Source: Chloropicon primus
Lineage: Eukaryota; Chlorophyta; Chloropicophyceae; Chloropicales; Chloropicaceae
Assembly: GCA_023205875.1 (NCBI GenBank)
Contig: CP060758.1
Coordinates: forward strand, 682,001 to 746,000
Length of the DNA: 64,000 bases
Reading direction: 5' to 3'
Under the pieces are notes generated by a model. That model saw nothing but the letters and a program-made list of their open reading frames with translations. It was not told the origin of the DNA and made no database searches. Shown here piece by piece: positions 1 through 64,000 of the stretch. Within the stretch, counting starts at the first letter, position 1. Every line of letters starts with the position of its first letter. Position numbers and translations under genes: made by a program.

Positions 1-1
1 C

Positions 2-313
2 ACCAACAGCAGGCCGTACGGACACGCTTTGGTGGTGGGCCTCTCCAAGTACCCACGCAAGGTGACCAAGCGCTCCTCGGACAAGACCAGGGAGAAGAGG
101 ATGAAGATGAAGACCTTCGTCAAGCTCGTCAACTACAACCACTTGATGCCCACGAGGTACTCCTTGGACGTTGATCTGAAGGCGAACATCACCCCTGACG
201 TCGTGGACAACGCCACCAAGAGAAAGAGCGCTTCCATCGAGGCCCGCAAGGTCTTCGAGGAAAAGTTCAAGACCGGAAAGTCCAAGTGGTTCTTCTCCAA
301 GCTCAGATTCTAA
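2..313 (+). CDS. RPL27: 60S ribosomal protein eL27, 3' part
   Basis: This is a structural protein of the large cytosolic ribosomal subunit. The window opens inside the gene, so the initiator and N-terminal KOW region are missing. The visible 103 codons include HALVVG, YPRKVTK, NYNHLMPTRYS and the C-terminal end GKSKWFFSKLRF, all characteristic of eL27 and collinear with animal and plant proteins to the last residue. The reading frame is open from base 2 and ends with TAA. No intron is seen in this part. A TGTAA motif lies at 464-468, about 150 bases after the stop, and may be the poly(A) signal. The gene is convergent with the uS7 gene on the other strand. Confidence 0.96.
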   Translation, partial: TNSRPYGHALVVGLSKYPRKVTKRSSDKTREKRMKMKTFVKLVNYNHLMPTRYSLDVDLKANITPDVVDNATKRKSASIEARKVFEEKFKTGKSKWFFSKLRF

Positions 314-875
314 GGCGGAGAGACCGCTCGGGGGTTGGGTGCCTTCCTCGGTGCGACGAGGGGAGCAAAAAACAAAAAGAACTTAGTTATAGAAAAATAA
401 TATTCGCCAGGGCCGGGCTCTTTCGGGGAAACGGAGGACCGTCTGCAGAAAATATTAAGCATATGTAATATGACCTAAAAACCTGAAAACGTCGTTGTCA
501 CTTGTTCCGTTCCTTGTCCTGGTCGCCCGCTCGCTCGCACGCAAGCGCACACGAACACACACACACACACACAACAGAGAGAGAGAGAGCTTGGGCCAGG
601 GTCGCCCACACCTCTCTGGGGAATCCTCACTCAAGAGCGCAGGCGTCTGGCGAGGGAGGCGTTAGCGGGGTCGAGGCTTCTTGTGGGTTCTTTCTTTTGG
701 TTCTCAAAAAAGAACAGGTTCTCAAAATAATACAGTTTTTTTGTCTATTTCATTATTGCGCAAGGTTTTGTTATAATCACCTAAACCAAACCAAGTCTCC
801 AGTTCTCCTCAGCCCCCCGCGAAAAGCTTGAGCGCGCCAAGCAGCACCGCGGGGGCCCATCTCTGGGTGGACTCC
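314..875. other. Convergent intergenic region with (CA)n and (GA)n tracts
   Basis: This stretch holds the 3' flanks of two convergent ribosomal protein genes. It contains a (CA)n run near 555-572 directly followed by a (GA)n run near 576-589, and AT-richer sequence at 365-480 and 700-800. No reading frame here looks like a gene and no RNA gene was recognised. Confidence 0.6.
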
Positions 876-1820
876 TTAACGGTTGGCCTTGGCAACACGC
901 TCAATCTCGTCCTTCTTCTTGATGGCGTAAGAGTTGGAAGATCCCTTGGCGGCATTAATAAGTTCATCAGCAAGGCACTCTGGAAGAGTCTTGATGTTCC
1001 TGAAAGCGGCCTCACGAGCTCCGGTGGTGAGCAACCAGATGGCCTGGTTGACACGCCTGAGCGGGGAAACATCAACAGCCTGTCTCCTGACAACACCAGC
1101 AGAACCGATTCTTGTGGCGTCTTCCCTTGGTCCACTGTTGATCACGGCGTCCACGAGAATCTGGATAGGGTTCTGGTCGGTCAAGAGGTTAATGACGTCG
1201 AAGGTGTGCTTGACGATCCTGTTGGCCATCAACTTCTTACCGTTGTTGCGTCCGTGCATCATCAAGGAGCAAGCAAGTCTCTCCGCGATGGGGCACTGGG
1301 CCTTCCTGAACCTCTTGGCCTGGTATCTACCGGCGGTATGTGGAACATAAACCGCAACCTTTGGCTTGACGGCGATGTAGTCCTCCAACGCCATGTCGTT
1401 GACCTGGCAAGAGCGAGAGAGAAGCAACAGTCGTCTTGCTGTCAGAACAGAAACCCCCCCAAAACAAAAAAAAAACAAATGCTCGGGTTGCGGGTCGAGG
1501 AAAAGAAAACACGACGGGGAGGACGCAAAGGAGCCAAGGGAAAGGAAGGGCGTCCGCGCGCACGCAAAGGAGCCTCAGTTTGGGAGCCTTCTCGTCACGG
1601 GAAGCGCACGCACGCGCACGCCCACCACCCCGAGCAAAGGCAAAGGCCACGCCAAACCCCTCTTCCCCTCGCTCCTCCCGTCCTCGCTCCCCTCGCTCCA
1701 ACAAAAAGAAAAAAGAGTGTGTGTGTGTGTGTGCGTGTGGAACACCTGAAGCAAAGCACTCACCTCGATCTCGTCGTAGGTCCATTTCCCGAAAAGCTTC
1801 ACGTCGTTAGCGTACGCCAT
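876..1820 (-). CDS. RPS5: 40S ribosomal protein uS7 (RPS5), two exons
   Basis: This small-subunit protein binds the 3' major domain of 18S rRNA near the E site. Exons are 1764-1820 ([13 protein letters not shown]...EIE, 19 codons) and 876-1403, separated by a 360-nt GT-AG intron (1404-1763; donor GTGAGT, acceptor CAG). The spliced protein is 194 residues. It contains [62 protein letters not shown] and the C-terminal [16 protein letters not shown] block, matching RPS5 of animals and plants throughout. The exon 1 sequence KLFGKW is the conserved start of eukaryotic RPS5, which supports the splice model. The intron carries a (CA)n run near 1715-1737. It faces eL27 tail to tail. Confidence 0.96.
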
Positions 1821-2561
1821 GGTGGTCTCCTATCGTGCTGGTTCTCCCTTCTCCACAGGTGAAGTGATCGATCGATCGGCGCTCCTGCCCTTCTCTCTCC
1901 CTCTTGGTTTTTTTTTTTGCGCTCCGTTTAACATGGATTTTCTACAGGAATTCGGCGGCGAACGAAGGGATTTTCTTCTGGCGGCGGAGTTTTGTGTATT
2001 TAAGTGTAAACACGGGGACACCGCAAAATGGTCCCCGAGGGGAAGAGAGAGAGAGAGACATCGTATAATTCCAAGATTGTCCCTGTGTCACAGAGAGAGA
2101 GAGAGAGAGGGGCAACCTGGATTGGTGTTGTGTGGCACGCTTGGGGGTGTACCTCGTCTTGATAGAGTCGAATTCATTGTGCCTGCTTTCCCACGCCGTT
2201 TGCGCTCTTCTTCTCCTTCTTCTTCTTCTTCAGAGAGAGAAAGAGAGAAAGAGAGAGAGAGACGGCTCCGGTCTTCCCTTTGTTCTCAGCAGAGGTCTGG
2301 GGACAGACGGGAGCAAGCCACTCGTTCCATCGGACTGCTGCGCTTCCTCCTCTTTGCGCCTCGCCTTGGAATTCCAAAATTGTCCCGTGGAGGTAGAGGG
2401 GAGGGGCCTTGATTGGTGTTGTGGGACGCTTGGGGTTGGGTGTGAGTTGGGAGGGGAAGTCGGGACGAGAGGTCTGCTCGAGGGCTTTCGAGTGGGTGGC
2501 CTTTGTCGACGGCGGCGTCGGCGTGGGAGGTGTTCTGGTTCACGTTCAGGGTGGTGACAAA
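1821..2561. other. Divergent promoter region, uS7 (-) and membrane protein (+)
   Basis: This 741-base stretch separates two divergent start codons. It contains a CGATCGATCG-type palindrome near 1865-1878, a TATTTAAG-like AT patch near 1996-2003, several GA tracts (2043-2058, 2089-2110, 2230-2262) with a CTT run before the last, and a diverged direct duplication (2067-2150 and 2370-2442, listed separately). Reading frames here are low-complexity and unconvincing as proteins. Confidence 0.5.
2067..2442 (+). repeat. Imperfect direct repeat, two copies of about 75-85 bp
   Basis: Copy 1 is 2067-2150 and copy 2 is 2370-2442, about 300 bases apart in the same orientation. Both run from AATTCCAARATTGTCCC through a GA/GGGG-rich middle to GATTGGTGTTGTG and an ACGCTTGGGG end. 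The middle differs because copy 1 carries an expanded GA tract. Both lie in the divergent promoter, so they may be duplicated regulatory sequence; that is inference. Confidence 0.7.
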
Positions 2562-3818
2562 ATGCCGTCAAAGAAGGGTGAGGACAAGCACAAGCGGCTT
2601 CCGGGCTACAAGCTGTCGAAGATACAGCACCACATTCTGGGCTGGCTGCCGTACTTGCTGTCCCTGGCCGCGTTCGGTTCGTGCACAATAGTCCACCGTT
2701 TCAAGCTTCCGGGCTTCTTCTACGGCTACATCGTCACGGCGGCCTACGCGCTCTACGGCATGGCCCTGAGCGACTACTTCAAGCTCGGGAGGTGAGTCTG
2801 AAACCAAAGTACTTGTCGTGACCGGCTTGGGACTCGCTGCTGACACGAATTTCTTTTTGCTCGCTCCCCGCTCCCCGCCCCTCGCCTCGCACAAGGCACA
2901 AGTACTACGTCGACGGAGTGAGAAGGCCGGTGCTCAGGGGATGGTCTCAGACCGTCCTCTTCATTTTTGTATACCCGCTTCTTTGCTGGCACATGCTGGT
3001 GGACCCTCGCGTCCAAGACCAGTTCTTGGCTCCGAGATGGTAAGCAAGCGACAAACGTTGACCTCCCGCGCGCGTCCCGCGAACCAAGTCTGACCCGGTG
3101 AGCGCTTCATCTTGCTTCCAACGGTTAGGGTGAGAATTTTGTTTTTGGGTGGAATGGGTGTGAGCATGTCAGGGACGTTCCTGCTCCACCAGATGCTTTA
3201 CCTCCAGTACTGGGCCTCCCTCCTCGTGAGGTGGGTGGACTGCCTGGCCATCAACCTCCAGCTGGCGACCGGCCTCCTCTGCTACGGCCAGTGCTGGAGA
3301 ATGTGGCCCATAGTAGCGCTCAGCGCGGTCCTGACGGGGTGCTCCTGCGTCCTGCTGAGCTTGGAGACAAGGCTGCGATGGCGCACCCCACCCGTGAATG
3401 ATGGCGTCAACATCGGTTCCGAGAGGTACGTAGTCGCTCGAGCTCACTTCGGCACCAGTCCCCTCCCCCAGCTAACCTAACCCATGCACGTTTTGCCCAA
3501 CTCCCTTTGTTTCGCTGCATTCGCTTCGCCTTCGGTCCGGTCCGCAGGGCAAACGTGGAGTGGTACAGGCTCTACATCACGGCAGGCCAAGGAGTCCTGG
3601 TTTGTTTCCTGGGCCCCGCGCTGGATGGCTTCACGCCGGTGTCCGTCTGTTCCAGCATGACCCTGCTCGTCGGCCTCCTCATTTACGGCTTTGGCAACCA
3701 GTACAAGGTCGAGCTTCCATGGAACAACATCGATCTGTGGCACTTCCACGACGACTTTCACTTGCTTATCTGCGCGACGCAAGTGTGCACTGCTCTCATC
3801 GCCACCAGACTCGCGTGA
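2562..3818 (+). CDS. Unidentified multi-pass membrane protein, four exons
   Basis: Exons are 2562-2791, 2896-3039, 3129-3425 and 3548-3818, all with GT-AG introns of 89-122 nt; they join in frame to exactly 313 codons plus TGA. The protein starts MPSKKGEDKHKR, a basic cytosolic-type leader, then shows about seven hydrophobic segments. Its third exon carries a HQMLYLQYW stretch and its last exon ends with a histidine and acid cluster, DLWHFHDDFH, before the final hydrophobic segment. Such a His/Asp cluster at a terminal helix recalls metal-binding hydrolases of the CREST type (ceramidase, PAQR), but I could not confirm this family. The ATG at 2562 is the first one before the conserved-looking region, although the frame stays open upstream. 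It is divergent from uS7 and convergent with Yos1. Confidence 0.75.
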
Positions 3819-3917
3819 CGAGAATTTTGTAAGAGGGGCTTTCCAAAAAACAAGGGCTTCTTAATAATATAATACAGTACGATAGGTGATGCCATCGTTT
3901 TTGACCGCAACGACCAA

Positions 3918-4470
3918 TCAGCCAAAGATGGTCTTCACCAGGATGACCACCGTGTTCAGAAAGATCAGTGGAACCCGCAGGTACGAACAAGCGTGAAGGA
4001 ACCCAGCAAGCTAGGAGTGTGTGTGTGTGGGGGGGTGAGGAACAAAACAAGCAGCAAGGTAGGGCGTCAGGCCAGACAGCTCTTGCAAAGCAGGCAAACA
4101 ACCTGAAAGTGGCGCGGTTCGCTTCACCGTACTCACCTGTCCCTTCAAGCTGGTGCCCTGGGCGGGGCCGCCGTAGAAAGAGTCCGCGTTCGTCGCCGAG
4201 GCCAGCGTGATTCCACCTGATACGCGCAAACGCCGAGAAAAACCGAACACGAGCAGGGGTCAGTCGAAACGTACGACGACGGCCCACGACAGCCGAAGCA
4301 CCCACACCCACACGAACCGGTCAGCAGCAGCACAACGTGCTGACTCTCGCTGATCGCGCGGCAAAAGATCTTCACTCACGTTTTTTCAGAAACCTTTCCT
4401 CATTCAGGATGGCGAAAGCGTTCGTGAAGAGCAGCACCGCTTGGAGTATCGTCCACAAGGACAGAGCCAT
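3918..4470 (-). CDS. YOS1: Yos1/IER3IP1-like secretory pathway protein, three exons
   Basis: Exons are 4380-4470, 4137-4216 and 3918-4010, with GT-AG introns of 163 and 126 nt, giving 87 residues. Yos1 is a small ER/Golgi membrane protein that joins the Yip1-Yif1 complex needed for COPII vesicle formation. The first exon encodes MALSLWTILQAVLLFTNAFA followed by ILNEERFLKK, close to the IER3IP1 start. The last exon ends LRVPLIFLNTVVILVKTIFG, the family's C-terminal hydrophobic segment. The middle (GGPAQGTSLKGQ) is less conserved. Length fits the family (about 80-90 residues). None of the three exons is long enough to stand out alone, so the gene is easily missed. Confidence 0.92.
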
Positions 4471-4606
4471 CCTCGACCCGTTCCTCCGTCCTCGCCAGAA
4501 CGCCGTATCCTTCAAGCGACAGCTCTTTCGAAAGAGGAAGAGATGATGCTTCACCCTGTCCCACGAACCTCCCGTTCCAACCCACGTCCTCGTCGCCCCT
4601 TCCCTC

Positions 4607-4637
<31 letters not shown>

Positions 4638-4915
4638 CCCTCGCCGGTCGCCCGTTCAATTTTTTTCTCTCAAAAATCGACAGCTGCAGGTTAACGGGAA
4701 AGCAGCTGCAGGTTTTCGCTCCGCGAGGGAAACACAGGTGAGTGCAGCGACCAACAGAGGGGGTTTGAGCCACGGGGGTTGTGCTCACCGCACTTGTCGT
4801 GCCTTCCTCATTCCAACGAGCCTTCGCTCGGAAGAAATGAGCGAGTGGTGACGATTGAAGTTGACTGAAACACGAGGTGTGTCTTGACCTGTGAAGCGGA
4901 ATCAAGGTTGCTACC
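4471..4915. other. Divergent promoter, Yos1 (-) and ABC1 kinase (+), with (CT)n tract
   Basis: This 445-base gap separates two start codons. A (CT)n run with a few C interruptions spans about 4603-4642. Short direct words such as GCAGCTGCAGG repeat near 4681-4712. No gene is apparent. Confidence 0.5.
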
Positions 4916-7006
4916 ATGGGGCCCGTGGGTGCGGTCGCGCGAATGGGTCTTCCAAAACTGGGCGGAGTGATCGCTGTCTTAGTGTCGCGTCTGTTTCTGA
5001 AGAAGCGCGCGAGGAAGAGGTTGACCGGCGCAGGATTTCTTCTCAGGTCGCCCCTGGGTGCCGGGCTGCGGTCGAGGCTGGTGCTGCTCGCGCCAGTGTC
5101 CAGCAGCATCGTCACTTACACGCTGCTGAGGTCGCTGGCGAGGCTCACGGGGAGCCCCGTAGACAGATTCTTGCAGTTTTACGAGGGGGCCTTCCCCATG
5201 GCTCTGGACTACCTGGGGGCGAGAGCCAGGGCGCGACGACTACGACGACGTCTGCGGTCTCGCGGGGAAGGGGTTGGTGACCAGGCGGCCACAATGAAGG
5301 AGAAGCTGTGCGAGATGTGGGAAGAGAGGCACGAGCAGAGCTCTCTCGAGTTGATCAATCTGTTGAACGAGCTCGGCGGTTTCTACCTGAAAGTCGGACA
5401 GGTGTTTGCGACTAAGCAAGACCTCTTGCCCTTCCAATACACGAAGAGGCTGAAGCTTCTGTTCGACAGCTGCAAGGCGAGTCCAGGGGACTACATTCGC
5501 GAGATGCTGGTGTCGGAGCTTGGAGGGGACGAGAGCTTCGCTAGCTTTGACTACGAACCCATTGCTAGCGCCACGATAGCACAGGTCCACAGGGCCACTG
5601 GAGTTCAGGGCGGTGAGAAGACTCGGCTGGCAGTGAAAATCCTCCATAAAGATGTCGAGAAGCTGATGAAGAGCGACATTGGCAACCTGATTGCCTTCAC
5701 TGACTTCGTGCAGGAGAAGCTGAACTTGAGGTTCAACGTGGACCAAGCGAGCATCATGCGCGAGTACAGAGACATTGTGCCCCAAGAGTTCGATTTTGTT
5801 CGCGAGGTTCGAAACCTCAGGCGGATCGCAAAGAGAATAGAAGGTAGCAACGTCGTCACTCCTGTGGCTCTTTCGCACCTCTGCACCGAAAAGATCATCA
5901 CGATGACATTTTTAGAGGGCCCAACCTTCAGCCAGATCATCGAGCAGCAGGAGAGGCTCCACGAGCAGAGCGAGTCGGCCGAGCAAGGACTGCCGGTGGG
6001 TCGAGACATCGACCTTTCCACCTTTCGGCCGAAGGAGCTTCTCACTTCTCTCCTCGAGGCCTTTGGGCAGCAGATCTTCGAGGAAGAGATCTTCCACGGG
6101 GATCCACATCCTGGAAACTTGGTTTGGGTGGCCGAGGACAAAGTCGGCCTGATTGACTTTGGCGAATGCAAAGAATTGCGAAAGGATCAGGTCGTCCTTC
6201 TTGCCAAGATGACGATAGCTCTGGCCAGGGGAACCCGGGAAATGATTGGGGAGGCCCTCGACAACACTGGGGTGATTGTCGAGGGCGTTGCGTCCGACTT
6301 CAAGGCCACCGTTGCGAAGATCCTATTCGACACGAGAATGGATTTCAGCGAGGCCCACATGTCCCCGCTTGACTCGCACGCACCGCAAGAGATGAAGTTG
6401 GTCAATGTCAAGACAGTCCCGGAGGATGTATTCATGGTCATCAGAGTCGTGACGCTTCTCCGGGGCTTGATGGCTGCCTTTGCCTGCGACGTTTCGGCAT
6501 CTAGTGTGTGGGAGAAATACGCGAGAGCTGCCCTGGACAAGTACGGCGTGCAAGTCCCTGTTCCCGAGAATTCCACCCTCGGGGCCGAGACGGACAACCC
6601 CCTCCACGGCGTGGGCGTAACTCCCAGGGACGTCGGAGCCATCTTCAGGGACATGAAGATCGTTGCCCAGTGGATGAAGAAAAACGGCCTGCCTCACAAC
6701 AGGCAAAGCCTGACGCCCATGGCCATCCACGGCGTAACTTCGATAAAGGTCTTGGCTGCCCTCGCCATGACATCCGACCCAATCCTTGATGCCGCGCTCG
6801 CAAGGTTTACCGAGGAAGAGCAAAGAAGGGCCAAGGGCCTTGCCGTCGACCAGGAGAGGGACGCCATCTGGAGGGAGCAGGCCCTGATCAAGGAGCAGAC
6901 GCTTCTCAGGGAAGTAGCCGCGGCTGAAGTGCCAAAGCCGCCGAAGAACAAGAAAAAGAGGAGCCTCAAGTCAAAGTTTGCACAATTCTTCCTCACAAAG
7001 ATATAA
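4916..7006 (+). CDS. ABC1/UbiB-family atypical kinase (ABC1K/ADCK type)
   Basis: This single-exon gene encodes 696 residues. ABC1 kinases act in mitochondria or plastids, where they influence ubiquinone, plastoquinone and tocopherol metabolism. Family motifs seen in order are KVGQ at residue 159 (the KxGQ block), an alanine-rich loop ASATIAQVHRA near 222, AVKILHKDVEKLM near 241, EFDFVREVRNL near 290, the catalytic HGDPHPGN at about 394 and the metal-binding DFGE at 414. The 260-residue C-terminal part is unassigned and ends in a lysine/arginine-rich tail. Residues 1-90 are arginine-rich with few acids, compatible with an organelle transit peptide, and a hydrophobic stretch follows near 58-75. 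ATG 4916 is the first in frame. I cannot say which ABC1K subgroup it belongs to. Confidence 0.93.
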   Translation: MGPVGAVARMGLPKLGGVIAVLVSRLFLKKRARKRLTGAGFLLRSPLGAGLRSRLVLLAPVSSSIVTYTLLRSLARLTGSPVDRFLQFYEGAFPMALDYLGARARARRLRRRLRSRGEGVGDQAATMKEKLCEMWEERHEQSSLELINLLNELGGFYLKVGQVFATKQDLLPFQYTKRLKLLFDSCKASPGDYIREMLVSELGGDESFASFDYEPIASATIAQVHRATGVQGGEKTRLAVKILHKDVEKLMKSDIGNLIAFTDFVQEKLNLRFNVDQASIMREYRDIVPQEFDFVREVRNLRRIAKRIEGSNVVTPVALSHLCTEKIITMTFLEGPTFSQIIEQQERLHEQSESAEQGLPVGRDIDLSTFRPKELLTSLLEAFGQQIFEEEIFHGDPHPGNLVWVAEDKVGLIDFGECKELRKDQVVLLAKMTIALARGTREMIGEALDNTGVIVEGVASDFKATVAKILFDTRMDFSEAHMSPLDSHAPQEMKLVNVKTVPEDVFMVIRVVTLLRGLMAAFACDVSASSVWEKYARAALDKYGVQVPVPENSTLGAETDNPLHGVGVTPRDVGAIFRDMKIVAQWMKKNGLPHNRQSLTPMAIHGVTSIKVLAALAMTSDPILDAALARFTEEEQRRAKGLAVDQERDAIWREQALIKEQTLLREVAAAEVPKPPKNKKKRSLKSKFAQFFLTKI

Positions 7007-7154
7007 AGCTACCACTTTTATCATCCAAGCTCCTGGCATTGCGGACGAGGACGACCAATGAATCATTCATCACTCGGACAAGGACAACCACTGAAAGGTT
7101 GTTCTTGATCCTCCCCCAGAATCCGCGAACCCGCTACGTTACTTTTCCCGGGCA

Positions 7155-9047
7155 ATGGAGGAGGCGCTCGACGAGCCGCTGCTGGAGGAGAGAAGGCGGT
7201 CGGGGAGCGCCTCGACGCAAGCCTCCAGGGAGGACGATGGTGCGGGGGTTAAGCGATGGACGATACGGAGAGTCGTGCTGCAGGAGAGCGCCTGGCTTGC
7301 GCTGGGTTGCGTCGTGCTCCTCATACGGATGCCGTTTTCGATCGCGATGCCGTACTTCCAGGCTCTCGTGCTCGCCAAGCTGGCGGGTCACGAGCGACAC
7401 GAGGTGTGGAGCACGATCAAGTTCATGGCGGGCGCCGGGTGCATTGATGCAGTCCTGGACTTCTGGTGCGTGTACCTCTTCAGCTACACCAAGAGCAGGC
7501 TGATCAAGAGTTTGCGTTTGAAGCTGTTCGAGAAGGTCCTGGCTCAGGAGATAGGATACTTTGACGTCACGCCATCTGGCGAGCTGTCGAGCAGGCTCAC
7601 GACCGACATCGCCACCCTGGCTAACGACATGACATGGGTGTTCAGGTTCTCCATCGAGGCGGTGGCCCGCATCTTGGGCGTCTCGCTCACGCTGTTCCAC
7701 ACCGACTGGAGGCTCGCCCTCGTCACTTGCACCGCCGTGCCTCTGCTCGCTGGGGCGAACAGGCTCTACTCCAAGTTCCTGAGGGAGAATGCGATCCGCG
7801 TGCAGGACAGCCTCGCCAAGGCGAACTCGGTCGCCCAGGAGGTCCTCTCTTGCTTCAGGGTGGTCTACTCGTTCGCGAACGAGAAATACGAGTACCAACG
7901 GTACCAGAAGGAAGTCTCGAAGAACTTCCACCTGAACGTGAAGCAGGCCATCATCGATGGGTTTTACTACATGTTCGTCTCCACCTTTCTCATGAACACT
8001 GCAGTGCGGGTTCTGATCATTGGGTACGGCGCCCACCTCTTCTTTGCTGGTGAAATTGACTTTGAGAAGCTCTCGAGGTTTGTGTTCTTCCTCGACATGC
8101 TGCAGAACTGGTGCAACATGTTGTTCGACTCGTTCAGCAACTTGATCAAGAGCGGCGGAGCAAGCGCAAAAGTATTCGAGATTCTCAACAGGACGGGAGC
8201 AGCGGGCCGCGGCAAGGGGGGTGCCGGCGATGACCGTCGTGGCGACGACGAGGGCGAGCCGCTGGATCAGAGGAATGATGCAGCGGGGAGCGGACAAGGC
8301 CACGTTGCTTTTGAGAACGTTCACTTCTCTTACCCAGCGAGGCCAGGGGATATCGTCCTCAAGGGCATCACCTTCGAAGCCGAAGCTGGCAAAACACTCG
8401 CAATCATCGGAAGGAGCGGAAGTGGAAAGAGTACATTGATTCACCTCATCGAAAACTTTTACCAGCCTTCCGCGGGAAGGGTGTTGCTTGACGGCCGCGA
8501 CGTTCACTCCTTCGAGCACACTCGCCTTCATTCGATCGTCTCGATCGTCAATCAAGACACTGTGCTGTTCGGGGGAACGATCTACGACAACATCACGTAC
8601 TCGGTTCACAACAGCGGGGAGCCTCTCCTGGCCAGGGAGCTCATGCCTCGCGTGGTGGAGGCTGCCAAGGTGGCCAACATCCACGACTTCATCTCGAGCC
8701 TGCCGGAGGGATACGATACGGAAGTGGGCGAGCGGGGCGTGCAGCTCAGTGGTGGACAGAGGCAGAGGATCGCGATTGCGAGGGCTGTCTTGATGAATCC
8801 CCGGGTCCTTCTTCTAGATGAGGCGACGAGCTCGTTGGACAACGAGAGTGAGAAGGCGGTCAAGGACGCGCTCGACCGGGTGATGGAGAATAAGACCGTG
8901 ATCGTGGTCGCTCACAGGCTGAGCACGATCATGAATGCCCACTCCATTCTCGTGATGGAGGACGGCGCCATCGTGGATTGCGGTCCGCCGTCCGGAATGC
9001 AAGACCGCCTGAGGAGCGGGGCGGCGGACATGGAGATACTAGAGTGA
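7155..9047 (+). CDS. ABCB-type half ABC transporter
   Basis: This single-exon gene encodes 630 residues with one transmembrane domain (about residues 35-330, six hydrophobic segments) followed by one nucleotide-binding domain. The NBD has Walker A GRSGSGKST at 419, signature LSGGQ at 531, Walker B VLLLDEATS near 552 with the D-loop SSLD after it, and the H-loop VAHRLS near 583. All catalytic residues look intact. Half transporters of this layout (TAP-like ABCB) work as dimers exporting peptides or small molecules from organelles or the cytosol. The N-terminus (MEEALDEPLLEERRRSGS) has an acidic dileucine-like LDEPLLEE motif more typical of endolysosomal or vacuolar sorting than of a transit peptide. 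Substrate cannot be told. TGTAA follows at 9099-9103. Confidence 0.95.
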   Translation: MEEALDEPLLEERRRSGSASTQASREDDGAGVKRWTIRRVVLQESAWLALGCVVLLIRMPFSIAMPYFQALVLAKLAGHERHEVWSTIKFMAGAGCIDAVLDFWCVYLFSYTKSRLIKSLRLKLFEKVLAQEIGYFDVTPSGELSSRLTTDIATLANDMTWVFRFSIEAVARILGVSLTLFHTDWRLALVTCTAVPLLAGANRLYSKFLRENAIRVQDSLAKANSVAQEVLSCFRVVYSFANEKYEYQRYQKEVSKNFHLNVKQAIIDGFYYMFVSTFLMNTAVRVLIIGYGAHLFFAGEIDFEKLSRFVFFLDMLQNWCNMLFDSFSNLIKSGGASAKVFEILNRTGAAGRGKGGAGDDRRGDDEGEPLDQRNDAAGSGQGHVAFENVHFSYPARPGDIVLKGITFEAEAGKTLAIIGRSGSGKSTLIHLIENFYQPSAGRVLLDGRDVHSFEHTRLHSIVSIVNQDTVLFGGTIYDNITYSVHNSGEPLLARELMPRVVEAAKVANIHDFISSLPEGYDTEVGERGVQLSGGQRQRIAIARAVLMNPRVLLLDEATSSLDNESEKAVKDALDRVMENKTVIVVAHRLSTIMNAHSILVMEDGAIVDCGPPSGMQDRLRSGAADMEILE

Positions 9048-9132
9048 TTTACCACGAATTTACTTCGAGCCGTGCTGCTTTGTTGTTGCTGCTGCTGTTG
9101 TAATCGCGACAAAAAGACTTGGATATTCATGT

Positions 9133-9615
9133 TCAATCCGTCGTCGTCGTCGTGAATTCACCCGATTCGCTCTCTTCGAGCTTTTTGGTGAGCCTTTCCA
9201 CGAGCTTGCTGGCCTTCCCAGATGTCAGGGAGAGCTTCTTCTGCAAAGCCTTGCCCTTGCTCTTGAGCTTGGTCGTCACCCTCCTCTTGTCGCTCGCCTG
9301 GCCCACGAGGAACCCGTTTAGCTTGTTCTGGACTTGGTCGCTCGACTTTTGGATCCTTTCCTCCGTGCTCGTTCGGAACTTCCTCAGGTCCTCCCTGTGG
9401 GACCCGACGCTGGCCTGCAGCCTCGACTCTAAAGTCTGCAAGAACGTCTCCAGGTCCGCGGCGAACGTCTCATACGTTCGGTCGACGAGGCCTGAGCCCT
9501 CCCTTTTGGCGGGGCGCTTCTTCGCTTTGGAGAACTCCGCGGCCTTGGCCTTGGTCTTGGCCTGCGACCTCCTGCCTCCCTTCGCCCCGCTCTTCGAGTA
9601 ATACGAAGTCTCCAT
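9133..9615 (-). CDS. Lysine-rich coiled-coil protein, unidentified
   Basis: This 160-residue protein has a basic, Ala/Lys-rich N-terminal third (SGAKGGRRSQAKTKAKAAEF) and a helical, heptad-like remainder (residues about 45-150) ending in a run of threonines. I recognise no family; the basic tail plus coiled coil could suit a nucleic-acid or cytoskeleton-associated protein, but that is guesswork. The start chosen is the first ATG (9615). The frame stays open upstream to a GTG at 9669, inside the 44-bp tandem repeats. It is convergent with the ABC transporter, with only 85 bases between stops. Its upstream region is made of the tandem array. Confidence 0.65.
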   Translation of the reverse strand: METSYYSKSGAKGGRRSQAKTKAKAAEFSKAKKRPAKREGSGLVDRTYETFAADLETFLQTLESRLQASVGSHREDLRKFRTSTEERIQKSSDQVQNKLNGFLVGQASDKRRVTTKLKSKGKALQKKLSLTSGKASKLVERLTKKLEESESGEFTTTTTD

Positions 9616-9666
9616 GACTTTGTTTTGCCCCGCACGCACGGTCACCGCCCACTGCCTTGCACCGAT

Positions 9667-9943
9667 CACTGCCCACTGCCTTCACCGACTGCCTTCACCG
9701 ATCGACCGATCACTGCCCACTGCCTTCGCCGACTGCCTTCACCGATCGACCGATCACTGCCCACTGCCTTCGCCGACTGCCTTCACCGATCGACCGATCA
9801 CTGCCCACTGCCTTCACCGACTGCCTTCACCGACTGCCTTCACCGATCGACCGATCACTGCCCACTGCCTTCGCCGACTGCCTTCACCGATCGACCGATC
9901 ACTGCCCACTGCCTTCACCGACTGCCTTCACCGATCGACCGAT
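9667..9943. repeat. Tandem repeat array, 44-bp unit, six copies
   Basis: Units begin at 9667, 9711, 9755, 9799, 9856 and 9900. Five are 44 bp, and the fourth is 57 bp because its internal 13-bp subunit (CCGACTGCCTTCA) is present once more. Each unit holds CACTGCCCACTGCC, then the subunit words, then the near-palindrome ACCGATCGACCGAT. Units differ mainly at one base (TTCACC or TTCGCC). All frames are open through the array but give only low-complexity peptides. It sits between the divergent starts of the coiled-coil gene (9615) and CYP97C (10148). Confidence 0.95.
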
Positions 9944-10088
9944 GGCAGTAACCGATCGAAAACCACCCTGCACCTTATCCAGAATTGGAGGTCGAGGTCG
10001 GAGCAAGGAGGCGCCTTGGACCGAAGTTTGGGAGGAGAGTGGCGGGAGCAGAGAGTTGGGGAGGGCGCGATCGCGTTGAACGGAAGCG

Positions 10089-10137
10089 CGTCTCAAGGAC
10101 CTTTCGTTTGAGACCTCGCTCGACCCGTTTGGACGAG
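10089..10137 (+). promoter_or_regulatory. Dispersed upstream element, copy E (CYP97C)
   Basis: This is a diverged copy of an element also found upstream of UFSP2 and Timeless. It starts CGTCTCAAGGAC, then TTTCGTTTGAGACCTCG, and ends near GTTTGGACGAG. It ends about 10 bases before the CYP97C ATG, in the gene's orientation. It matches the other copies best over CGTCTCA and ACCTCG and is weaker in the 3' half. Confidence 0.5.
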
Positions 10138-10147
10138 AGGTGAGGCC

Positions 10148-11902
10148 ATGACGGTGACGAGAAGCTGGGCACCAAGGGGTGGGGTGGTGGTGGGCACCCA
10201 GGTGAAGCCGAGGAGGGCGCGAGTGGAGGGGCGGAGGGAGAGGCGGTGGCCGGGAGCGAGGCGCTCCACGGGGGCGGAGGAGGGAGCATCGATTGCCGTG
10301 GACGGGGAGGAGGAGGAGGAGTACGTGCCACCGGAGGTCACGATTGACACGGACGGTGCCGGGAAGTCGTTCATCAGTCCGAGGTGGCTGACGGAGCTCG
10401 GCAGGTTGTGGGGAGGGGCTTCGGACGTTCCGGTGTGTGAAGCGGCCCCGGAAGACGTGCAGGATCTGCTCGGCGGGGCTCTGTTCCAGGCTCTGTACAG
10501 GTGGATGCTTCAGACGGGCTCGATTTACCTCCTCCCGACGGGGCCAATATCGTCTTTCCTGATCGTCTCGGAGCCCGCTGCGGCGAAGCACATCCTGCGC
10601 TCGAGCGACAACACGAAGAGGAACATCTACGGTAAGGGCCTCGTCGCGGAAGTGTCGAAGTTCCTGTTTGGGGACGGGTTCGCTGTGGCGGAGGGTCAGC
10701 TGTGGACCGCCCGAAGGAAAGCCGTGGCGCCCTCGTTTCACAGGGCGTACTTGGAGACCATGGTGAACAAAGTCTTCGTCCCGAGCGCCCAGCTGCTGAA
10801 CGAGAAGCTGAAGAGGGAGAGGGGGAGGCAGGTCGACATCGAGTCGTGCTTCTCGCAGCTCACCCTTGACATCATCGGGAAGGCGGTGTTCAACTACGAC
10901 TTTGACTCGCTGACCACGGAGTCGCCGGTGATCCAGGCCGTGTACACGGCGCTCAAGGAGACGGAGCAGAGGGCCACAGACCTCTTGCCGTACTGGAAGC
11001 TGGGCCCCCTGGTCGCCCTGGTGGACTCGAGGCAGAGGAAGGCCGCGGAAGCCGTGCGGATCATCCGGGAGACCACGGAGGAGCTCATTGACAAGTGCAA
11101 GAAGATTGTCGAGGAGGAGGAGAGGCGGGATGGCCAGAGGCAAGAGGTTGGCGAGGACTACATCGACGAGGCGGACCCCTCCATTCTGAGGTTTCTCATT
11201 GCGGCGAGGGACGAGGTCTCCTCCATGCAGCTCCGGGACGACCTGCTGTCCATGCTTGTCGCGGGGCACGAGACCACCGCCAGTGTGCTCACCTGGACGA
11301 TTTACCTGCTCCTGCAGAACCCAGAGTGCATGAAAAAGGCCGTGGAGGAGGTGGACTGTGTCCTGGAGGGAAGGAAGGTTCCGACCTACGAAGACCTCAA
11401 GGCCTGCCCTTACATCCTGAGGTGCATCAGCGAAAGCATGAGGCTCTACCCCCACCCCCCCGTGCTCCTCAGAAGGGCACTGATGGACGACAAGCTCCCC
11501 GGGGGCCAGTTTGTGCCAAAGGGTCAGGACATCATCGTCTCCGTCTACAACATCCACCACAGCCCGGAAGTTTGGGATGAGCCGGAGGCCTTCAAGCCCG
11601 AGCGATTTGATCTGGAGAAGCCTCCGCCGAACGAGATAAACACCGACTTCAGGTACATTCCCTTCAGCGCTGGCCCCCGCAAGTGCATCGGAGACCAGTT
11701 CGCTTTGCTCGAAGCCCAAGTCGCTCTGGTGGTTCTCTTGAGGGAAATGGAGCTAGACCTCGTGCCGGACCAGAAGATCGAGATGACGACGGGTGCAACG
11801 ATTCACACGAAGGACGGTCTGTTCGTGACGTCCAGGGAGAGGGCGGCTGCTGGGGCAGTCCTGCAAAGGACGGAGAAGGAGGGGACGCAAGTTGTACAGT
11901 GA
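10148..11902 (+). CDS. CYP97C: Cytochrome P450 CYP97C-type, carotene epsilon-ring hydroxylase
   Basis: This single-exon gene encodes 584 residues. CYP97C (LUT1) hydroxylates the epsilon ring of alpha-carotene on the way to lutein in plastids. The sequence has the CYP97C hallmarks [54 protein letters not shown] and TDLLPYWK. The oxygen-binding I-helix AGHETT is at 372, the ExxR motif ESMR at 429, and the heme loop [11 protein letters not shown] has its cysteine ligand at 513. The first 60 or so residues are Arg-, Ala- and Gly-rich, then acidic, consistent with a chloroplast transit peptide. CYP97A and CYP97B are less likely, because the LLGGALF and TDLLPYWK blocks fit C best. TGTAA follows the stop at 11920-11924. 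Confidence 0.93.
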
Positions 11903-11980
11903 AAATAAGAAAGAAGACGTGTAACATAAGCTTACTTAGAACTTTCCTCCTCTGTCAACACCGGGGCGCCGCCTCGGGAC

Positions 11981-12569
11981 TTAGGCTTTGAGGATGGGCT
12001 TTCCCTGGGCGTCCAGGGGCCAAGGGTTCCCGTCCACGTCCACCGGCTTGTCCAACTTCACGAGTTGAGGCTTGGACCACGCGTGCTTCTTGACGAAAGC
12101 CCACTCCACGGGCTTCCCGAAATTCTTCTTGAAGTTGTCCGTGAAGATTCTCTGCGCCTCGCGGAACTCCGGGGTCGAGAAGGAAAGGCGAGGGTCCTCG
12201 TGCTTCCTCAGGTCCTCCAGCTGCGCGCACCAGCACGTGCGTGGCGTCCAAAAAAAAAAACGGGAGCTCGTCGTCAGAAGTGCTCGAAAGAGAGAGAGAG
12301 AGAGAGAGACGCGGACGGGCACGGGGTGGGCACCGGAAAGGCGGACGTACCTTCTTCACGTGGCGGCGCATCTCCTCCAGAAGCGACATCTGCTCCTTGT
12401 CGTTCTTGTCCACTTTCTCCTCGAACTCAGCCTAAAAGAAGAGAGAGAAACCTCGGTCAGACAAACGCAACCCTACCCACCAAAAAAAAAAAAAAAGGAA
12501 AGAAAAAAAACATACCAGCTTGTCGACATCATTCTGACCGAAGTTATTTCCAACAAACTTGCCCGCCAT
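11981..12569 (-). CDS. Small unidentified protein, 124 residues, three exons
   Basis: Exons are 12516-12569, 12351-12431 and 11981-12220, joined by GT-AG introns of 84 and 130 nt that fall between codons. The protein begins MAGKFVGNNFGQNDVDKL, has a charged helical middle (EKVDKNDKEQMSLLEEMRRH) and a C-terminal half containing FRE-AQRIF, FGKPVEWAFVKKHAW and DVDGNPWPLD. There is no membrane segment and no obvious long targeting peptide. The tidy in-frame splicing and the conserved-looking Trp/Pro motifs suggest a real gene. It resembles small accessory subunits of organellar complexes in size and charge, but I do not recognise the family. It is convergent with CYP97C, 78 bases between stops. 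Confidence 0.75.
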
Positions 12570-12840
12570 GGTCTCTCGTCCTCGCGCAACACAACCTCTC
12601 TCTCTCCCTCTCTCTCTCCGTCGCCGAAGCCCCTTCCGTTTTCTCCTCCTCGACGAAACGGTTTTCGAGCGTTTTGATTTTACACTAACTTGTTTCACCG
12701 AACACAGAGAGAGAGCGCGCGCTTCGCACTGCCAATTGCGGGGGCCGGCGACAGAGGACGGGAGTGGCGTCGCTTGTGGAGGACCTTGTTCGAGGACGGT
12801 GGATGTGAAGGGGTGGTGGTGTTGAGAAAACGAAAGGTCA

Positions 12841-12886
12841 TCTCACGTTCTTTCGATTGATACCTCGGCTGAAGGTTTTGGCGAAA
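12841..12886 (+). promoter_or_regulatory. Dispersed upstream element, copy A (UFSP2)
   Basis: This copy has TCTCACG, then TTCGATTGATACCTCGG, then GAAGGTTTTGGCGAAA. It lies 274 bases upstream of the UFSP2 ATG in the gene's orientation. The 3' half is identical to copy B and nearly identical to copy C upstream of Timeless. Confidence 0.7.
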
Positions 12887-13021
12887 GGAGTGGTCCCTTT
12901 GAGAGGAACATATCTCCTGCCTAAAGACAGAGGAAGGTGGAGTGGTGGTGCTGTTTGTCGAGGAACTTGTGCGAGGACGGTGATGGTGGAGTGGTGGAGG
13001 TGTTGAATGAACGAAAGGGCG

Positions 13022-13067
13022 TCTCACGATCGTTCGATTGATACCTTGGCTGAAGGTTTTGGCGAAA
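13022..13067 (+). promoter_or_regulatory. Dispersed upstream element, copy B (UFSP2)
   Basis: This copy has TCTCACG, then TTCGATTGATACCTTGG, then GAAGGTTTTGGCGAAA, and lies 93 bases upstream of the UFSP2 ATG. It differs from copy A at only a few positions. Confidence 0.7.
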
Positions 13068-13159
13068 AGGTGTGACGGGAAAACGTCCTTGCGGACAGAC
13101 GAGGAGAGGAAGCAGGCTCGTCGTCTCGTCGAGCGAGCAAGTTTCAGTTTTCTGTTCAG

Positions 13160-14968
13160 ATGGCGGTTGTGGTAAAGGTGGAACAAGCCGTGTGGGATCA
13201 GATCGATGAGATGGGGAAGGAGTCCGTCGACGGCCGAGGCCAGAGCGAGGCCGGGACGGAAAGGGTGTTTCTCTTGGGTGCGCCACGCTCGGATGACACG
13301 GTCGTCGTCGTCGCAGGAGCCATGAGGGTTGCTGTCGCCGACGACGAGCTGAGCTGGTCAGGCGCGGTGTCTGAGATCGTCACGGTGCTCCCCGTTGGGA
13401 TGGCGTGCGTGGGACTGTGCCACTTGGGCGGCAAGGGGGCGGGATCCAGCGTGTTGGAAACCGTTCGCAAATGCGTTCCGAGCAACACGGGCTGTGGGAA
13501 GTTCTGCGTCCTGTTCGTGAGCGCAAGCGATTCCATCCGCCAAGGCCAGTGCCTTGACGTCGGCTCGAAGGCATTCGACGAGCTTGACGCGGAAGTGCAA
13601 ACCGCTGCCGACCAGGCCAAGACCTCGTGCGGGTACCTGCGTTGCACGCTCGACCTCCCCCTTCAGATGGTCTACAAAAAGGAGGAGGAAAGGGGCAAGG
13701 CAATCGACAGGACGATCGAGGACGTGACCAGAAACATCGAGTCCAACGAATTTGAGTTCTTGTACAAGCTGAAGAAGGGGGGTGAGGAGGAGGAAGGCTA
13801 CCGAACGGGCTTCTTCGCAACTTCCCTCGCTGCTCTTTCTGACGAAAGCGATATGGTGGGGACTCTGGAAGAGCCGCTCGACCTTGAGCTGTACACCTCA
13901 TCGAGCGGGGCCCCGCCCATCGCTCCGGTTGTGCGTTACGAGCCTGCAAGCGACACCGCGTTTGAGTGCGAGACGATTGACCTGCACCTGAACGCGCTCG
14001 TGATGCTGCCAAGGGAAGAGGAGTTCACAAAAGTTCGGGGGAGCGTGATCGAGAAGCTTGTGGCGCAGCTGGAGGCGGCCAAGAAGATGCTGGTGGCGCA
14101 TCCGAACGAGAAGCGATTCAAGTACTGCCACTATTCCCCGGACCTGCTCTCGTATGTGGTGAGCATCCTTTACCCAGACGTTGGATCAGATGAGATGAGG
14201 TTGTTCAAGAGGAGGCAGGCCCTGCACAGGCAGCTTCTCCTGCCACTTGACAGGCCGCTCATACGGCTTTCCAACGCGATGAGCTCAGGGGCGAACAGCT
14301 CCTTTGCAAAGAAGTTGATGGACGTGCACAAGGCCTTGAAATCCTCCGGGGTCAAGGGCGGAAAGCAGTCCTTGGTGAAAGGAACCTACTGTTACTTCCA
14401 TTACATGCAGGACAGGTTTGACGATGCTGGTTGGGGGTGTGCGTACAGGTCGCTGCAAACGATCATATCTTGGTTCGTTCTGAACAACTACACGAACCGA
14501 AAGATTCCTGGACACAGGGAGATCCAGCAGACCCTGGTGAGCATTGGCGACAAACCTGCAACCTTTTTGGGGTCAAAGCAGTGGATAGGGGCGATTGAGA
14601 TTTCTTTCATCCTTGACACCCTGCTCGACATCTCTTCCAAGGTCATAACTTTTAACTCTGGAGCGGAGATACCCACCAAGGCCAGGGAGATCGCACACCA
14701 CTTTGAGACGCAAGGGACCCCCATCATGATCGGTGGGGGTGTTTTGGCCTACACCCTGCTTGGCATAGATTATAACGAGTCAACAGGAGAGTGCGCGTTC
14801 CTGATCCTCGACCCGCATTATACGGAGGGGGAGGACATTGATAAGATCTGCGCGGGCACCTGGGTGGGCTGGAAGCGCCTCGGGGACAACGCTGCAGCAG
14901 GTGGAGACCTCTTCGTTAAGACGGCGTTTTACAACTTCCTCTGCCCGCAGCGCCCCAACACCGTGTGA
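13160..14968 (+). CDS. UFSP2: UFM1-specific protease 2 (UFSP2, peptidase family C78)
   Basis: This single-exon gene encodes 602 residues. UFSP2 is a cysteine protease that matures the ubiquitin-like modifier UFM1 and removes it from targets, mainly at the ER. The C-terminal C78 domain (about residues 405-600) shows the nucleophile in DDAGWGCAYRSLQT (Cys427), the GSKQWIGAIE block, the IGGGVLAYTLLG segment, and the catalytic DPHY motif (Asp551, His553). The N-terminal 400 residues correspond to the variable UFSP2 N-terminal region that serves substrate or ER binding. All catalytic residues look intact. ATG 13160 is the first in frame. TGTAA follows at 15003-15007. It is convergent with the endonuclease gene. 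Confidence 0.95.
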   Translation: MAVVVKVEQAVWDQIDEMGKESVDGRGQSEAGTERVFLLGAPRSDDTVVVVAGAMRVAVADDELSWSGAVSEIVTVLPVGMACVGLCHLGGKGAGSSVLETVRKCVPSNTGCGKFCVLFVSASDSIRQGQCLDVGSKAFDELDAEVQTAADQAKTSCGYLRCTLDLPLQMVYKKEEERGKAIDRTIEDVTRNIESNEFEFLYKLKKGGEEEEGYRTGFFATSLAALSDESDMVGTLEEPLDLELYTSSSGAPPIAPVVRYEPASDTAFECETIDLHLNALVMLPREEEFTKVRGSVIEKLVAQLEAAKKMLVAHPNEKRFKYCHYSPDLLSYVVSILYPDVGSDEMRLFKRRQALHRQLLLPLDRPLIRLSNAMSSGANSSFAKKLMDVHKALKSSGVKGGKQSLVKGTYCYFHYMQDRFDDAGWGCAYRSLQTIISWFVLNNYTNRKIPGHREIQQTLVSIGDKPATFLGSKQWIGAIEISFILDTLLDISSKVITFNSGAEIPTKAREIAHHFETQGTPIMIGGGVLAYTLLGIDYNESTGECAFLILDPHYTEGEDIDKICAGTWVGWKRLGDNAAAGGDLFVKTAFYNFLCPQRPNTV

Positions 14969-15085
14969 GGGGGGCGTTCTCGGAAGGCCTATTCTCGCCA
15001 AGTGTAAACAAAACTCGTGTATACATATATATAAATCCATTTGTTACTTGTTGGTTGACAATTTTGATTCTTTCCTCCCCGAGCA

Positions 15086-16285
15086 TCAATACTTGACCGT
15101 CATCGCAACGGGGCAGTGGTCACCAAAGTCGGCGCAAACATCCCCGACAATGTAAGCGTCAGCCAGTTGCACCGGTGAGGCCCCATTCACCATGGATTCA
15201 GACACCAGCGTGTAGTCGAGACGCAGTCCCCTGTTGTGTGGCCTGTTTCTGGCTCTGATGGACCAGAAGGTGTAATTGCCCTTGACCGAGGGGTGAAAGT
15301 GCCTGAAACCGTCCACGAGGCCGCCGTCAAGCATGGCAGAGAACGCATTCCTCTCTCTCGTTGTGGTGCCAGCGTTCTTCTCCAAGTGCTTCGCGTCGGG
15401 GTTCCAAATATCCTCGTCCAAGTGAGCCACATTCATATCCCCGAGGTACGCCACGGGCTTTTCCTCCTCGAGCTTCGCGATGTATGCCCTCATGTCTCTC
15501 TCCCATGTGTCGAGCCTGTAGTCTATCCTCTTGAGCCCGGCACCAGAGTTTGGCACGTACGCCACCACGACGTAGAGATTGGGTTTCTCAAAATTCAGGG
15601 TGATCACCCTTCCCTCTCTGTTATATTCCTCGGCCAGGGGAGGGATGCCCAAGCCCCTGTGGCAGGACTTGATCTCGAACCTGTCCAAGCTCTCTTCCGG
15701 GGTGGACACCTCCACACTCTTGTTTTTCATGGAGCTGGGCCTCATCGCCCCCAAGACCTCCTCTTTCAGCAGGGCCACAACACCGCTGTAGCCTTTCTTC
15801 TCCGCGCAGTTCCAGATCGCCCTGTACCCCGGCAAGAGCTTGAACAAATCCTTTTCAGCTGTCTGGAGGGCATCGCCTGGCTGGAGCTTGTGCTCGGCAA
15901 GGAAGATCACCTCGGGCCTGCTGGTCGACTCTACCAGTTTCTCCAGGAGCTCAGATCGCTTGTCCAGCGTTGCACGCAAGCTCCCGACGTTCCAGAAGGC
16001 GACGTTGAAGCCTCTCTCGCCCTCTGGCAGGATCTGCCGCGGCGCGGCATCAGGCTGCACAAACTTGCTCTTCTCGTCCTTGGCGGGGGCCGACGCCTTC
16101 TTCTGCTTCTTCTTCGTGTCGCCCCCCTTCGCCCCCTCCGCCCCCTCGCGCTTCAACGCCATCACGCACACAGAAAAGGAAGGCGCAACCGCCTCTCTCG
16201 TCCCTACCGTCCGTCGACTTGCCTTGATCCACTTGCTGTGAGTCCGACAACTTGTCACGCACCTCGCCAACCTCCTCGCCAGCAT
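15086..16285 (-). CDS. APE1-type AP endonuclease (exonuclease III family)
   Basis: The gene encodes 399 residues from ATG 16285, or 358 from the alternative ATG 16162. This enzyme cuts the backbone 5' of abasic sites in base excision repair. The catalytic domain follows a lysine-rich linker (KKKQKKASAPAKDEK). Seen in order are FNVAFWNVGSLRA, the metal-binding glutamate in FLAEHKLQ, GYSGVVALLK, YVPNSGAGLKRIDYR, GDMNVAHLDEDIWNP, FWSIRARN.PHNRGLRLDYTL and the terminal DFGDHCPVAMTVKY with the catalytic Asp-His pair. The usual NVDGLRA reads NVGSLRA here, a variation next to the metal site. Residues 1-45 from the upstream ATG are Arg/Ser/Cys-rich without acids, suiting an organellar targeting peptide, so dual starts are possible. 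The frame is open further 5' but without ATG. Confidence 0.92.
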   Translation of the reverse strand: MLARRLARCVTSCRTHSKWIKASRRTVGTREAVAPSFSVCVMALKREGAEGAKGGDTKKKQKKASAPAKDEKSKFVQPDAAPRQILPEGERGFNVAFWNVGSLRATLDKRSELLEKLVESTSRPEVIFLAEHKLQPGDALQTAEKDLFKLLPGYRAIWNCAEKKGYSGVVALLKEEVLGAMRPSSMKNKSVEVSTPEESLDRFEIKSCHRGLGIPPLAEEYNREGRVITLNFEKPNLYVVVAYVPNSGAGLKRIDYRLDTWERDMRAYIAKLEEEKPVAYLGDMNVAHLDEDIWNPDAKHLEKNAGTTTRERNAFSAMLDGGLVDGFRHFHPSVKGNYTFWSIRARNRPHNRGLRLDYTLVSESMVNGASPVQLADAYIVGDVCADFGDHCPVAMTVKY

Positions 16286-16611
16286 ACAGGCCCTCCCTCG
16301 ACCCACAACCAACAACCAACAACCAACAACCAACAACTCGAAACCGTTATCGTTATGTCTGAACCAAACCAAACCGAAACCAAAACCGACCTTCGTTCAG
16401 CCCTCGACCCACTCCACCGCGGTGATGCAAACACCGCTTCGTGCCCGCCACCTCCAGCGAAAGAGAGAGAGAGAGAGAGTTGTGCGCTGGTGCGAGTGGA
16501 TGGATGGATTGGAGTTCGGGGGTGCTTGCTTGATTCTCTCGGGACACAGAGATACTCAGTGAAGTGTGTGCGTTTGTGCGTTGGTTTGGCTGACGGACGG
16601 TGGTGAGAGGA
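16286..16611. other. Divergent promoter with AACAACC repeats and (GA)n
   Basis: This gap has short AACCAACAACC tandem words at about 16310-16338, CCAAACCAAACCGAAACC at about 16362-16385, and a (GA)n tract at 16463-16480. No gene is apparent. Confidence 0.45.
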
Positions 16612-17010
16612 ATGATAGAGACGGTTCTGGCGTGCAGGGACAAGGCGTTCGAGGAGCTCGTGGAGGCCAAGCGGAAGGGCCTGGGGAAGGAGGAAGTGGA
16701 AGAACTCGTGAAGAAGTTTCGAGCGTCTTCCGAGAGGCTGGAGGAGCTCCTGGTGAGGCTAGAGACGGGAAGCGAGGGGGTTTCGCTTTCGAAGGAGGAG
16801 CAAGACCTCGCGGACAAGCTCAAGGCCAAGATCGAGGTGATCGACAAGGCCAGGGGGGTTATCGGCAGCTGGGACGACAAGCTGGAGGCTCTGATTGCGG
16901 AAAAGGAGGAAGTGCTGAATAAAGTAAGTATGGCTGTTCAACGGGGTTGGTTTACTCCGAATCCGAATCGAGCATGGCGATCTGACTCTTCCTCTTGTCC
17001 GCAGGTGTAA
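16612..17010 (+). CDS. Small coiled-coil protein, unidentified, overlaps Timeless 3' end
   Basis: The unspliced frame from ATG 16612 gives 132 residues. The first 105 are strongly helical and charged (EELVEAKRKGLGKEEVEELV, RLEELLVRLE, LIAEKEEVLNK), with no recognised family. A perfect donor (GTAAGT at 16924) and an acceptor (CCGCAG ending at 17004) would splice LNK to GTG-TAA, ending the protein at ...EEVLNKV and removing the odd tail VSMAVQRGW. That 81-nt intron's acceptor would lie inside the antisense Timeless coding region, whose stop is at 16952. Either way the two transcripts overlap tail to tail. The spliced form seems likelier because the read-through tail loses the coiled-coil composition. 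Confidence 0.6.
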   Translation: MIETVLACRDKAFEELVEAKRKGLGKEEVEELVKKFRASSERLEELLVRLETGSEGVSLSKEEQDLADKLKAKIEVIDKARGVIGSWDDKLEALIAEKEEVLNKVSMAVQRGWFTPNPNRAWRSDSSSCPQV

Positions 17011-20000
17011 CGTGCTCTTCGAGGGCATCGTCTTCTTCCACGTCGTCGTCTTCGAACATCATGGGAGCTGCAGCAGTGGCTTCGGGCTGGGACAAGTTCT
17101 TCTTCGTGATCCTGTGCTTCTTTGCCAGTCTCTTTGCCGCGGAAGGGGGCGTCTTGTTCTTCCTGGATTTGGTTGGGCTCGCGTCACCGTCGTCGCTCCC
17201 GACAACCCCAGGACTCGCGGGTTCGGCCCTCGGATCAGCCTCTGCTGCTTCGTGCCGTTCCGTGGGTCGCGCCCCTTCCCCCTCCGTGGAAACGCCAGGA
17301 TCCGCCATGGTCTCGTCTTCCGAGGGCTCCAAGGTCTTGCCACCAGCGCTATTCTCGTGTTCTGAGGCCTGTCTTTCCTCGTCGTCAGAAGAAGACTCGT
17401 CCTCGGAAACTCCGCCTTCGGCATCAGAATCGGAATCGCCCAACTCCCAGGGAGACGCCTTTGCCTTTCCACCGTCCTCCTCATCCGAGCTGTCCTCATC
17501 CGAGCTGTCTGCCAGCTTGGTGATCTTTCTCCTCTCCAGTCCATGCTTTTTGAGAAGCCTCTTGATCTGAGCCTTGGTAAGGCTTCCATCCATTTCTGCC
17601 TCGATGTCCTCCATAAAAGTGGCACTGGTCTGATGCTTCTCAAAAGCTGACTTAAGCTTCTCGACCTGCTCCCCAGTGACCTTGGCCCTCTTCGGACCTT
17701 CTTCCTTCTCCATCAAGCCCATCAGCCTCAGCTCACTACCCAACCTACGCGTGGTGTACTTGAAGTCCAGTCCTTCTGCAATCACCTTCATTCGTTTCTT
17801 ATCGCCCTTGTGCTTGTCCCACAACTCCTTGAGCTTCTCCAGCTCCTCCTCTGTCAGTTTGCTCTTCGGTTTCTTGGCTTTGGATTTAACGGCCAAGCCC
17901 AACCTCTTCAACTCCGTCCTCAGCTGGCGAGGTTTGAACCTAAAGTTCATCTCTTCGACGAGGCAATCCACCAAATCCTCGCGGTCCTTGAACTTGTCGT
18001 ACGCCTCCTTGAGCTCCTCCTCGTCCCCTTCTGTGAATGCCTTGGATGCAGAGGGCGCGAGCTTGTCTATGCTCTTCAAGATCCCTGCTCCGCAGGCCTC
18101 GTCCTCATCCGCAAGGGCCTTCCTGATCGCCTCGCGGTGAGCGTACTTGTTGTGCCAGCCATACTCGTCCCTCAGCATCTCCGCGTCCCGCTTGTTCTTC
18201 CAGAAAAGCAAGTCGACAAAGGTGATGCGAGCGAGAGATGTCTTGGCTGTCTTCTGGAAGCTGTCCATATCCTCTGTCAGCTCTGGCAGAAGCCGGTCCA
18301 TCAGCTTCCTAGTGATGTACTTGCAGATTTGGATCAGGGATGAGAAGCTCGCGTTCCCGCTGATCGAAGTGTCCGACAGAATCTTCTCCATCACGAGGAG
18401 GAAGGACAAATGCCAGACGCACGGCAAGAGGTTCAAGCTATCCGGCAGAACTATCCTTTTCAGAATTCCCACGACGCTGCTGTTCAACTGCTTGCTATTG
18501 CTCTTGTAGTTCTCAAGAACAAATGTCAGCGTGTTGATCAGCAAGGGAGCGGTGAGCTCTTGAGAAAGCCTGTGGTTGACATCGAACGTGGATTCCTTCA
18601 ACGCCATTCTCCCATCGCTGTCAGTTTCGCTTTCGTTCTCGAGCAGCTCCAACGGAGCCATGCGTTGGCTCTTGTTCTGTTGCGGCGAGGCATTCCCTTT
18701 CTCCGCCTCCTTGCCCGCAATTGCGTCATCGCCGTCGGGCTTGTCCGCTGCTGCGGTACCCTTGCCACCGTCATTCTCTTCACCTGCCTTGGCTTGTTCC
18801 TCACCCTTTCCGTCATTTGCCGCGACGTCTTCACTAGGATTCTTCTCCTTGGGTTCCCCCGCGCCCAGCTCGTTCGCATCATCCACCTCCTTTGCGTTTT
18901 CGCCCTCCCCTTTCGAGCCAGCATCCGTTTTGCTCTGGACACGCCTTCTCGAAGCGCGCTGCCTCACGATGAATCCACCCCTCTCTGTCTTGTCAAGCCT
19001 CTCGAACGTGTGGATGATGATGTACAGAGCCTCCATCATGTCGCCGGCCTGGCTCTTGGGCTGGTTCTTCATGTTGTAGCTCTTGATCATCCTGCACAGG
19101 AGGGGGAAAAGCCCGGACTGCCTCAAGTCGTCGTGCAAAAGTTTCCTCTGCAACTTGTCCGCAGCTTTTTTGTCCGCCTTTGTTCCGATGCGGTAGGCCA
19201 GGTCTAGCACGTACATCATCTCCTTCAACAGCGCCAGAGACGATGCCTGGAGATCCCAGTCCTTCTCGTCTGACCTGGTAGGGATCTCGATCTGGTGCTG
19301 CCAGACCGTAAGCAGCAAGTGAAACATGTCCCAGCCCATCGTCGAGCTGATCTCGGAGAAGGGCGAGGTCCCCGTGGCCTCGTATTTCTCGTGGAGCTCC
19401 TTTGCGTCGATTTTTTCCATCTTCAATTTCTTGTACGAGGTGCAGAACCAGCTGAGTTTGAAGAACCTGATGTAATCCTCCTTCTCCAGCCTCGAGATGC
19501 CGATGCCGTGCATCAGCTCGGGTCTGATCGAGTCCATCAGTATATCGTAGCCTCCCTGCAGGAAATTGTCCGCGAAGGTGACGAGAAGGTCCCTCAGGTC
19601 GTCGCTCATGGGGTATAGCGCTCTCTCCTGAGCCGCTTTCCCCCTCTTGCCGCTGGGCTTGTAGGTCTGCTCATCTCTCTCCGCGCTTGGCTTGGAGGAC
19701 CTCTGCGTGAAAACCACGTGTTGCGACACGTCCTTGTACTTCTTGACAAACGTGCCGCTGAAGAGCCTGTGCCGCATGGGGAGGTTGCTCCTGCTCGTGA
19801 CCCTTGCCCTCTGCTCTGACAGGAGCGCATTCGCAAGGTCTCCCCTCAGTTTCTCGCTCTTTCTGTCGTGCTGCGCTGCCTTCCTGGTGCCCTTCCTTGC
19901 CCTCTCGGACCCCTTGGCGCCGGCGGCGGGGCTCGACCTCTTCTGGAACAGCTGGAGCGGGCTGAAACCCTCGAAGATTTGGTAGATGATGTGCAAAATA

Positions 20001-20692
20001 AGAGGGGCGTCGTTCTTGAACGCCTTCTCGTTGCAGTGCTGCGCGACCAGCATCACCAGCTCCAGGACGTTGTCCTTGAAGAGCCTCAGGATGAGGTTTC
20101 CCTTCCTCTCGTCCTCGGCCCCGGCCAAGGTCGCGGCCGCGTTGTCGATCCCCAAGTCCCTCGCGGAGCTGTCTATGCAAAGCAGGTTCCTCACGAAGGC
20201 CAGGACGAGCTGCACAACCAGGATGTCTTTCTCCGACAGCCGGGGGTACCTCGACAGGGGCCTCGAGAGCAGGCCGACAATCACGGCGACTGCGTCGTTC
20301 GCCAAGAAGCACTCCTTGATGCGGTTCAAGCTCTGGCACTGCATGTAAAGCGAGTCAGAGGTCGGGTCTATCGGCATGGTGAGAAACGTCAGGATCTTCA
20401 GCGCGTTGTACACTATGTCCTGGTCCTCCTGGTACTGCACGATCAGCGGCACGATGTCCGTGGACACCAGGTCCCACTGCACGAGGCGGTGGAAGACGTC
20501 CCTGCTAAAGGGATCGTCCCTCCTCAAAAACCGCTGCAAGTCCTTGAGACATTCCAGGCAGTCGCTATCCTTCCTGTACACGTTCGCTTCCTCGTCGAAC
20601 CGACCCAAACCCCCCGCCACGGATATCAGCAAATCCTCGTCCTGAAGACGCCGCGCCCTCACCCCGTCCACGTGCCCTTCCACCTTCGCCAT
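16952..20692 (-). CDS. TIMELESS: Timeless/Tof1/Swi1 replication fork protection protein
   Basis: This single-exon gene encodes 1246 residues. Timeless works with Tipin at replication forks, stabilising stalled forks and helping checkpoint signalling and sister cohesion. The N-terminal TIMELESS domain (about residues 10-280) contains LQRFLRRDDPFSRDVF, YNALKILTFLTMPIDP and VLAFVRNLLCI, and the middle has VKKYKDVSQHVVF and SYKKLKM. A low-complexity acidic linker near 590-700 leads to a second conserved helical region (about 720-1060) with QLRTELKRLG and TTRRLGSELRLMG, the Timeless C-terminal part. The tail (1080-1246) is very acidic and serine-rich with basic patches. The start used is ATG 20692; the frame continues upstream to a TTG without support. 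Two copies of the dispersed element lie upstream. It overlaps the coiled-coil gene at its 3' end. Confidence 0.93.
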   Translation of the reverse strand: MAKVEGHVDGVRARRLQDEDLLISVAGGLGRFDEEANVYRKDSDCLECLKDLQRFLRRDDPFSRDVFHRLVQWDLVSTDIVPLIVQYQEDQDIVYNALKILTFLTMPIDPTSDSLYMQCQSLNRIKECFLANDAVAVIVGLLSRPLSRYPRLSEKDILVVQLVLAFVRNLLCIDSSARDLGIDNAAATLAGAEDERKGNLILRLFKDNVLELVMLVAQHCNEKAFKNDAPLILHIIYQIFEGFSPLQLFQKRSSPAAGAKGSERARKGTRKAAQHDRKSEKLRGDLANALLSEQRARVTSRSNLPMRHRLFSGTFVKKYKDVSQHVVFTQRSSKPSAERDEQTYKPSGKRGKAAQERALYPMSDDLRDLLVTFADNFLQGGYDILMDSIRPELMHGIGISRLEKEDYIRFFKLSWFCTSYKKLKMEKIDAKELHEKYEATGTSPFSEISSTMGWDMFHLLLTVWQHQIEIPTRSDEKDWDLQASSLALLKEMMYVLDLAYRIGTKADKKAADKLQRKLLHDDLRQSGLFPLLCRMIKSYNMKNQPKSQAGDMMEALYIIIHTFERLDKTERGGFIVRQRASRRRVQSKTDAGSKGEGENAKEVDDANELGAGEPKEKNPSEDVAANDGKGEEQAKAGEENDGGKGTAAADKPDGDDAIAGKEAEKGNASPQQNKSQRMAPLELLENESETDSDGRMALKESTFDVNHRLSQELTAPLLINTLTFVLENYKSNSKQLNSSVVGILKRIVLPDSLNLLPCVWHLSFLLVMEKILSDTSISGNASFSSLIQICKYITRKLMDRLLPELTEDMDSFQKTAKTSLARITFVDLLFWKNKRDAEMLRDEYGWHNKYAHREAIRKALADEDEACGAGILKSIDKLAPSASKAFTEGDEEELKEAYDKFKDREDLVDCLVEEMNFRFKPRQLRTELKRLGLAVKSKAKKPKSKLTEEELEKLKELWDKHKGDKKRMKVIAEGLDFKYTTRRLGSELRLMGLMEKEEGPKRAKVTGEQVEKLKSAFEKHQTSATFMEDIEAEMDGSLTKAQIKRLLKKHGLERRKITKLADSSDEDSSDEEDGGKAKASPWELGDSDSDAEGGVSEDESSSDDEERQASEHENSAGGKTLEPSEDETMADPGVSTEGEGARPTERHEAAEADPRAEPASPGVVGSDDGDASPTKSRKNKTPPSAAKRLAKKHRITKKNLSQPEATAAAPMMFEDDDVEEDDALEEHVTPADKRKSQIAMLDSDSE

Positions 20693-20720
20693 CGTGTTCC
20701 TCCCCTCTGCTCCGCTCTTC

Positions 20721-20762
20721 CACGAACGACCAGCAAGGTGCCGATCGAAAGACCTCGAGACC
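20721..20762 (-). promoter_or_regulatory. Dispersed upstream element, copy D (Timeless)
   Basis: On the minus strand this reads GGTCTCGAGGTC, then TTTCGATCGGCACCTTG, then CTGGTCGTTCG. It is the weakest copy in its 3' half and ends 29 bases before the Timeless ATG. Confidence 0.45.
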
Positions 20763-20870
20763 CTAGCCCGACGACCCAAGCCGCACCTCCTCTCCGTGTG
20801 TGCGAACCCGACTAAATGCGATCGATCGGTGCGCTCCCCTCCCTCTGCTCCGTTCTCAGGCGACTCCGCA

Positions 20871-20916
20871 CGCCAAAACCTTCGACCGAGGTATCAATCG
20901 AAAACCCTTGAAACGC
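20871..20916 (-). promoter_or_regulatory. Dispersed upstream element, copy C (Timeless)
   Basis: On the minus strand this reads GCGTTTCAAGG, then TTTCGATTGATACCTCGG, then GAAGGTTTTGGCG. It lies about 180 bases upstream of the Timeless ATG and is nearly identical to copies A and B over the last 33 bases, some 8 kb away. Confidence 0.7.
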
Positions 20917-21266
20917 TCCTTCGATCTATCGACCCCTCCGTCCCAACTCTCCCTCCTCGGAGGCGTCCCCTTCCCCTCTCTCCCCCGCTCCGATCGATCG
21001 TCGCGATTGACAGGTGCCAAAAAAGGGGTTTGGTTTTTTGGCGGGTAGTTGAGTCAAGCCCGCGAGAGAGAGAGAGAGATCTGGTTGGTTTGGGGGCGAA
21101 CGATCGATCGGCGATCGTAAAGGGAGGGAGGGGCACGAGAGGGGGAGAGAGGTTGTCTCCCGATCGTGTTCTGTGTCGGGTTTCCTTTCTTTTTCTTTGA
21201 ACAACAAGTAGCGTTCATTCATTTGTTCATTCATTCAATCATTCTCTTGTTGGGCTGTTGTTCGCC

Positions 21267-21663
21267 ATGGTGAGGGGCGTGGGGTTGTTCTGCCTGCTGG
21301 CGATAGTGTGTCTCTTGGTGGGCGCTGTCGCCGCGGAGGACTACTACAAGACGCTGGGGGTCTCGAGGAGTGCGTCGCCGGCGCAGATCAAGCGCGCGTA
21401 CAGGAAGCTCGCTGTGGAGCTCCACCCGGACAAGAACGGGGGAGACGAAAAGGCCACGGCCAAGTTCGCGGACGTGAACAATGCCTACGAGGTTTTGAGC
21501 GACCCGGACAAGCGGAGCATCTACGACCGGTACGGAGAGGAGGGACTGAAGCAGCAGGGCGGAGCGAAAGGAGGCGGGGGAGGTACGGGGCGCGACTTGC
21601 GACGACGAGGGACTCCAGCAGCAACAGGGTTTCCCGCGAGCACGTTCTTTATTGACGACGTTT

Positions 21664-21699
<36 letters not shown>

Positions 21700-22466
21700 G
21701 TCATCCACCAGGCGACCCTTTCGACATCTTCAATTCTTTCTTCGGCGGCGGCGGCTTCGGGTTCGGGTTCGGCGGAGGCCAGCAGCAGACGGAACCGGAG
21801 ACGCCCAAGGGAGAGGACCTCGTCATCGACTTGGAGTGCACCCTCGAAGACCTTTACGTCGGCAGGCAGGCGACGATAAAGAGGACGAAGACGGTGACGG
21901 AGAAGGCCCCGGGAAAAAGGCAGTGCAACTGCAAGAGGGTCTTCAAGACCCAGCAGATGGGACCTGGCATGTTCCAGCAGATCTTGACCACGGAGTGCGA
22001 CACATGCGACAACATAAGGTTCGTGCCCGAGGACATCTCCCTGGAAATCGAGGTGGAGCCCGGCATGGCGGAGGGCGAGATCATCAGATTCTTCGAGGAG
22101 GGCGACGCGATCATCGACGGGGACCCAGGGGACCTGCTCTTCGTGGTCAAGGAGGTCGACTCCCCCGCCTTGAGCGAGTGGTCGAGGATGGAAGGCACCA
22201 GCCTCGACCTGAAGCTCAAGCACTGGATCACCCTCAAGGAGGCTCTCCTCGGGTTCAGCCACCAAGTGAACCACTTGGACGGCAACCCCTTCACCCTCTC
22301 CCAGGACGGGGTCGTGCAGTACGGCCAAGTCACCAAGCTGTCCGGCCAGGGCATGCCCAGCAAGAACAACCACAGGAAGAAGGGAGACTTGTACGTGGAG
22401 TTCATGGTGAAGCTCCCGGAGAAGCTCACGTCCGAGCAGAAGAAGCACTTTGACAAGGTGCTCTGA
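21267..22466 (+). CDS. ERDJ3: ER DnaJ co-chaperone, ERdj3/DNAJB11 type, two exons
   Basis: Exons are 21267-21582 and 21712-22466 (donor GTACGG, acceptor CACCAG), giving 356 residues. ERdj3 is a luminal Hsp40 that delivers misfolded clients to BiP. It has a cleavable-type signal peptide ([18 protein letters not shown]), a J domain (about 24-90) with the HPDKN catalytic motif, a G/F-rich stretch, then the DnaJ C-terminal substrate-binding domains. Instead of a four-repeat zinc finger it has the paired CNC...CDTC cysteines typical of ERdj3. The C-terminal [14 protein letters not shown] matches the family; no KDEL-type signal is present, as usual for ERdj3. The intron is 129 nt, a multiple of three, has no in-frame stop, and carries a (CT)n tract, so retained transcripts would stay in frame. 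Confidence 0.93.
21664..21696 (+). repeat. (CT)n microsatellite inside the ERdj3 intron
   Basis: A near-perfect CT run lies just 15 bases before the intron's CAG acceptor, in the position of a polypyrimidine tract. Confidence 0.9.
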
Positions 22467-22512
22467 TCATGCCATTCTTTGTGTCCAACGTATATTATAA
22501 GTTTTATAATAA

Positions 22513-23388
22513 TTATTCAACCCTTTCCTTCGAGTTGAACTCCAGGGTCGTGCTCCGGATTTCACCGGTGGAGAACCAGGACTGGAGGTCCTCGCAGTCG
22601 CATAGCATCGCCCCGTTGAAGGCCACGCAGAGCCAGGCCGAGTGCGTGACGACGACAATGTCCTCCTCGGGCCTGTCCTTCAGCCACCACAAGAAATCCA
22701 GCGCCCTCTTCACCGCGGCCTGGTCGCTTTCCCTGACCTTCCCCCACTCGTTGAACACGGCGTCGTCGAGAGCCTCGAGGTCCTCCTCCTTGGGATCCCC
22801 CTCGACGGGCAACTTCCCGTCGTGCAAGCCAGAAAAGTCGACGTGCGTGAATTCCCTCGACCTGAAGCCCGCCTTCACCCTTCTGTCGCACCTGTGCTGG
22901 CCCATGATCTCCCTGCAGTCCTCGTGCGCCACGAAGGGCACGGTGCCCGCCAACGAGGCGAAGCCCAAGGTCGCTGTCTGAAGCGTCCTCATCAGGGGGG
23001 AAACCACCACGACCTCCGGCGCCTGCCCCAAGTCCCTCTGGCTCTTCGCGTTGAGCTCGTTCGCCTGCTCCGTCCCAAGGTCGGTGAGACCAGGATCCAC
23101 TGGACACGTTTCGTGCTCCCACGGGTTCCCCTTCTTGCCGAGGTCGAACCACTTGGTGGAGTGGACGTTGTGGTGCCCCTCCCCGTGCCGTACGAAGTGC
23201 ACGCGCTTCGTTCCCTTCGCGATCGGACCCAGACTCGCCGTCTTCCTGCACCGCACGACCCTGTCCCCCGTCCCCTCCCTCCTCATTCGCCTCAGAGTCG
23301 TCATCCAGTTGTGTATCCAGTCCTCCTCCGCCTTGTGCATTGCAGGACCTTTCGGACCGTACTGAAACTTCGGCGTCCTCGTCACCAT
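22513..23388 (-). CDS. Phosphoglycerate mutase-like protein (histidine phosphatase superfamily)
   Basis: This single-exon gene encodes 291 residues from ATG 23388. The catalytic RHG motif VRHGEGHHNV is followed by SPLMRTLQTA (second Arg), a conserved RCDRR and the C-terminal VVTHSAWL, which supplies the second catalytic histidine. The layout matches the plant phosphoglycerate-mutase-like group (At5g64460 type), whose substrate is not settled; true glycolytic mutase activity should not be assumed. The motif WFSTGEIRSTTLEF is typical of that group's C-terminus. The sequence TATTTAATATG overlaps the first ATG, so an internal ATG at 23340 (MHKAEEDW) may be used instead. No targeting peptide is clear. 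It is convergent with ERdj3, with only 46 bases between stops. Confidence 0.9.
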   Translation of the reverse strand: MVTRTPKFQYGPKGPAMHKAEEDWIHNWMTTLRRMRREGTGDRVVRCRKTASLGPIAKGTKRVHFVRHGEGHHNVHSTKWFDLGKKGNPWEHETCPVDPGLTDLGTEQANELNAKSQRDLGQAPEVVVVSPLMRTLQTATLGFASLAGTVPFVAHEDCREIMGQHRCDRRVKAGFRSREFTHVDFSGLHDGKLPVEGDPKEEDLEALDDAVFNEWGKVRESDQAAVKRALDFLWWLKDRPEEDIVVVTHSAWLCVAFNGAMLCDCEDLQSWFSTGEIRSTTLEFNSKERVE

Positions 23389-24110
23389 ATTAAATACAAC
23401 CACCTTTCCGCAGCAACCCCCAATCTTGACCAGACACCACCGCGACTCGCGAGAGAACTCCTGTACTCGATCTCGATGCCCCTCGATCCAACAACAGCTG
23501 GAAACGAATGATAAATCGAACGATGAGCTTGAGCTTGAGGTATGATCCCACGAGTGCGAGAGAGAGTTAATCCCCCCGATCGATCCCTTCCAAGGGGAAG
23601 GACGCGTCCTGCGTATCCACCTTCCGTGTGACGAGATTCTCCAGCCTCACGCCAACACTTTCCTTCGTCCTCGTCCTCGTCCTCGTCTTTGGCGCCAAAA
23701 GGTCGTCGTCCCTCAGCGAGTGCAAAGCTTTACATGGCGGCTCTCTCGGCTGCAGACTTTCGCTAACCCGAAGGTGAGTGTTTGGACCGGGTGAACGCGA
23801 CGAGGGTGATTGGGTCGAAGTGGAGGAGACCACCATCGAATGGTTTATCTCATTCTGTTTCGAACGAGCGGTCGCTTGGAAGAAATGGCGCCAGGATGAG
23901 CTTGTGAGGAACTGAACTGAAACCTTTTCTCTGTTTTCCTTTGTTTTTGTCCACAGACTTTGGCTCCTCGGGAGGAGTGTCCTTCCGCCGGCGGTGGCTC
24001 TTGGGGTCCTTAGCTTGCTGAGCACTTTTGCTTTCCTCGGCTTGGCTTGCTTCCCGCGTTCGCTCAGAAGGTGGTGGTGTTGCTGTAGACCAAGGAGGAC
24101 TTTTTTGTTG
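23389..24110. other. Divergent promoter, PGM-like (-) and GLDH (+)
   Basis: This 722-base gap holds no convincing reading frame. It contains a CGATCGATC word near 23577-23585, a tandem TCGTCCTCGTCC stretch at about 23666-23690, and near 23925-23956 a pyrimidine tract ending in CCACAG that could be the acceptor of a 5' UTR intron of GLDH. Confidence 0.45.
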
Positions 24111-25868
24111 ATGGCCACGCAGGCGTGGAGGCGAGGCGCCTCGTCTCTGTTGGGCGCTGGAGGAGGTGCGGCGAGGGCACTGGCGCTGTGGAGGGAGGGG
24201 GGGAGGGCGGGGGCGAGGAACCCGCTGCGTGGGGCGAGGACCCTGTCCGAAGCCGCGGGAGCTGGGAGGGCCACCGGTGGAGGAAAGCTCAAGTACGGGA
24301 CCCTCGGGGCGCTCGTTCTCGTGACGGGCTACGGCTTCGCGGGCTACGGCTTCTACGACAGGTTCAGGTCGAAGGAAGACGGCGAGGGGGTCGGCGGAGA
24401 CGGGGAGGGGATCGTGAACTGGTCGGGAACGCACGCTTGCACGCCGGTCAAGTTGCACGAGCCGGAGACCTTGGAGGAGCTCGAGGCGCTCGTGAAGAAG
24501 TGCCACGAGCAGGGGCGGAAGCTGAGGCCGGTCGGGAACGCCTTGAGCCCCAACGGCATCGCCCTGAGCGACCACGAGATGGTAAGCCTGGCGATGATGG
24601 ACAAGGTCCTTGCCGTCAACAAGAGGAAGAGGCAGGTGACGGTGCAGCCTGGCTGCTCGGTGGGCAGGCTCTGCGGGGAGCTTAGGAAGCGCGGCCTCGT
24701 CCTGGAGAACCTCGCGTCCATCGCGGAGCAGCAGGTGGGAGGCTTCCTGCAGATCGGGGCCCACGGAACCGGGGCGGCGATTCCCCCGGTCGAGATGCAG
24801 GTGGTGGAGATGAAGGTCATGACCCCGGGCGAGGGTCTGGTGACGGTGAGGAGGGACGAGGACCCAGAGACGTTTCGCATGCTGCAGTGCGGCTTGGGAA
24901 TGTTCGGAGTCGTCTGCGAGGCGACGATCCAGTGCGTCCGCACCCACAAGCTCCTGGAGCACACGTTCACCCTCTCCAAGGACCAGATCCAGAAGCAGCA
25001 CGCCGACCTCATCAAGAAGCACAAGCACGTCAGGTACCACTGGATACCCTACACGGATGACGTGGTCGTGACGACGTGCGACGATTACACGCTGTGGAAC
25101 CGGTTGGGCTACGGGATGGAGAAGGCGGCCACGTACAGCGACGAGGAGAGGCTGAATCCCTTGAGGAGTTTGCTCCTGGAGTCGGGGGAGAGGAGGCCGG
25201 AAGACCTCGCGGGCCTGTCCTTCGCGGACCTCAGGACCATGCTGCTGGAGAGGAACTCCCTGGACGTCAACCACATCAAGAGGGTGAACCAGGCCGAGGC
25301 GGAGTTCTGGAAGAGGAGCGAAGGGTACAGAATCGGGTACAGCGACGAGATACTCCAGTTCGATTGTGGCGGACAGCAATGGGTTCTCGAGATGGCCGTG
25401 GGTGCTGGGACGCTAGAGAGGCCATCCTACGCCGACGTCGACTACGTGAGGGAGCTCCTGGAGGAGATCGAGTTCCGGGAGATCCCGGCCCCGGCTCCTA
25501 TAGAGCAGAGGTGGACTGCGAGCAGTCAGGCTGTCCTCAGCCCCGCTTCCTCGACGGACCCCTCGAGCATCTTCTCTTGGATAGGGATCATCATGTACTT
25601 GCCTCTGAGCGACCTGAAAGCGAGGGCAAAGGTCACCGAGGGGTTCAAAGCGTACTCGTCCTTGATGCGGAGCGTCCTGGAGGGCCTTGAGGCCCAGGAG
25701 CACTGGGCGAAGATCGAGCTTCCCTCGAACCAGGAGGAGAGAGAAGACGTGGTGAAAAGGATAGCGAGGAGGTACCCGGTCGAGAAAGTGAGACAGCTTC
25801 GGTCGAGGTTTGACCCAAAGAACATACTGGGAAGCGACATGTTGGACGAGCTCTTTGGATTATTGTAA
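24111..25868 (+). CDS. GLDH: L-galactono-1,4-lactone dehydrogenase (ascorbate synthesis)
   Basis: This single-exon gene encodes 585 residues. GLDH performs the last step of the plant ascorbate pathway, oxidising L-galactono-1,4-lactone in the mitochondrial intermembrane space with cytochrome c as acceptor; in plants it also helps assemble complex I. The N-terminus is a mitochondrial-type presequence (MATQAWRRGASSLLGAGG) followed by one hydrophobic segment (about residues 62-78). The FAD domain shows NWSGTH, RPVGNALSPNGIAL and IGAHGTGAAIPP. The C-terminal region has NQAEAEFWKRSEGYRIG with the catalytic Glu-Arg pair, FDCGGQQWV, IPAPAPIEQRWTA and FSWIGIIMYLP. Similarity to land-plant GLDH is collinear to the end. 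The frame runs 5' to non-ATG codons; ATG 24111 is the first. The stop lies in a TGTAA, with another at 25884. Confidence 0.96.
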   Translation: MATQAWRRGASSLLGAGGGAARALALWREGGRAGARNPLRGARTLSEAAGAGRATGGGKLKYGTLGALVLVTGYGFAGYGFYDRFRSKEDGEGVGGDGEGIVNWSGTHACTPVKLHEPETLEELEALVKKCHEQGRKLRPVGNALSPNGIALSDHEMVSLAMMDKVLAVNKRKRQVTVQPGCSVGRLCGELRKRGLVLENLASIAEQQVGGFLQIGAHGTGAAIPPVEMQVVEMKVMTPGEGLVTVRRDEDPETFRMLQCGLGMFGVVCEATIQCVRTHKLLEHTFTLSKDQIQKQHADLIKKHKHVRYHWIPYTDDVVVTTCDDYTLWNRLGYGMEKAATYSDEERLNPLRSLLLESGERRPEDLAGLSFADLRTMLLERNSLDVNHIKRVNQAEAEFWKRSEGYRIGYSDEILQFDCGGQQWVLEMAVGAGTLERPSYADVDYVRELLEEIEFREIPAPAPIEQRWTASSQAVLSPASSTDPSSIFSWIGIIMYLPLSDLKARAKVTEGFKAYSSLMRSVLEGLEAQEHWAKIELPSNQEEREDVVKRIARRYPVEKVRQLRSRFDPKNILGSDMLDELFGLL

Positions 25869-25914
25869 CGGTGAGGTAATAATTGTAAAACTGCAGCACG
25901 GGGTTATTCAACAC

Positions 25915-26835
25915 TTAGACGACGGCTTTCTCTTCCCTCTCCCGCTCCATAAAATCTGCGGAGAAGACTTGGCCGAGAGTCTTTTGCTCTTGAATGACCC
26001 CAAAGTACAAGGCCTGCGAGAGCAGGATGAAGTTGAGGGCCGCGCCCGATCCGAAGCTGACGAGCAGCAGGGGGTCCCCATGCGCGAGCTCCACGGTCGT
26101 GAAGCACTTGATCGCGCTGCCCACCAAGGCGGAGAACGATGTGACTGGGCTATAGTCGCACCCCTTCCGCTCGAAGTTCAAGCGAATTTGTGGGAGCAGG
26201 GCGCCCTTCTGCGTGAGAACTGCACCCGCCTGCGCAACCTTCAGGGCGTCCTCCGATGCCGCCGTCACTCCCCACGTCACCCCAACTGCAAGCGCTGCAA
26301 GCCCCCCCCAGAACTTGGCCTCAAAGCCCTCCTCGAGCTTCTCCTCGCTCGTCTTGAAGTACGCGATCAGGGCGAGGACGAGTAGAGACTCCGCCGTCAG
26401 GATGGCCGTGTCTCCGAACTGGGCCACTGGGAAATCGTTCCTGATCGCGTAGACGAGGAAGATCGAAAAGCCGGCCGCTTTGAACCACCACGTGCTGAGG
26501 GAGAGGCCCTCCGCTTCCCTTTGACGGGCAACTCGGACTGCGACCGGAGCGTAGAGAAACACGCTTGCGACAGACAGCGCGTACCCCAGCGCGGTGGCCA
26601 CCTGCCTCTTGGAGTCCACGTCGAGGAAGGCTCGCGCTCTCCAACACCACGCACGACGACGACGTAGACGAAGACGAAGATGATCTCCTCCTCTGCAAAA
26701 CCATTGATCACCACTGCTCGCGCTCTTCGATTCGCATCGCCGTGTCCGAGGCCCCACGCCGAGCGCAGGCCCGCAACCAGATACGGACGCCGAACACGAC
26801 GCTTCAAGCCCCACAACGCTCCCTGCTCGTTGCAT
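25915..26835 (-). CDS. MPDU1-like PQ-loop membrane protein
   Basis: The gene encodes 306 residues from ATG 26835. MPDU1 (Lec35) is an ER protein needed for use of dolichol-phosphate mannose and glucose in glycosylation. Two PQ-loop repeats are seen: YALSVASVFLYAPVAVRVAR with SLSTWWFKAAGFS, and AGAVLTQKGALLPQIRLNFE with YSPVTSFSALVGS. About seven hydrophobic segments occur between them and the end. The first 80 residues are Arg- and Ser-rich and unlike the family; they may be a targeting extension, or the true start may come from an upstream exon, since no ATG lies nearer the conserved region. Other PQ-loop families are possible. It is convergent with GLDH, 46 bases between stops. Confidence 0.8.
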   Translation of the reverse strand: MQRAGSVVGLEASCSASVSGCGPALGVGPRTRRCESKSASSGDQWFCRGGDHLRLRLRRRRAWCWRARAFLDVDSKRQVATALGYALSVASVFLYAPVAVRVARQREAEGLSLSTWWFKAAGFSIFLVYAIRNDFPVAQFGDTAILTAESLLVLALIAYFKTSEEKLEEGFEAKFWGGLAALAVGVTWGVTAASEDALKVAQAGAVLTQKGALLPQIRLNFERKGCDYSPVTSFSALVGSAIKCFTTVELAHGDPLLLVSFGSGAALNFILLSQALYFGVIQEQKTLGQVFSADFMEREREEKAVV

Positions 26836-27003
26836 TCCTCTTCCTCTCTCGGAGCCCAACGCTGCTCGAGGCAACGCTGCCACCAGGAGATCTATCTCAT
26901 CCGATTCTCCAGTTTCTCAAAGATGAGATTGTGGTTGCCGAGGCCTCGTCGACAGTTTTGTGGTTGGAGGATCGAGGAGGTGTTTGGGAAGACAAGACTC
27001 TGT

Positions 27004-29172
27004 TTATGCGGTCTCTCCTCCCTCCTCGGTGTTCTGCTTTTGATTGAGTTTGGAAAACCTAGCTTCGAGGAGTTCAAGCCTTTCCTTGATGGTGTACTTG
27101 CCGGGGGTGAAGTGAGTGACTTGGTGCGCGGTGAAGTCCACGGCTGGCGATGCTTCGGCGCTGTCCACCAAGCGTGACATCGGAGAGAGGAAAAAGTCTG
27201 TGTCCGGAGACTCGTGAGGCTCAGGTGACTGGAGCCTCCCAGCCATAACCATCTTCGTGGTGCTCCCCACGCCCTCCTGATCCTGATCCTGATCCTGATC
27301 CTGGTGCCGCTCCCCGTTCATCGCTTTGTCCTCCCCCTCCCCGACGCCACCCGATTCTTGCCAAGCCCTCGTCTTTTCGTGGGAGCGCTTGGCAATCGAT
27401 TTCACGACCTGGAGCTCGCGTTCCAAGTCGCCGAGCTTTCTCGACGTCTGATCCGATCGAACGGACTTCGGGCCAGGCGCGGAGCCCTGATCATCCTGGA
27501 TCGAGTCCGCAAAACTCTTTGTCTTGAACTCGAACAGCACTGGCGTCGACCGAGACGACTGGGGCGAGAAGCTGGGAGCGTTGTCAGAGACGGTCTTCGT
27601 GTGCGAACGCAGCGCTTGCTGCCTGCTGAGCTCCTTCTCGGCGACAGCCTTTTCCTTGGACAGCCTTGAAACCTTGAAGGACATCTCCTTCACCGTCTCT
27701 TTCAAGATGCCCATCTCCTCTACCCGCTGAATGCACTCCCTGCGTTGACCCAAAGCGACCGCGAGAATGGATAGGTAGACCTTGAGGAAGGCTCGATTCT
27801 CTGGGCCGAGAATGTTCGTGCTCATGTTCACGATGGTCCTCTCGATCTCGTCCAGGGCGTCGGAGGAGTCCAGGGAGCCAAGATCGCTCAAGGTGTTCAT
27901 CTTGGACACTTGCGAGCAAAAGGCGTTCAGGGATTTGAAGATGCCTTTCAGGTGAGCCGCTTTCTTCTTGAACGTCTCGTTCTGGAAGGTAAGGGTGTCC
28001 GCCCTCGATTGGGTCTCGCTCAACTCCCGCCTCACCGCGGCGAGCTCTGCCCGCTCCTCCTGGCTCGTCTGAATGAGCAAGCGCTCGCGCTCCTCCTGGG
28101 CCTTCACGGTCAGGCTCAGACCTTCAATCTCCTCCCTGATCATCTCCAACCGTCTCTGGTTCGCCAGGTCTTCCGTCGTCGTCTCCGCCGCCGCTGCCGC
28201 TGCCGGCATTCTCTCCGACAGCACGGGGTTTGCCAACTTGCTCTTGAGAACGCTCGCGTCGTCGAGCTGGGAACTCAGCCTTATGTCCTTGATGTAGTCC
28301 AAAAGGAGTTGGTTGTCCTTCTTCTGTGCCTCGACTTGCTCTTCCAAAGTGGAGCACATTTGCTTCTGGTTTGTGAGCTCCACGAGAATCTCGCCGCTCT
28401 CCAGGCCGAGGGACAGGGCCTCGTTGTCGATCAGCTTCCTGACCTCGTTGAGGGACTCTGAGAGCAAGATGTTTTCCTCTATCTGTTTCTTCAGATCCCT
28501 CTGGAGCGACTCGTTGTCGTCCAATAAAACAGAGAGCGATGCACTCAACTCCTTCATCCTTTCGGTGTCATCCTTCGTGTTGAGGGAAGCCTGGAGGCGG
28601 GACTCGAGCCTGCCAACGTAATTCTGCAGCATCTGGCACGTCTTCGCGGTCTTCTCGTTTGCCTTCTCGAGCTGAGAAGCCTTGGTTCTCAGCGTCTTCA
28701 GCTCCTTGTCCTTCGACTTGAGTGCCTGGTTCGCCGTGTTGTACCGCTTCGAAAAGTCCGAAGCCCTCTTCTCGGCCTTGTACAGACGCTCTTGGAGCTT
28801 CGCCATCGCCGCCCCCCGATCCGCTGTCCCGTTCCTCGGTCTGTCCAGGCTTCTGTTCTTTTGTTCCCTCAGGAGCTGATCGATTCTCAGCTTCTGGGCT
28901 TTGAGCTCAATTGCTTGTTCGAGGACTTTCTCCGCGAGAATGTGTCCATCTTTGGCCTCCTCCTCGTCAGAGGTCGACGCCCGCGGCGAACAAGACGCTC
29001 GGTCCTCTCCTTCCCCTTCGACAGCCACCATCGTAAGATGCCCTCTTGCTCTTGTCTTGGAGGCAGCTCGAGGAAAATCAGTGAAACGGGGAGGAAGAGG
29101 GACCGAACAGTGGTGAGGGTGAAGAGAGGGTGAGGATGCCCAAGGTAACCCCGACCAGTCCTTCTTGTTCAT
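27004..29172 (-). CDS. Large coiled-coil protein, unidentified
   Basis: This single-exon gene encodes 722 residues from ATG 29172, or 675 from ATG 29031. After a proline-rich or acidic leader, residues about 75-430 are almost continuous coiled coil (runs of E, K, L, Q in heptads), with a second helical stretch near 470-540. The C-terminal part is serine- and proline-rich with a (QD)4 repeat coded by GATCCT hexamers at 27281-27302. The end, VTHFTPGKYTIKERLELLEARFSKL, looks conserved. Such proteins are often centrosomal, basal-body or Golgi golgins, but no family is recognised. It lies 95 bases upstream of, and on the same strand as, MON1. Confidence 0.8.
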   Translation of the reverse strand: MNKKDWSGLPWASSPSLHPHHCSVPLPPRFTDFPRAASKTRARGHLTMVAVEGEGEDRASCSPRASTSDEEEAKDGHILAEKVLEQAIELKAQKLRIDQLLREQKNRSLDRPRNGTADRGAAMAKLQERLYKAEKRASDFSKRYNTANQALKSKDKELKTLRTKASQLEKANEKTAKTCQMLQNYVGRLESRLQASLNTKDDTERMKELSASLSVLLDDNESLQRDLKKQIEENILLSESLNEVRKLIDNEALSLGLESGEILVELTNQKQMCSTLEEQVEAQKKDNQLLLDYIKDIRLSSQLDDASVLKSKLANPVLSERMPAAAAAAETTTEDLANQRRLEMIREEIEGLSLTVKAQEERERLLIQTSQEERAELAAVRRELSETQSRADTLTFQNETFKKKAAHLKGIFKSLNAFCSQVSKMNTLSDLGSLDSSDALDEIERTIVNMSTNILGPENRAFLKVYLSILAVALGQRRECIQRVEEMGILKETVKEMSFKVSRLSKEKAVAEKELSRQQALRSHTKTVSDNAPSFSPQSSRSTPVLFEFKTKSFADSIQDDQGSAPGPKSVRSDQTSRKLGDLERELQVVKSIAKRSHEKTRAWQESGGVGEGEDKAMNGERHQDQDQDQDQEGVGSTTKMVMAGRLQSPEPHESPDTDFFLSPMSRLVDSAEASPAVDFTAHQVTHFTPGKYTIKERLELLEARFSKLNQKQNTEEGGETA

Positions 29173-29189
29173 TCGCCACTGCTAGCCAG

Positions 29190-29217
29190 GAGAGAGAGAG
29201 AGAGAGAGAGAGAGAGA
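29190..29217 (+). repeat. (GA)n microsatellite between two minus-strand genes
   Basis: A pure GA run (CT in the sense of both flanking genes) lies just upstream of the coiled-coil gene's ATG and between it and the MON1 stop. Confidence 0.9.
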
Positions 29218-29266
29218 TCAAACACGAATGAAACACTTAAATTAAACTTGATGAAACAAAGAGAGT

Positions 29267-30874
29267 CTAGTGGCGGGGAGCTGAGGCTGCTTGCCGAGCA
29301 CTTGCGGTGATCCTGGTGTTGGACTTGAGCTGGAAAACGGGCATCAGCAGGTTGGCTTCCTTGCTATGGATGTACTCGGCCAGCTGATTGCATATCCTGA
29401 CGGCCCCACCCGCGTCTACGAGACCGTCAAAGGTGGCGTAGAGGTCAAAGTCAAGGGAAATGCAAGCAATCATTGCAAAGGACCCGTTCTTTCTCCACCT
29501 TACGGTCATCCCGTCATAGCTCGCCGATCCCATCTCCTGGTAGGCTCTCATGACCTTCTTCTGGCTCTTCCGGTTCACCAGAGGCGGGGTTCCTAGCCTT
29601 GGGCTCAGCAGCTGGCGCAGGCCTTTGTGGTAGTACACGTAGTGCCACAATGGAGTCTCACCCATGAACCCTCCCCCCGCGCTCATCGGGAGCTCCGCTA
29701 TCTGCAGCTCTGGCTCCCTTATCGCGACGTCAAGCCCCCTCTTGACTTTCTCTTGGGCCAGGAAACCTTGCACAAACAATTTCGCCTCGGCCAGCTCGTG
29801 GAACGAGTCTGCCCTTCCAGAGATCAGAGCCAGGCACACGTTCTCCGTGACGTAAGACACGTAAACGTACAGGAAAGCGCTTGCGTTGAAGGAAGGGAAG
29901 CAGAATGGCGTAAAGGATTCGCTCTGCTTGAACGAGTCGTTCAATCGGACAAAGTTCATGAAAAGAAACAAGTCTTTGTGATCCAGCTTGAACCTCTTCC
30001 TCTTGCTGATGCAGATCACCCTGTCCTCCGTGAACAGCATCGAGCACATAAGGTCCGGGACGAAACACCCCTGAAGGCACTGGGCTATCGACTTCCTCAG
30101 GTCCAAGTCCAAGGGCAGGGGGGCCACCCCACCGAACATCACGGGGAGGGCCCACGAGCCGCTGTGGATCACGGACCGAAGCAACGGCCCCGTGCCATTG
30201 AGCAGCTTCCTCATGTCAAAGTTTGCCGATCGCGAGAAGGCCCTCTCGATGCCGAGGGTAAGGATCGAGATGAATTGCGAGTGCAGGAGGTTCAACTGAG
30301 ACTTGATCACCTCCGTGGGCTCGTTCGTGCGCGACACGGCGACAAAGGTGAGCGGCCCCTTCTCGAGGAAGATCGCCCTCAAGCCGCCGCCAAACGAGAC
30401 CACCTTGCCCTTCTGGGCCCCCCTCCCTTCCCACCGCCCACGGTCCCTCTTGTGGACTCTGCCCTGAATAGAAACAAGCCTGTCGCTCCACTTGTCCCCC
30501 ACGAACGAGATGATGGCCTGAGCCGCGGCGAAGAAAGTGCTCATGAGATGCTCGTCCCCATAGCGAGAGAAGATCGGCTTCCCCGCATTGCTGAACACAA
30601 ACATGTGCTTCTTCCTCCTCTTCCAGGACGCCATCGTGCTGTCCTCATCAGGCGCTTTGTTGACGAACCTGTTCTGGTAGCTGCTGCTCGTCGCCTCCCT
30701 CTCCCTCCCACCCTGCTGCTCCATTCTAGCCATACCTTCCTCGACCTCCTCCACAGTCAGTCTCGGCGTCCCCGTATCCGCCATCTCCGCCTCTATCACA
30801 TCCTCCTCCTCCTCCTCCACGCCCTCCTCCTCCCTCACCACTTCCTCCTCCTCCTCCTCGTCCATCATGATCAT
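29267..30874 (-). CDS. MON1: Vacuolar fusion protein MON1
   Basis: This single-exon gene encodes 535 residues. MON1 pairs with CCZ1 to form the guanine nucleotide exchange factor that activates Rab7 during endosome maturation and vacuole fusion. After an acidic, low-complexity leader (residues 1-50, long Glu runs), the longin domain begins at KKHMFVFSNAGKPIFSRYGDE, the family signature. Further family blocks are VSFGGGLRAIFLEKGPL, SQLNLLHSQFISILT, LKHxxLH-like repeats and the C-terminal ETPLWHYVYYHKGLRQLLSP. Length matches plant and animal MON1. ATG 30874 is the first in frame; ATGs further in would also leave the longin domain intact. It is divergent from the CofE-like gene. Confidence 0.95.
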   Translation of the reverse strand: MIMMDEEEEEEVVREEEGVEEEEEDVIEAEMADTGTPRLTVEEVEEGMARMEQQGGREREATSSSYQNRFVNKAPDEDSTMASWKRRKKHMFVFSNAGKPIFSRYGDEHLMSTFFAAAQAIISFVGDKWSDRLVSIQGRVHKRDRGRWEGRGAQKGKVVSFGGGLRAIFLEKGPLTFVAVSRTNEPTEVIKSQLNLLHSQFISILTLGIERAFSRSANFDMRKLLNGTGPLLRSVIHSGSWALPVMFGGVAPLPLDLDLRKSIAQCLQGCFVPDLMCSMLFTEDRVICISKRKRFKLDHKDLFLFMNFVRLNDSFKQSESFTPFCFPSFNASAFLYVYVSYVTENVCLALISGRADSFHELAEAKLFVQGFLAQEKVKRGLDVAIREPELQIAELPMSAGGGFMGETPLWHYVYYHKGLRQLLSPRLGTPPLVNRKSQKKVMRAYQEMGSASYDGMTVRWRKNGSFAMIACISLDFDLYATFDGLVDAGGAVRICNQLAEYIHSKEANLLMPVFQLKSNTRITASARQAASAPRH

Positions 30875-31264
30875 GCCCTAACGCAAACCCACGGCGAAAG
30901 GACCGGCTGGCTTCCCAACCCAGTCCACCGAGTGAACAAAACCCACGGGGTTCGGCTCCAGGGCCACGTCCGCCACCGCCTCCTCCTCCACCGCGTCCTC
31001 CGAGGCAAAGGAAGAGCAACAAGAAGAAGAGGAAGAGCGAAGAGCGAAGAGCGAAGCACTCCTCTCTCTCTCTCTCTCTGTCTCTTCCCGCGCAAAGTTG
31101 GCGGTGATCTGCAGAGGGCGCTTGGAGGTGGAGGCGGGGTGTGGGACGTGGAGTGGAGTGAGAGTGAGAGAGAGCGCACCTCCATTCTCGCTTCGAGAGG
31201 GATTTGGATCGATTGACCTCGCCTCGCCTCCTGCCTTGGTACGTGGACGGAGCGGGGGGACGGG
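30875..31264. other. Divergent promoter, MON1 (-) and CofE-like (+), with (CT)n
   Basis: This region has AAGAAGAGGAAGAGCGAAG-type purine repeats at 31020-31055, a (CT)n run at 31062-31084 and a GGATCGATTGACC word at 31206-31218 that partly resembles the core of the dispersed element. The + strand is purine-rich from 31245 into the start of the next gene. Confidence 0.45.
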
Positions 31265-32692
31265 ATGGAGCTGATGGAGTTGATGGGGAGGAAGGGAGGA
31301 GGGGGGAGAGAGGCAGGGAGGAGGAGGGCGTGGTGTGGCGAGGTGGGTGCGCATGGGAGGGGAAGGCGGCGGAGGAGGAGGGAGGCGAGGTCGTGGAGAT
31401 CGGAGAGGCGTGCGGAAATGGAGTCGATGGCTTCGTCGACCACGGAGGGAAGTCGAACCGCTTTGGAGGAGGATGACCGTGAAGAGCTGGAGGAGCTGTT
31501 GTCGGTCTACGGTCGCGGGGGGCCCAAGCTGGTGCTGACGCGGGGGATCTGGGAGCCCGTCGAGACGGATGGTGGAGTCGTTCGGCTTAAAGGCGTGCTG
31601 ATGTTCAAGAACGAGAGCAAGAGGCAGGAGCTCTTCGTTCCCGAGGTCCGAGCGAGTGCGAGGGTGCTGAGCAAGGGGTGCACGGATGGCGTCCTCGCCA
31701 GGGTGAACATTAATCCGAGGCACGACCTCTCGGACGGGTACGGCTCGCCGGACTCCACGCCGAGGGAGGACGGGTACTGGAGCACCTACATCCTGCAAGG
31801 CGGATCCAAGACCTACCTCGAGCTTGCTGTGGAGCTGGTGGCCCAACAACGGTCGACGGGGAGCGAGGCGCTGAGCAAAATCACCGCGTGCTGCGTGGAG
31901 GTGGACTACGAGTGCTACGGCCCTTCTGGGCTCTCGGAGCACAAGCAGCACGTTGTGATACCGGTGGACTTCCCCGATCCGAGCTTGCCCCCTCTGGAGG
32001 TGACGGACCTCGACCAGAGCGATAGGGACTTCAAGGTGTACTCGATCCCAACCCACCTGCTCTTTCACGGCGACGACCCCCTGAGCGTGGTGGAGAAGTA
32101 CGTCAAGCCCCACGCCGTAGAGGGGGACATCGTGGTGGTGGCAGAGACGCCGCTGGCGATCATGCAGGGGAGGTACAGGCACCCCAGCACGATCAAGCCC
32201 TCCCTGCTGGCGAGGGTGCTGTGCAAGCTCTTCCATCCGACGAGCAGCGTGGCGACCGCGTGCGGAATGCAGGCGCTCTTGGACCTCGTGGGTCCCCTGA
32301 GGGCGATCCTGGCAGCGTTCTTGGGCGTGCTCTGCAGGGCTCTGAGGCTGCAGAGAGGGGTCTTCTACAAGGTTGCCGGGGAGCAGGCAAGCCTCCTGGA
32401 CGACATCTCCGGCACCATCGCTCCTTACGACAAGTTCATCTGCCTCGGGCCCCGCGGCAGCGACGCGTTCGTGCGGCAAGTGAAGCAGAGGTTCGGGCTG
32501 AGCGCAGCGGTTGTCGACGTGAACGACCTGAGCAAGAAGACGAAGATGCTGACGATCCTGGCGAGAACGCGCGACGTGGACGAGGACTTTGTCCGCGAGG
32601 TCCTCCTGCCCAACCCGGCCGGGAACGCCGATCAGCAGACCCCGTTCGTGCTCATTCGACCTGCCTCTCCGCAGCAGGGAGAAGCAGCGTGA
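31265..32692 (+). CDS. CofE-like protein (F420-0:gamma-glutamyl ligase superfamily)
   Basis: The gene encodes 475 residues from ATG 31265, or 424 from ATG 31418 (MESMASSTTEG). The domain from about residue 245 of the long form resembles the cyanobacterial and archaeal CofE superfamily, which adds glutamate to coenzyme F420: IPTHLLFHGDDPLSVVEKYV, GDIVVVAETPLAIMQGR, YDKFICLGPRGSDAFV and VDVNDLSKKTKMLT fit the cyanobacterial-type homologues best. The preceding 150 residues form a separate conserved-looking region (LKGVLMFKNESKRQELFVPE). The function in algae is not established; F420 synthesis should not be assumed. The Arg-rich leader could be an organelle signal. A plastid, cyanobacterial origin is plausible inference. 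Confidence 0.75.
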   Translation: MELMELMGRKGGGGREAGRRRAWCGEVGAHGRGRRRRRREARSWRSERRAEMESMASSTTEGSRTALEEDDREELEELLSVYGRGGPKLVLTRGIWEPVETDGGVVRLKGVLMFKNESKRQELFVPEVRASARVLSKGCTDGVLARVNINPRHDLSDGYGSPDSTPREDGYWSTYILQGGSKTYLELAVELVAQQRSTGSEALSKITACCVEVDYECYGPSGLSEHKQHVVIPVDFPDPSLPPLEVTDLDQSDRDFKVYSIPTHLLFHGDDPLSVVEKYVKPHAVEGDIVVVAETPLAIMQGRYRHPSTIKPSLLARVLCKLFHPTSSVATACGMQALLDLVGPLRAILAAFLGVLCRALRLQRGVFYKVAGEQASLLDDISGTIAPYDKFICLGPRGSDAFVRQVKQRFGLSAAVVDVNDLSKKTKMLTILARTRDVDEDFVREVLLPNPAGNADQQTPFVLIRPASPQQGEAA

Positions 32693-32838
32693 AATAAAGC
32701 CGCGTGGGTGTTTATACTCTGGTACCTATAAATTACAATTTTCGTTTTTTGCTGTGTGTCGAGGGCTGGGAAGAGGCGCGCCCAGGGGCCCTCTCCCTTC
32801 TCTCTCTTTCTCTCGCAATCTCTGCGCGCGCGCGCGCG

Positions 32839-34032
32839 TCACTTTCTTGTCTTCAGCTTCGTCTGCACGTCGCACATGCTGGAGTGCATGCCGGAGAGCC
32901 TGTCCTTGAGGGAGTCCCACTCCAAGTTCGAGAAGGTCTGGTGGACGACCTTCTGAACCTTGAAGACCTGGTGGAGCTGGTCCATCCTTCCCTCCAAGAT
33001 CTTGAGCCCGATGGCCTTGATGAGCCAGGGCTCGACCTCCCCCTCGCCGATCTCGAGGGAGGTCCTCACGTCGGAGTAGGACACCTCGCCCCCTTGCCTC
33101 TTCTGAGACTCGACGCCGATGGCCGCCAGGGCCAGCAACCTAACCTTATCGATACACTGCTCCTCGGTGACCCCGAGCTCCTTGAGGGTGGACTTTCCCG
33201 CGCCCGCGCAGAACTTCTTCGCCTCCTTCACGTCGCCCTTCACCAGGAGCTGCATGAGGGAGTTGACCTTGCCGAGGGAGGAGTCCACCCCCGCGATGGC
33301 GGCCACGGCGTCCGCGAAGTCGCACTTGAAGTGGTCCGGCGTGGCCAGGAGCTCCGAGACGGCCCGCTTGGCCACCTTGGGCGCGCTGGCGTCCCTCTTG
33401 ATCGCCGCGGCGTCCCCCCCGAACGACGTGAGGTACTCCATCAGGATCCCGAAGGACTCCTTGCTGGCCGAGGCGTGGACCCCGCTCAGGGCCAGGAGGA
33501 AGGCCCTGAGGTCGTCCCCCTCGAGCTTGTGCTCCCTCTTCACCACCTCCACCTTGCCCTTGAGGGCCGCCGCGACCCCGCTCGTCCTCTGGGTCTCCGC
33601 GGCGTACGCCAGCGTCGACAGGAGGGTCGAGTAGCGGGCCCTCGAGTGCGGAGGGAAGGTGTTGTACGCCCTCACCAGCGCGGAAAGGGCGGCCTGGGCG
33701 CCCTCCTCCGTGGAACCCAGGCCCGCACCGGTCACCGCTCCGACGAACTTCGGGGCGAGGGCGTCGCACCTCGAGCCCCCGAGCTTGGCGATCGCGTGGG
33801 CCAGTATCGACGCCCCGCTCTCCGCGTCCGCAAGGTTCTTCCTCAGGTAGTCCCCTCCCTTCAACGCCCCCACCAGGGCCTCGCACACCTCCTGGTCCTT
33901 CCCCTCCGTCGCGAGGTCCGTGCACGTCTTCTCCAGCGCTCCCCCGCCCACAGCCCTCGCCAGCACCACGCAAAGGTCCTCCTCCGACACCTCCACCATC
34001 CTCGCTCCCCTGCTCATCGCCTCCACCGTCAT
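32839..34032 (-). CDS. EIF3M: Translation initiation factor eIF3 subunit M (PCI domain)
   Basis: This single-exon gene encodes 397 residues. eIF3m belongs to the PCI-MPN core of eIF3, which recruits the 43S complex to mRNA. The protein is all-helical. It has RYSTLLSTLAYAA and FLLALSGVH in the middle, and a C-terminal PCI winged-helix region containing RLLALAAIG, EVSYSDVRTSLEIGEGEVEPWLIKAI, GRMDQLHQVFKVQKVVHQTF and a final WDSLKDRL, the eIF3m pattern. ATG 34032 is chosen; three codons upstream is a TTG. The COP9 subunit CSN7 is related but shorter and fits less well. TGTAA lies about 100 bases past the stop on this strand (32733-32737). It is convergent with the CofE-like gene. Confidence 0.92.
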   Translation of the reverse strand: MTVEAMSRGARMVEVSEEDLCVVLARAVGGGALEKTCTDLATEGKDQEVCEALVGALKGGDYLRKNLADAESGASILAHAIAKLGGSRCDALAPKFVGAVTGAGLGSTEEGAQAALSALVRAYNTFPPHSRARYSTLLSTLAYAAETQRTSGVAAALKGKVEVVKREHKLEGDDLRAFLLALSGVHASASKESFGILMEYLTSFGGDAAAIKRDASAPKVAKRAVSELLATPDHFKCDFADAVAAIAGVDSSLGKVNSLMQLLVKGDVKEAKKFCAGAGKSTLKELGVTEEQCIDKVRLLALAAIGVESQKRQGGEVSYSDVRTSLEIGEGEVEPWLIKAIGLKILEGRMDQLHQVFKVQKVVHQTFSNLEWDSLKDRLSGMHSSMCDVQTKLKTRK

Positions 34033-34822
34033 ATCACTCAAACCAAAACCTCAAAACCTCTCTCTCTCTCTCTCAAGCAACACGCCGCTTCAGCGCTCTC
34101 CCCCTTCGCCCTGTCCACGCCGCCGTCGCCCTTAACGTCCCCCATCGAACGTCATTCCAGTGTAAAATCATCTCAAAATCCCAACCAAGGGAAAATCTAC
34201 TCTTCTCCTCGAAGAGAGGAGATCCTCCGATCCTCCCTTTGAAAACGGAATGAGAGAGAGTGCATTTTCCATCTTGGGGCGCCATCGACGGAGAAAACAT
34301 AGAACCTTCCGTTTTTATTTTTTTTTGGGCTCTGCTATGGCGCCAGAGAGACGAGGCCAGCAGTAAACGCGCGCGCGCAACCACGTGAGGTCACGTGAGT
34401 CTCTTTGTTTGTTGCTTTGAGAGGTGAGTGGAGGGGTTGGAACGGAGGCGGGGGACAAAAGGGGAACGCGAGGGGATGCACTCCCCTCTGGCTTCGCTTC
34501 CCTACGGTTCCACGCCGCGCGCAGTCCTTGGTTCTCTCTCTCTCTCTCTCCGTCGCTCTCTCCGTCTCTCTCTTGTATGGTGGATGGATGGGGGGAGGGG
34601 AGGGACGAGGACGAGGGCACGTTCTTCCGTGTTCTGAGCGCCGGGACGAGGACACGCGTTTTTGCTGACTGAAGTTTTCCTCCGTTCCCGTTCCCCTTTG
34701 TTTGCGCAGCGGCCTTCCGTTTGGACACTGACTTTTTTTTTTTGCAACACAGAAGTTTGACTCCCTCAGGAGTTTGGGGGATCAAAAAGAACCCACCGCC
34801 CGCCACGGACGCGCCAGTCGCG
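34033..34822. other. Divergent promoter, eIF3m (-) and RRM protein (+)
   Basis: This 790-base stretch contains (CT)n runs at about 34058-34074 and 34533-34562, a GCGCGCGC run near 34370, and a CACGTGAGGTCACGTG double palindrome at 34382-34397 (two CACGTG boxes 10 bases apart). Several frames are open over the CT runs but give low-complexity peptides. A T-rich tract at 34730-34743 followed by CACAG could be a 5' UTR intron acceptor. Confidence 0.5.
34382..34397. promoter_or_regulatory. Pair of CACGTG (G-box) motifs
   Basis: The sequence CACGTGAGGTCACGTG holds two CACGTG palindromes. G-boxes bind bHLH and bZIP factors in plants. They lie in the divergent promoter about 430 bases from the RRM gene ATG and 350 from eIF3m. 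Confidence 0.45.
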
Positions 34823-36160
34823 ATGTCGGAGGCGGTCTCCTCGGCGGTCTCCTCGGCGGCCTCCCCGGCGGAGACGGGGCCACGCACGCTGTGGATGGGC
34901 GACCTGGCCTACTGGGTGGACGAGAACTTCATGGGGTCCCTGTTCGCTTCCACGGGGGAGGTGGTGTCCGCGAAGATCATAAGGAACAAGCTGACGGGGT
35001 ACAGCGAGGGGTACGGGTTCGTGGAGTTCGCGAGCAACGCGGCGGCCCAGACCGTGCTGCAGACGTACAACGGGGCGCCCATCCCCGGGACGGACCTCTT
35101 CTTCAAGCTGAACTGGGCGTCGCACTCCTCGGCGAAGGGGGGGCAGGGGGGGCAGGGCCAGGGGGAAGAGGGGCTGACGAGCCCCGAGCACTCGGTCTTC
35201 GTCGGGGACTTGTCCCCGGAGGTCACGGACTACGCCCTGCAGGAGTACTTCCGCCAGTTCTACACGTCGGTCAAGTCCGCGAGGGTGGTGACGGACCCCG
35301 CGACGGGGAGGCCGAAGGGGTACGGCTTCGTCAGGTTCGTGAGCGAGCCGGATAGGGACAAGGCCATCGTGGAGATGAACGGCCAGGTGGTGGGCTCCAG
35401 GGCCATCCGCGTGAGCTTGGCGACCCCCAAGAGGAGCGGGGGAGGAGGGGCCAACGCGCCGCCGGGGTCCTCGTCGTCGGGGCAGCAGTACCGCCACCAC
35501 CAGTACGTGGGCGGCCTGAGGGGCATGTACCCCATGATGGGCTACGGCGGGGCGAGGGTTGACATGCAGGGGCAGTCGAGCGGGAACACGACGTTGTACA
35601 TCGGCGGGATCGCCCCCTCCACCACGGAGGAGGACATCAGGGGCGTGTTCGCCACGTTCGGGGACATTGTGTACGTCAAGATCGCCCTGGCCAAGGCCTG
35701 CGCCTTCGTCCAGTACGTGCTGAGGGAGAGCGCCGCGATGGCGATCTCCTCGACCAACGGGCAGGTGATCAAGGGCAACACCATCAGGGTCTCTTGGGGT
35801 AGGCAGTCGGAGCAGCGGTCTCAGATGGTGCCTCACCAGGCCCCCCACAACCCTTACGGCTACTACGGGGGCTACTACGGGTACGACCCGCAGTACTATG
35901 CCGCGTACGGCATGGCCCTGCAGCCCGGGATGATGAGCGGCCAGGTGCACCAAGTGCACCAGGCGGTGACATCGTCCCAGCACCCCCGGAACAGCAAGGA
36001 GGGGGGCAAGGACGACGACGCGGTGACCGCGGGCAGCCCCTCCAGCGTGGAGGAGATGAACAGGAGCTACGGGTCCATGGCGTCGCCTTACGCGGTGGAG
36101 TCGAACAACTTTATCTCGAGCGTTCCGCCGGTGGCGACCTCACCGACGCCGACGCTCTGA
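34823..36160 (+). CDS. Triple-RRM RNA-binding protein, RBP45/47 type
   Basis: This single-exon gene encodes 445 residues with three RRMs. RRM1 has LWMGDL and GYGFVEF, RRM2 has SVFVGDL and GYGFVRF, and RRM3 has TLYIGGI and ACAFVQY. RNP2/RNP1 spacing and the order match plant RBP45/RBP47 and yeast Nam8/Ngr1, which bind poly(U) pre-mRNA and assemble in stress granules. Between RRM2 and RRM3 is a Gly/Ser linker with many tyrosines; after RRM3 comes a Tyr-, Gly- and Met-rich tail (YGYYGGYYGYD), a typical prion-like region. The GC content of the third codon positions is very high. ATG 34823 (MSEAVSSAVSSAA) is chosen over the TTG at 34721. Confidence 0.93.
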   Translation: MSEAVSSAVSSAASPAETGPRTLWMGDLAYWVDENFMGSLFASTGEVVSAKIIRNKLTGYSEGYGFVEFASNAAAQTVLQTYNGAPIPGTDLFFKLNWASHSSAKGGQGGQGQGEEGLTSPEHSVFVGDLSPEVTDYALQEYFRQFYTSVKSARVVTDPATGRPKGYGFVRFVSEPDRDKAIVEMNGQVVGSRAIRVSLATPKRSGGGGANAPPGSSSSGQQYRHHQYVGGLRGMYPMMGYGGARVDMQGQSSGNTTLYIGGIAPSTTEEDIRGVFATFGDIVYVKIALAKACAFVQYVLRESAAMAISSTNGQVIKGNTIRVSWGRQSEQRSQMVPHQAPHNPYGYYGGYYGYDPQYYAAYGMALQPGMMSGQVHQVHQAVTSSQHPRNSKEGGKDDDAVTAGSPSSVEEMNRSYGSMASPYAVESNNFISSVPPVATSPTPTL

Positions 36161-36410
36161 ACGCAGCGTACGCAAGTGTATCAAGAAGTGGAAAGACTGT
36201 ATCACAAGAAGGCAAATTGAAGTGCGGTATTATTAAAAAAGCAACAAGGGTTGTGAAACTCCGTCGTCGCCCGGACAAGGAGAATTGCAAACTGTTTTTA
36301 AACTATGAACTGATTTGTTTCGCACCACCAGGCTCGGTCGCTCGCTCGCTTTTCTGTGTTGTGTTGTTGGGGTGGGGTCTTGCCTCCAAGACCCACAAGC
36401 CAGGAGCACC

Positions 36411-36788
36411 TCAGATGGTGATCCTCGTCTCCTCGAGCTCCTCCACGACGAGCTCGTCGAGGGACCAGTCCTCGTAACTGCCGTCGGGGAGGTACCGCCT
36501 CACCACGAAGGGGATCTTCCTCTCTCGGAGCTCCTTCATCGCGATCTGCAGCGGATCCGTGAGCTTCTCCACGTCCACGAGAACGGGAGCGTTCATGCTG
36601 ATCTGCAGGGCCCTCGTCCCCAGAACGCGCGCCCTCTCGTACTTGGTCATGTACTTGGTCGTGACCCTAACCTTGTTCTCCCCCCCCTGCATCTCGTCGC
36701 CCTCCGCCTCGTTCATGTCTATGATGTCCACATTCCCCTCAGGCCGCTGCTCGGCGTCCACCATCTCGTCGTCCCCGTACGTGTCCAT
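36411..36788 (-). CDS. RPB6: RNA polymerase I/II/III shared subunit RPB6 (RPABC2)
   Basis: This single-exon gene encodes 125 residues. RPB6 (omega homologue) stabilises the assembly of all three nuclear RNA polymerases. After an acidic N-terminus the conserved core is present: [64 protein letters not shown]. Length and sequence match the family to the C-terminus. It is convergent with the RRM gene, 250 bases between stops; that gap contains no gene. Confidence 0.97.
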
Positions 36789-37959
36789 GGCGCACCCACT
36801 CTAGCGACACACAGAGGCACGGAGAGAGGTGGAGAGAACCTTCCTGCTCTGCCTGTAAACCGATACCGACACCCAAGCGCACAGAAACTCCTCCTGCTGG
36901 AACCAGGACACAAGGAGAACAGAATCCGTTTTCTCAGTTCCCTCTCACTCGTGCGGCACTTGCTTCCACCGCTGGGCGGTGAAGCGAAAGAGAGCGAGGC
37001 AACGGTCCCGCGCGTCACCCCTCCATGCGACCCGTCCCTCACACCCCCCCCCGCACACTCTCCCAAACTTACCTTACCTTGGTCGCAGTGTCGCTCGCTC
37101 GCTCCTCGCCCGCCGACACCTCCTTTTTCCAGACGAAAATTGAAAGGCGAAGGATCCGAGGAGGCCTGAACATCATCAATCATCGTGGTTGAAAGCAATC
37201 AGGCTTTGATGCTCGATGCTCGATGCTTCCTTGTGACACCGGTGACGGTGTGCTAAGCCTGCTGCTCGATCCCTCCGAGTTCGCTCCCCTCCATCAGGAG
37301 ACAGGCAGAGACGGAGAGACGGAGAGGGGGGGAGGGATCGCTTGGTGGATGTCATCAATTGCCAATGATTCATGGGTGGATGATGAGGGACAGAGAGGCA
37401 GAGAGAGAAGCGCACCAATGGACTTCAGCTGAGGACTTCAACTTCAACCACCAACACGGGAGAGCCCACAGTTTCCTGGGCCAGGAGAATGAATACAATC
37501 CACTCCAAGATTGCATCTTGGCGAGTTCAATTGGTGTGAACGACACCTTGATGTTCTTCTGCAGTGGCTTCGAAGCCAGGACCCGCCTGCATCGTGGGAC
37601 GAGATGACTTGTTGTTATGAATGGTAGGTTATGTTCTATTCCTTATGAATAGAGGGGACTCTACTCCACAATCTCTGCTGCATGTGCCTCAAAAGTTCAC
37701 TTCAACTTCAAACGTCCTTCGCGACATCGACATGAAATACAAATAAGACCAACAGAGGTGAGCAAGGCGACGGTGGTGGAAACAGTGAGAGTGAGAGCGT
37801 GAGAGAGAGGGCAAGAGGGGAGGGACGTGAGGGAGAGGACGCAGCAGGGGGACGGGAATTCGCTGGAGGGAGTCCGTGCGCGCTCGTCAGAGGAGGGAGA
37901 ACCTTTGTGACCTTTTTATTTTTTATTTTTTTGGGGGGGGAGGGTGAACGAGGTTCAAC
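36789..37959. other. Long intergenic region with a lower-GC island
   Basis: This is the longest gap in the window (1171 bases), between the divergent RPB6 and TTLL starts. 36790-37180 looks like ordinary GC-rich flank. From about 37360 to 37745 GC falls visibly and CT/GA tracts are absent; words such as CTTCAACTTCAA (37437, 37700) and TTATGAAT (37615, 37643) recur. Short frames here resemble no protein. No tRNA, snRNA or 7SL pattern could be recognised, but a non-coding RNA cannot be ruled out. A T-rich then G-rich run at 37915-37940 precedes the TTLL start. Confidence 0.5.
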
Positions 37960-40086
37960 ATGGTGGTGCCTCCCTTGGCTGGTGGCTCGTATGCGAAGGG
38001 AAAGGAAGGGAAACCGCCGGGGAGGGGGGAGGAGAAGCTGATGATAACGAACCGGACAGAGGAGGACACAAAGAAGCCGAGGTTGAAGAAGAAGAAGAAG
38101 TATCAGATTGCCGTCAACCTTTCCAACTGCAAGTATGACATTGTAAGGGAGGTGATCCGAAAGAAGGGATGGATCGAGGTGGACGAGGAGGCGGACTGGC
38201 AGCTGTGCTGGACGGACACCTCCGTGGGCCTGGAGCGCCTGCTGAGGCTGAACAAGACACAGAAGATCAACCACTTCTCCGGCATGCTCGAGATATGCAG
38301 GAAGAAGTCCCTTTGCAGGAACATTGCCAACATGTCAAAGAAGTCCTCGCAGGAGTACAACTTCGTGCCGCGGTCGTTCATGCTCCCCGAGGGCCTGGAT
38401 GACTTGCTTTCTTACCTTAACACCAAGAACCGCAAGGGCAAAAAGCCGACGACGTTTATTCTCAAGCCGGACAACGGGTGTCAGGGCAAGGGAATTAGGC
38501 TGCTGCAAACGGCAAAGGATGTTCACAACGCGGTGGAGTACTGCGAGAACCAAAAGGCGGTGGTCCAGCACTACATTCCCAAGCCCTTCCTCATCAACGA
38601 CTTGAAGTTCGATTTGAGGGTGTACGCCCTCGTTACCTGCTGCGACCCTTTGAGGATATTCTTGTACAACGAAGGCCTCGTCAGGTTCTGCACGGAGAAG
38701 TACCAGGCGCCCCGCCAGGACAACCTGAACATCGCTTGCATGCACCTAACGAACTACGCGGTGAACAAGCACAACGTGAATTTCGAGGCGGACAACAGCA
38801 CGAGCGACTCCCTGGAGGGCAGCAAGTGGAGCCTGAAGTCCTTGAAGGAGTGGATGGAGGCGAACGGGCACGACTGGGAAAAGGTGTGGGAGGACATCGG
38901 GGACATGACTGTCAAGACGGTGATAAGCGTGCAGCCGATACTGAGCTACTTTTACCAGTCGGCCTTCCCCATCGACAACGACGGTCTGTCCTGCTTTGAG
39001 ATATTGGGCCTGGACGTGATGCTCGACCACAAGTGCAAGCCTTGGCTCATCGAGGTGAACCACAGCCCGAGTTTCAACACGGACACGGAACTGGATCTCG
39101 ACGTCAAGGAAGGCTTGATCTCGGACACGATCAACCTGATCCAGCTGAGCGCCAGCAGGATAAAGAAGGCAAAGGCGGAGGACAAGAGGGCGTGCAAGGA
39201 GAGGCTGTACTCCTCGAGGTCTTACTCGGCCCGAAAAATCACGAGGGAGGAGGCCCAGAAAAAGAGAAAGGAAGCGATCTGCTCCTCGGAAAAGTACGAG
39301 AGCAAGTACAAGGGCAGGTTCATGAGGGTGTTCCCCGTCCCTGACGAGCCAAAGCAGGACAAGTACAACACCCTGCTGGACATGGCCAACCAGAACTTCA
39401 AAGAGTCGTTCCACTTCAAGATTGAGACTACGCTCGAGAAGTTCAAGCTGAGCGCCATGGAGAAGAACGCTGCCAGGGACGCGAAGGAGGCTGCGAAGGA
39501 CCTCGCCAGGAAGAAGAAGTCGAGGCGAAAGTCAACGAACTTGACGGGAAGGACTTTGTCCAAGCTTCAGGGGGGTCTCCAGAACCCGAGGCATTTGCGG
39601 GGGAATAGGCAGATGGCGCCCTCCAACGCGGAGCTGGACGCCAAGAGGGAGGAGGAGAAGCTCAAGCAAATGCTCGCGAGTATTCCACCGGGACTGGTTG
39701 CCGAGTCGGGCGTGCTCCTTAGCGATGGCAAGGAGTACTTGGACGTCGTGCAAAGGAAGGGGAGGTCAGATGCTTTCAGGAACGCGATCCGTTATTCGAA
39801 CCACCACAGCAGAAGCAACAGCTTCTCCGACAGGAAAGATTTCCCACAGTTTCGAGACATCCCTGCGAACGCCTTGTACAAATCGCTTGGGTATCCCCAG
39901 ACCCCGACGTACAGCGAGAACGGAGACATGTCTGGTGAGCCCCAGTACAACGGCACGAAGCAGCACAGGAGGAACGAGAACCTGATTTACAAGGACGACC
40001 TCTTGAGATACCGGAACAATGAGCTGAGGCTCCAGCAGGAGGCTGGTTCGCTGATGAATTTAAGCATCTCGGGAACGAGGATATGA
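37960..40086 (+). CDS. Tubulin polyglutamylase, TTLL family
   Basis: This single-exon gene encodes 708 residues. TTLL enzymes add glutamate chains to tubulin tails, chiefly on axonemes and basal bodies. The core TTL domain (about residues 45-390) has FILKPDNGCQGKGIRL (ATP loop, residue 169 on), KFDLRVYALVT, HLTNYAVNKHN, DWEKVWEDIGDM, GLDVMLDHKCKPWLIEVNHSPSF and a following DLDVKEGLI. A lysine-rich helical extension (KEAAKDLARKKKSRRKS) follows, as in the microtubule-binding part of TTLL6/13 and TTLL9-type glutamylases. The last 150 residues are unassigned. The GxxxGxG region and acidic ligands look intact. The leader (MVVPPLAGGSYAKGKEGK) is short and basic. The TTLL subtype is uncertain. Confidence 0.93.
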   Translation: MVVPPLAGGSYAKGKEGKPPGRGEEKLMITNRTEEDTKKPRLKKKKKYQIAVNLSNCKYDIVREVIRKKGWIEVDEEADWQLCWTDTSVGLERLLRLNKTQKINHFSGMLEICRKKSLCRNIANMSKKSSQEYNFVPRSFMLPEGLDDLLSYLNTKNRKGKKPTTFILKPDNGCQGKGIRLLQTAKDVHNAVEYCENQKAVVQHYIPKPFLINDLKFDLRVYALVTCCDPLRIFLYNEGLVRFCTEKYQAPRQDNLNIACMHLTNYAVNKHNVNFEADNSTSDSLEGSKWSLKSLKEWMEANGHDWEKVWEDIGDMTVKTVISVQPILSYFYQSAFPIDNDGLSCFEILGLDVMLDHKCKPWLIEVNHSPSFNTDTELDLDVKEGLISDTINLIQLSASRIKKAKAEDKRACKERLYSSRSYSARKITREEAQKKRKEAICSSEKYESKYKGRFMRVFPVPDEPKQDKYNTLLDMANQNFKESFHFKIETTLEKFKLSAMEKNAARDAKEAAKDLARKKKSRRKSTNLTGRTLSKLQGGLQNPRHLRGNRQMAPSNAELDAKREEEKLKQMLASIPPGLVAESGVLLSDGKEYLDVVQRKGRSDAFRNAIRYSNHHSRSNSFSDRKDFPQFRDIPANALYKSLGYPQTPTYSENGDMSGEPQYNGTKQHRRNENLIYKDDLLRYRNNELRLQQEAGSLMNLSISGTRI

Positions 40087-40093
40087 GTGTAGA

Positions 40094-40112
40094 ATATATA
40101 TATATATATATA
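40094..40112. repeat. (TA)n microsatellite between convergent genes
   Basis: A pure TA run lies in the 72-base gap between the TTLL and potassium channel stops. Confidence 0.9.
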
Positions 40113-40158
40113 CAGGGAGAAAAAATTGTTTTCTCATCGTTTGGTTAACCCCAGTAAT

Positions 40159-43077
40159 TCAACGCGACAAGTACCCCTTGTACCCCAAGGGAGCTTCCCC
40201 TTGTCTAGCACCGCCGCCCTTACCACCTGCGTAGCCCTTTCGCTTCAGCCACTTTCTGACTGCTCTCTGAATCTTCCTCGTGCTGATTTGCCGCACGTCC
40301 ACCATCCTGTGTTCCAAGATGTAATCCTTCGAGGCCATGACGTACACCAGGTCATCGCTTTTGAGGATTGTGTCTCCCGGTGGCAGAGTCCACACGAAAG
40401 GAATTCTCTTCCCGTTCTCGGGTCGTCTGTAAATGGCGAAGCAGACTGTCCCGGACTTCAAGCAACCCATGTACATCTCAGCAAAGGTCTTCCCTGCGTA
40501 TTTGTACGGATGGAGGGACCACAACGCTTGAGAAGAGTTCTCTCCCGAGCCCAGTACCGTCATCAAGACGTCCAAAACTCCAGGAGTGTAGTACGTCGCT
40601 GCGAGAACGCGGAGCAAGTCCCTCACCAGGACGATCTGACCCGACCGCAAGTGGTAGCAATTAGTGTCGAGCCTTGCCTCTTCGAACTGCCCCGGCAAGA
40701 GCTTGTGGGACGGGCCCTCGTTGAAAGTCACCACAACTGGCACGGACCGGCCGATCCTCTTGAACTCCTGCTCCAGGATCGAAGTGACGAAAATGACCTT
40801 TTGATCCTGCATCATTCGGTTGTTGGACGACGCCGACTGGGGCTCGGACAGGATAATAATCCGTGAAGCCTCCCCGACTTTCGCCTTTGTAGTCAAATCA
40901 CCGATCGAAGTGGGCTCGCCCACTTCGAACTTGACCCACTTGTGCTTGTTCCTCAGGTCCTCGGGGGCCTCGTACGGGCAGAGCAAAAGCACGTTGATCT
41001 GGAACGTCGTTTGCATCTGCCTGATGTTCCTTGCGATGACGTGGACCACCTCCCACTGCCGGTTGGAGTGGCAGAGAATGATGATGTTTGTCTGCACGCG
41101 GTGATCGACACTCACTTCCAGCCCTTGCGATAGTTTCTTCCGTGCTATCGGCTCACTCCGGAAGCTCGGGATCCCGTGAAAGTCCATCTTGCTCTTCGCG
41201 ATCAGCTGGTTGGCAGCCGCTTTCATCTTACGCCTCTTCTCCAAGAAAGACTCCAGGTTCTCGCAGTACTCCCCGTCCCAATCGCTTGTCCGCCTCGAGA
41301 CAAAGTCGAGGTTCGACTTGTCCCTGGGAAGGAGGTAAGCTATCGTGCTCTTGTTCGTCTGCTCGCGCGAGTCGCAAGAGCAATGAAATCCGGACCTCGT
41401 CATCAAGCCTATCAGAACGATCTCCCACCGCGAGTACAGCTCGAAAGCCAGCTGGGTGAACGTCAGGCCCAGCAGGGAGGGCTTCAGAAGCACTCCGTGG
41501 ATTTCCAACTTCAACCCCTCCACGTAATCGTAGTTGTGATCGCTCTTGTCCTTGGAATACAGGATCGGATCTTGCTTGATCATGTTGCTCAGAATCGTTG
41601 GGATGCCCGGAGCCCGGCAATGGTTGATGAGAAGGAGGCCCTCGAGGTTTTGGTTCGAGTAGCACACGAAAGGCGGAAGCCCGAGGGCAGCCCCGAGTTT
41701 CTTGCTGTTCCTCCTCAGCAGCAGGACCTTGAGGTCAATGTGTGGAAACACGTTTCTGACCACCACGGCCGTGGCAAGGTTTTTTTCGTCCTCGCTCCGA
41801 TGGTCCTCCGCGTCCATGTCCCCTATGATGTAAACCCTCTTCGCGGTCGCCAAGCTCGTTCTCTTCATGTCTTCCAGCCTCACCAGAGAGCCTTGCAAGA
41901 ATCGAATGAAATCAGTGGCCCACCACTGCTTCAGAAGCTTTCTCCTCACCTCCGTGCTCACCAGCTGGCTGGACACCAGGAGAATCTGGGGGCGCTCCCG
42001 CCCCCTGCTCGGGTGACACAGCTCCTCCACGAATGGGCCGAAGACGTGGAGATTCTGGTTGTCCACCGCCCCACCCGTCACTATCACGTGGCCCTTGCTG
42101 GACCTGTAAGTCCCTTGCCCATTCGTCAGCAAGCTCGACAGTTCCAGCATCCGCGAGGTCTCCTTGGAGAAGAAGATGATGCCCCCGAAGATCATGATGA
42201 TCGCGACAATCCTCCCGAGCCCGCTCTCGGGATAGATGTCCCCGTAACCAACTGTGGAGATGGACACGAAGCTGTAGTAGAGCATGATGAAGAAACTGAT
42301 CGGCTTTCCCTTCCCGTTGTGCGTCCTCAGCGTGCTCTCGTCAAAGAGATCCATGTCCCCAAGGGCTTCCACGAGGAACATGGTCGCCGCGGAGATGGTC
42401 ATCAGCGTGACGAACTTGAAGAACGTCAGAAGGCAAGCCGTCTGGAAGTCCGAGAGCTTCTGCGTCGCCCTCACCAATCGAACCAGGCTGATGTACGCGT
42501 TGTAGGCCCTCAGGTAGCCTAGAGAGAGCCAGCCGTCCTGGTGGATCAAGGCCACCAGGAGGGACGTGCAGGACAACACGTCCATTATCGTGTTCACCTT
42601 GTAGCACTCGGATATCCTCCACTCGTTTCGGAACTGTTCCAGCAAGCCGTGAAGGGCAAAGTAGGAGCACAAGCAAAAGGCGGTCAACTTCTCGACGCCA
42701 CTCGGCGGCGCCAGAGTGTACGACTTGCTTATCCACATCGCCGCGACTGTCACGCTCGCGCAGAACTGGACGAGGTTCAGCAGGAGGTACAGGATCGGCT
42801 GGTTCCGAGCCACATGCTTATCTGCGACTTCTCCGGGGGAGCCCAACAGTTTCACTGCAAGCCTCTGGAGCCAGTACTGCTTGTCCTTCTTCGTCGCCTT
42901 GAGGACCTGATTGCTGAAGAAGCGGTGACTGAGGACCACAAAGGTCGAGAAGGACGCGTACACGATAAGGAAGAACACGAACTGAGACCCCAGGTCCCTC
43001 CAGGAGCCCATGGCCTCCCGATCCGGAGCCAAGATGTCCACACTGTCCATTCTTCTGTGCTTCGGCAAGACGGACAT
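40159..43077 (-). CDS. BK/SLO-like potassium channel with RCK domains
   Basis: This single-exon gene encodes 972 residues. It has about six to seven hydrophobic segments in the first 320, with a weakly charged S4-like helix (LRAYNAYISLVRLVRATQ near 194), then the pore helix and selectivity filter STVGYGDIYPES (TVGYGD at 275-280). Two large cytosolic regions follow: a first RCK-like domain starting KGHVIVTGG near 340 and containing VRRKLLKQWW and CYSNQNLEGLLLINHC, and a second starting TNIIILCHSNRQWE near 660. This is the layout of calcium- or sodium-gated SLO channels. Near the C-terminus (about 935-949) KIQRAVRKWLKRKG fits an IQ calmodulin-binding motif. The channel probably sits in the plasma membrane or tonoplast. 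Gating ligand is unknown. ATG 43077 is the first. Confidence 0.9.
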   Translation of the reverse strand: MSVLPKHRRMDSVDILAPDREAMGSWRDLGSQFVFFLIVYASFSTFVVLSHRFFSNQVLKATKKDKQYWLQRLAVKLLGSPGEVADKHVARNQPILYLLLNLVQFCASVTVAAMWISKSYTLAPPSGVEKLTAFCLCSYFALHGLLEQFRNEWRISECYKVNTIMDVLSCTSLLVALIHQDGWLSLGYLRAYNAYISLVRLVRATQKLSDFQTACLLTFFKFVTLMTISAATMFLVEALGDMDLFDESTLRTHNGKGKPISFFIMLYYSFVSISTVGYGDIYPESGLGRIVAIIMIFGGIIFFSKETSRMLELSSLLTNGQGTYRSSKGHVIVTGGAVDNQNLHVFGPFVEELCHPSRGRERPQILLVSSQLVSTEVRRKLLKQWWATDFIRFLQGSLVRLEDMKRTSLATAKRVYIIGDMDAEDHRSEDEKNLATAVVVRNVFPHIDLKVLLLRRNSKKLGAALGLPPFVCYSNQNLEGLLLINHCRAPGIPTILSNMIKQDPILYSKDKSDHNYDYVEGLKLEIHGVLLKPSLLGLTFTQLAFELYSRWEIVLIGLMTRSGFHCSCDSREQTNKSTIAYLLPRDKSNLDFVSRRTSDWDGEYCENLESFLEKRRKMKAAANQLIAKSKMDFHGIPSFRSEPIARKKLSQGLEVSVDHRVQTNIIILCHSNRQWEVVHVIARNIRQMQTTFQINVLLLCPYEAPEDLRNKHKWVKFEVGEPTSIGDLTTKAKVGEASRIIILSEPQSASSNNRMMQDQKVIFVTSILEQEFKRIGRSVPVVVTFNEGPSHKLLPGQFEEARLDTNCYHLRSGQIVLVRDLLRVLAATYYTPGVLDVLMTVLGSGENSSQALWSLHPYKYAGKTFAEMYMGCLKSGTVCFAIYRRPENGKRIPFVWTLPPGDTILKSDDLVYVMASKDYILEHRMVDVRQISTRKIQRAVRKWLKRKGYAGGKGGGARQGEAPLGYKGYLSR

Positions 43078-43363
43078 ATGGCAAGCAGTGCAAGCTCCCG
43101 AAATCAGAACAACAAATTGACACTAGCCCTTCCGCCCCCCCCTCCTACATCCTCTTGGACTCGTTCCACCAAAAAGGGACGAAGTCTCCTCCCGGCGCGC
43201 GGCCCCTCCACTGCTTGATTCGAAAACCAGCCTGTCCCCAGGCAGAGGGGGAGGGAACGGCGCAATGCGAGCAATGGAGGGCTCGGTGAATGAATGAATT
43301 CTTTTTTACATTACGCTTGGCACGCCTCGCTGCTCGTGCCTCGACGGGTCCCGACCCTTGCTG

Positions 43364-45013
43364 TTATGATACAATGTTTGCCAGGCTTTCCGTCTCAAGC
43401 TCCTTGTAAATCTCCGCTTCTTCGAGGAGCGGATGGTACCGGTAGACGTCTTGCGTGGTCACCTTGTCGGGAAGGTGGTTAAAGTAATGGAAGTTGGTGT
43501 CGTTGTGGTGAAACCCATACATGTTGATGGGATGGTCGCAGGTCTTCAGGGCCATCACGATTCCAGCAAGACCGGTGGATGGCTTGAGCTTCCGGTGAGA
43601 CACCCAATCCCAAATATGGCACCAAAACTCGGGGTTGAAGGTGTACTGCTTCCTCTTCCTGTACCTCTTCCTGTGGTTCACGAACTTCCGCAGGTCCCCC
43701 TTGTTCCTCGCAGTGAAAATGAGATACCTGTCGCTCGACTCCTTGAAGCCGAGGTTGTCCACGTTCTGGATCCGAACAGTCGTTTTCGTCCCGACATCCT
43801 TCTCGAACTTGGCGGTTGGGGCTCCGTTGAAGCGAAACACGGCGTCGTGGGCATCGATCTCGGACCCGTGCTCCTTGCCCAGCAAGCTCCCGCTGTTCCC
43901 CACCACGGCGCACTTTCCCAACCTCGATACCCCGATCTCATCCTGCTCCGGAATGACCTCCTCGAGTTGTGGGTGCGCGGCCAAAACGGCGTCGACGTCG
44001 TGAAACTCCATCACAGGGTGGCCCCCGCAGGAGATCTTGCCCCTCATCTCGAGATTTAGCTGATTCATGACCACGTCGACTTTCGTGTTCAGGAGCTTCT
44101 CTATCCTCGCGCTGTTGTGAAGCTCTCCCTGGACCTTCTGGCTGAGCTTGTAGGGCTCCTTGCGCTCGGCCACCGGCGTGTCATCATCCCCCCGCTTCGC
44201 TGACTCTTCGGCCTCCCTTTCCTTCACCGCTTCCCTGACGGCTTCCCTCTCCCTCCTCCTTGCCTCCCTCTCCCTCTCCCGCTCGACTCGCTCCCTCTCC
44301 CTTCGCTCTCGCCTTTCCCTCAGCCTCCTCTCCTGGGCAGACTCCTGCTTGGGACCACGAGCCTCATCCCCCGGGCTCTCCTCCTTGCCAACCTCTTCCT
44401 GCTGGGGACGCTGCTGCTGGGGGTGGCGGTGGTCCGCCTTCTCCCTCGAGCTCCTCGCCAGCGCAGAGAAGTCGATCTTCGTGTGGAACTTTGGAACCTC
44501 CTTGGGCGGCAGGTTGTCGTCCTCGGCTGGGACCACAAAGTCGGTGCTCGCGAAGTAAAGCTGGGGCCTCGGCAAGATGCAACCAAAGTCAGGGCTGCAC
44601 GAGGCCTCTACCCTCGTGTGCGGGAAAATACCGCGCACGAGGTCCCTCCTGACGAGCTTGGCGATCCTCTTGTGCGAGGCTTTCACCTTGCGCGCGAGCG
44701 TCCTCACCGAGAAAGAGGGCTGCTCACTGGAGTCGCTCGTATCAAGCTCCTGGAAGAGGACGAAGGAGCTCAGGGCGTACACGATCGCGAGCACGAACAG
44801 CAGGTGCAGAATGGGCAGCCTGCCTTTGAGCTTTGAGAGCGCCAAAATCGCAAGCAGACGGGAAGGGAGAGAGAAGGTTATTATTAGCTCGGATGAACGA
44901 CAACCGGATGAGCTCCTAAAACACCAAGATCCGGATCTTTGAGCATGATCACTTCAAGTGTGGCTTACCAAGGCGTTGGTTGACCGCCCCTGCCTCCTCA
45001 TCGCCGACCTCAT
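43364..45013 (-). CDS. Sialyltransferase-like glycosyltransferase (GT29), two exons
   Basis: Exons are 44969-45013 and 43364-44830, giving 503 residues. The main frame has no ATG before the catalytic domain, only a TTG; a 138-nt GT-AG intron (donor GTAAGC) joins an upstream ATG exon in frame (MRSAMRRQGRSTNAL). The protein is then a type II Golgi membrane protein: short basic tail, one hydrophobic anchor (LPILHLLFVLAIVYALSSFV), a long stem with a very charged E/R helix, and a GT29 domain. The L motif is KCAVVGNSGSLLGKEHGSEI with DAVFRFNGAP (about 320-350), the S motif PSTGLAGIVMALKTC, and a His-containing VS-like end (NFHYFNH). Algae use such proteins on sugars other than typical sialic acids, perhaps KDO-like; the substrate is unknown. 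Confidence 0.85.
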
Positions 45014-45666
45014 GCCGTCCGCAGGAAAGGCAAACGAATCGCTCAGCCACCGAACACCACAGCAGCAGCAGCAGCACAAACAAACGACCTCTGTTGATCC
45101 TGTGCGAGCAAGCAAGGGATTGGATCCCTCACCAAGACCTCCTCTATTCTCAGGGGTGATTCCTTGAAGTTCTTCTACGACCTCCGGAGGTCCTCAAAGC
45201 CAAAGCCCGTTGCCCGGAGCCATTGCTGTGGTGATCTCCAAAGGTGTCCTCCTCCTCCTCCTTGGATGGCCCTCCTCCTCCCTCCGAAAGGTGATCTCTT
45301 GTGTAATGTTAAATTTGCTTCTCGTTTGAACCTCCCCAAATGGAGAAGAGAAGAAAGGAAAGTCAAACTGGTGCGTCTTGATTTGGACGTCGAGGAAAGC
45401 GGAGGAAAGCGGAGGAAAGGCGGAGCGAAGCGGTCTTCACTGACTTTGCTCGAGGACGAGGACGAGGACGGGTGGAGGTGGACGTGGAGGCCATCTGCGG
45501 AATCGATTCCCGCGCACGAAAGGTTCCACCTTTGTTGGACTTTGGAAAAAATATGGCCCCCCAGAGTTAAAGTGTATACAACTAGCGCTAGACTCGAGAG
45601 GACTTCCTTCGGAACGAGTGGGTTGTGAGAGGAGAGGGGGTGTCGCTCGGGAGTGAAGAGAGGGCA
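45014..45666. other. Divergent promoter, GT29-like (-) and giant GK/AK protein (+)
   Basis: This 653-base region has an (AGC)n run at 45058-45076 and a GCGGAGGAAA repeat at 45400-45422 (three copies). A + strand frame at 45164-45628 is open but resembles nothing. No RNA gene was recognised. Confidence 0.5.
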
Positions 45667-48600
45667 ATGGCGGTGGTGGAAGTGGAAGACAGGCTGTGGA
45701 AGCTCCTGGAGGAGCACTTCCCGGTATGGAACCAGGCGGAGGCGGACGCCATGAAGGCGGAGGACTCTGCAGAGAAGTACGAAGACGAGTTCGGTACCCT
45801 CACGCCCAAGTTTCTCGTCAATTACATTGACTGCTGGAAGAGGCCAGACAGCCTCGTGACGAACAATCCGGACGTTGCGATGGTCACCTTCGAGGAGGAT
45901 GACGATTCTCGTCGGAACGTGAAGGGAGAGATGTTTGCTGGCAACGACAAGGGCTTTGAGTGGCTCGTCGCTGTCATGATGGCGATAAGGAACAAGTCCT
46001 CGTCTATCGCCCAGAACGACTACTTGTGGGAGTCGATCTACCCAAAGGACAAGGCGACGGACCTGCCGCAGGTGAACCCGGCGGGAAAGTACAGCGTCAA
46101 GATGTACTTCATGAAGGAGTGGAGGAGGGTGGACATCGATGACAGGATCCCGGTCGACTTGTTCGGAAGGCCGCTCCCGGTGGGCATCAGGCCGATCCAA
46201 TTGTGGCCCCTTCTTCTCACCAAGGCGGTGCTGAAGCTGATGGCGGCTTTCGGGGTGCTAGAGAAGACCTCGCCGTGCGATGTCCCGGCCTTCACTTGGC
46301 TCACGTCCTGGCCGACTGAGAGCCTGGAGTCGCCGAACATAAACAACGGGACCGGATCCCTGTACGACAGGCTGTGCGACGCGAAGATCAACGACAACAT
46401 CGTTGTGACTTGCTGCCTGAAGGAGAGGGCCGCCTCGGACAGGCCGCCCCCAAGAATGGTGGTCCTGTGCGGTCCCTCCGGCGTGGGCATCGGCAAGATT
46501 GTGGAGCGGGTGCTGGAAAATCACAGCGACAGCTTCGGCCGCTGCGTGAGCCACACGACCAGGCGGCCTATGGAGCACGAGGTCTTCGGCCTCAGCTACA
46601 ACTTCGTGGATGAGGACACGATCAAGGCTATGGATGAGGAGCACAAGTTTCTCGAGTGCAACAAGATCGAAAAGTACTCCAAAGTTTTCCCTGGGACGTA
46701 CCACTACGCCACGAGTCTCTCCACCGTGAGAGAGATCGCTGCGGCTGGAAAGTTGTGCATCACGGCCATCGATTTGCAGGGTTGCACCGACTTGTACAAC
46801 CGGGAGGGCGTCGACGCTTTGTACGTCTTCGTCGAGCCACCCACCATAGAATTCCTGGAGAAGAAACTGACGCTCAGGCTGAAGGAAGCGGAGTCCACGG
46901 TCCAGAAGCGCATGGATTACGCAGAGAAGGAGATCAAGGATTGCGAGGAGCTTGGCTCGTTCGACCACGACATCGTCACGGAGGACTACGAGACCTTTTT
47001 CATGGAAGTCAAGGAAGCCATTTCTGTTCTGAGCCCGATCATCCGTAACAGAATTCGTGGACTCCCTCCTTATCTCTTGGACTACTCGGATCTGATCCCA
47101 TCGAACAGCGTGGAGAAGCCGGACGTGAAGCCTGTCATCATCGCTGGACCTGATGACGAAGTGAACGACAAGATCATCGCTGCCCTGATAGAGGAGTTCC
47201 CTGACGTCTTTGGCTTCGCCCTTCGGTACACGAACAACGAGGAGCTGGCAACCCCGGAGGACAAAGAGGAGGACATCATAAAGCAAAGGTACAAGTACCT
47301 TCCTGACGAGGAGTTCCAGGCCACCAAGGGGAAGGGAGGCTTTGCTTACCAGAATTCCGATCTCTTTGTCCACGAGTCGCTGGTCAAGGAGTACGGGACC
47401 ACTATGGAGGAGATACAAAAGTGCATCGACCAGAGCCGACTTTGCATCTTGAAAACGACGGTGGCTGGTACCAAGATGATCAAGGACAAGGGCATGGACG
47501 TCCTTTCGATCTTCCTCTCGCCGCCGAACATGGACACGCACATGAGCAGGCTCCGCACGTACTTGGCCGAACCGAGGAGCGCAATCCAGTCCATGCTGGA
47601 CGAGGCTTCTGAGATGAGGAAGAAGGCGGAGGAGATGGGAATCTTCGACAAGTTCATCGTGAGCGAGGACGCGGATAAGGCTTTCGGCGACCTCAAGAAA
47701 ACCATCAGCGAGTACCGACCTGACATCATCCCACCCATGCTCGAGGAGGTCGAGGAGGATGGCGAGAAAACCATCCAGCCTCCTGTCGTGCTCTGCGGTC
47801 CTCCTGGCGTCCGCAAGTCGACGCTGGCCAAGAACTTGGTGAAGGCGTATCCTGACAAGTTCGAATGCTGCGTCTCGTACACGACTCGCGCCGCGCAGGC
47901 AGGGGAAGTGGACGGGGAGGACTACCATTTTGTGGACAAGAAAAAGATGGACACCCTCCTCTCGGAGACGGGCGCCTGCCTGGAGAACTCGCAAGTCCTG
48001 GGCAACGTCTACGCGACGCCCGTGGAGGGAGTCAAAGCAATCGCAGAGAAGGGGAAGATCTGCGTCATCAACGTGGATCTCGAGGGGCTGGAGCAGATCA
48101 GGCAGTCTGAAATCTACCCTGGCATGACTTACATCTTCGTTGGACCACCCGCAATGGAGACCTTCGAGATGAGGCTCAAGGAGAGGATCGCGGAGAAGAC
48201 AGAGACGGAGGAGACCGTTCAAAAGAAGGTCGAGTTCGCCACCGCCGAGATGGAGAAGTACACATCGCTAACGGCGACGACGACGGAGGGCGAGGAGAGC
48301 AGCCCTTTTTCCTTTGAGGCCACCATGGTCTTCAATGACGACGAGAGCGCTCTCTCCGAGCTTGTGCACGTCTTGTCGAAGGGAAAGATGGTCGAGCCAA
48401 TCGCAAAGCCTGTCTTTGTCTGCGGACCAGTGGGTTGCGGAAAGCACGAGCTGATCACGCACCTCTTCAAGATGTTTCCTGGAAAGTTTGCCGCCCCGCT
48501 CATTCACACGAGCAGGGAACCCTCCGAGAAGGAGAAGCAGGAAGAGTCGGACTACGTGTTTGTCTCCAGGGATTTCTTCGAGGATGGAGTCGCGTGCGGA

Positions 48601-51600
48601 AAGCTGCTTTACCAGGAAGAGGCGCTTGACCAACTGTATGGCTTGGCAGTGGAGTCCGTCGAGCAGATTTGTAAGCTGGGGAAAGTTCCCATCATTGACG
48701 TGGATACCGTGGAGCAAGCCAAGCAGATCAAGGGCGTGGACTCGGAGTCCCTCTTCATATTCGTGGGGCCCAAGAGCCTGGACGACGTGAAGGAAAAGCT
48801 TGCTCTGGAGCTGGAAAGGACGCAACCCCCGGGCTACTCGGTGGAGGAGGCCCTCGGCATGCGCCTGGAGTTCATTAAGGCTCAAATGGAAGCCGTGAAC
48901 GGAGCCGCGGAGAACTTATTCGACTCCAGCATCCAAGTGACGGCGAGAGAGATGGTGCAGCTCGAGGTTCAGGCCAAGGAGCAAGTCGGAAACGTGTCCT
49001 ACCACAAGCTCCTGGAGTGCATCTCCCACTACGTGCCGCAGCAAATCTCTCAGCCGCAAGTGTGGGGCTACGGGCAGCAGCTTTGGGACAAGGACGTGAG
49101 GCAGTACGGGCAGATGCAGCTCAAGGTGATCATTTTGGGGCCCGCGGGTTCCGGAAAGACGACCCAGTGCAAGTTGATATCGCAAAAATACCAGATTCCA
49201 ATCATCAGCCCGGGTCTTCTCTTGTACGAGGAGGTTCAAAACAAGACGGAGATTGGGTTGGAGGCCAAGGTGTACATGGACTCCACGAGGACGGTGCCAG
49301 AGGAGCTGATCGTTAGGGTGATCAAAAATCGCATTGCCAAGCCTGATTGCCAGCTCCAAGGTTGGCTCCTGGACGGATTCCCGCATACCACGAAAGAGGC
49401 CGATGCGCTGACGAGTGCGGGGGTCATACCGGACAAGGTCGTCTTCCTGGAGTCGAGGCAAGACGTGCTTCTCTGGAGGTGCAAGGGTCGAAGGATAGAC
49501 CCGAGCAATCCGCACGATGTGTACTTCCTGCCGCCAAACAGCGACGAGACGCCACCAAATGTCTTGTCGGATGGCACCGCAAGCAAGGCAATCATGCCCT
49601 TGAACGCGGGGGGGGAGGAAGACCAGGCGGCGTCCTGTAGGCTAACGATAAGGCACGATGACACCGAGGAGAACTTCAGAAATCGTATTCACAAGTACGA
49701 CATCTACACGGCGGGCATTAAAGCGGAGTACAACGCCACGAGCATCTACGTTCCTGGGGGTGACTCCGGGATCCCCGAGGGTGAAGACAAGCTGAATTGG
49801 CACAGGCTCTCTCCACAGGAGCTTCACGGCTCCATCGTTGAATTCTTGACGATCGAGGACACGAGGGAGAAAGACATGGACATCACCGAGTCGAAGAAGC
49901 TCGTGGAATGTCAGTATTGCATCAGCGACACTGTGAAGTTCAGGCGGAAGTGCTTCGTGCGCTTGCAGCAGCAGACCGGCCCGTTCCTGGGACGGGCGTT
50001 CTGGTGCGACATAGATGACATCTGCTCGAACACGTTTTGCATCAACTTCAATCACAACGCGAGGGAGATCGAGAACTGGAAGGACATCAACACCGGGGAC
50101 GTGGCTGTCAGAGACAGGACGTACGTCTTGCACATGGAGTCCGAGGAACCAGTCAGGTTGCTGGCGACGTTCTCTCTGGCCCCTCAGTATTCTCTGAGAG
50201 ATTCGCCCGACGTGTCTCCGCCAGAGGTGGCCCCTCTCCTGTTCATCTGTGGACCATCTGGCGTCGGAAAGTCCACCCTGATCAACATGCTGTTGGAGGG
50301 CTTCCCTGACAAGTTTGCGTACATCAAGAGGAGAACGTCCCACAAGGCCTCCGCGGAGAGGTACGTGAGGGACTTGACGTACTCTGACAAGGACTTCATG
50401 GAGGAGAACATAAGGAAGTCCCTGTTCCTGGAGTACAACGAAGTGGATGGGGACTACTACGGAACCTACAAGGCCGATTTGGAGGACGTCGTTGGCAAGA
50501 TGTGCATCTTCAGGACGGATACCAAGTCCGTGAAGGAGATCAAGGCGGGCAGCTCCATCAAGAAGCTGTTTATCTTCATCGCCCCAAAGTCGCTGGAGGC
50601 CTTGGACCGGCGCCTTCGCGAGCGCGGTGCGGACGACGAGCAGAGCATCCAGAGCAAGCTCGCCCTGGGAGAAGAGGAGATGGCGCTGGTGAAGGAGCAG
50701 GGAATCTTTGACCACGTGATCGTCAACGACGATATCTCCTCGTCGTACATGAGCCTGCTCAGCGTCGTCTCGAACTTGTGGCCAAAGAACAACCTGTCGA
50801 AGACCTGCAACGCGTCTGTTGGACTCTTCTCCTTCTCGCCGCAGGAGAAGGTGAAGGCGAACTTGACGAAGTTGTCCACGAAGATAGAGCAAAGCGTTGT
50901 CATGGACTTCCTGCGTGGCGAGCACATGCTCCAGCTGAGCGTGGACAAGAACTTCGCGTACAACTTCAACGTCGTGTCCATGACGCCGTTCAGCATCAAG
51001 GACGATTACGTGATCCTCAAGGAGGAGAAGGATTTCAAGACGTTTGAGATCAGCGGCAATTACATCGAGCAAGAGCCTCGTGCGTGGAGCATCTGGTTCA
51101 GGAGGAAGGTGGAGATCAAGAGGAAGACTCTGATCACGTTGAGATTGCATGCTCTGGACCACAGGATGAAGTCCCACATGCATCTGGAGGTGGTCAACAA
51201 CGATGACGCCTCGGTGGAGACGATCTTTTTGACCACGGAGACTGCCCCAATGATGTTCGAGCCCAACGAGCGCGGGTACAACATCATGGGATACTCGAGA
51301 AACAGTGGAACCGACTCTCTCGACGCCTCCTCTTGGAAGTTCATCACCTATTCTGACGACCAGGACTTTGAGCTCCAAGAGTGCCATAGCGACAACACGG
51401 AGGTGTTGACCGACTCGTACGGCGCGAACGTGAACTTCCTGGTGTGCAGGTACGTGCTGAATCTCACGGAGTGGACGCAAATTTCGTTCATGGCGGAGGT
51501 CTTGGCCGAGGGGGAGGACAAGGGGGAGGACAAGGGGGAGGACAAGGGGGAGGACAAGGGGGAGACCAAGGAGAAGGAGGAGGAGGAGGGGGAGACCAAG

Positions 51601-52386
51601 GGGGAGACCAAGGAGGAAGTGCTGAGAGCCGGGCTGACTGTGAGCATCATCAAGGCGAAAAAATCGAAGGGCGAGGCGGCAGGGGGAGAAAGCCAGCCTG
51701 ACGAGCCCAAGCAGTACATCGACTACGAGGTCATCAAATCTTGGGATGTGATGAACCTCTTGACGGTTCCTGCCTTCAACATCGAGAGCCTGGAGAACGA
51801 CTCCGGGAACTACATGATTCAGGTCATGCTGGACCCCGACAGGTGCAACTTCAAGCTGCAAGCGAACGGGGAGTCTAGCGTGCCCCTTCAGTGGAAGCTC
51901 CACGTCAACTCCACGAGCAAGTCCCTCGAGATCACGAAGGATGACTCCAGGGAGGTTTACTTCCAGTCGGTGCTGGACATTTGGAACAACGTGGAGAGCA
52001 ACCCAACCAAGAGGTCCGCGGCGGCCTTGAAGTCCTTGGACGACTACGAGGAGAAGCTGAGGTCGGAGGAGCCTCAGGACGAGGTCCACAGGACAGGAAA
52101 GGACGGTGCCGACGTCCTTCTGAGCCCATCCAAGCACAAGAGACGGATTCAAAGCACGACGAGCATGGAGGAGAGGGTCCTGCACGAGCTCAACCTCGAG
52201 GAAGTCGATCCCGTTGCCGAGGATGTTAGGAAATCGAACAAGGAGGAGAAAGCCATGAGGAGTTCCATGAGGAAGAGCGACACGGAAGCCGCTCTCAAGT
52301 CCATCATGGAGGTCAGGAACAGAGGCCTCTCGAGTCTGAACACAACCACAAAAAGCAAGAAGCAAACCGATGAAGCGACTGACTGA
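45667..52386 (+). CDS. Giant FAP42-like protein: calpain-like, guanylate-kinase-like and adenylate kinase modules
   Basis: This single-exon gene encodes 2239 residues. Residues 1-230 resemble an inactive calpain-like domain (FEWLVAVMMAIR, WESIYPKDKA, YFMKEWRRVDIDDRIPV), as in androglobin. Guanylate-kinase-like modules start near 267 (GPSGVGIGK), 493 (GPDDEV), 707 (GPPGVRKST), 918 (GPVGCGKHE) and 1525 (GPSGVGKST). An adenylate kinase module starts near 1157 (GPAGSGKTT, then GWLLDGFPHT). Beta-rich calpain-type regions lie near 1420-1510 and 1740-1940, and a (GEDK)n repeat at 51508-51560. Multiple GK modules plus an AK match the description of FAP42, a central-pair C1b protein of Chlamydomonas flagella. 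Only the last GK and the AK keep an unbroken P-loop; GK3 is nearly intact. It may regulate or supply nucleotides in the axoneme. The start is ATG 45667. Confidence 0.85.
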   Translation: MAVVEVEDRLWKLLEEHFPVWNQAEADAMKAEDSAEKYEDEFGTLTPKFLVNYIDCWKRPDSLVTNNPDVAMVTFEEDDDSRRNVKGEMFAGNDKGFEWLVAVMMAIRNKSSSIAQNDYLWESIYPKDKATDLPQVNPAGKYSVKMYFMKEWRRVDIDDRIPVDLFGRPLPVGIRPIQLWPLLLTKAVLKLMAAFGVLEKTSPCDVPAFTWLTSWPTESLESPNINNGTGSLYDRLCDAKINDNIVVTCCLKERAASDRPPPRMVVLCGPSGVGIGKIVERVLENHSDSFGRCVSHTTRRPMEHEVFGLSYNFVDEDTIKAMDEEHKFLECNKIEKYSKVFPGTYHYATSLSTVREIAAAGKLCITAIDLQGCTDLYNREGVDALYVFVEPPTIEFLEKKLTLRLKEAESTVQKRMDYAEKEIKDCEELGSFDHDIVTEDYETFFMEVKEAISVLSPIIRNRIRGLPPYLLDYSDLIPSNSVEKPDVKPVIIAGPDDEVNDKIIAALIEEFPDVFGFALRYTNNEELATPEDKEEDIIKQRYKYLPDEEFQATKGKGGFAYQNSDLFVHESLVKEYGTTMEEIQKCIDQSRLCILKTTVAGTKMIKDKGMDVLSIFLSPPNMDTHMSRLRTYLAEPRSAIQSMLDEASEMRKKAEEMGIFDKFIVSEDADKAFGDLKKTISEYRPDIIPPMLEEVEEDGEKTIQPPVVLCGPPGVRKSTLAKNLVKAYPDKFECCVSYTTRAAQAGEVDGEDYHFVDKKKMDTLLSETGACLENSQVLGNVYATPVEGVKAIAEKGKICVINVDLEGLEQIRQSEIYPGMTYIFVGPPAMETFEMRLKERIAEKTETEETVQKKVEFATAEMEKYTSLTATTTEGEESSPFSFEATMVFNDDESALSELVHVLSKGKMVEPIAKPVFVCGPVGCGKHELITHLFKMFPGKFAAPLIHTSREPSEKEKQEESDYVFVSRDFFEDGVACGKLLYQEEALDQLYGLAVESVEQICKLGKVPIIDVDTVEQAKQIKGVDSESLFIFVGPKSLDDVKEKLALELERTQPPGYSVEEALGMRLEFIKAQMEAVNGAAENLFDSSIQVTAREMVQLEVQAKEQVGNVSYHKLLECISHYVPQQISQPQVWGYGQQLWDKDVRQYGQMQLKVIILGPAGSGKTTQCKLISQKYQIPIISPGLLLYEEVQNKTEIGLEAKVYMDSTRTVPEELIVRVIKNRIAKPDCQLQGWLLDGFPHTTKEADALTSAGVIPDKVVFLESRQDVLLWRCKGRRIDPSNPHDVYFLPPNSDETPPNVLSDGTASKAIMPLNAGGEEDQAASCRLTIRHDDTEENFRNRIHKYDIYTAGIKAEYNATSIYVPGGDSGIPEGEDKLNWHRLSPQELHGSIVEFLTIEDTREKDMDITESKKLVECQYCISDTVKFRRKCFVRLQQQTGPFLGRAFWCDIDDICSNTFCINFNHNAREIENWKDINTGDVAVRDRTYVLHMESEEPVRLLATFSLAPQYSLRDSPDVSPPEVAPLLFICGPSGVGKSTLINMLLEGFPDKFAYIKRRTSHKASAERYVRDLTYSDKDFMEENIRKSLFLEYNEVDGDYYGTYKADLEDVVGKMCIFRTDTKSVKEIKAGSSIKKLFIFIAPKSLEALDRRLRERGADDEQSIQSKLALGEEEMALVKEQGIFDHVIVNDDISSSYMSLLSVVSNLWPKNNLSKTCNASVGLFSFSPQEKVKANLTKLSTKIEQSVVMDFLRGEHMLQLSVDKNFAYNFNVVSMTPFSIKDDYVILKEEKDFKTFEISGNYIEQEPRAWSIWFRRKVEIKRKTLITLRLHALDHRMKSHMHLEVVNNDDASVETIFLTTETAPMMFEPNERGYNIMGYSRNSGTDSLDASSWKFITYSDDQDFELQECHSDNTEVLTDSYGANVNFLVCRYVLNLTEWTQISFMAEVLAEGEDKGEDKGEDKGEDKGETKEKEEEEGETKGETKEEVLRAGLTVSIIKAKKSKGEAAGGESQPDEPKQYIDYEVIKSWDVMNLLTVPAFNIESLENDSGNYMIQVMLDPDRCNFKLQANGESSVPLQWKLHVNSTSKSLEITKDDSREVYFQSVLDIWNNVESNPTKRSAAALKSLDDYEEKLRSEEPQDEVHRTGKDGADVLLSPSKHKRRIQSTTSMEERVLHELNLEEVDPVAEDVRKSNKEEKAMRSSMRKSDTEAALKSIMEVRNRGLSSLNTTTKSKKQTDEATD
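51508..51618 (+). repeat. In-frame 12-bp tandem repeats coding GEDK/GETK
   Basis: The 12-mer GGGGAGGACAAG is repeated about four times, followed by variants coding GETK. This gives a charged, low-complexity linker of about 35 residues inside the giant protein, in an otherwise structured C-terminal region. Confidence 0.9.
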
Positions 52387-52782
52387 GCATCCTCTGTTGG
52401 GAGGGAGGACTATATAAACACAACCTGAAAAACAAACGTTGTTGTCGTTTTTATCCGAACCAACCAACCAACCATTCCACTCATGAGAAACCTCTTCTCA
52501 TTTAGAAAAGGTAAAATCGAGAAAAGACGTCGTAACGGCCGGTCGAGGCAGAGACTTGGGGAACGAGAGAGAGAGAGAGAGAGAGAGAGACCGCAAGAGA
52601 GAGGTCGCGCGCGACGCTGGCGTGAGAAGGTTGAGTGAGGGGAAAGACGGCTTAGGGCGCGTGTCTAGATCTTGAGCATCCCGTGTGCGACGCGCCAAGT
52701 GCGACGCGCGCGCGGTTGATCTTGTTCTTCGCTTGACACACCGACGAGGGTTTGGGGTTTTCGTGGGTGGACGACGACGAGG
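52387..52782. other. Intergenic region between two plus-strand genes
   Basis: It contains a TATATAAA at about 52411-52418, directly after the giant gene, a CCAACCAACCAACC run near 52460 and a (GA)n tract at 52566-52590. A minus-strand frame is open across it into the next gene but is antisense shadow. The downstream gene's promoter must lie here. Confidence 0.45.
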
Positions 52783-55041
52783 ATGAGAGTCGAAGGAGGC
52801 GCGGTCCGAGAGCGCGAGGGCGAGGAGGCAGGCCCGGAGGGGGGTGCAGGGGGAGAGGCCCGTGAGAACGGCACCTTGGCGGGTGCCGACGCTGGGTTGC
52901 CGGGACAGGGAGGTGGCGACCCCGTGCGAGAGGCGGGAGCCGTGGAGGCGACGATTGGAGGCGACGGCAAGGGAGGAGCCCCCGGGCACCCTCCCTTGCC
53001 GTCGACCCCCGAGGAGACGGGCCCTGCGCTCCCGAGGTTCAACTTTCTCGGAGCGCCCACGGACACTTACGTGGCGAGGGGGAGGGATGCGGGCCAGAGA
53101 ACCTTTGAGATCAACGCCGGCGACCTCAGCCCGCTGTGCGACGGCAAGTACGAGGCCGAGGAGGTTGGGTCCGTCTTCGAGGACGACGACCGAGGAGCCA
53201 TCGAGAGGCCTGACCCACTGCGCCCCCCAAAAGATGGCACCCGGGTCGCGGTCTTCAGAGAAGTCTCGGCCGAGTACGAGAAGGGCAGGAAATGCGCCTT
53301 CAAGCTGGAGGACTACGTGTACACCGTACCAAGAGCGCAGGGCGAGCCCATGCACGTCAGCAAGATTGCCGGCTTCCTGTCCTACGCATCTGGACGGGAC
53401 CCAGGCGAGGACGCCGGGGACAGGGTTGAGGGAGGAGCAGTGCAGACCGATGTTGTTCTTCTGCAGAGATACTTGAGGGCCAACAACAGCAAGCTAAAGA
53501 CCCTGGGAATCACTGGCCTCCTTCCCGGCGAGGTGTTTGAGACGAAGTGGTTTTCCTTCAGGCGCGTCGAGGAAATATTCAAGCACGCTTTGGTGGTGAA
53601 GCAGGAGCTCTCCGACTTGTTTCCCGCCAACGGAAACCCCTCCTCGTCAGAATCTCACATCTGCAGGTACGCGTACGACCACGCGCAGCGAAGCGTGAAG
53701 CCAGTGATTCCACCATCTCCGCTACACTTAGACGTGGCGATGACGACGACGGAGGAGGCAAATCCCGGAATCACCCCAAGCCAGGAGGGAACGGTCAAGG
53801 CGCTGGAATTGATAGGCGGCTTGGACGCTGCCGCGGATATTGACCACTCGAATGCGACGTCCAATGCAGGAGAGAGTGACATGGAAGAGGACGTCATCCG
53901 AGAGAGTCCTGTTCCAGCCAGCCCAAGCGAGCCAGCCCCAACTCCCTCTCCTGCTTCGAAGAAGAGAAGCGCGTCTGAGATGTCTCAAAATGGAGTGCTC
54001 CCGTTCCCCCTAAAGCTGTCGGGAGGACATTTGAGGAATCGATGGACGCAAGAAAGATATGAGAATGGGCAGCGTTTTCTTTTTCTGGCAATGATGAACA
54101 AGAAGGCGTTCAGCAGGGAGCAGGCCTTGAACAGGCATGCCCTCCGAAACGGCGTGAAAGCCATGGGCATAGGGGACCTCGGCCTTGTGGACCACGTCAT
54201 CAAGACGGTCACTGAGCAGCCCGTGGTCTTCTCCGGGCATTACATAAAGAAGCAGCATAACTTGAAGGGCATCCTTGAGTACTGGCTCACCACAGAGACG
54301 CCCCCGGCAGTGGTGGAGAAATTGGATCGGAAGCACGCTTCCGGAAAAGCGAGGAAAGATGTCCCTCCCCCGCCGGAGGCAAGTGCATTGAATGGTGAGG
54401 GCATAGAGGCATCGAAGACGATGCTGGCTGCGTTGAAAGACATACGCACCACACTCGCTGTGCTGAACGACAGGGTGGCGAAGATTTCCGCAAATGGCGC
54501 TGCCGACCAGTTGAATGGCACGACAAAGGAGGCAGAGCTGACGTATCAGATTGTGCTCCAGAACGCTGAGGAGGAGGTGAAGAAGAAACTTTTGGCCGCG
54601 TTCACAGCAGAGCTTGAAACCATGTTGAGGCCAAACCAGGAAGAAATGATGAGGTTGAGGCAAGAAGTCCAGGGCCGAGTTGATTCTTGCATCGCGGCCG
54701 AGAGAGAAAACACGAAAAAAATTCAAAGGCTCGATGGCCAAGTGGCAAAGAGCGCGCAAAGTCTGCAGGACGTAAAGACTGATCTAGCAAAGGTAAAGAA
54801 GGATGGGAAGAGTCGGAAGGTCACAGACGCTCTTGCAAGCAAGGGGGAGATGGAAAATTTCAGGACGGACATAATGATCATGAAAGCACAGCACGAGCTC
54901 TTTCTTGCCGAGGGGAGCGCGAGGATGGACGAGCTGATGAAACAAAACATCGCGCTGAGAGAGGAAATCGAAGAACTCAAGAGAACCAAAGACGCGCGGA
55001 TGGCGCCCGCCGAACAAGGCTACGGAATAAGTTTCAAATAA
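52783..55041 (+). CDS. DYAD/AMEIOTIC1 (SWI1)-like protein
   Basis: This single-exon gene encodes 752 residues. In land plants DYAD/AM1 controls entry into meiosis and protects sister cohesion. The region at about residues 405-495 resembles the DYAD core: RWTQERYENGQRFLFLAMM, ALNRHALRNGVKAMGIGDLG, LVDHVIKTV, then HNLKGILEYWL; plant proteins have the same order (RW..ERY, G.TGLLDHLLKH, RRHN.DGAMEYWL). An upstream region (about 95-200, FEINAGDLSPLCDGKY and FREVSAEYEKGR) may match the plant N-terminal part. The leader is Gly-, Glu- and Ala-rich; 600-750 is coiled coil. The nuclear-type KKRS lies near 390. The match was made by eye. ATG 52783 is the first in frame. Confidence 0.7.
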   Translation: MRVEGGAVREREGEEAGPEGGAGGEARENGTLAGADAGLPGQGGGDPVREAGAVEATIGGDGKGGAPGHPPLPSTPEETGPALPRFNFLGAPTDTYVARGRDAGQRTFEINAGDLSPLCDGKYEAEEVGSVFEDDDRGAIERPDPLRPPKDGTRVAVFREVSAEYEKGRKCAFKLEDYVYTVPRAQGEPMHVSKIAGFLSYASGRDPGEDAGDRVEGGAVQTDVVLLQRYLRANNSKLKTLGITGLLPGEVFETKWFSFRRVEEIFKHALVVKQELSDLFPANGNPSSSESHICRYAYDHAQRSVKPVIPPSPLHLDVAMTTTEEANPGITPSQEGTVKALELIGGLDAAADIDHSNATSNAGESDMEEDVIRESPVPASPSEPAPTPSPASKKRSASEMSQNGVLPFPLKLSGGHLRNRWTQERYENGQRFLFLAMMNKKAFSREQALNRHALRNGVKAMGIGDLGLVDHVIKTVTEQPVVFSGHYIKKQHNLKGILEYWLTTETPPAVVEKLDRKHASGKARKDVPPPPEASALNGEGIEASKTMLAALKDIRTTLAVLNDRVAKISANGAADQLNGTTKEAELTYQIVLQNAEEEVKKKLLAAFTAELETMLRPNQEEMMRLRQEVQGRVDSCIAAERENTKKIQRLDGQVAKSAQSLQDVKTDLAKVKKDGKSRKVTDALASKGEMENFRTDIMIMKAQHELFLAEGSARMDELMKQNIALREEIEELKRTKDARMAPAEQGYGISFK

Positions 55042-55086
55042 GGTGTTTTTTAATAAGTTTCAAATCGTGTTTGCAAAACACTGGTC

Positions 55087-58000
55087 CTAGCCCAACGAGG
55101 ACGCGAGTTCTTGCGCCTTGGAGATGGCCTCCTCGAGCTTGTCGATCCCTGGGCCCTGGCCCTGTGCTCTGTTTGGCTTTCCACCACCTTTGCCTCCGCA
55201 GATTGCAAGAGACTCCCTGATCCACTTGGGGGCATCGAACCCCTTGTCCAGGGCCTCCTTTGAGACTCCAGCATAAGCCATGACCTTCTTCTTCTTTGCG
55301 TCAGAACTGAAGACGATCAAGGAGAAGCTAGATTCCGCGGTGAGGGATGCATCCACCGCCTGTTGCAAGGCTTTGTTGTCCAGGCCGACGTCAATCGTCA
55401 GAACTCCAGCTTTCTTCCCTTCGCCAGCCATCTTCTTCACGCTCTCCACGGCCGTCTCCACAGCCTTCTTCTTGTTTCCTGCTGCGGCCTTCTTCGCCAT
55501 GTCAATGATCTTCCTGGCATGCTTGTCAAGAACACCCCTGATCTCGTTCTTCGCCACGACGGGAATAACGGCCTGGTCTACCTCAGCCCTCATATTGTTC
55601 AACTCTGCCTGCAGCGCAGTAGCGTCCTTGACGCCATCAAGCTTTCCTGCTTTCGTCTTGAGCTCGCTTCCTCTCTTGTGCGCCTCCGTGGCCAGCTTGC
55701 CAGTCGCGGCGGCGATTCTCCTCACGCCCTTTGCAATGCCTTCCTCCGACAAAATCGCAAACGACTCGGCCTCCTTTGTGTTCGCCAAATGCGTGCCTCC
55801 ACAAAACTCAACGCTGTAGTTGTAATTCTCAGGAGACTTTGGATCCTTCAGCAAAGCATCAACAGGCTTTCCGATGGAAACCACTCGTACAGGATCGGGG
55901 TAAGTCTCCCCGAAGACGGCGCGAAGGCCATGGATGTCCTTTCCATCCTTCAGCGACACTTCCTTGTAGAAGACCTGCAGTCCCTTGTCGATGTCCCCCT
56001 TGATCTGCTTCTCAATCTTGCTCAATTTCTTGGCATCCACAGGCTTATTGTTGTTGAAGTCAAAGCGAAGCTTCTCATCGTCCACAAGGGAACCCTTCTG
56101 CTGCACATCCTCACTGACGTTGGCTCTCAGAGCAAGGTTCAACAAGTGCGTGCAGGTGTGATTGTTGGATATCTTGTGGCGTCTCGTGTAATCGACCTTG
56201 ACGGTGCACGAGTCTCCCTTGCATGCCGAGCCCTTCTGCAGCTTTCCGATATGGAAGACATATCCCGCAGCCGTCTTCGCGTCCATCACCTGGAACGTAG
56301 CTTTTCCCCCGTTGATCTCAATGACACCACTGTCAGCAACCTGACCTCCCATCTCGGCGTAGAAGGACGTTGCATCAACGACCAGGGCAACGACCTCGTC
56401 TCCCTCGACCTTATCAATGAATGAATTAGACTTGGAAGAAAGAATTGCGCAGACCTTTGCCGCGACGTCCTTGTCCGAGAACTTGTGGTTGTCCTGAGTG
56501 GGGGCCAACTTCAAGACGTCCTTCAGGTGCGCGGTTTGCTCTGACTCAATTCGCAATCCTGCACCAGCGCCGCCCTTGTTCTTACCACCTGCTCTGGACT
56601 TCTCCTTCGCTTCCTCCATGGCAGCGTTGAATCCGTCCATGTCCACACCCATCTTGTACTCCTCCGCCATGAGCTGGGTCAAATCCACAGGGAAACCAAA
56701 GGTATCCCACAGCACAAACGCCTCTGCGCCGGCGAGCATTGGTGTCTTGGTGGACTTGGAGGCCTTGTGGTCCTCCAGGACCTGCTTGGAGGCCTTCTTG
56801 AACCTTTCGATTCCCTTGGTCAGAGTCCTGCCAAAGCTCTTTTCCTCCTCGGCAATGATTTCAGTAATCTTTGCCTGGTGTTTCTCAAGCTCCGGGAAGA
56901 CGTCGCCCATGACGCGGACCACGATCGGCACGAGCTTGGAGAAGAATCCCTCTTTCGCTTTCAGGACCTCCCTTCCGTACCTCACGGCTCTTCTGAGGAC
57001 TCTCCTCAGCACGTATTCCCTGCCCTCGTTTCCAGGTCTCGCGCCATCAGCGATACTGATGCAGAGCGTCCTGATGTGGTCAGCGATGACTCTATAGGCC
57101 ATGTCCACATTGTCAGGATCCTCCACAGGCCCAACGCCCCCGCGGTACTCCCTCGGGGCTTGGGTGAGCGTCTGGATCTCATCGAAGATTGGGACGAATA
57201 TATCGGTGTCGTAGTTTGACATCTTGTTCTGAAGAACGCTCGCAATCCTCTCGAAACCCATTCCAGTGTCCACGTGCTTGTTTGGCAGCGGCTTGAGCTT
57301 GCCACTTGGCTCTCTGTTGTACTGTATGAAGACCAGGTTCCAGATCTCGATCACGGATGGGTCGTCCATGTTCACCATCGAGGAAGCGTCCCTTCCGCCA
57401 ACGCGGTCAAAGTGCAGCTCGGTGCAAGGTCCGCAGGGTCCGGTGTCGCCCATCTCCCAGAAGTTGTCCTTCGTTCCGAAGGGCATCACCTGGCTGGCTG
57501 GCAAAATCTTCAGCCAAATGTCTCTAGCTTCGTTGTCAGGCTCCAAGCCCTGCTCCTTGTTCCCTCCAAAGTAGGTGGCGTACATCCTATCCGCCGGCAG
57601 CTTGTAGACCTTTGTGAGCAGCTCCCAAGCCCAGTTGATGGCCTCGACCTTAAAAAAGTCGCCAAAGGACCAGTTTCCAAGCATCTCGAAGAAGGTGTGG
57701 TGGTAAGTGTCCTTGCCCACATCATCCAAGTCGTTGTGCTTTCCTCCTGCCCTGATGCACTTTTGGGTGTTCGTGGCTCTCTTGAGCTTGCCAAGTTGCG
57801 AGTTTGGGTCCGCCTTGCCCATGAAGATGGGCTTGAATTGGTTCATTCCGGCGTTCGCGAAGAGGAGGGTCGGGTCGTCGTGGGGGACGACTGGCGAGCT
57901 CCTCACGAAAGTGTGGCCCTTGAGCTCGAAGAAATCCAAGAAGGCTTGCCTCGTCCTTGCTCCGGACCACTTTTCCTCTCCGAAAATTTCTGGGAACAAC

Positions 58001-58938
58001 CACTTTGCGGGGTTCTCCACCTTTGGGTCCAGCGGATACTCGTACACAAACTCGTCCTTGTCCATCTTGTCCCCGGACAGGAGGTGGCCAATGCTCTCCT
58101 TCATGGCGGGGTGCTGGGCCATGGTGGAGAACCACCTCGACAAGCAAGGGAACTTCTTCGCCTTGTCCTTCTTCTTGAGCATGTAAAGGAAGTAGATCGA
58201 CAAGTCCACGAAGAGAACGATGTCGGCCAGGGTCATGAAATCGCCCACGAGGTACGTGGACTCGCGGAGCTTCGTCTCCATAGCATTCAAGTAGTCGTTC
58301 ATCTTCTTCCTCAGCTCGACGTTCTCCCTCTTGTCCCCCTTCTTGAAGCCCAAGAGCAGGTCAAAGACGTCCTTCACCGTCAGGAAGAGCTCGCAGTCGA
58401 TGTCCAGCCAGCAGTCCACGAGGGCACGGGTCATCGGGTCCCTGGGGTACACGGGCTTGCTCGACACGGCATACTCGTTCTTTCCAGTGCTAAGCCTGCT
58501 CAAAGACTCGTTGCAAAGGTACCTGCAGATGGCATTGCTCTCGACTATCGAGCCGCCCTCAACCTCGAGCGTGGGAACCTGTCCGCGAGGGTTGCGCTCA
58601 AGAAAGGAGGGCGTCGCGTTCGTCTATTTGTTGTTGTTGTGTTGGTGGTGGGTGGTGGTCGGTCCGAATCCAAAAGACCAAAAAGGGGGAAAACAAAAAG
58701 CGAAAAAGCGAAGAGAACGCGGTCAGTTTCCTCGCAAGGGCGTCGACGACCCGACCCGAGGCGGGAGCCACTGCGCCCCGCCCCGGAAGAGAAACCGCAA
58801 GGGGCTCCCTCCTCCCCGATGACTTACCAGTCCGAGCACGACAGGTTTCTCGACCACATCTTTCCACGTCCCGTTCACAAGCGCCGCCGCTTTTATCTTA
58901 TACAGAGACGGTCCCAGCGCGTACAAGGTGTACACCAT
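55087..58938 (-). CDS. Alanyl-tRNA synthetase with N-terminal GST-like domain, two exons
   Basis: Exons are 58828-58938 (37 codons, MVYTLYALGPSLYKIKAAAL...) and 55087-58623, with a 204-nt GT-AG intron falling between codons; the protein is 1215 residues. Residues 1-200 form a full GST fold: the N-half has TNATPSFLERNPRGQVPTLE and SIVESNAICRYL, as in eEF1B-gamma, and the helical C-half has MTLADIVLFVD. AlaRS follows from about 235 (GARTRQAFLDFFELKGH): KCIRAGGKHNDLDDVG, HHTFFEMLGNWSFGDFF, NFWEMGDTGPCGPC, the editing-domain HTCTHLL and CGGTHLANT, and a C-Ala domain. All class II motifs are intact. The fusion is unusual for AlaRS. It probably lets the enzyme join other GST-bearing factors. It is convergent with the DYAD-like gene, 45 bases between stops. 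Confidence 0.94.
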
Positions 58939-58958
58939 GATGCCCCTTCTCTCTCTCT

Positions 58959-59001
<43 letters not shown>

Positions 59002-59300
59002 AGGACCCAAACTGATCGAGCGATCGATCAATCCCCTTTATTGGCGGCCAGGGCTTCACTTTGCGCGTTTCGTCGTCGTCGGTGCCTGATCAGAGGACCA
59101 AGGGGAGGGGAGGTGAGTGCGGAAGGGAACTGGGCGAGGTTCTTTGCGGAGAATCTTTCGATCGATCGAAGCGCCCTCTCGTGTGGTTTCAGCTTTCGTT
59201 TCGTACAGGTTACAGGTTCACCTCTCTCGTCTCGAAAAGGAAGGACGAACTCATGAAAAGTTTGGGACCATCATCTTCATCATCATCTTCAACATCATCA

Positions 59301-59333
<33 letters not shown>

Positions 59334-59404
59334 TGGCTGGGATAGGATAAGCTGACGGGCAGATCATCTGTGTCTGTGTCTTGTGTGTTGTTTGACGCTG
59401 CGGC
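58939..59404. other. Divergent promoter, AlaRS (-) and M32 peptidase (+)
   Basis: It holds a long (CT)n run (about 58948-59000), CGATCGATC palindromes near 59020-59029 and 59158-59168, and a trinucleotide run of (ATC)n then (TCG)n at about 59265-59332. No gene is seen. Confidence 0.55.
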
Positions 59405-61069
59405 ATGGTGTGGTATAGATCAGGTTGTGTCGACTGTCGGATGCATCAGGTTGTGTCCTCGAGGACGGCAGCAGGAGGGAGGAGTGTGCTGAGGTCGGCG
59501 AAGGCGCGGTTAACGAGTTGCAGAGGACCGAGGAGGGGAGGAGGAGTGCGAGGCGTGATGACCAGCGTGGAGGCTTACACCGCCCTGGCGGAGGAGCTGA
59601 AGGAAATCGATGCTCTTTCTGGGATAGACGCGATATTGGGCTGGGACGAGCTCGTCGTGATGAAAGAGAAGAGCGCGGAGTCGAGGGCCGCGCAAAAAGC
59701 GGCCCTGGCGAGCGTGATTCACCAGAGGCAGACGAGCGAGAGGCTCGGTGAGTTGATCTCGAGCGCGGAGCGGGAGGGCGGCCTGGACCCCATGCAGGAA
59801 GCGAGCGTGAGGGACGCTCGCTTGAAGTTCGACCGGAAGACGAGGATGCCAAAGGAGCTGGCCAAGCAGGAGGCGATCCTGGGGTCAGAGGGCTATCAGG
59901 CGTGGGCGAAGGCGCGCGAGAACGACGACTACGACAGCTTCAAGCCAGTCCTGTCGAAGATCGTCCAGCTCAGGATCGACGAGGCGAAGGCCGTGGCGCC
60001 GGAGAAGCTCCCGTACGACTACCAGATCGATAAGTTCGAGCGCGGAATGAAAGCCTCGAGGCTCGCCGAAATCTTCGAGACCGTGAAGGCTGGCCTGGTC
60101 CCGCTGATCGAGGAGATCACCAGCGCTCCCCAACTCTCCGTCGACGCGAGGTTGGCCGGAGGCGACGCCGCGCCAATCTTTGAGGTGGACAAGCAGGAGG
60201 CCCTCTGCGCTCAAGTCATGGAGCGTTTGGGGTTCGAGGGGATCCTGAACCGTTCCCTTCACCCGTTCACGGGCGGCACCGCGAGCGATGTCAGGATCAC
60301 CACGCGCTACGACGACAAGGACTTCATATCCGGAGTCGCCGGGCTCGTCCACGAGACGGGCCACGCGCTCTACGAGCAGAACAGGCCCGCTGGGGAGAAC
60401 CTCGGGATGCCAGTGTCCGAGGCCCTCAGCATGGGCATCCACGAGAGCATGTCCCTGCTCTTCGAGAGGATGGTCGGGCAATCCATGGAGTTCTGGACCT
60501 TCCTCCGCCCGATGGTCGCGGAAAGCTTTGAGTTCACGGAGAACTTGGAGGCGGAGGATTTCTACAAGGCCATCAACAAGGTCCAGAAGAGCCTGATCCG
60601 CGTGGACGCCGATGAGCTCACGTATCCGCTCCACATCATCATCAGGTTCGAGCTCGAGCAAGGGCTCTTCGACGGGTCGGTCACCGTCGACAACCTTCCA
60701 GACAAGTGGAGGGAGCTCTACAAGCAGTACCTCGGGATCGACGTCCCGAGCGACAAGGAGGGCGTCTTGCAGGACGTCCACTGGAGCAGCCTGGCTTTCG
60801 GCTACTTCCCTTCGTACACCCTGGGCGCCATGTACGCGTGCCAGTTCTTCCAGCACGCGGAGAAGAGCATCCCAAACCTCGGGGCTGAGATTGCCGAGGG
60901 GAACTTCGAGAGCCTCAGGGCCTGGCTGCGGGAAAACATACATTCCAAGGGATCCTTGTACCCCTCCGCGGACGAGCTGTGCGAGCACGTTACGGGCAAG
61001 CCGTTGGATCCGACCATTTACTTGGACTTCCTTCGCGCAAAGTACAGGAAGTTGTACAAGATGTCGTGA
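59405..61069 (+). CDS. M32-family metallocarboxypeptidase (Taq type)
   Basis: This single-exon gene encodes 554 residues from ATG 59405; an internal ATG at 59558 begins the conserved region (MTSVEAYTALAEELKEI). M32 enzymes are zinc carboxypeptidases of bacteria, archaea, algae and some protists. The active site has HETGH at residue 316 (GLVHETGHALYEQN), HESMSLLFE at 346 and the HPFTGGTASDVRITTRY block that shapes the pocket. The C-terminal SSLAFGYFPSYTLGAMYA is also family-typical. The 51-residue leader is basic and Ser/Arg-rich with no acids in its second half, suggesting an organelle transit peptide. The enzyme is likely to trim peptides in a plastid or mitochondrion. TGTAA follows at 61074-61078. 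Confidence 0.94.
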   Translation: MVWYRSGCVDCRMHQVVSSRTAAGGRSVLRSAKARLTSCRGPRRGGGVRGVMTSVEAYTALAEELKEIDALSGIDAILGWDELVVMKEKSAESRAAQKAALASVIHQRQTSERLGELISSAEREGGLDPMQEASVRDARLKFDRKTRMPKELAKQEAILGSEGYQAWAKARENDDYDSFKPVLSKIVQLRIDEAKAVAPEKLPYDYQIDKFERGMKASRLAEIFETVKAGLVPLIEEITSAPQLSVDARLAGGDAAPIFEVDKQEALCAQVMERLGFEGILNRSLHPFTGGTASDVRITTRYDDKDFISGVAGLVHETGHALYEQNRPAGENLGMPVSEALSMGIHESMSLLFERMVGQSMEFWTFLRPMVAESFEFTENLEAEDFYKAINKVQKSLIRVDADELTYPLHIIIRFELEQGLFDGSVTVDNLPDKWRELYKQYLGIDVPSDKEGVLQDVHWSSLAFGYFPSYTLGAMYACQFFQHAEKSIPNLGAEIAEGNFESLRAWLRENIHSKGSLYPSADELCEHVTGKPLDPTIYLDFLRAKYRKLYKMS

Positions 61070-61203
61070 GTGGTGTAATAATCCACTCTCTGATTACTTT
61101 TCTTTCAAATGGTGGTCCTCTTCCTCTCCCCCCTTCCTAATCGAGCCTTCCCGCCATTGCCTTCTCTTCCCGCCCAATTCTATCGACAGAACAGAACAGA
61201 ATC

Positions 61204-64000
61204 ATGGCGACAGGCCCGCCGAGGAGACGGCCCAAGTGTGCCCTGTGCGGGGAGGTGGGGGACTGCACGAGGGAGCTGACGAGCATAGGAGGCGTCCTTC
61301 AGTCGATAGGACCGCTGCTCGGACCCTTCCAGCATGACACGTACGTCCACAGGCTGTGCGCGTTGTGGAGCCCGGAGGTGTTCCACGAGAACGACAAGAT
61401 CAGGAACGTCATGGCAGCGGTGAAGAGGGGGAAGAAGCTGAGGTGCTCGTACTGCGGGATGAAGGGGGCGACGGTGGGGTGCTGCGTGGAGTGGTGCCAC
61501 AAGACGTACCACATCCGGTGCGCGGAGAAGGCTGGGTGCGAGATAAGCGCCTTGGAGTGGATCCTGTCCTGCCCGGAGCACTCGAGGAGGTTTCGGGCGC
61601 AGATACAGTCGAAGGCCGCGGCGACGTCGAGTGGGAAGGCGGACTCGGCGCCTCGGGGCAACGGGGCGGGTGCGGGGGCTCGGGGCCCGGCGGGGGGGTC
61701 CAGATTGGCGGGAGGGAAGAGGCCCAGGTCGCTTAACCCCCTCCAGTTCCTATTGGGGGACCAGGTGGACCGGGACGAGGAGTTGTGGCAGAAGAAGCAG
61801 CAGCTGCGGATACAGAGGGACATCAAGGCCCTGAAGCCTTACAACCTCGGGAGCCCCGCCTGTAAGAAAGTGACTGGGGAGTCGAAAGCGAGCGAGGCAC
61901 CGAGGGAAGAGAGGAGGGAGGACGCGGCGGGACCCTTTGGGGACACGCGCTGGGAGAGCGTGGGCGGGCACGAGGGGGTGAAGAGAGCGCTCAAGGAGTC
62001 CGTCCTGCTCCCCTTGATGTACCAGGATGAGTTCAGCAGCCTCAACCTGAGTTGCCCCAAGGGAATCTTGCTGCACGGAGAGCCGGGAACGGGGAAGACC
62101 ATGGTGGTGAGAGCTTTGGCCACGGAGTGCAACAAGTCAAGCCACATCAAGACGGTCTCCTTCTTCTCCCGCAAGGGGGCCGACCTGCTCGGGAAGTTTC
62201 AGGGCGAGGCGGAGAGGAAGCTTCGATTGCTCTTTCAAGAGGCGCAGAAGGCTTCCCCCTCCATCATTTTTTTCGACGAGCTTGACGGGATCGCGCCGGC
62301 TCGGGGGGGCAAGGTTTCGGATCAGATCCACACGAGCGTCGTGTCGACTCTCCTCAGTCTCATGGACGGCCTGGTGGACAGGGGGAAGGTCGTGGTCATA
62401 GCAGCCACGAACAGGGCGGACGCCATCGACCCCGCGCTGAGGAGGCCGGGCAGGTTCGACCGGGAGATTTACTTCCCTCTCCCCGATGTGGAGCAGAGGC
62501 TCAAAATTCTCGTGGCGTGCACGAGGAAGTGGGACGTGAGGCCAAGGGGCGCCGATCTGGAGAGAATGGCGGCGCTGACCGATGGCTTTGCCGGTGCTGA
62601 CTTGCAAAGTCTGTGCACGAACGCTGCCTTGGCGAGGCTGAGGAGAGAGTTCCCATCAATTTTGGAAGGGGTCGAGAACAACAGGAAGATTCCAGACTTC
62701 GAGTCAAGGCTGCAATCCATGGCCGTGGAGGAGAGGGACTTCATGTCCGCGTTCCAGAGCATCACAAAGGCCTGCTCTCATCGAACCGCGTCGGGAATGC
62801 TGTCGTCCAGCAAACTCAAAGCAATTCCATGTTTCATCCTCGATGCCATCTGGAGACCTTTGTACGGCGCCGTCTGCACCTTCAACAGGGACATCAACCC
62901 GGACGTCGTTCTGAACGCGAGGACGTCTTGGTCCTGCCCCCTGACAATCAAAAAGTACCTGGAAGAGGTTGGGGCCGTTTCCGACAGAATGATGGTAGGG
63001 GCAACCGAGGCAAAGATGATGTCCAAAGGAGGACAGTTGGCCCACGAATACGTGGCGGACACAAACATTCTTGTCTGTGGAGAGGTTTCCGCGAACGTGA
63101 TGGTTGCGGAGTCTGTGCTTTGCACCCTGTCTGGGTTTCACATCGCAAAGGTGTCTCTGCCCCAGGTCGTGCGTGAGGGTCACGAGAATGTCGCAGAGGG
63201 AATCATCAGCTTGACAAGGAAGGGGCTGAGCGCAGCAAAATCGGATCGCTTTGCCATCTATTGCCCAAACATCCATGATTGGCTGCATGCCGTCGAACCA
63301 GAGATGGAAGGGTTGGAGGAGCCCTTGGAGTGTACCCCGCCCCCTCAGGAGAATCTAGCTGTCTGGAACGCATTCATTCAAGCGTTGCACAACAAAGCGC
63401 CCAACTCCACGGTCGTGGTTATTGCGACATCAAAGGGCTCATCAGAGACCCTGCCGCCCAAGGTCCTGGGCTTCTTCCGAGATTCGAGTGGAAAAGGAAG
63501 GAGCAAGCGGATCGTAGAGACCGAAGCAATCAAGGGAAAGGGGGAATTCTTGTCCAAGTCCGCGTCAGAGTACCTGGTGTCTGTGACAAAGTTTCTGCTG
63601 AAATCCGCGGGAGACGCCCCGGAAGTCAGGAAGGAGATCCTTGAAAGCGCCAAGCCTGCAGAAAATTCGGGGGAGCAAGTGCACGCGGCCTCCGAAGGAA
63701 CAGAGAAGGAGCCACAGGATATGGATATCGCGAGAGACGTCGAGGGCCTGGAAAGCAAAGCCGCGGCTGGTGCTGAAGACGATCTTGCGGCTAGAGCAGA
63801 GGCAGATGGGACCTCCAAGGATGATGACGAGATCAGGGGAAACGAAGAGACTCCTCCCAGCTGTCTTTCCCCTGTAGAGAACAACGTCGAGGCGGTGGGT
63901 CCTGGGGACGGCGAGGTCGAGTTTTGCAAGGTTTCTTTGACTGGTGAGGCGAATGTTCAGTGCGACAAGTGCTCGGCCAGAATTCAAACAAAGTGCCTCG
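61204..64000 (+). CDS. ePHD-AAA ATPase, chromatin type, 5' part
   Basis: The frame from ATG 61204 stays open for 932 codons to the window edge, with no intron seen. Residues about 9-120 form an extended PHD finger: CALCGEVGDC, HRLCALWSPEV, CSYCGMKGATVGC, CHKTYHIRCA. The AAA module has GEPGTGKT at 292, a Walker B FFDE at 356-359 and RRPGRFDRE, and the neighbouring sequence SIIFFDELDGIAP is most like ATAD2/Yta7 (RKGADLLGKFQGEAERKLRLLF). A second, degenerate AAA-like half may follow (about 520-760). At the window edge VQCDKCSARIQTKCL looks like the start of another PHD or CW-type zinc finger. Plants have AAA proteins with PHD fingers (for example BRP1-type) linked to chromatin; whether this is an orthologue is inference. 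Bromodomain is not seen so far. Confidence 0.88.
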   Translation, partial: MATGPPRRRPKCALCGEVGDCTRELTSIGGVLQSIGPLLGPFQHDTYVHRLCALWSPEVFHENDKIRNVMAAVKRGKKLRCSYCGMKGATVGCCVEWCHKTYHIRCAEKAGCEISALEWILSCPEHSRRFRAQIQSKAAATSSGKADSAPRGNGAGAGARGPAGGSRLAGGKRPRSLNPLQFLLGDQVDRDEELWQKKQQLRIQRDIKALKPYNLGSPACKKVTGESKASEAPREERREDAAGPFGDTRWESVGGHEGVKRALKESVLLPLMYQDEFSSLNLSCPKGILLHGEPGTGKTMVVRALATECNKSSHIKTVSFFSRKGADLLGKFQGEAERKLRLLFQEAQKASPSIIFFDELDGIAPARGGKVSDQIHTSVVSTLLSLMDGLVDRGKVVVIAATNRADAIDPALRRPGRFDREIYFPLPDVEQRLKILVACTRKWDVRPRGADLERMAALTDGFAGADLQSLCTNAALARLRREFPSILEGVENNRKIPDFESRLQSMAVEERDFMSAFQSITKACSHRTASGMLSSSKLKAIPCFILDAIWRPLYGAVCTFNRDINPDVVLNARTSWSCPLTIKKYLEEVGAVSDRMMVGATEAKMMSKGGQLAHEYVADTNILVCGEVSANVMVAESVLCTLSGFHIAKVSLPQVVREGHENVAEGIISLTRKGLSAAKSDRFAIYCPNIHDWLHAVEPEMEGLEEPLECTPPPQENLAVWNAFIQALHNKAPNSTVVVIATSKGSSETLPPKVLGFFRDSSGKGRSKRIVETEAIKGKGEFLSKSASEYLVSVTKFLLKSAGDAPEVRKEILESAKPAENSGEQVHAASEGTEKEPQDMDIARDVEGLESKAAAGAEDDLAARAEADGTSKDDDEIRGNEETPPSCLSPVENNVEAVGPGDGEVEFCKVSLTGEANVQCDKCSARIQTKCL

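What the first reader, a model, noticed from the sequence alone, without database searches (positions are those of the whole stretch)
10089..20916. A conserved upstream element shared by CYP97C, UFSP2 and Timeless
Seen: five copies of a 45-55 bp element, at 10089-10137, 12841-12886 and 13022-13067 on +, and 20721-20762 and 20871-20916 on -. All lie upstream of a gene and in its orientation, ending 10-275 bases before the ATG. Copies A, B and C are near-identical over TTCGATTGATACCT and GAAGGTTTTGGCG, and earlier share an ACGAAAGG-like word and GCGTYTCA. C is 8 kb from A and B. D and E are weaker. UFSP2 and Timeless each have two copies. Inference: a gene-class promoter or 5'-UTR element, or a short dispersed repeat that landed in promoters. 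Timeless is an S-phase gene, so cell-cycle control is one guess; CYP97C and UFSP2 do not clearly fit that.
Basis: partly seen in the sequence, partly recalled or inferred. Interest (0 to 1): 0.8.

Follow-up and report, generated by a model that had tools for sequence, protein, structure and literature searches.

The report
Shared promoter element in green alga
A stretch of about 45 to 60 bases recurs just upstream of several unrelated genes in this probable green-alga DNA, always pointing towards the gene, which suggests a shared promoter or leader element, although an old mobile repeat cannot be ruled out without the whole genome.

Summary
A ninth, upstream of ATG 2562, is only possible. Left out of the model one at a time (B and C together), A, B, C, E, F and G score above all 60 shuffles; D and H do not. 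Comparing 23 upstream regions without the motif gives the same family as the strongest signal, beside a few GA-rich pairs. All eight copies are non-coding, sense to the next gene and 12 to 276 nt from its ATG. None was accepted between 24.2 and 64 kb, a clustering that a genome-wide promoter class does not explain by itself. Best reading: a composite promoter-proximal or leader element with dyad symmetry. Rivals: an old dispersed repeat, or a 5'-UTR RNA element. E2F and nitrate-element ideas are not supported. The organism is inferred to be Chloropicon primus or close kin. No whole genome was held, so the decisive test could not be run.

The parts
12828..12889 (+). copy B, distal copy upstream of UFSP2 (core ends 276 nt before ATG 13160)
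13009..13070 (+). copy C, proximal copy upstream of UFSP2 (95 nt before ATG); B and C lie in a 123-nt direct repeat of 83% identity, 181 nt apart
20866..20927 (-). copy E, distal copy upstream of Timeless (178 nt before ATG 20692)
20712..20767 (-). copy D, proximal weaker copy upstream of Timeless (25 nt before ATG)
   Evidence: weak when left out and no pairwise support
10077..10140 (+). copy A upstream of CYP97C (12 nt before ATG 10148), one extra base in the spacer
   Evidence: P450 identity
   Evidence: Yos1 Pfam match
   Evidence: weak when left out; gene
   Evidence: below the best shuffle in the ungapped scan; gene
2461..2525 (+). possible ninth copy I upstream of ATG 2562; only its 5' half (2464-2498) fits
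   Evidence: E 1.6 to 4.8 where listed before inclusion, E 19 with the longer model

Best explanation
A family of composite cis-regulatory elements placed near the transcription start or in the leader of a subset of genes. Shown: a conserved block of about 60 nt with the words CGAA(A)G, (G)TCTCA, CTTTCGA, TCG-TYGAAGG and GGCG; orientation towards the gene; position 12 to 276 nt before the ATG; 7-nt arms (GTCTCAA ... TTGAKAC type) around a spacer of usually 10 nt that tend to change together between copies. Inferred: a dimeric DNA-binding factor, or an initiation complex, reads the two arms and the central CTTTCGA, so that genes carrying the element are expressed together or start transcription in the same way. 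Second copies at UFSP2 (B/C, a tandem duplication) and Timeless would raise occupancy.
For: Copies outside the training set beat shuffles: F and D in the ungapped scan from B, C, E; A, B, C, E, F and G in the leave-one-out scan. In a comparison of 23 upstream regions that does not use the motif, 6 of the 8 sense-sense pairs scoring 17 or more are pairs of this family (17 to 38), with a best of 16 among 500 shuffled pairs. 8 of 8 copies are non-coding and sense to the next gene; a random non-coding, random-strand placement meets this with probability 0.341, so 6 of 6 loci gives 0.0016 (the 300-nt limit was chosen after seeing the data and the gene map is mine). Apart from the B/C tandem repeat, significant pairwise similarity covers 29 to 93 nt and does not run into the genes. 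Arm covariation on 7 of 8 copies (H left out): 77.6% paired against 66.2 +/- 3.2 in shuffles and covariation score 0.299 against 0.126, each 0 of 500 as high, best register at slide 0; on 8 copies, own arms match better than swapped arms, permutation p 0.00085.
Against: Accepted copies lie only between 4.5 and 23.9 kb: 6 of 11 genes starting in 4.4-24.2 kb against 0 of 12 examined beyond (Fisher p 0.0034 was computed with 0 of 13, boundary chosen after the fact). A genome-wide promoter class should not cluster like this. D and H fail the leave-one-out test, and A and G are below the best shuffle in the ungapped scan. Only 11 of 27 usable copy pairs align better than 300 shuffles. The target genes share no obvious function. 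Distance to the ATG varies more than 20-fold. Two measures of arm covariation are not striking: pairs changed on both sides (41 of 500 shuffles as high) and further pair types (148 of 500). The arms were noticed first and tested afterwards, and the copies are related, so few independent events stand behind the covariation. No transcription start, expression or binding data.
Confidence: 0.5

Rival explanations
1. An old short dispersed repeat (non-autonomous mobile element or fragments of one) that spread locally and survived where insertion does no harm, that is in upstream regions.
For: Accepted copies cluster in 20 kb; by eye two subfamilies (A, B, C, D, E against F, G, H) look like repeat lineages (alignments); B/C is plainly a local duplication. 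A longer model of the same eight copies matches them over 103 to 112 of 113 columns, so weak similarity reaches about 45 nt further upstream.
Against: All eight copies are sense to the gene. Pairwise alignments stop at different places, so no sharp common ends. No terminal repeats or target duplications were noticed, but they were not searched for systematically.
Confidence: 0.28
2. A structured element in the 5' leader of the mRNA acting on translation or RNA stability.
For: Copies lie 12 to 276 nt from the ATG in sense orientation, so some are probably transcribed. The arms covary as in a stem. Short hairpins in D, E and H are better than shuffles (z -4.19, -2.72, -2.27). The hairpin TTTCGA...TYGAAGG pairs in 80% of cells in its own register against at most 54% when slid (7 copies).
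Against: Whole copies fold no better than shuffles (z -0.39 to -0.83 in 5 of 5 tested, A to E). The short hairpin is ordinary in B, C, A, F and G (z -0.94 to +0.24) and shows no covariation (80.0% against 79.7% in shuffles, 0 pairs changed on both sides); D uses a shifted register by eye. The consensus fold is weak (-0.99 kcal/mol). The stem that covaries is not the predicted one. No Rfam family.
Confidence: 0.13
3. Local duplication and gene conversion only: one ancestral upstream region copied to its neighbours, without function now.
For: Clustering in 20 kb; B/C tandem copy.
Against: The shared stretch does not extend into the genes; copies stand at six separate genes, all in sense orientation.
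Confidence: 0.07

Closest known systems
Oomycete initiator plus flanking promoter region (Inr/FPR) core promoter element
   Same: A promoter element upstream of a large share of unrelated genes (37% of P. infestans genes; passages of PMC3520976); here 6 of 23 upstream regions.
   Different: Different lineage and sequence; the element here is longer (size of Inr/FPR recalled, not looked up); relation to transcription starts unknown; clustered in this window.
Nitrate-responsive cis-element (NRE) bound by RWP-RK/NLP factors
   Same: Semi-palindrome with arms around N10; copy F reads CTCTT-N10-AAGAG, near the published TGRCYCTT-N10-AARRGGCA (passages of PMC13170786). C. primus is reported to have nine putative RWP-RK genes (passage of PMC6731263).
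   Different: By reading, only F of eight copies fits; the other arms are mostly CTCAA...TTGAK; no nitrogen-assimilation gene is among the carriers.
Introners / introner elements of green algae
   Same: Short sequence family repeated at several genes; a GTGAGT donor-like word precedes G and H.
   Different: No such donor-like word within 130 nt before the other six copies; none lies in a coding intron. The word Chloropicon occurs 0 times in the main text of the Introner survey PMC9860276.
E2F site (TTTSSCGC, recalled)
   Same: TTTTGGCG at the 3' end of B, C and E.
   Different: Absent from the other five copies.

Membership tests
Gene-oriented promoter/leader element | non-coding, upstream, same orientation as the gene | tested here: met
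   8 of 8 copies
Gene-oriented promoter/leader element | fixed relation to transcription start | not testable with these tools
   no transcript data held
Gene-oriented promoter/leader element | spread over the genome | tested here: inconclusive
   no genome held; within the window accepted copies only at 4.5-23.9 kb, plus a possible one at 2.5 kb
E2F site | TTTSSCG word in each copy | tested here: not met
   3 of 8 copies
RWP-RK nitrate-responsive element | YCTT-N10-AARRG arms | tested here: not met
   by reading, 1 of 8 (F) in the alignments; consensus
Introner | lies in a spliced intron with shared splice sites | tested here: not met
   donor-like word before 2 of 8 copies, at different distances (-55, -71); acceptor sites were not tested and no transcript data are held
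Mobile element (MITE-like) | sharp ends with terminal repeats and target duplications | tested here: inconclusive
   pairwise alignments end at different places; no systematic search for target duplications
Structured RNA | better folding than shuffles and covarying stem | tested here: inconclusive
Oomycete-type Inr/FPR | initiator at the start site with flanking region downstream | not testable with these tools
   no start-site data

The most novel reading that the evidence does not exclude
An unusually long (about 60 nt) composite, direction-fixed promoter element in a chlorophyte alga that marks a class of genes, perhaps in chromosomal neighbourhoods, read by an unknown dimeric factor whose two half-sites change together from gene to gene.
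Probability: 0.25. Interest if true: 0.6.

Novelty: new member of a known kind. Interest (0 to 1): 0.42.

Why it matters
Six literature searches (seen as listings) showed no description of such an element, and the held main texts of the two Chloropicon genome papers contain the word promoter zero times. A long element shared by unrelated genes would give a handle on co-regulation in these picoplanktonic green algae and a candidate part for expression constructs. If it is a repeat instead, it is an example of a mobile sequence settling in gene leaders of a compact genome. Both readings hinge on the organism being Chloropicon or near it, which is inferred.

Tried and rejected
Pol III/tRNA-derived repeat: ARAGORN finds no tRNA in the window, Rfam has nothing at gathering score and two sub-threshold matches in 4.3-24.2 kb that do not overlap a copy; the B-box-like GTTCGATT of copy C (recalled motif) is not shared by the others.

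Upstream word CGAAAG pairing with CTTTCG: 77.1% paired, the same as shuffles. Forming it together with the GTCTCA/TGAGAC arms as a pseudoknot was dropped on geometry by hand, not by a tool.

Hairpin TTTCGA...TYGAAGG: no covariation.

Finding the element or its genes elsewhere: patterns in viral contigs, 0 matches. In prokaryote genome contigs one match; by hand about 0.03 such matches are expected by chance, yet the place is an ordinary coding frame in a 40-45% GC bacterial contig of Methylophaga (read by eye as thiL), so it was taken as chance. UFSP2, CYP97C and sialyltransferase queries in viral contigs: 17, 8 and 11 stretches matched a peptide pattern, none was confirmed.

First local alignments used loose gap costs and ran into meaningless long alignments; discarded, repeated with stricter costs. 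In one search the D-E pair was left out of my count because the two segments overlap.

Sub-threshold sites not accepted: 59154-59167(+) upstream of the M32 gene (E 1.1-4.5; 0 to 62 of 300 shuffles as good, depending on the copy); 29108-29175(+), E 0.39 with the 113-column model only, antisense to the gene starting at 29172; 7499-7544(+), 11.5 bits, inside the ABC-transporter frame.

Full report
Observation. TTCGATTGATACCT is exact three times in 64 kb, and GAAGGTTTTGGCG is exact in the same three copies. B and C lie in a 123-nt direct repeat of 83% identity, 181 nt apart.

More copies. A 46-column matrix from the three strong copies (B, C, E), scanned over both strands, gave as next hits 4501-4546(-) at 19.7 bits, 20718-20763(-) at 17.9, 7499+ at 11.5, 23845+ at 9.6 and 10089+ at 9.4; the best of 200 dinucleotide shuffles was 17.1, so only the first two stand out in this ungapped scan. 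The 4501 and 23845 hits resemble each other and lie upstream of genes; 7499 lies inside the ABC-transporter reading frame and was dropped. A gapped model of the seven then showed an eighth at 4805-4839(+) at E 0.11. With all eight in the model, the next hit is E 1.3. Leave-one-out E-values, B and C being left out together, were 6e-9 (B), 2e-7 (C), 9e-9 (E), 9e-7 (F), 1e-4 (G), 1.5e-4 (A), 0.11 (H) and 0.31 (D). Against 60 shuffled windows, A 17.5, G 18.2, F 24.6, E 30.9, B 31.3 and C 26.5 bits exceed the best shuffle (10.7 to 15.1), whereas H 8.4 and D 7.0 do not (best shuffles 12.2 and 11.4). H is backed by its pairwise match to G (score 21, best of 300 shuffles 13). D is backed only by the matrices of B, C and E (17.9 against 17.1 over 46 columns, 23.5 against 20.5 over 28).

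Pairs. Of the 28 pairs of copies, D-E was set aside because the segments overlap; 11 of the remaining 27 align better than all of 300 shuffles (A-B, A-C, A-E, B-C, B-E, B-F, C-E, E-F, F-G, F-H, G-H; the E-F alignment lies upstream of the core), and D has none.

A ninth, at 2461-2525(+), was E 1.6 to 4.8 where listed before inclusion and E 19 with the longer model. It matched B and D better than all of 300 shuffles, A, C and E better than all but 2 to 4, and F, G and H not at all. Even when included it fits only over 2464-2498 (13.7 bits). It is listed as possible only. The 113-column model also gives 29108-29175(+) at E 0.39, antisense to its neighbour, not accepted.

Check without the motif. 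The 350 nt upstream of 23 genes were compared all against all after masking simple repeats, 500 comparisons; the best shuffled pair scored 16. Eight sense-sense pairs scored 17 or more: six are of this family (UFSP2-Timeless 38, CYP97C-Timeless 27, Yos1-ALO 26, CYP97C-UFSP2 23, ABC1-ALO 21, Yos1-ABC1 17) and two look like GA/GAC-rich low complexity (HisPhos-g45592 20, MON1-g45592 18). Four sense-antisense pairs did: three come from the divergent neighbour at 12569, whose upstream region contains copy B, and one (12569-g45592, 19) looks like low complexity. Six of the 15 possible pairs among the six carrier genes therefore pass; Yos1-UFSP2 reaches 16.

Place. The core of each of the eight copies is outside coding sequence and sense to the next gene; distances to the ATG are 25 (F; 30 with the corrected ATG), 73 (H), 12 (A), 276 (B), 95 (C), 25 (D), 178 (E) and 220 (G). 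A random non-coding place on a random strand would meet this with probability 0.341, six of six loci with 0.0016 (300-nt limit chosen after the fact). Genes: Yos1, ABC1 kinase, P450, UFSP2, Timeless, ALO oxidase. Against a plain promoter class: 6 of 11 genes that start in 4.4-24.2 kb carry it, and 0 of 12 examined beyond; the Fisher value 0.0034 was computed with 0 of 13 and a boundary chosen after the fact.

Anatomy. The nine-row consensus is roughly CGA--G--C-TCTC--G-TCTTTCGA--GA--C-TCG-T-G-A-G---TGG. On seven copies (H left out), 7-nt arms around CTTTCGA pair in 77.6% of cells against 66.2% in shuffles (0 of 500 as high), with the peak at the unshifted register and 5 cells changed on both sides (1 of 500 as high); the number of pairs changed on both sides (3; 41 of 500) and of further pair types (5; 148 of 500) is not striking. 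On eight copies own arms match better than swapped arms (5.12 against 3.95 of 7; permutation p 0.00085). The copies are not independent, and the arms were noticed before they were tested. Two other stems show no covariation. Whole copies do not fold better than shuffles (A to E, 5 of 5); short hairpins are strong in D, E and H and ordinary in the other five; the consensus fold is weak.

Organism. The P450 is CYP97C-like, which points to a green alga or a cell with a green-algal plastid (recalled). GC is 57.85%. C. primus is reported at 57.4-57.5% GC, about 0.5 introns per gene, 0.5 genes per kb, and 59 sialyltransferases (PMC12301720 section 6; PMC6731263 section 6); most genes recognised here are single long frames and one is a family-29 sialyltransferase. 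Chloropicon primus or close kin is an inference, not a match by sequence.

Reading. A gene-oriented composite promoter or leader element is preferred at 0.5. An old dispersed repeat (0.28), an RNA leader element (0.13) and pure local copying (0.07) remain. The E2F idea fails (3 of 8 copies), and the nitrate-element likeness holds for F alone by reading. Papers: of PMC12301720 the outline, section 6 and passages were seen; of PMC6731263 section 6 and passages; of PMC13170786, PMC9860276 and PMC3520976 passages only; all others as search listings.

Noticed in passing
9584-9987: Tandem array with a 44-nt period (ten overlapping matches of a 127-nt reference) directly upstream of copy A and CYP97C.
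   Followed up: no
55087-58938 (-): Cytosolic-type alanyl-tRNA synthetase with an N-terminal glutathione-S-transferase-like domain.
   Followed up: no
61204-64000 (+): Protein joining a PHD-like zinc finger to an AAA ATPase domain.
   Followed up: no
4738 and 23774: GTGAGT donor-like words 55 and 71 nt before the cores of copies H and G; G is followed by a pyrimidine-rich CACAG near 23953, so a 5'-UTR intron holding the element is possible there.
   Followed up: partly
43364-44953 (-): Family-29 sialyltransferase, one of a family reported as large in Chloropicon.
   Followed up: no
40159-43122 (-): Slo/BK-type calcium-activated potassium channel gene in a probable picoplanktonic alga.
   Followed up: no
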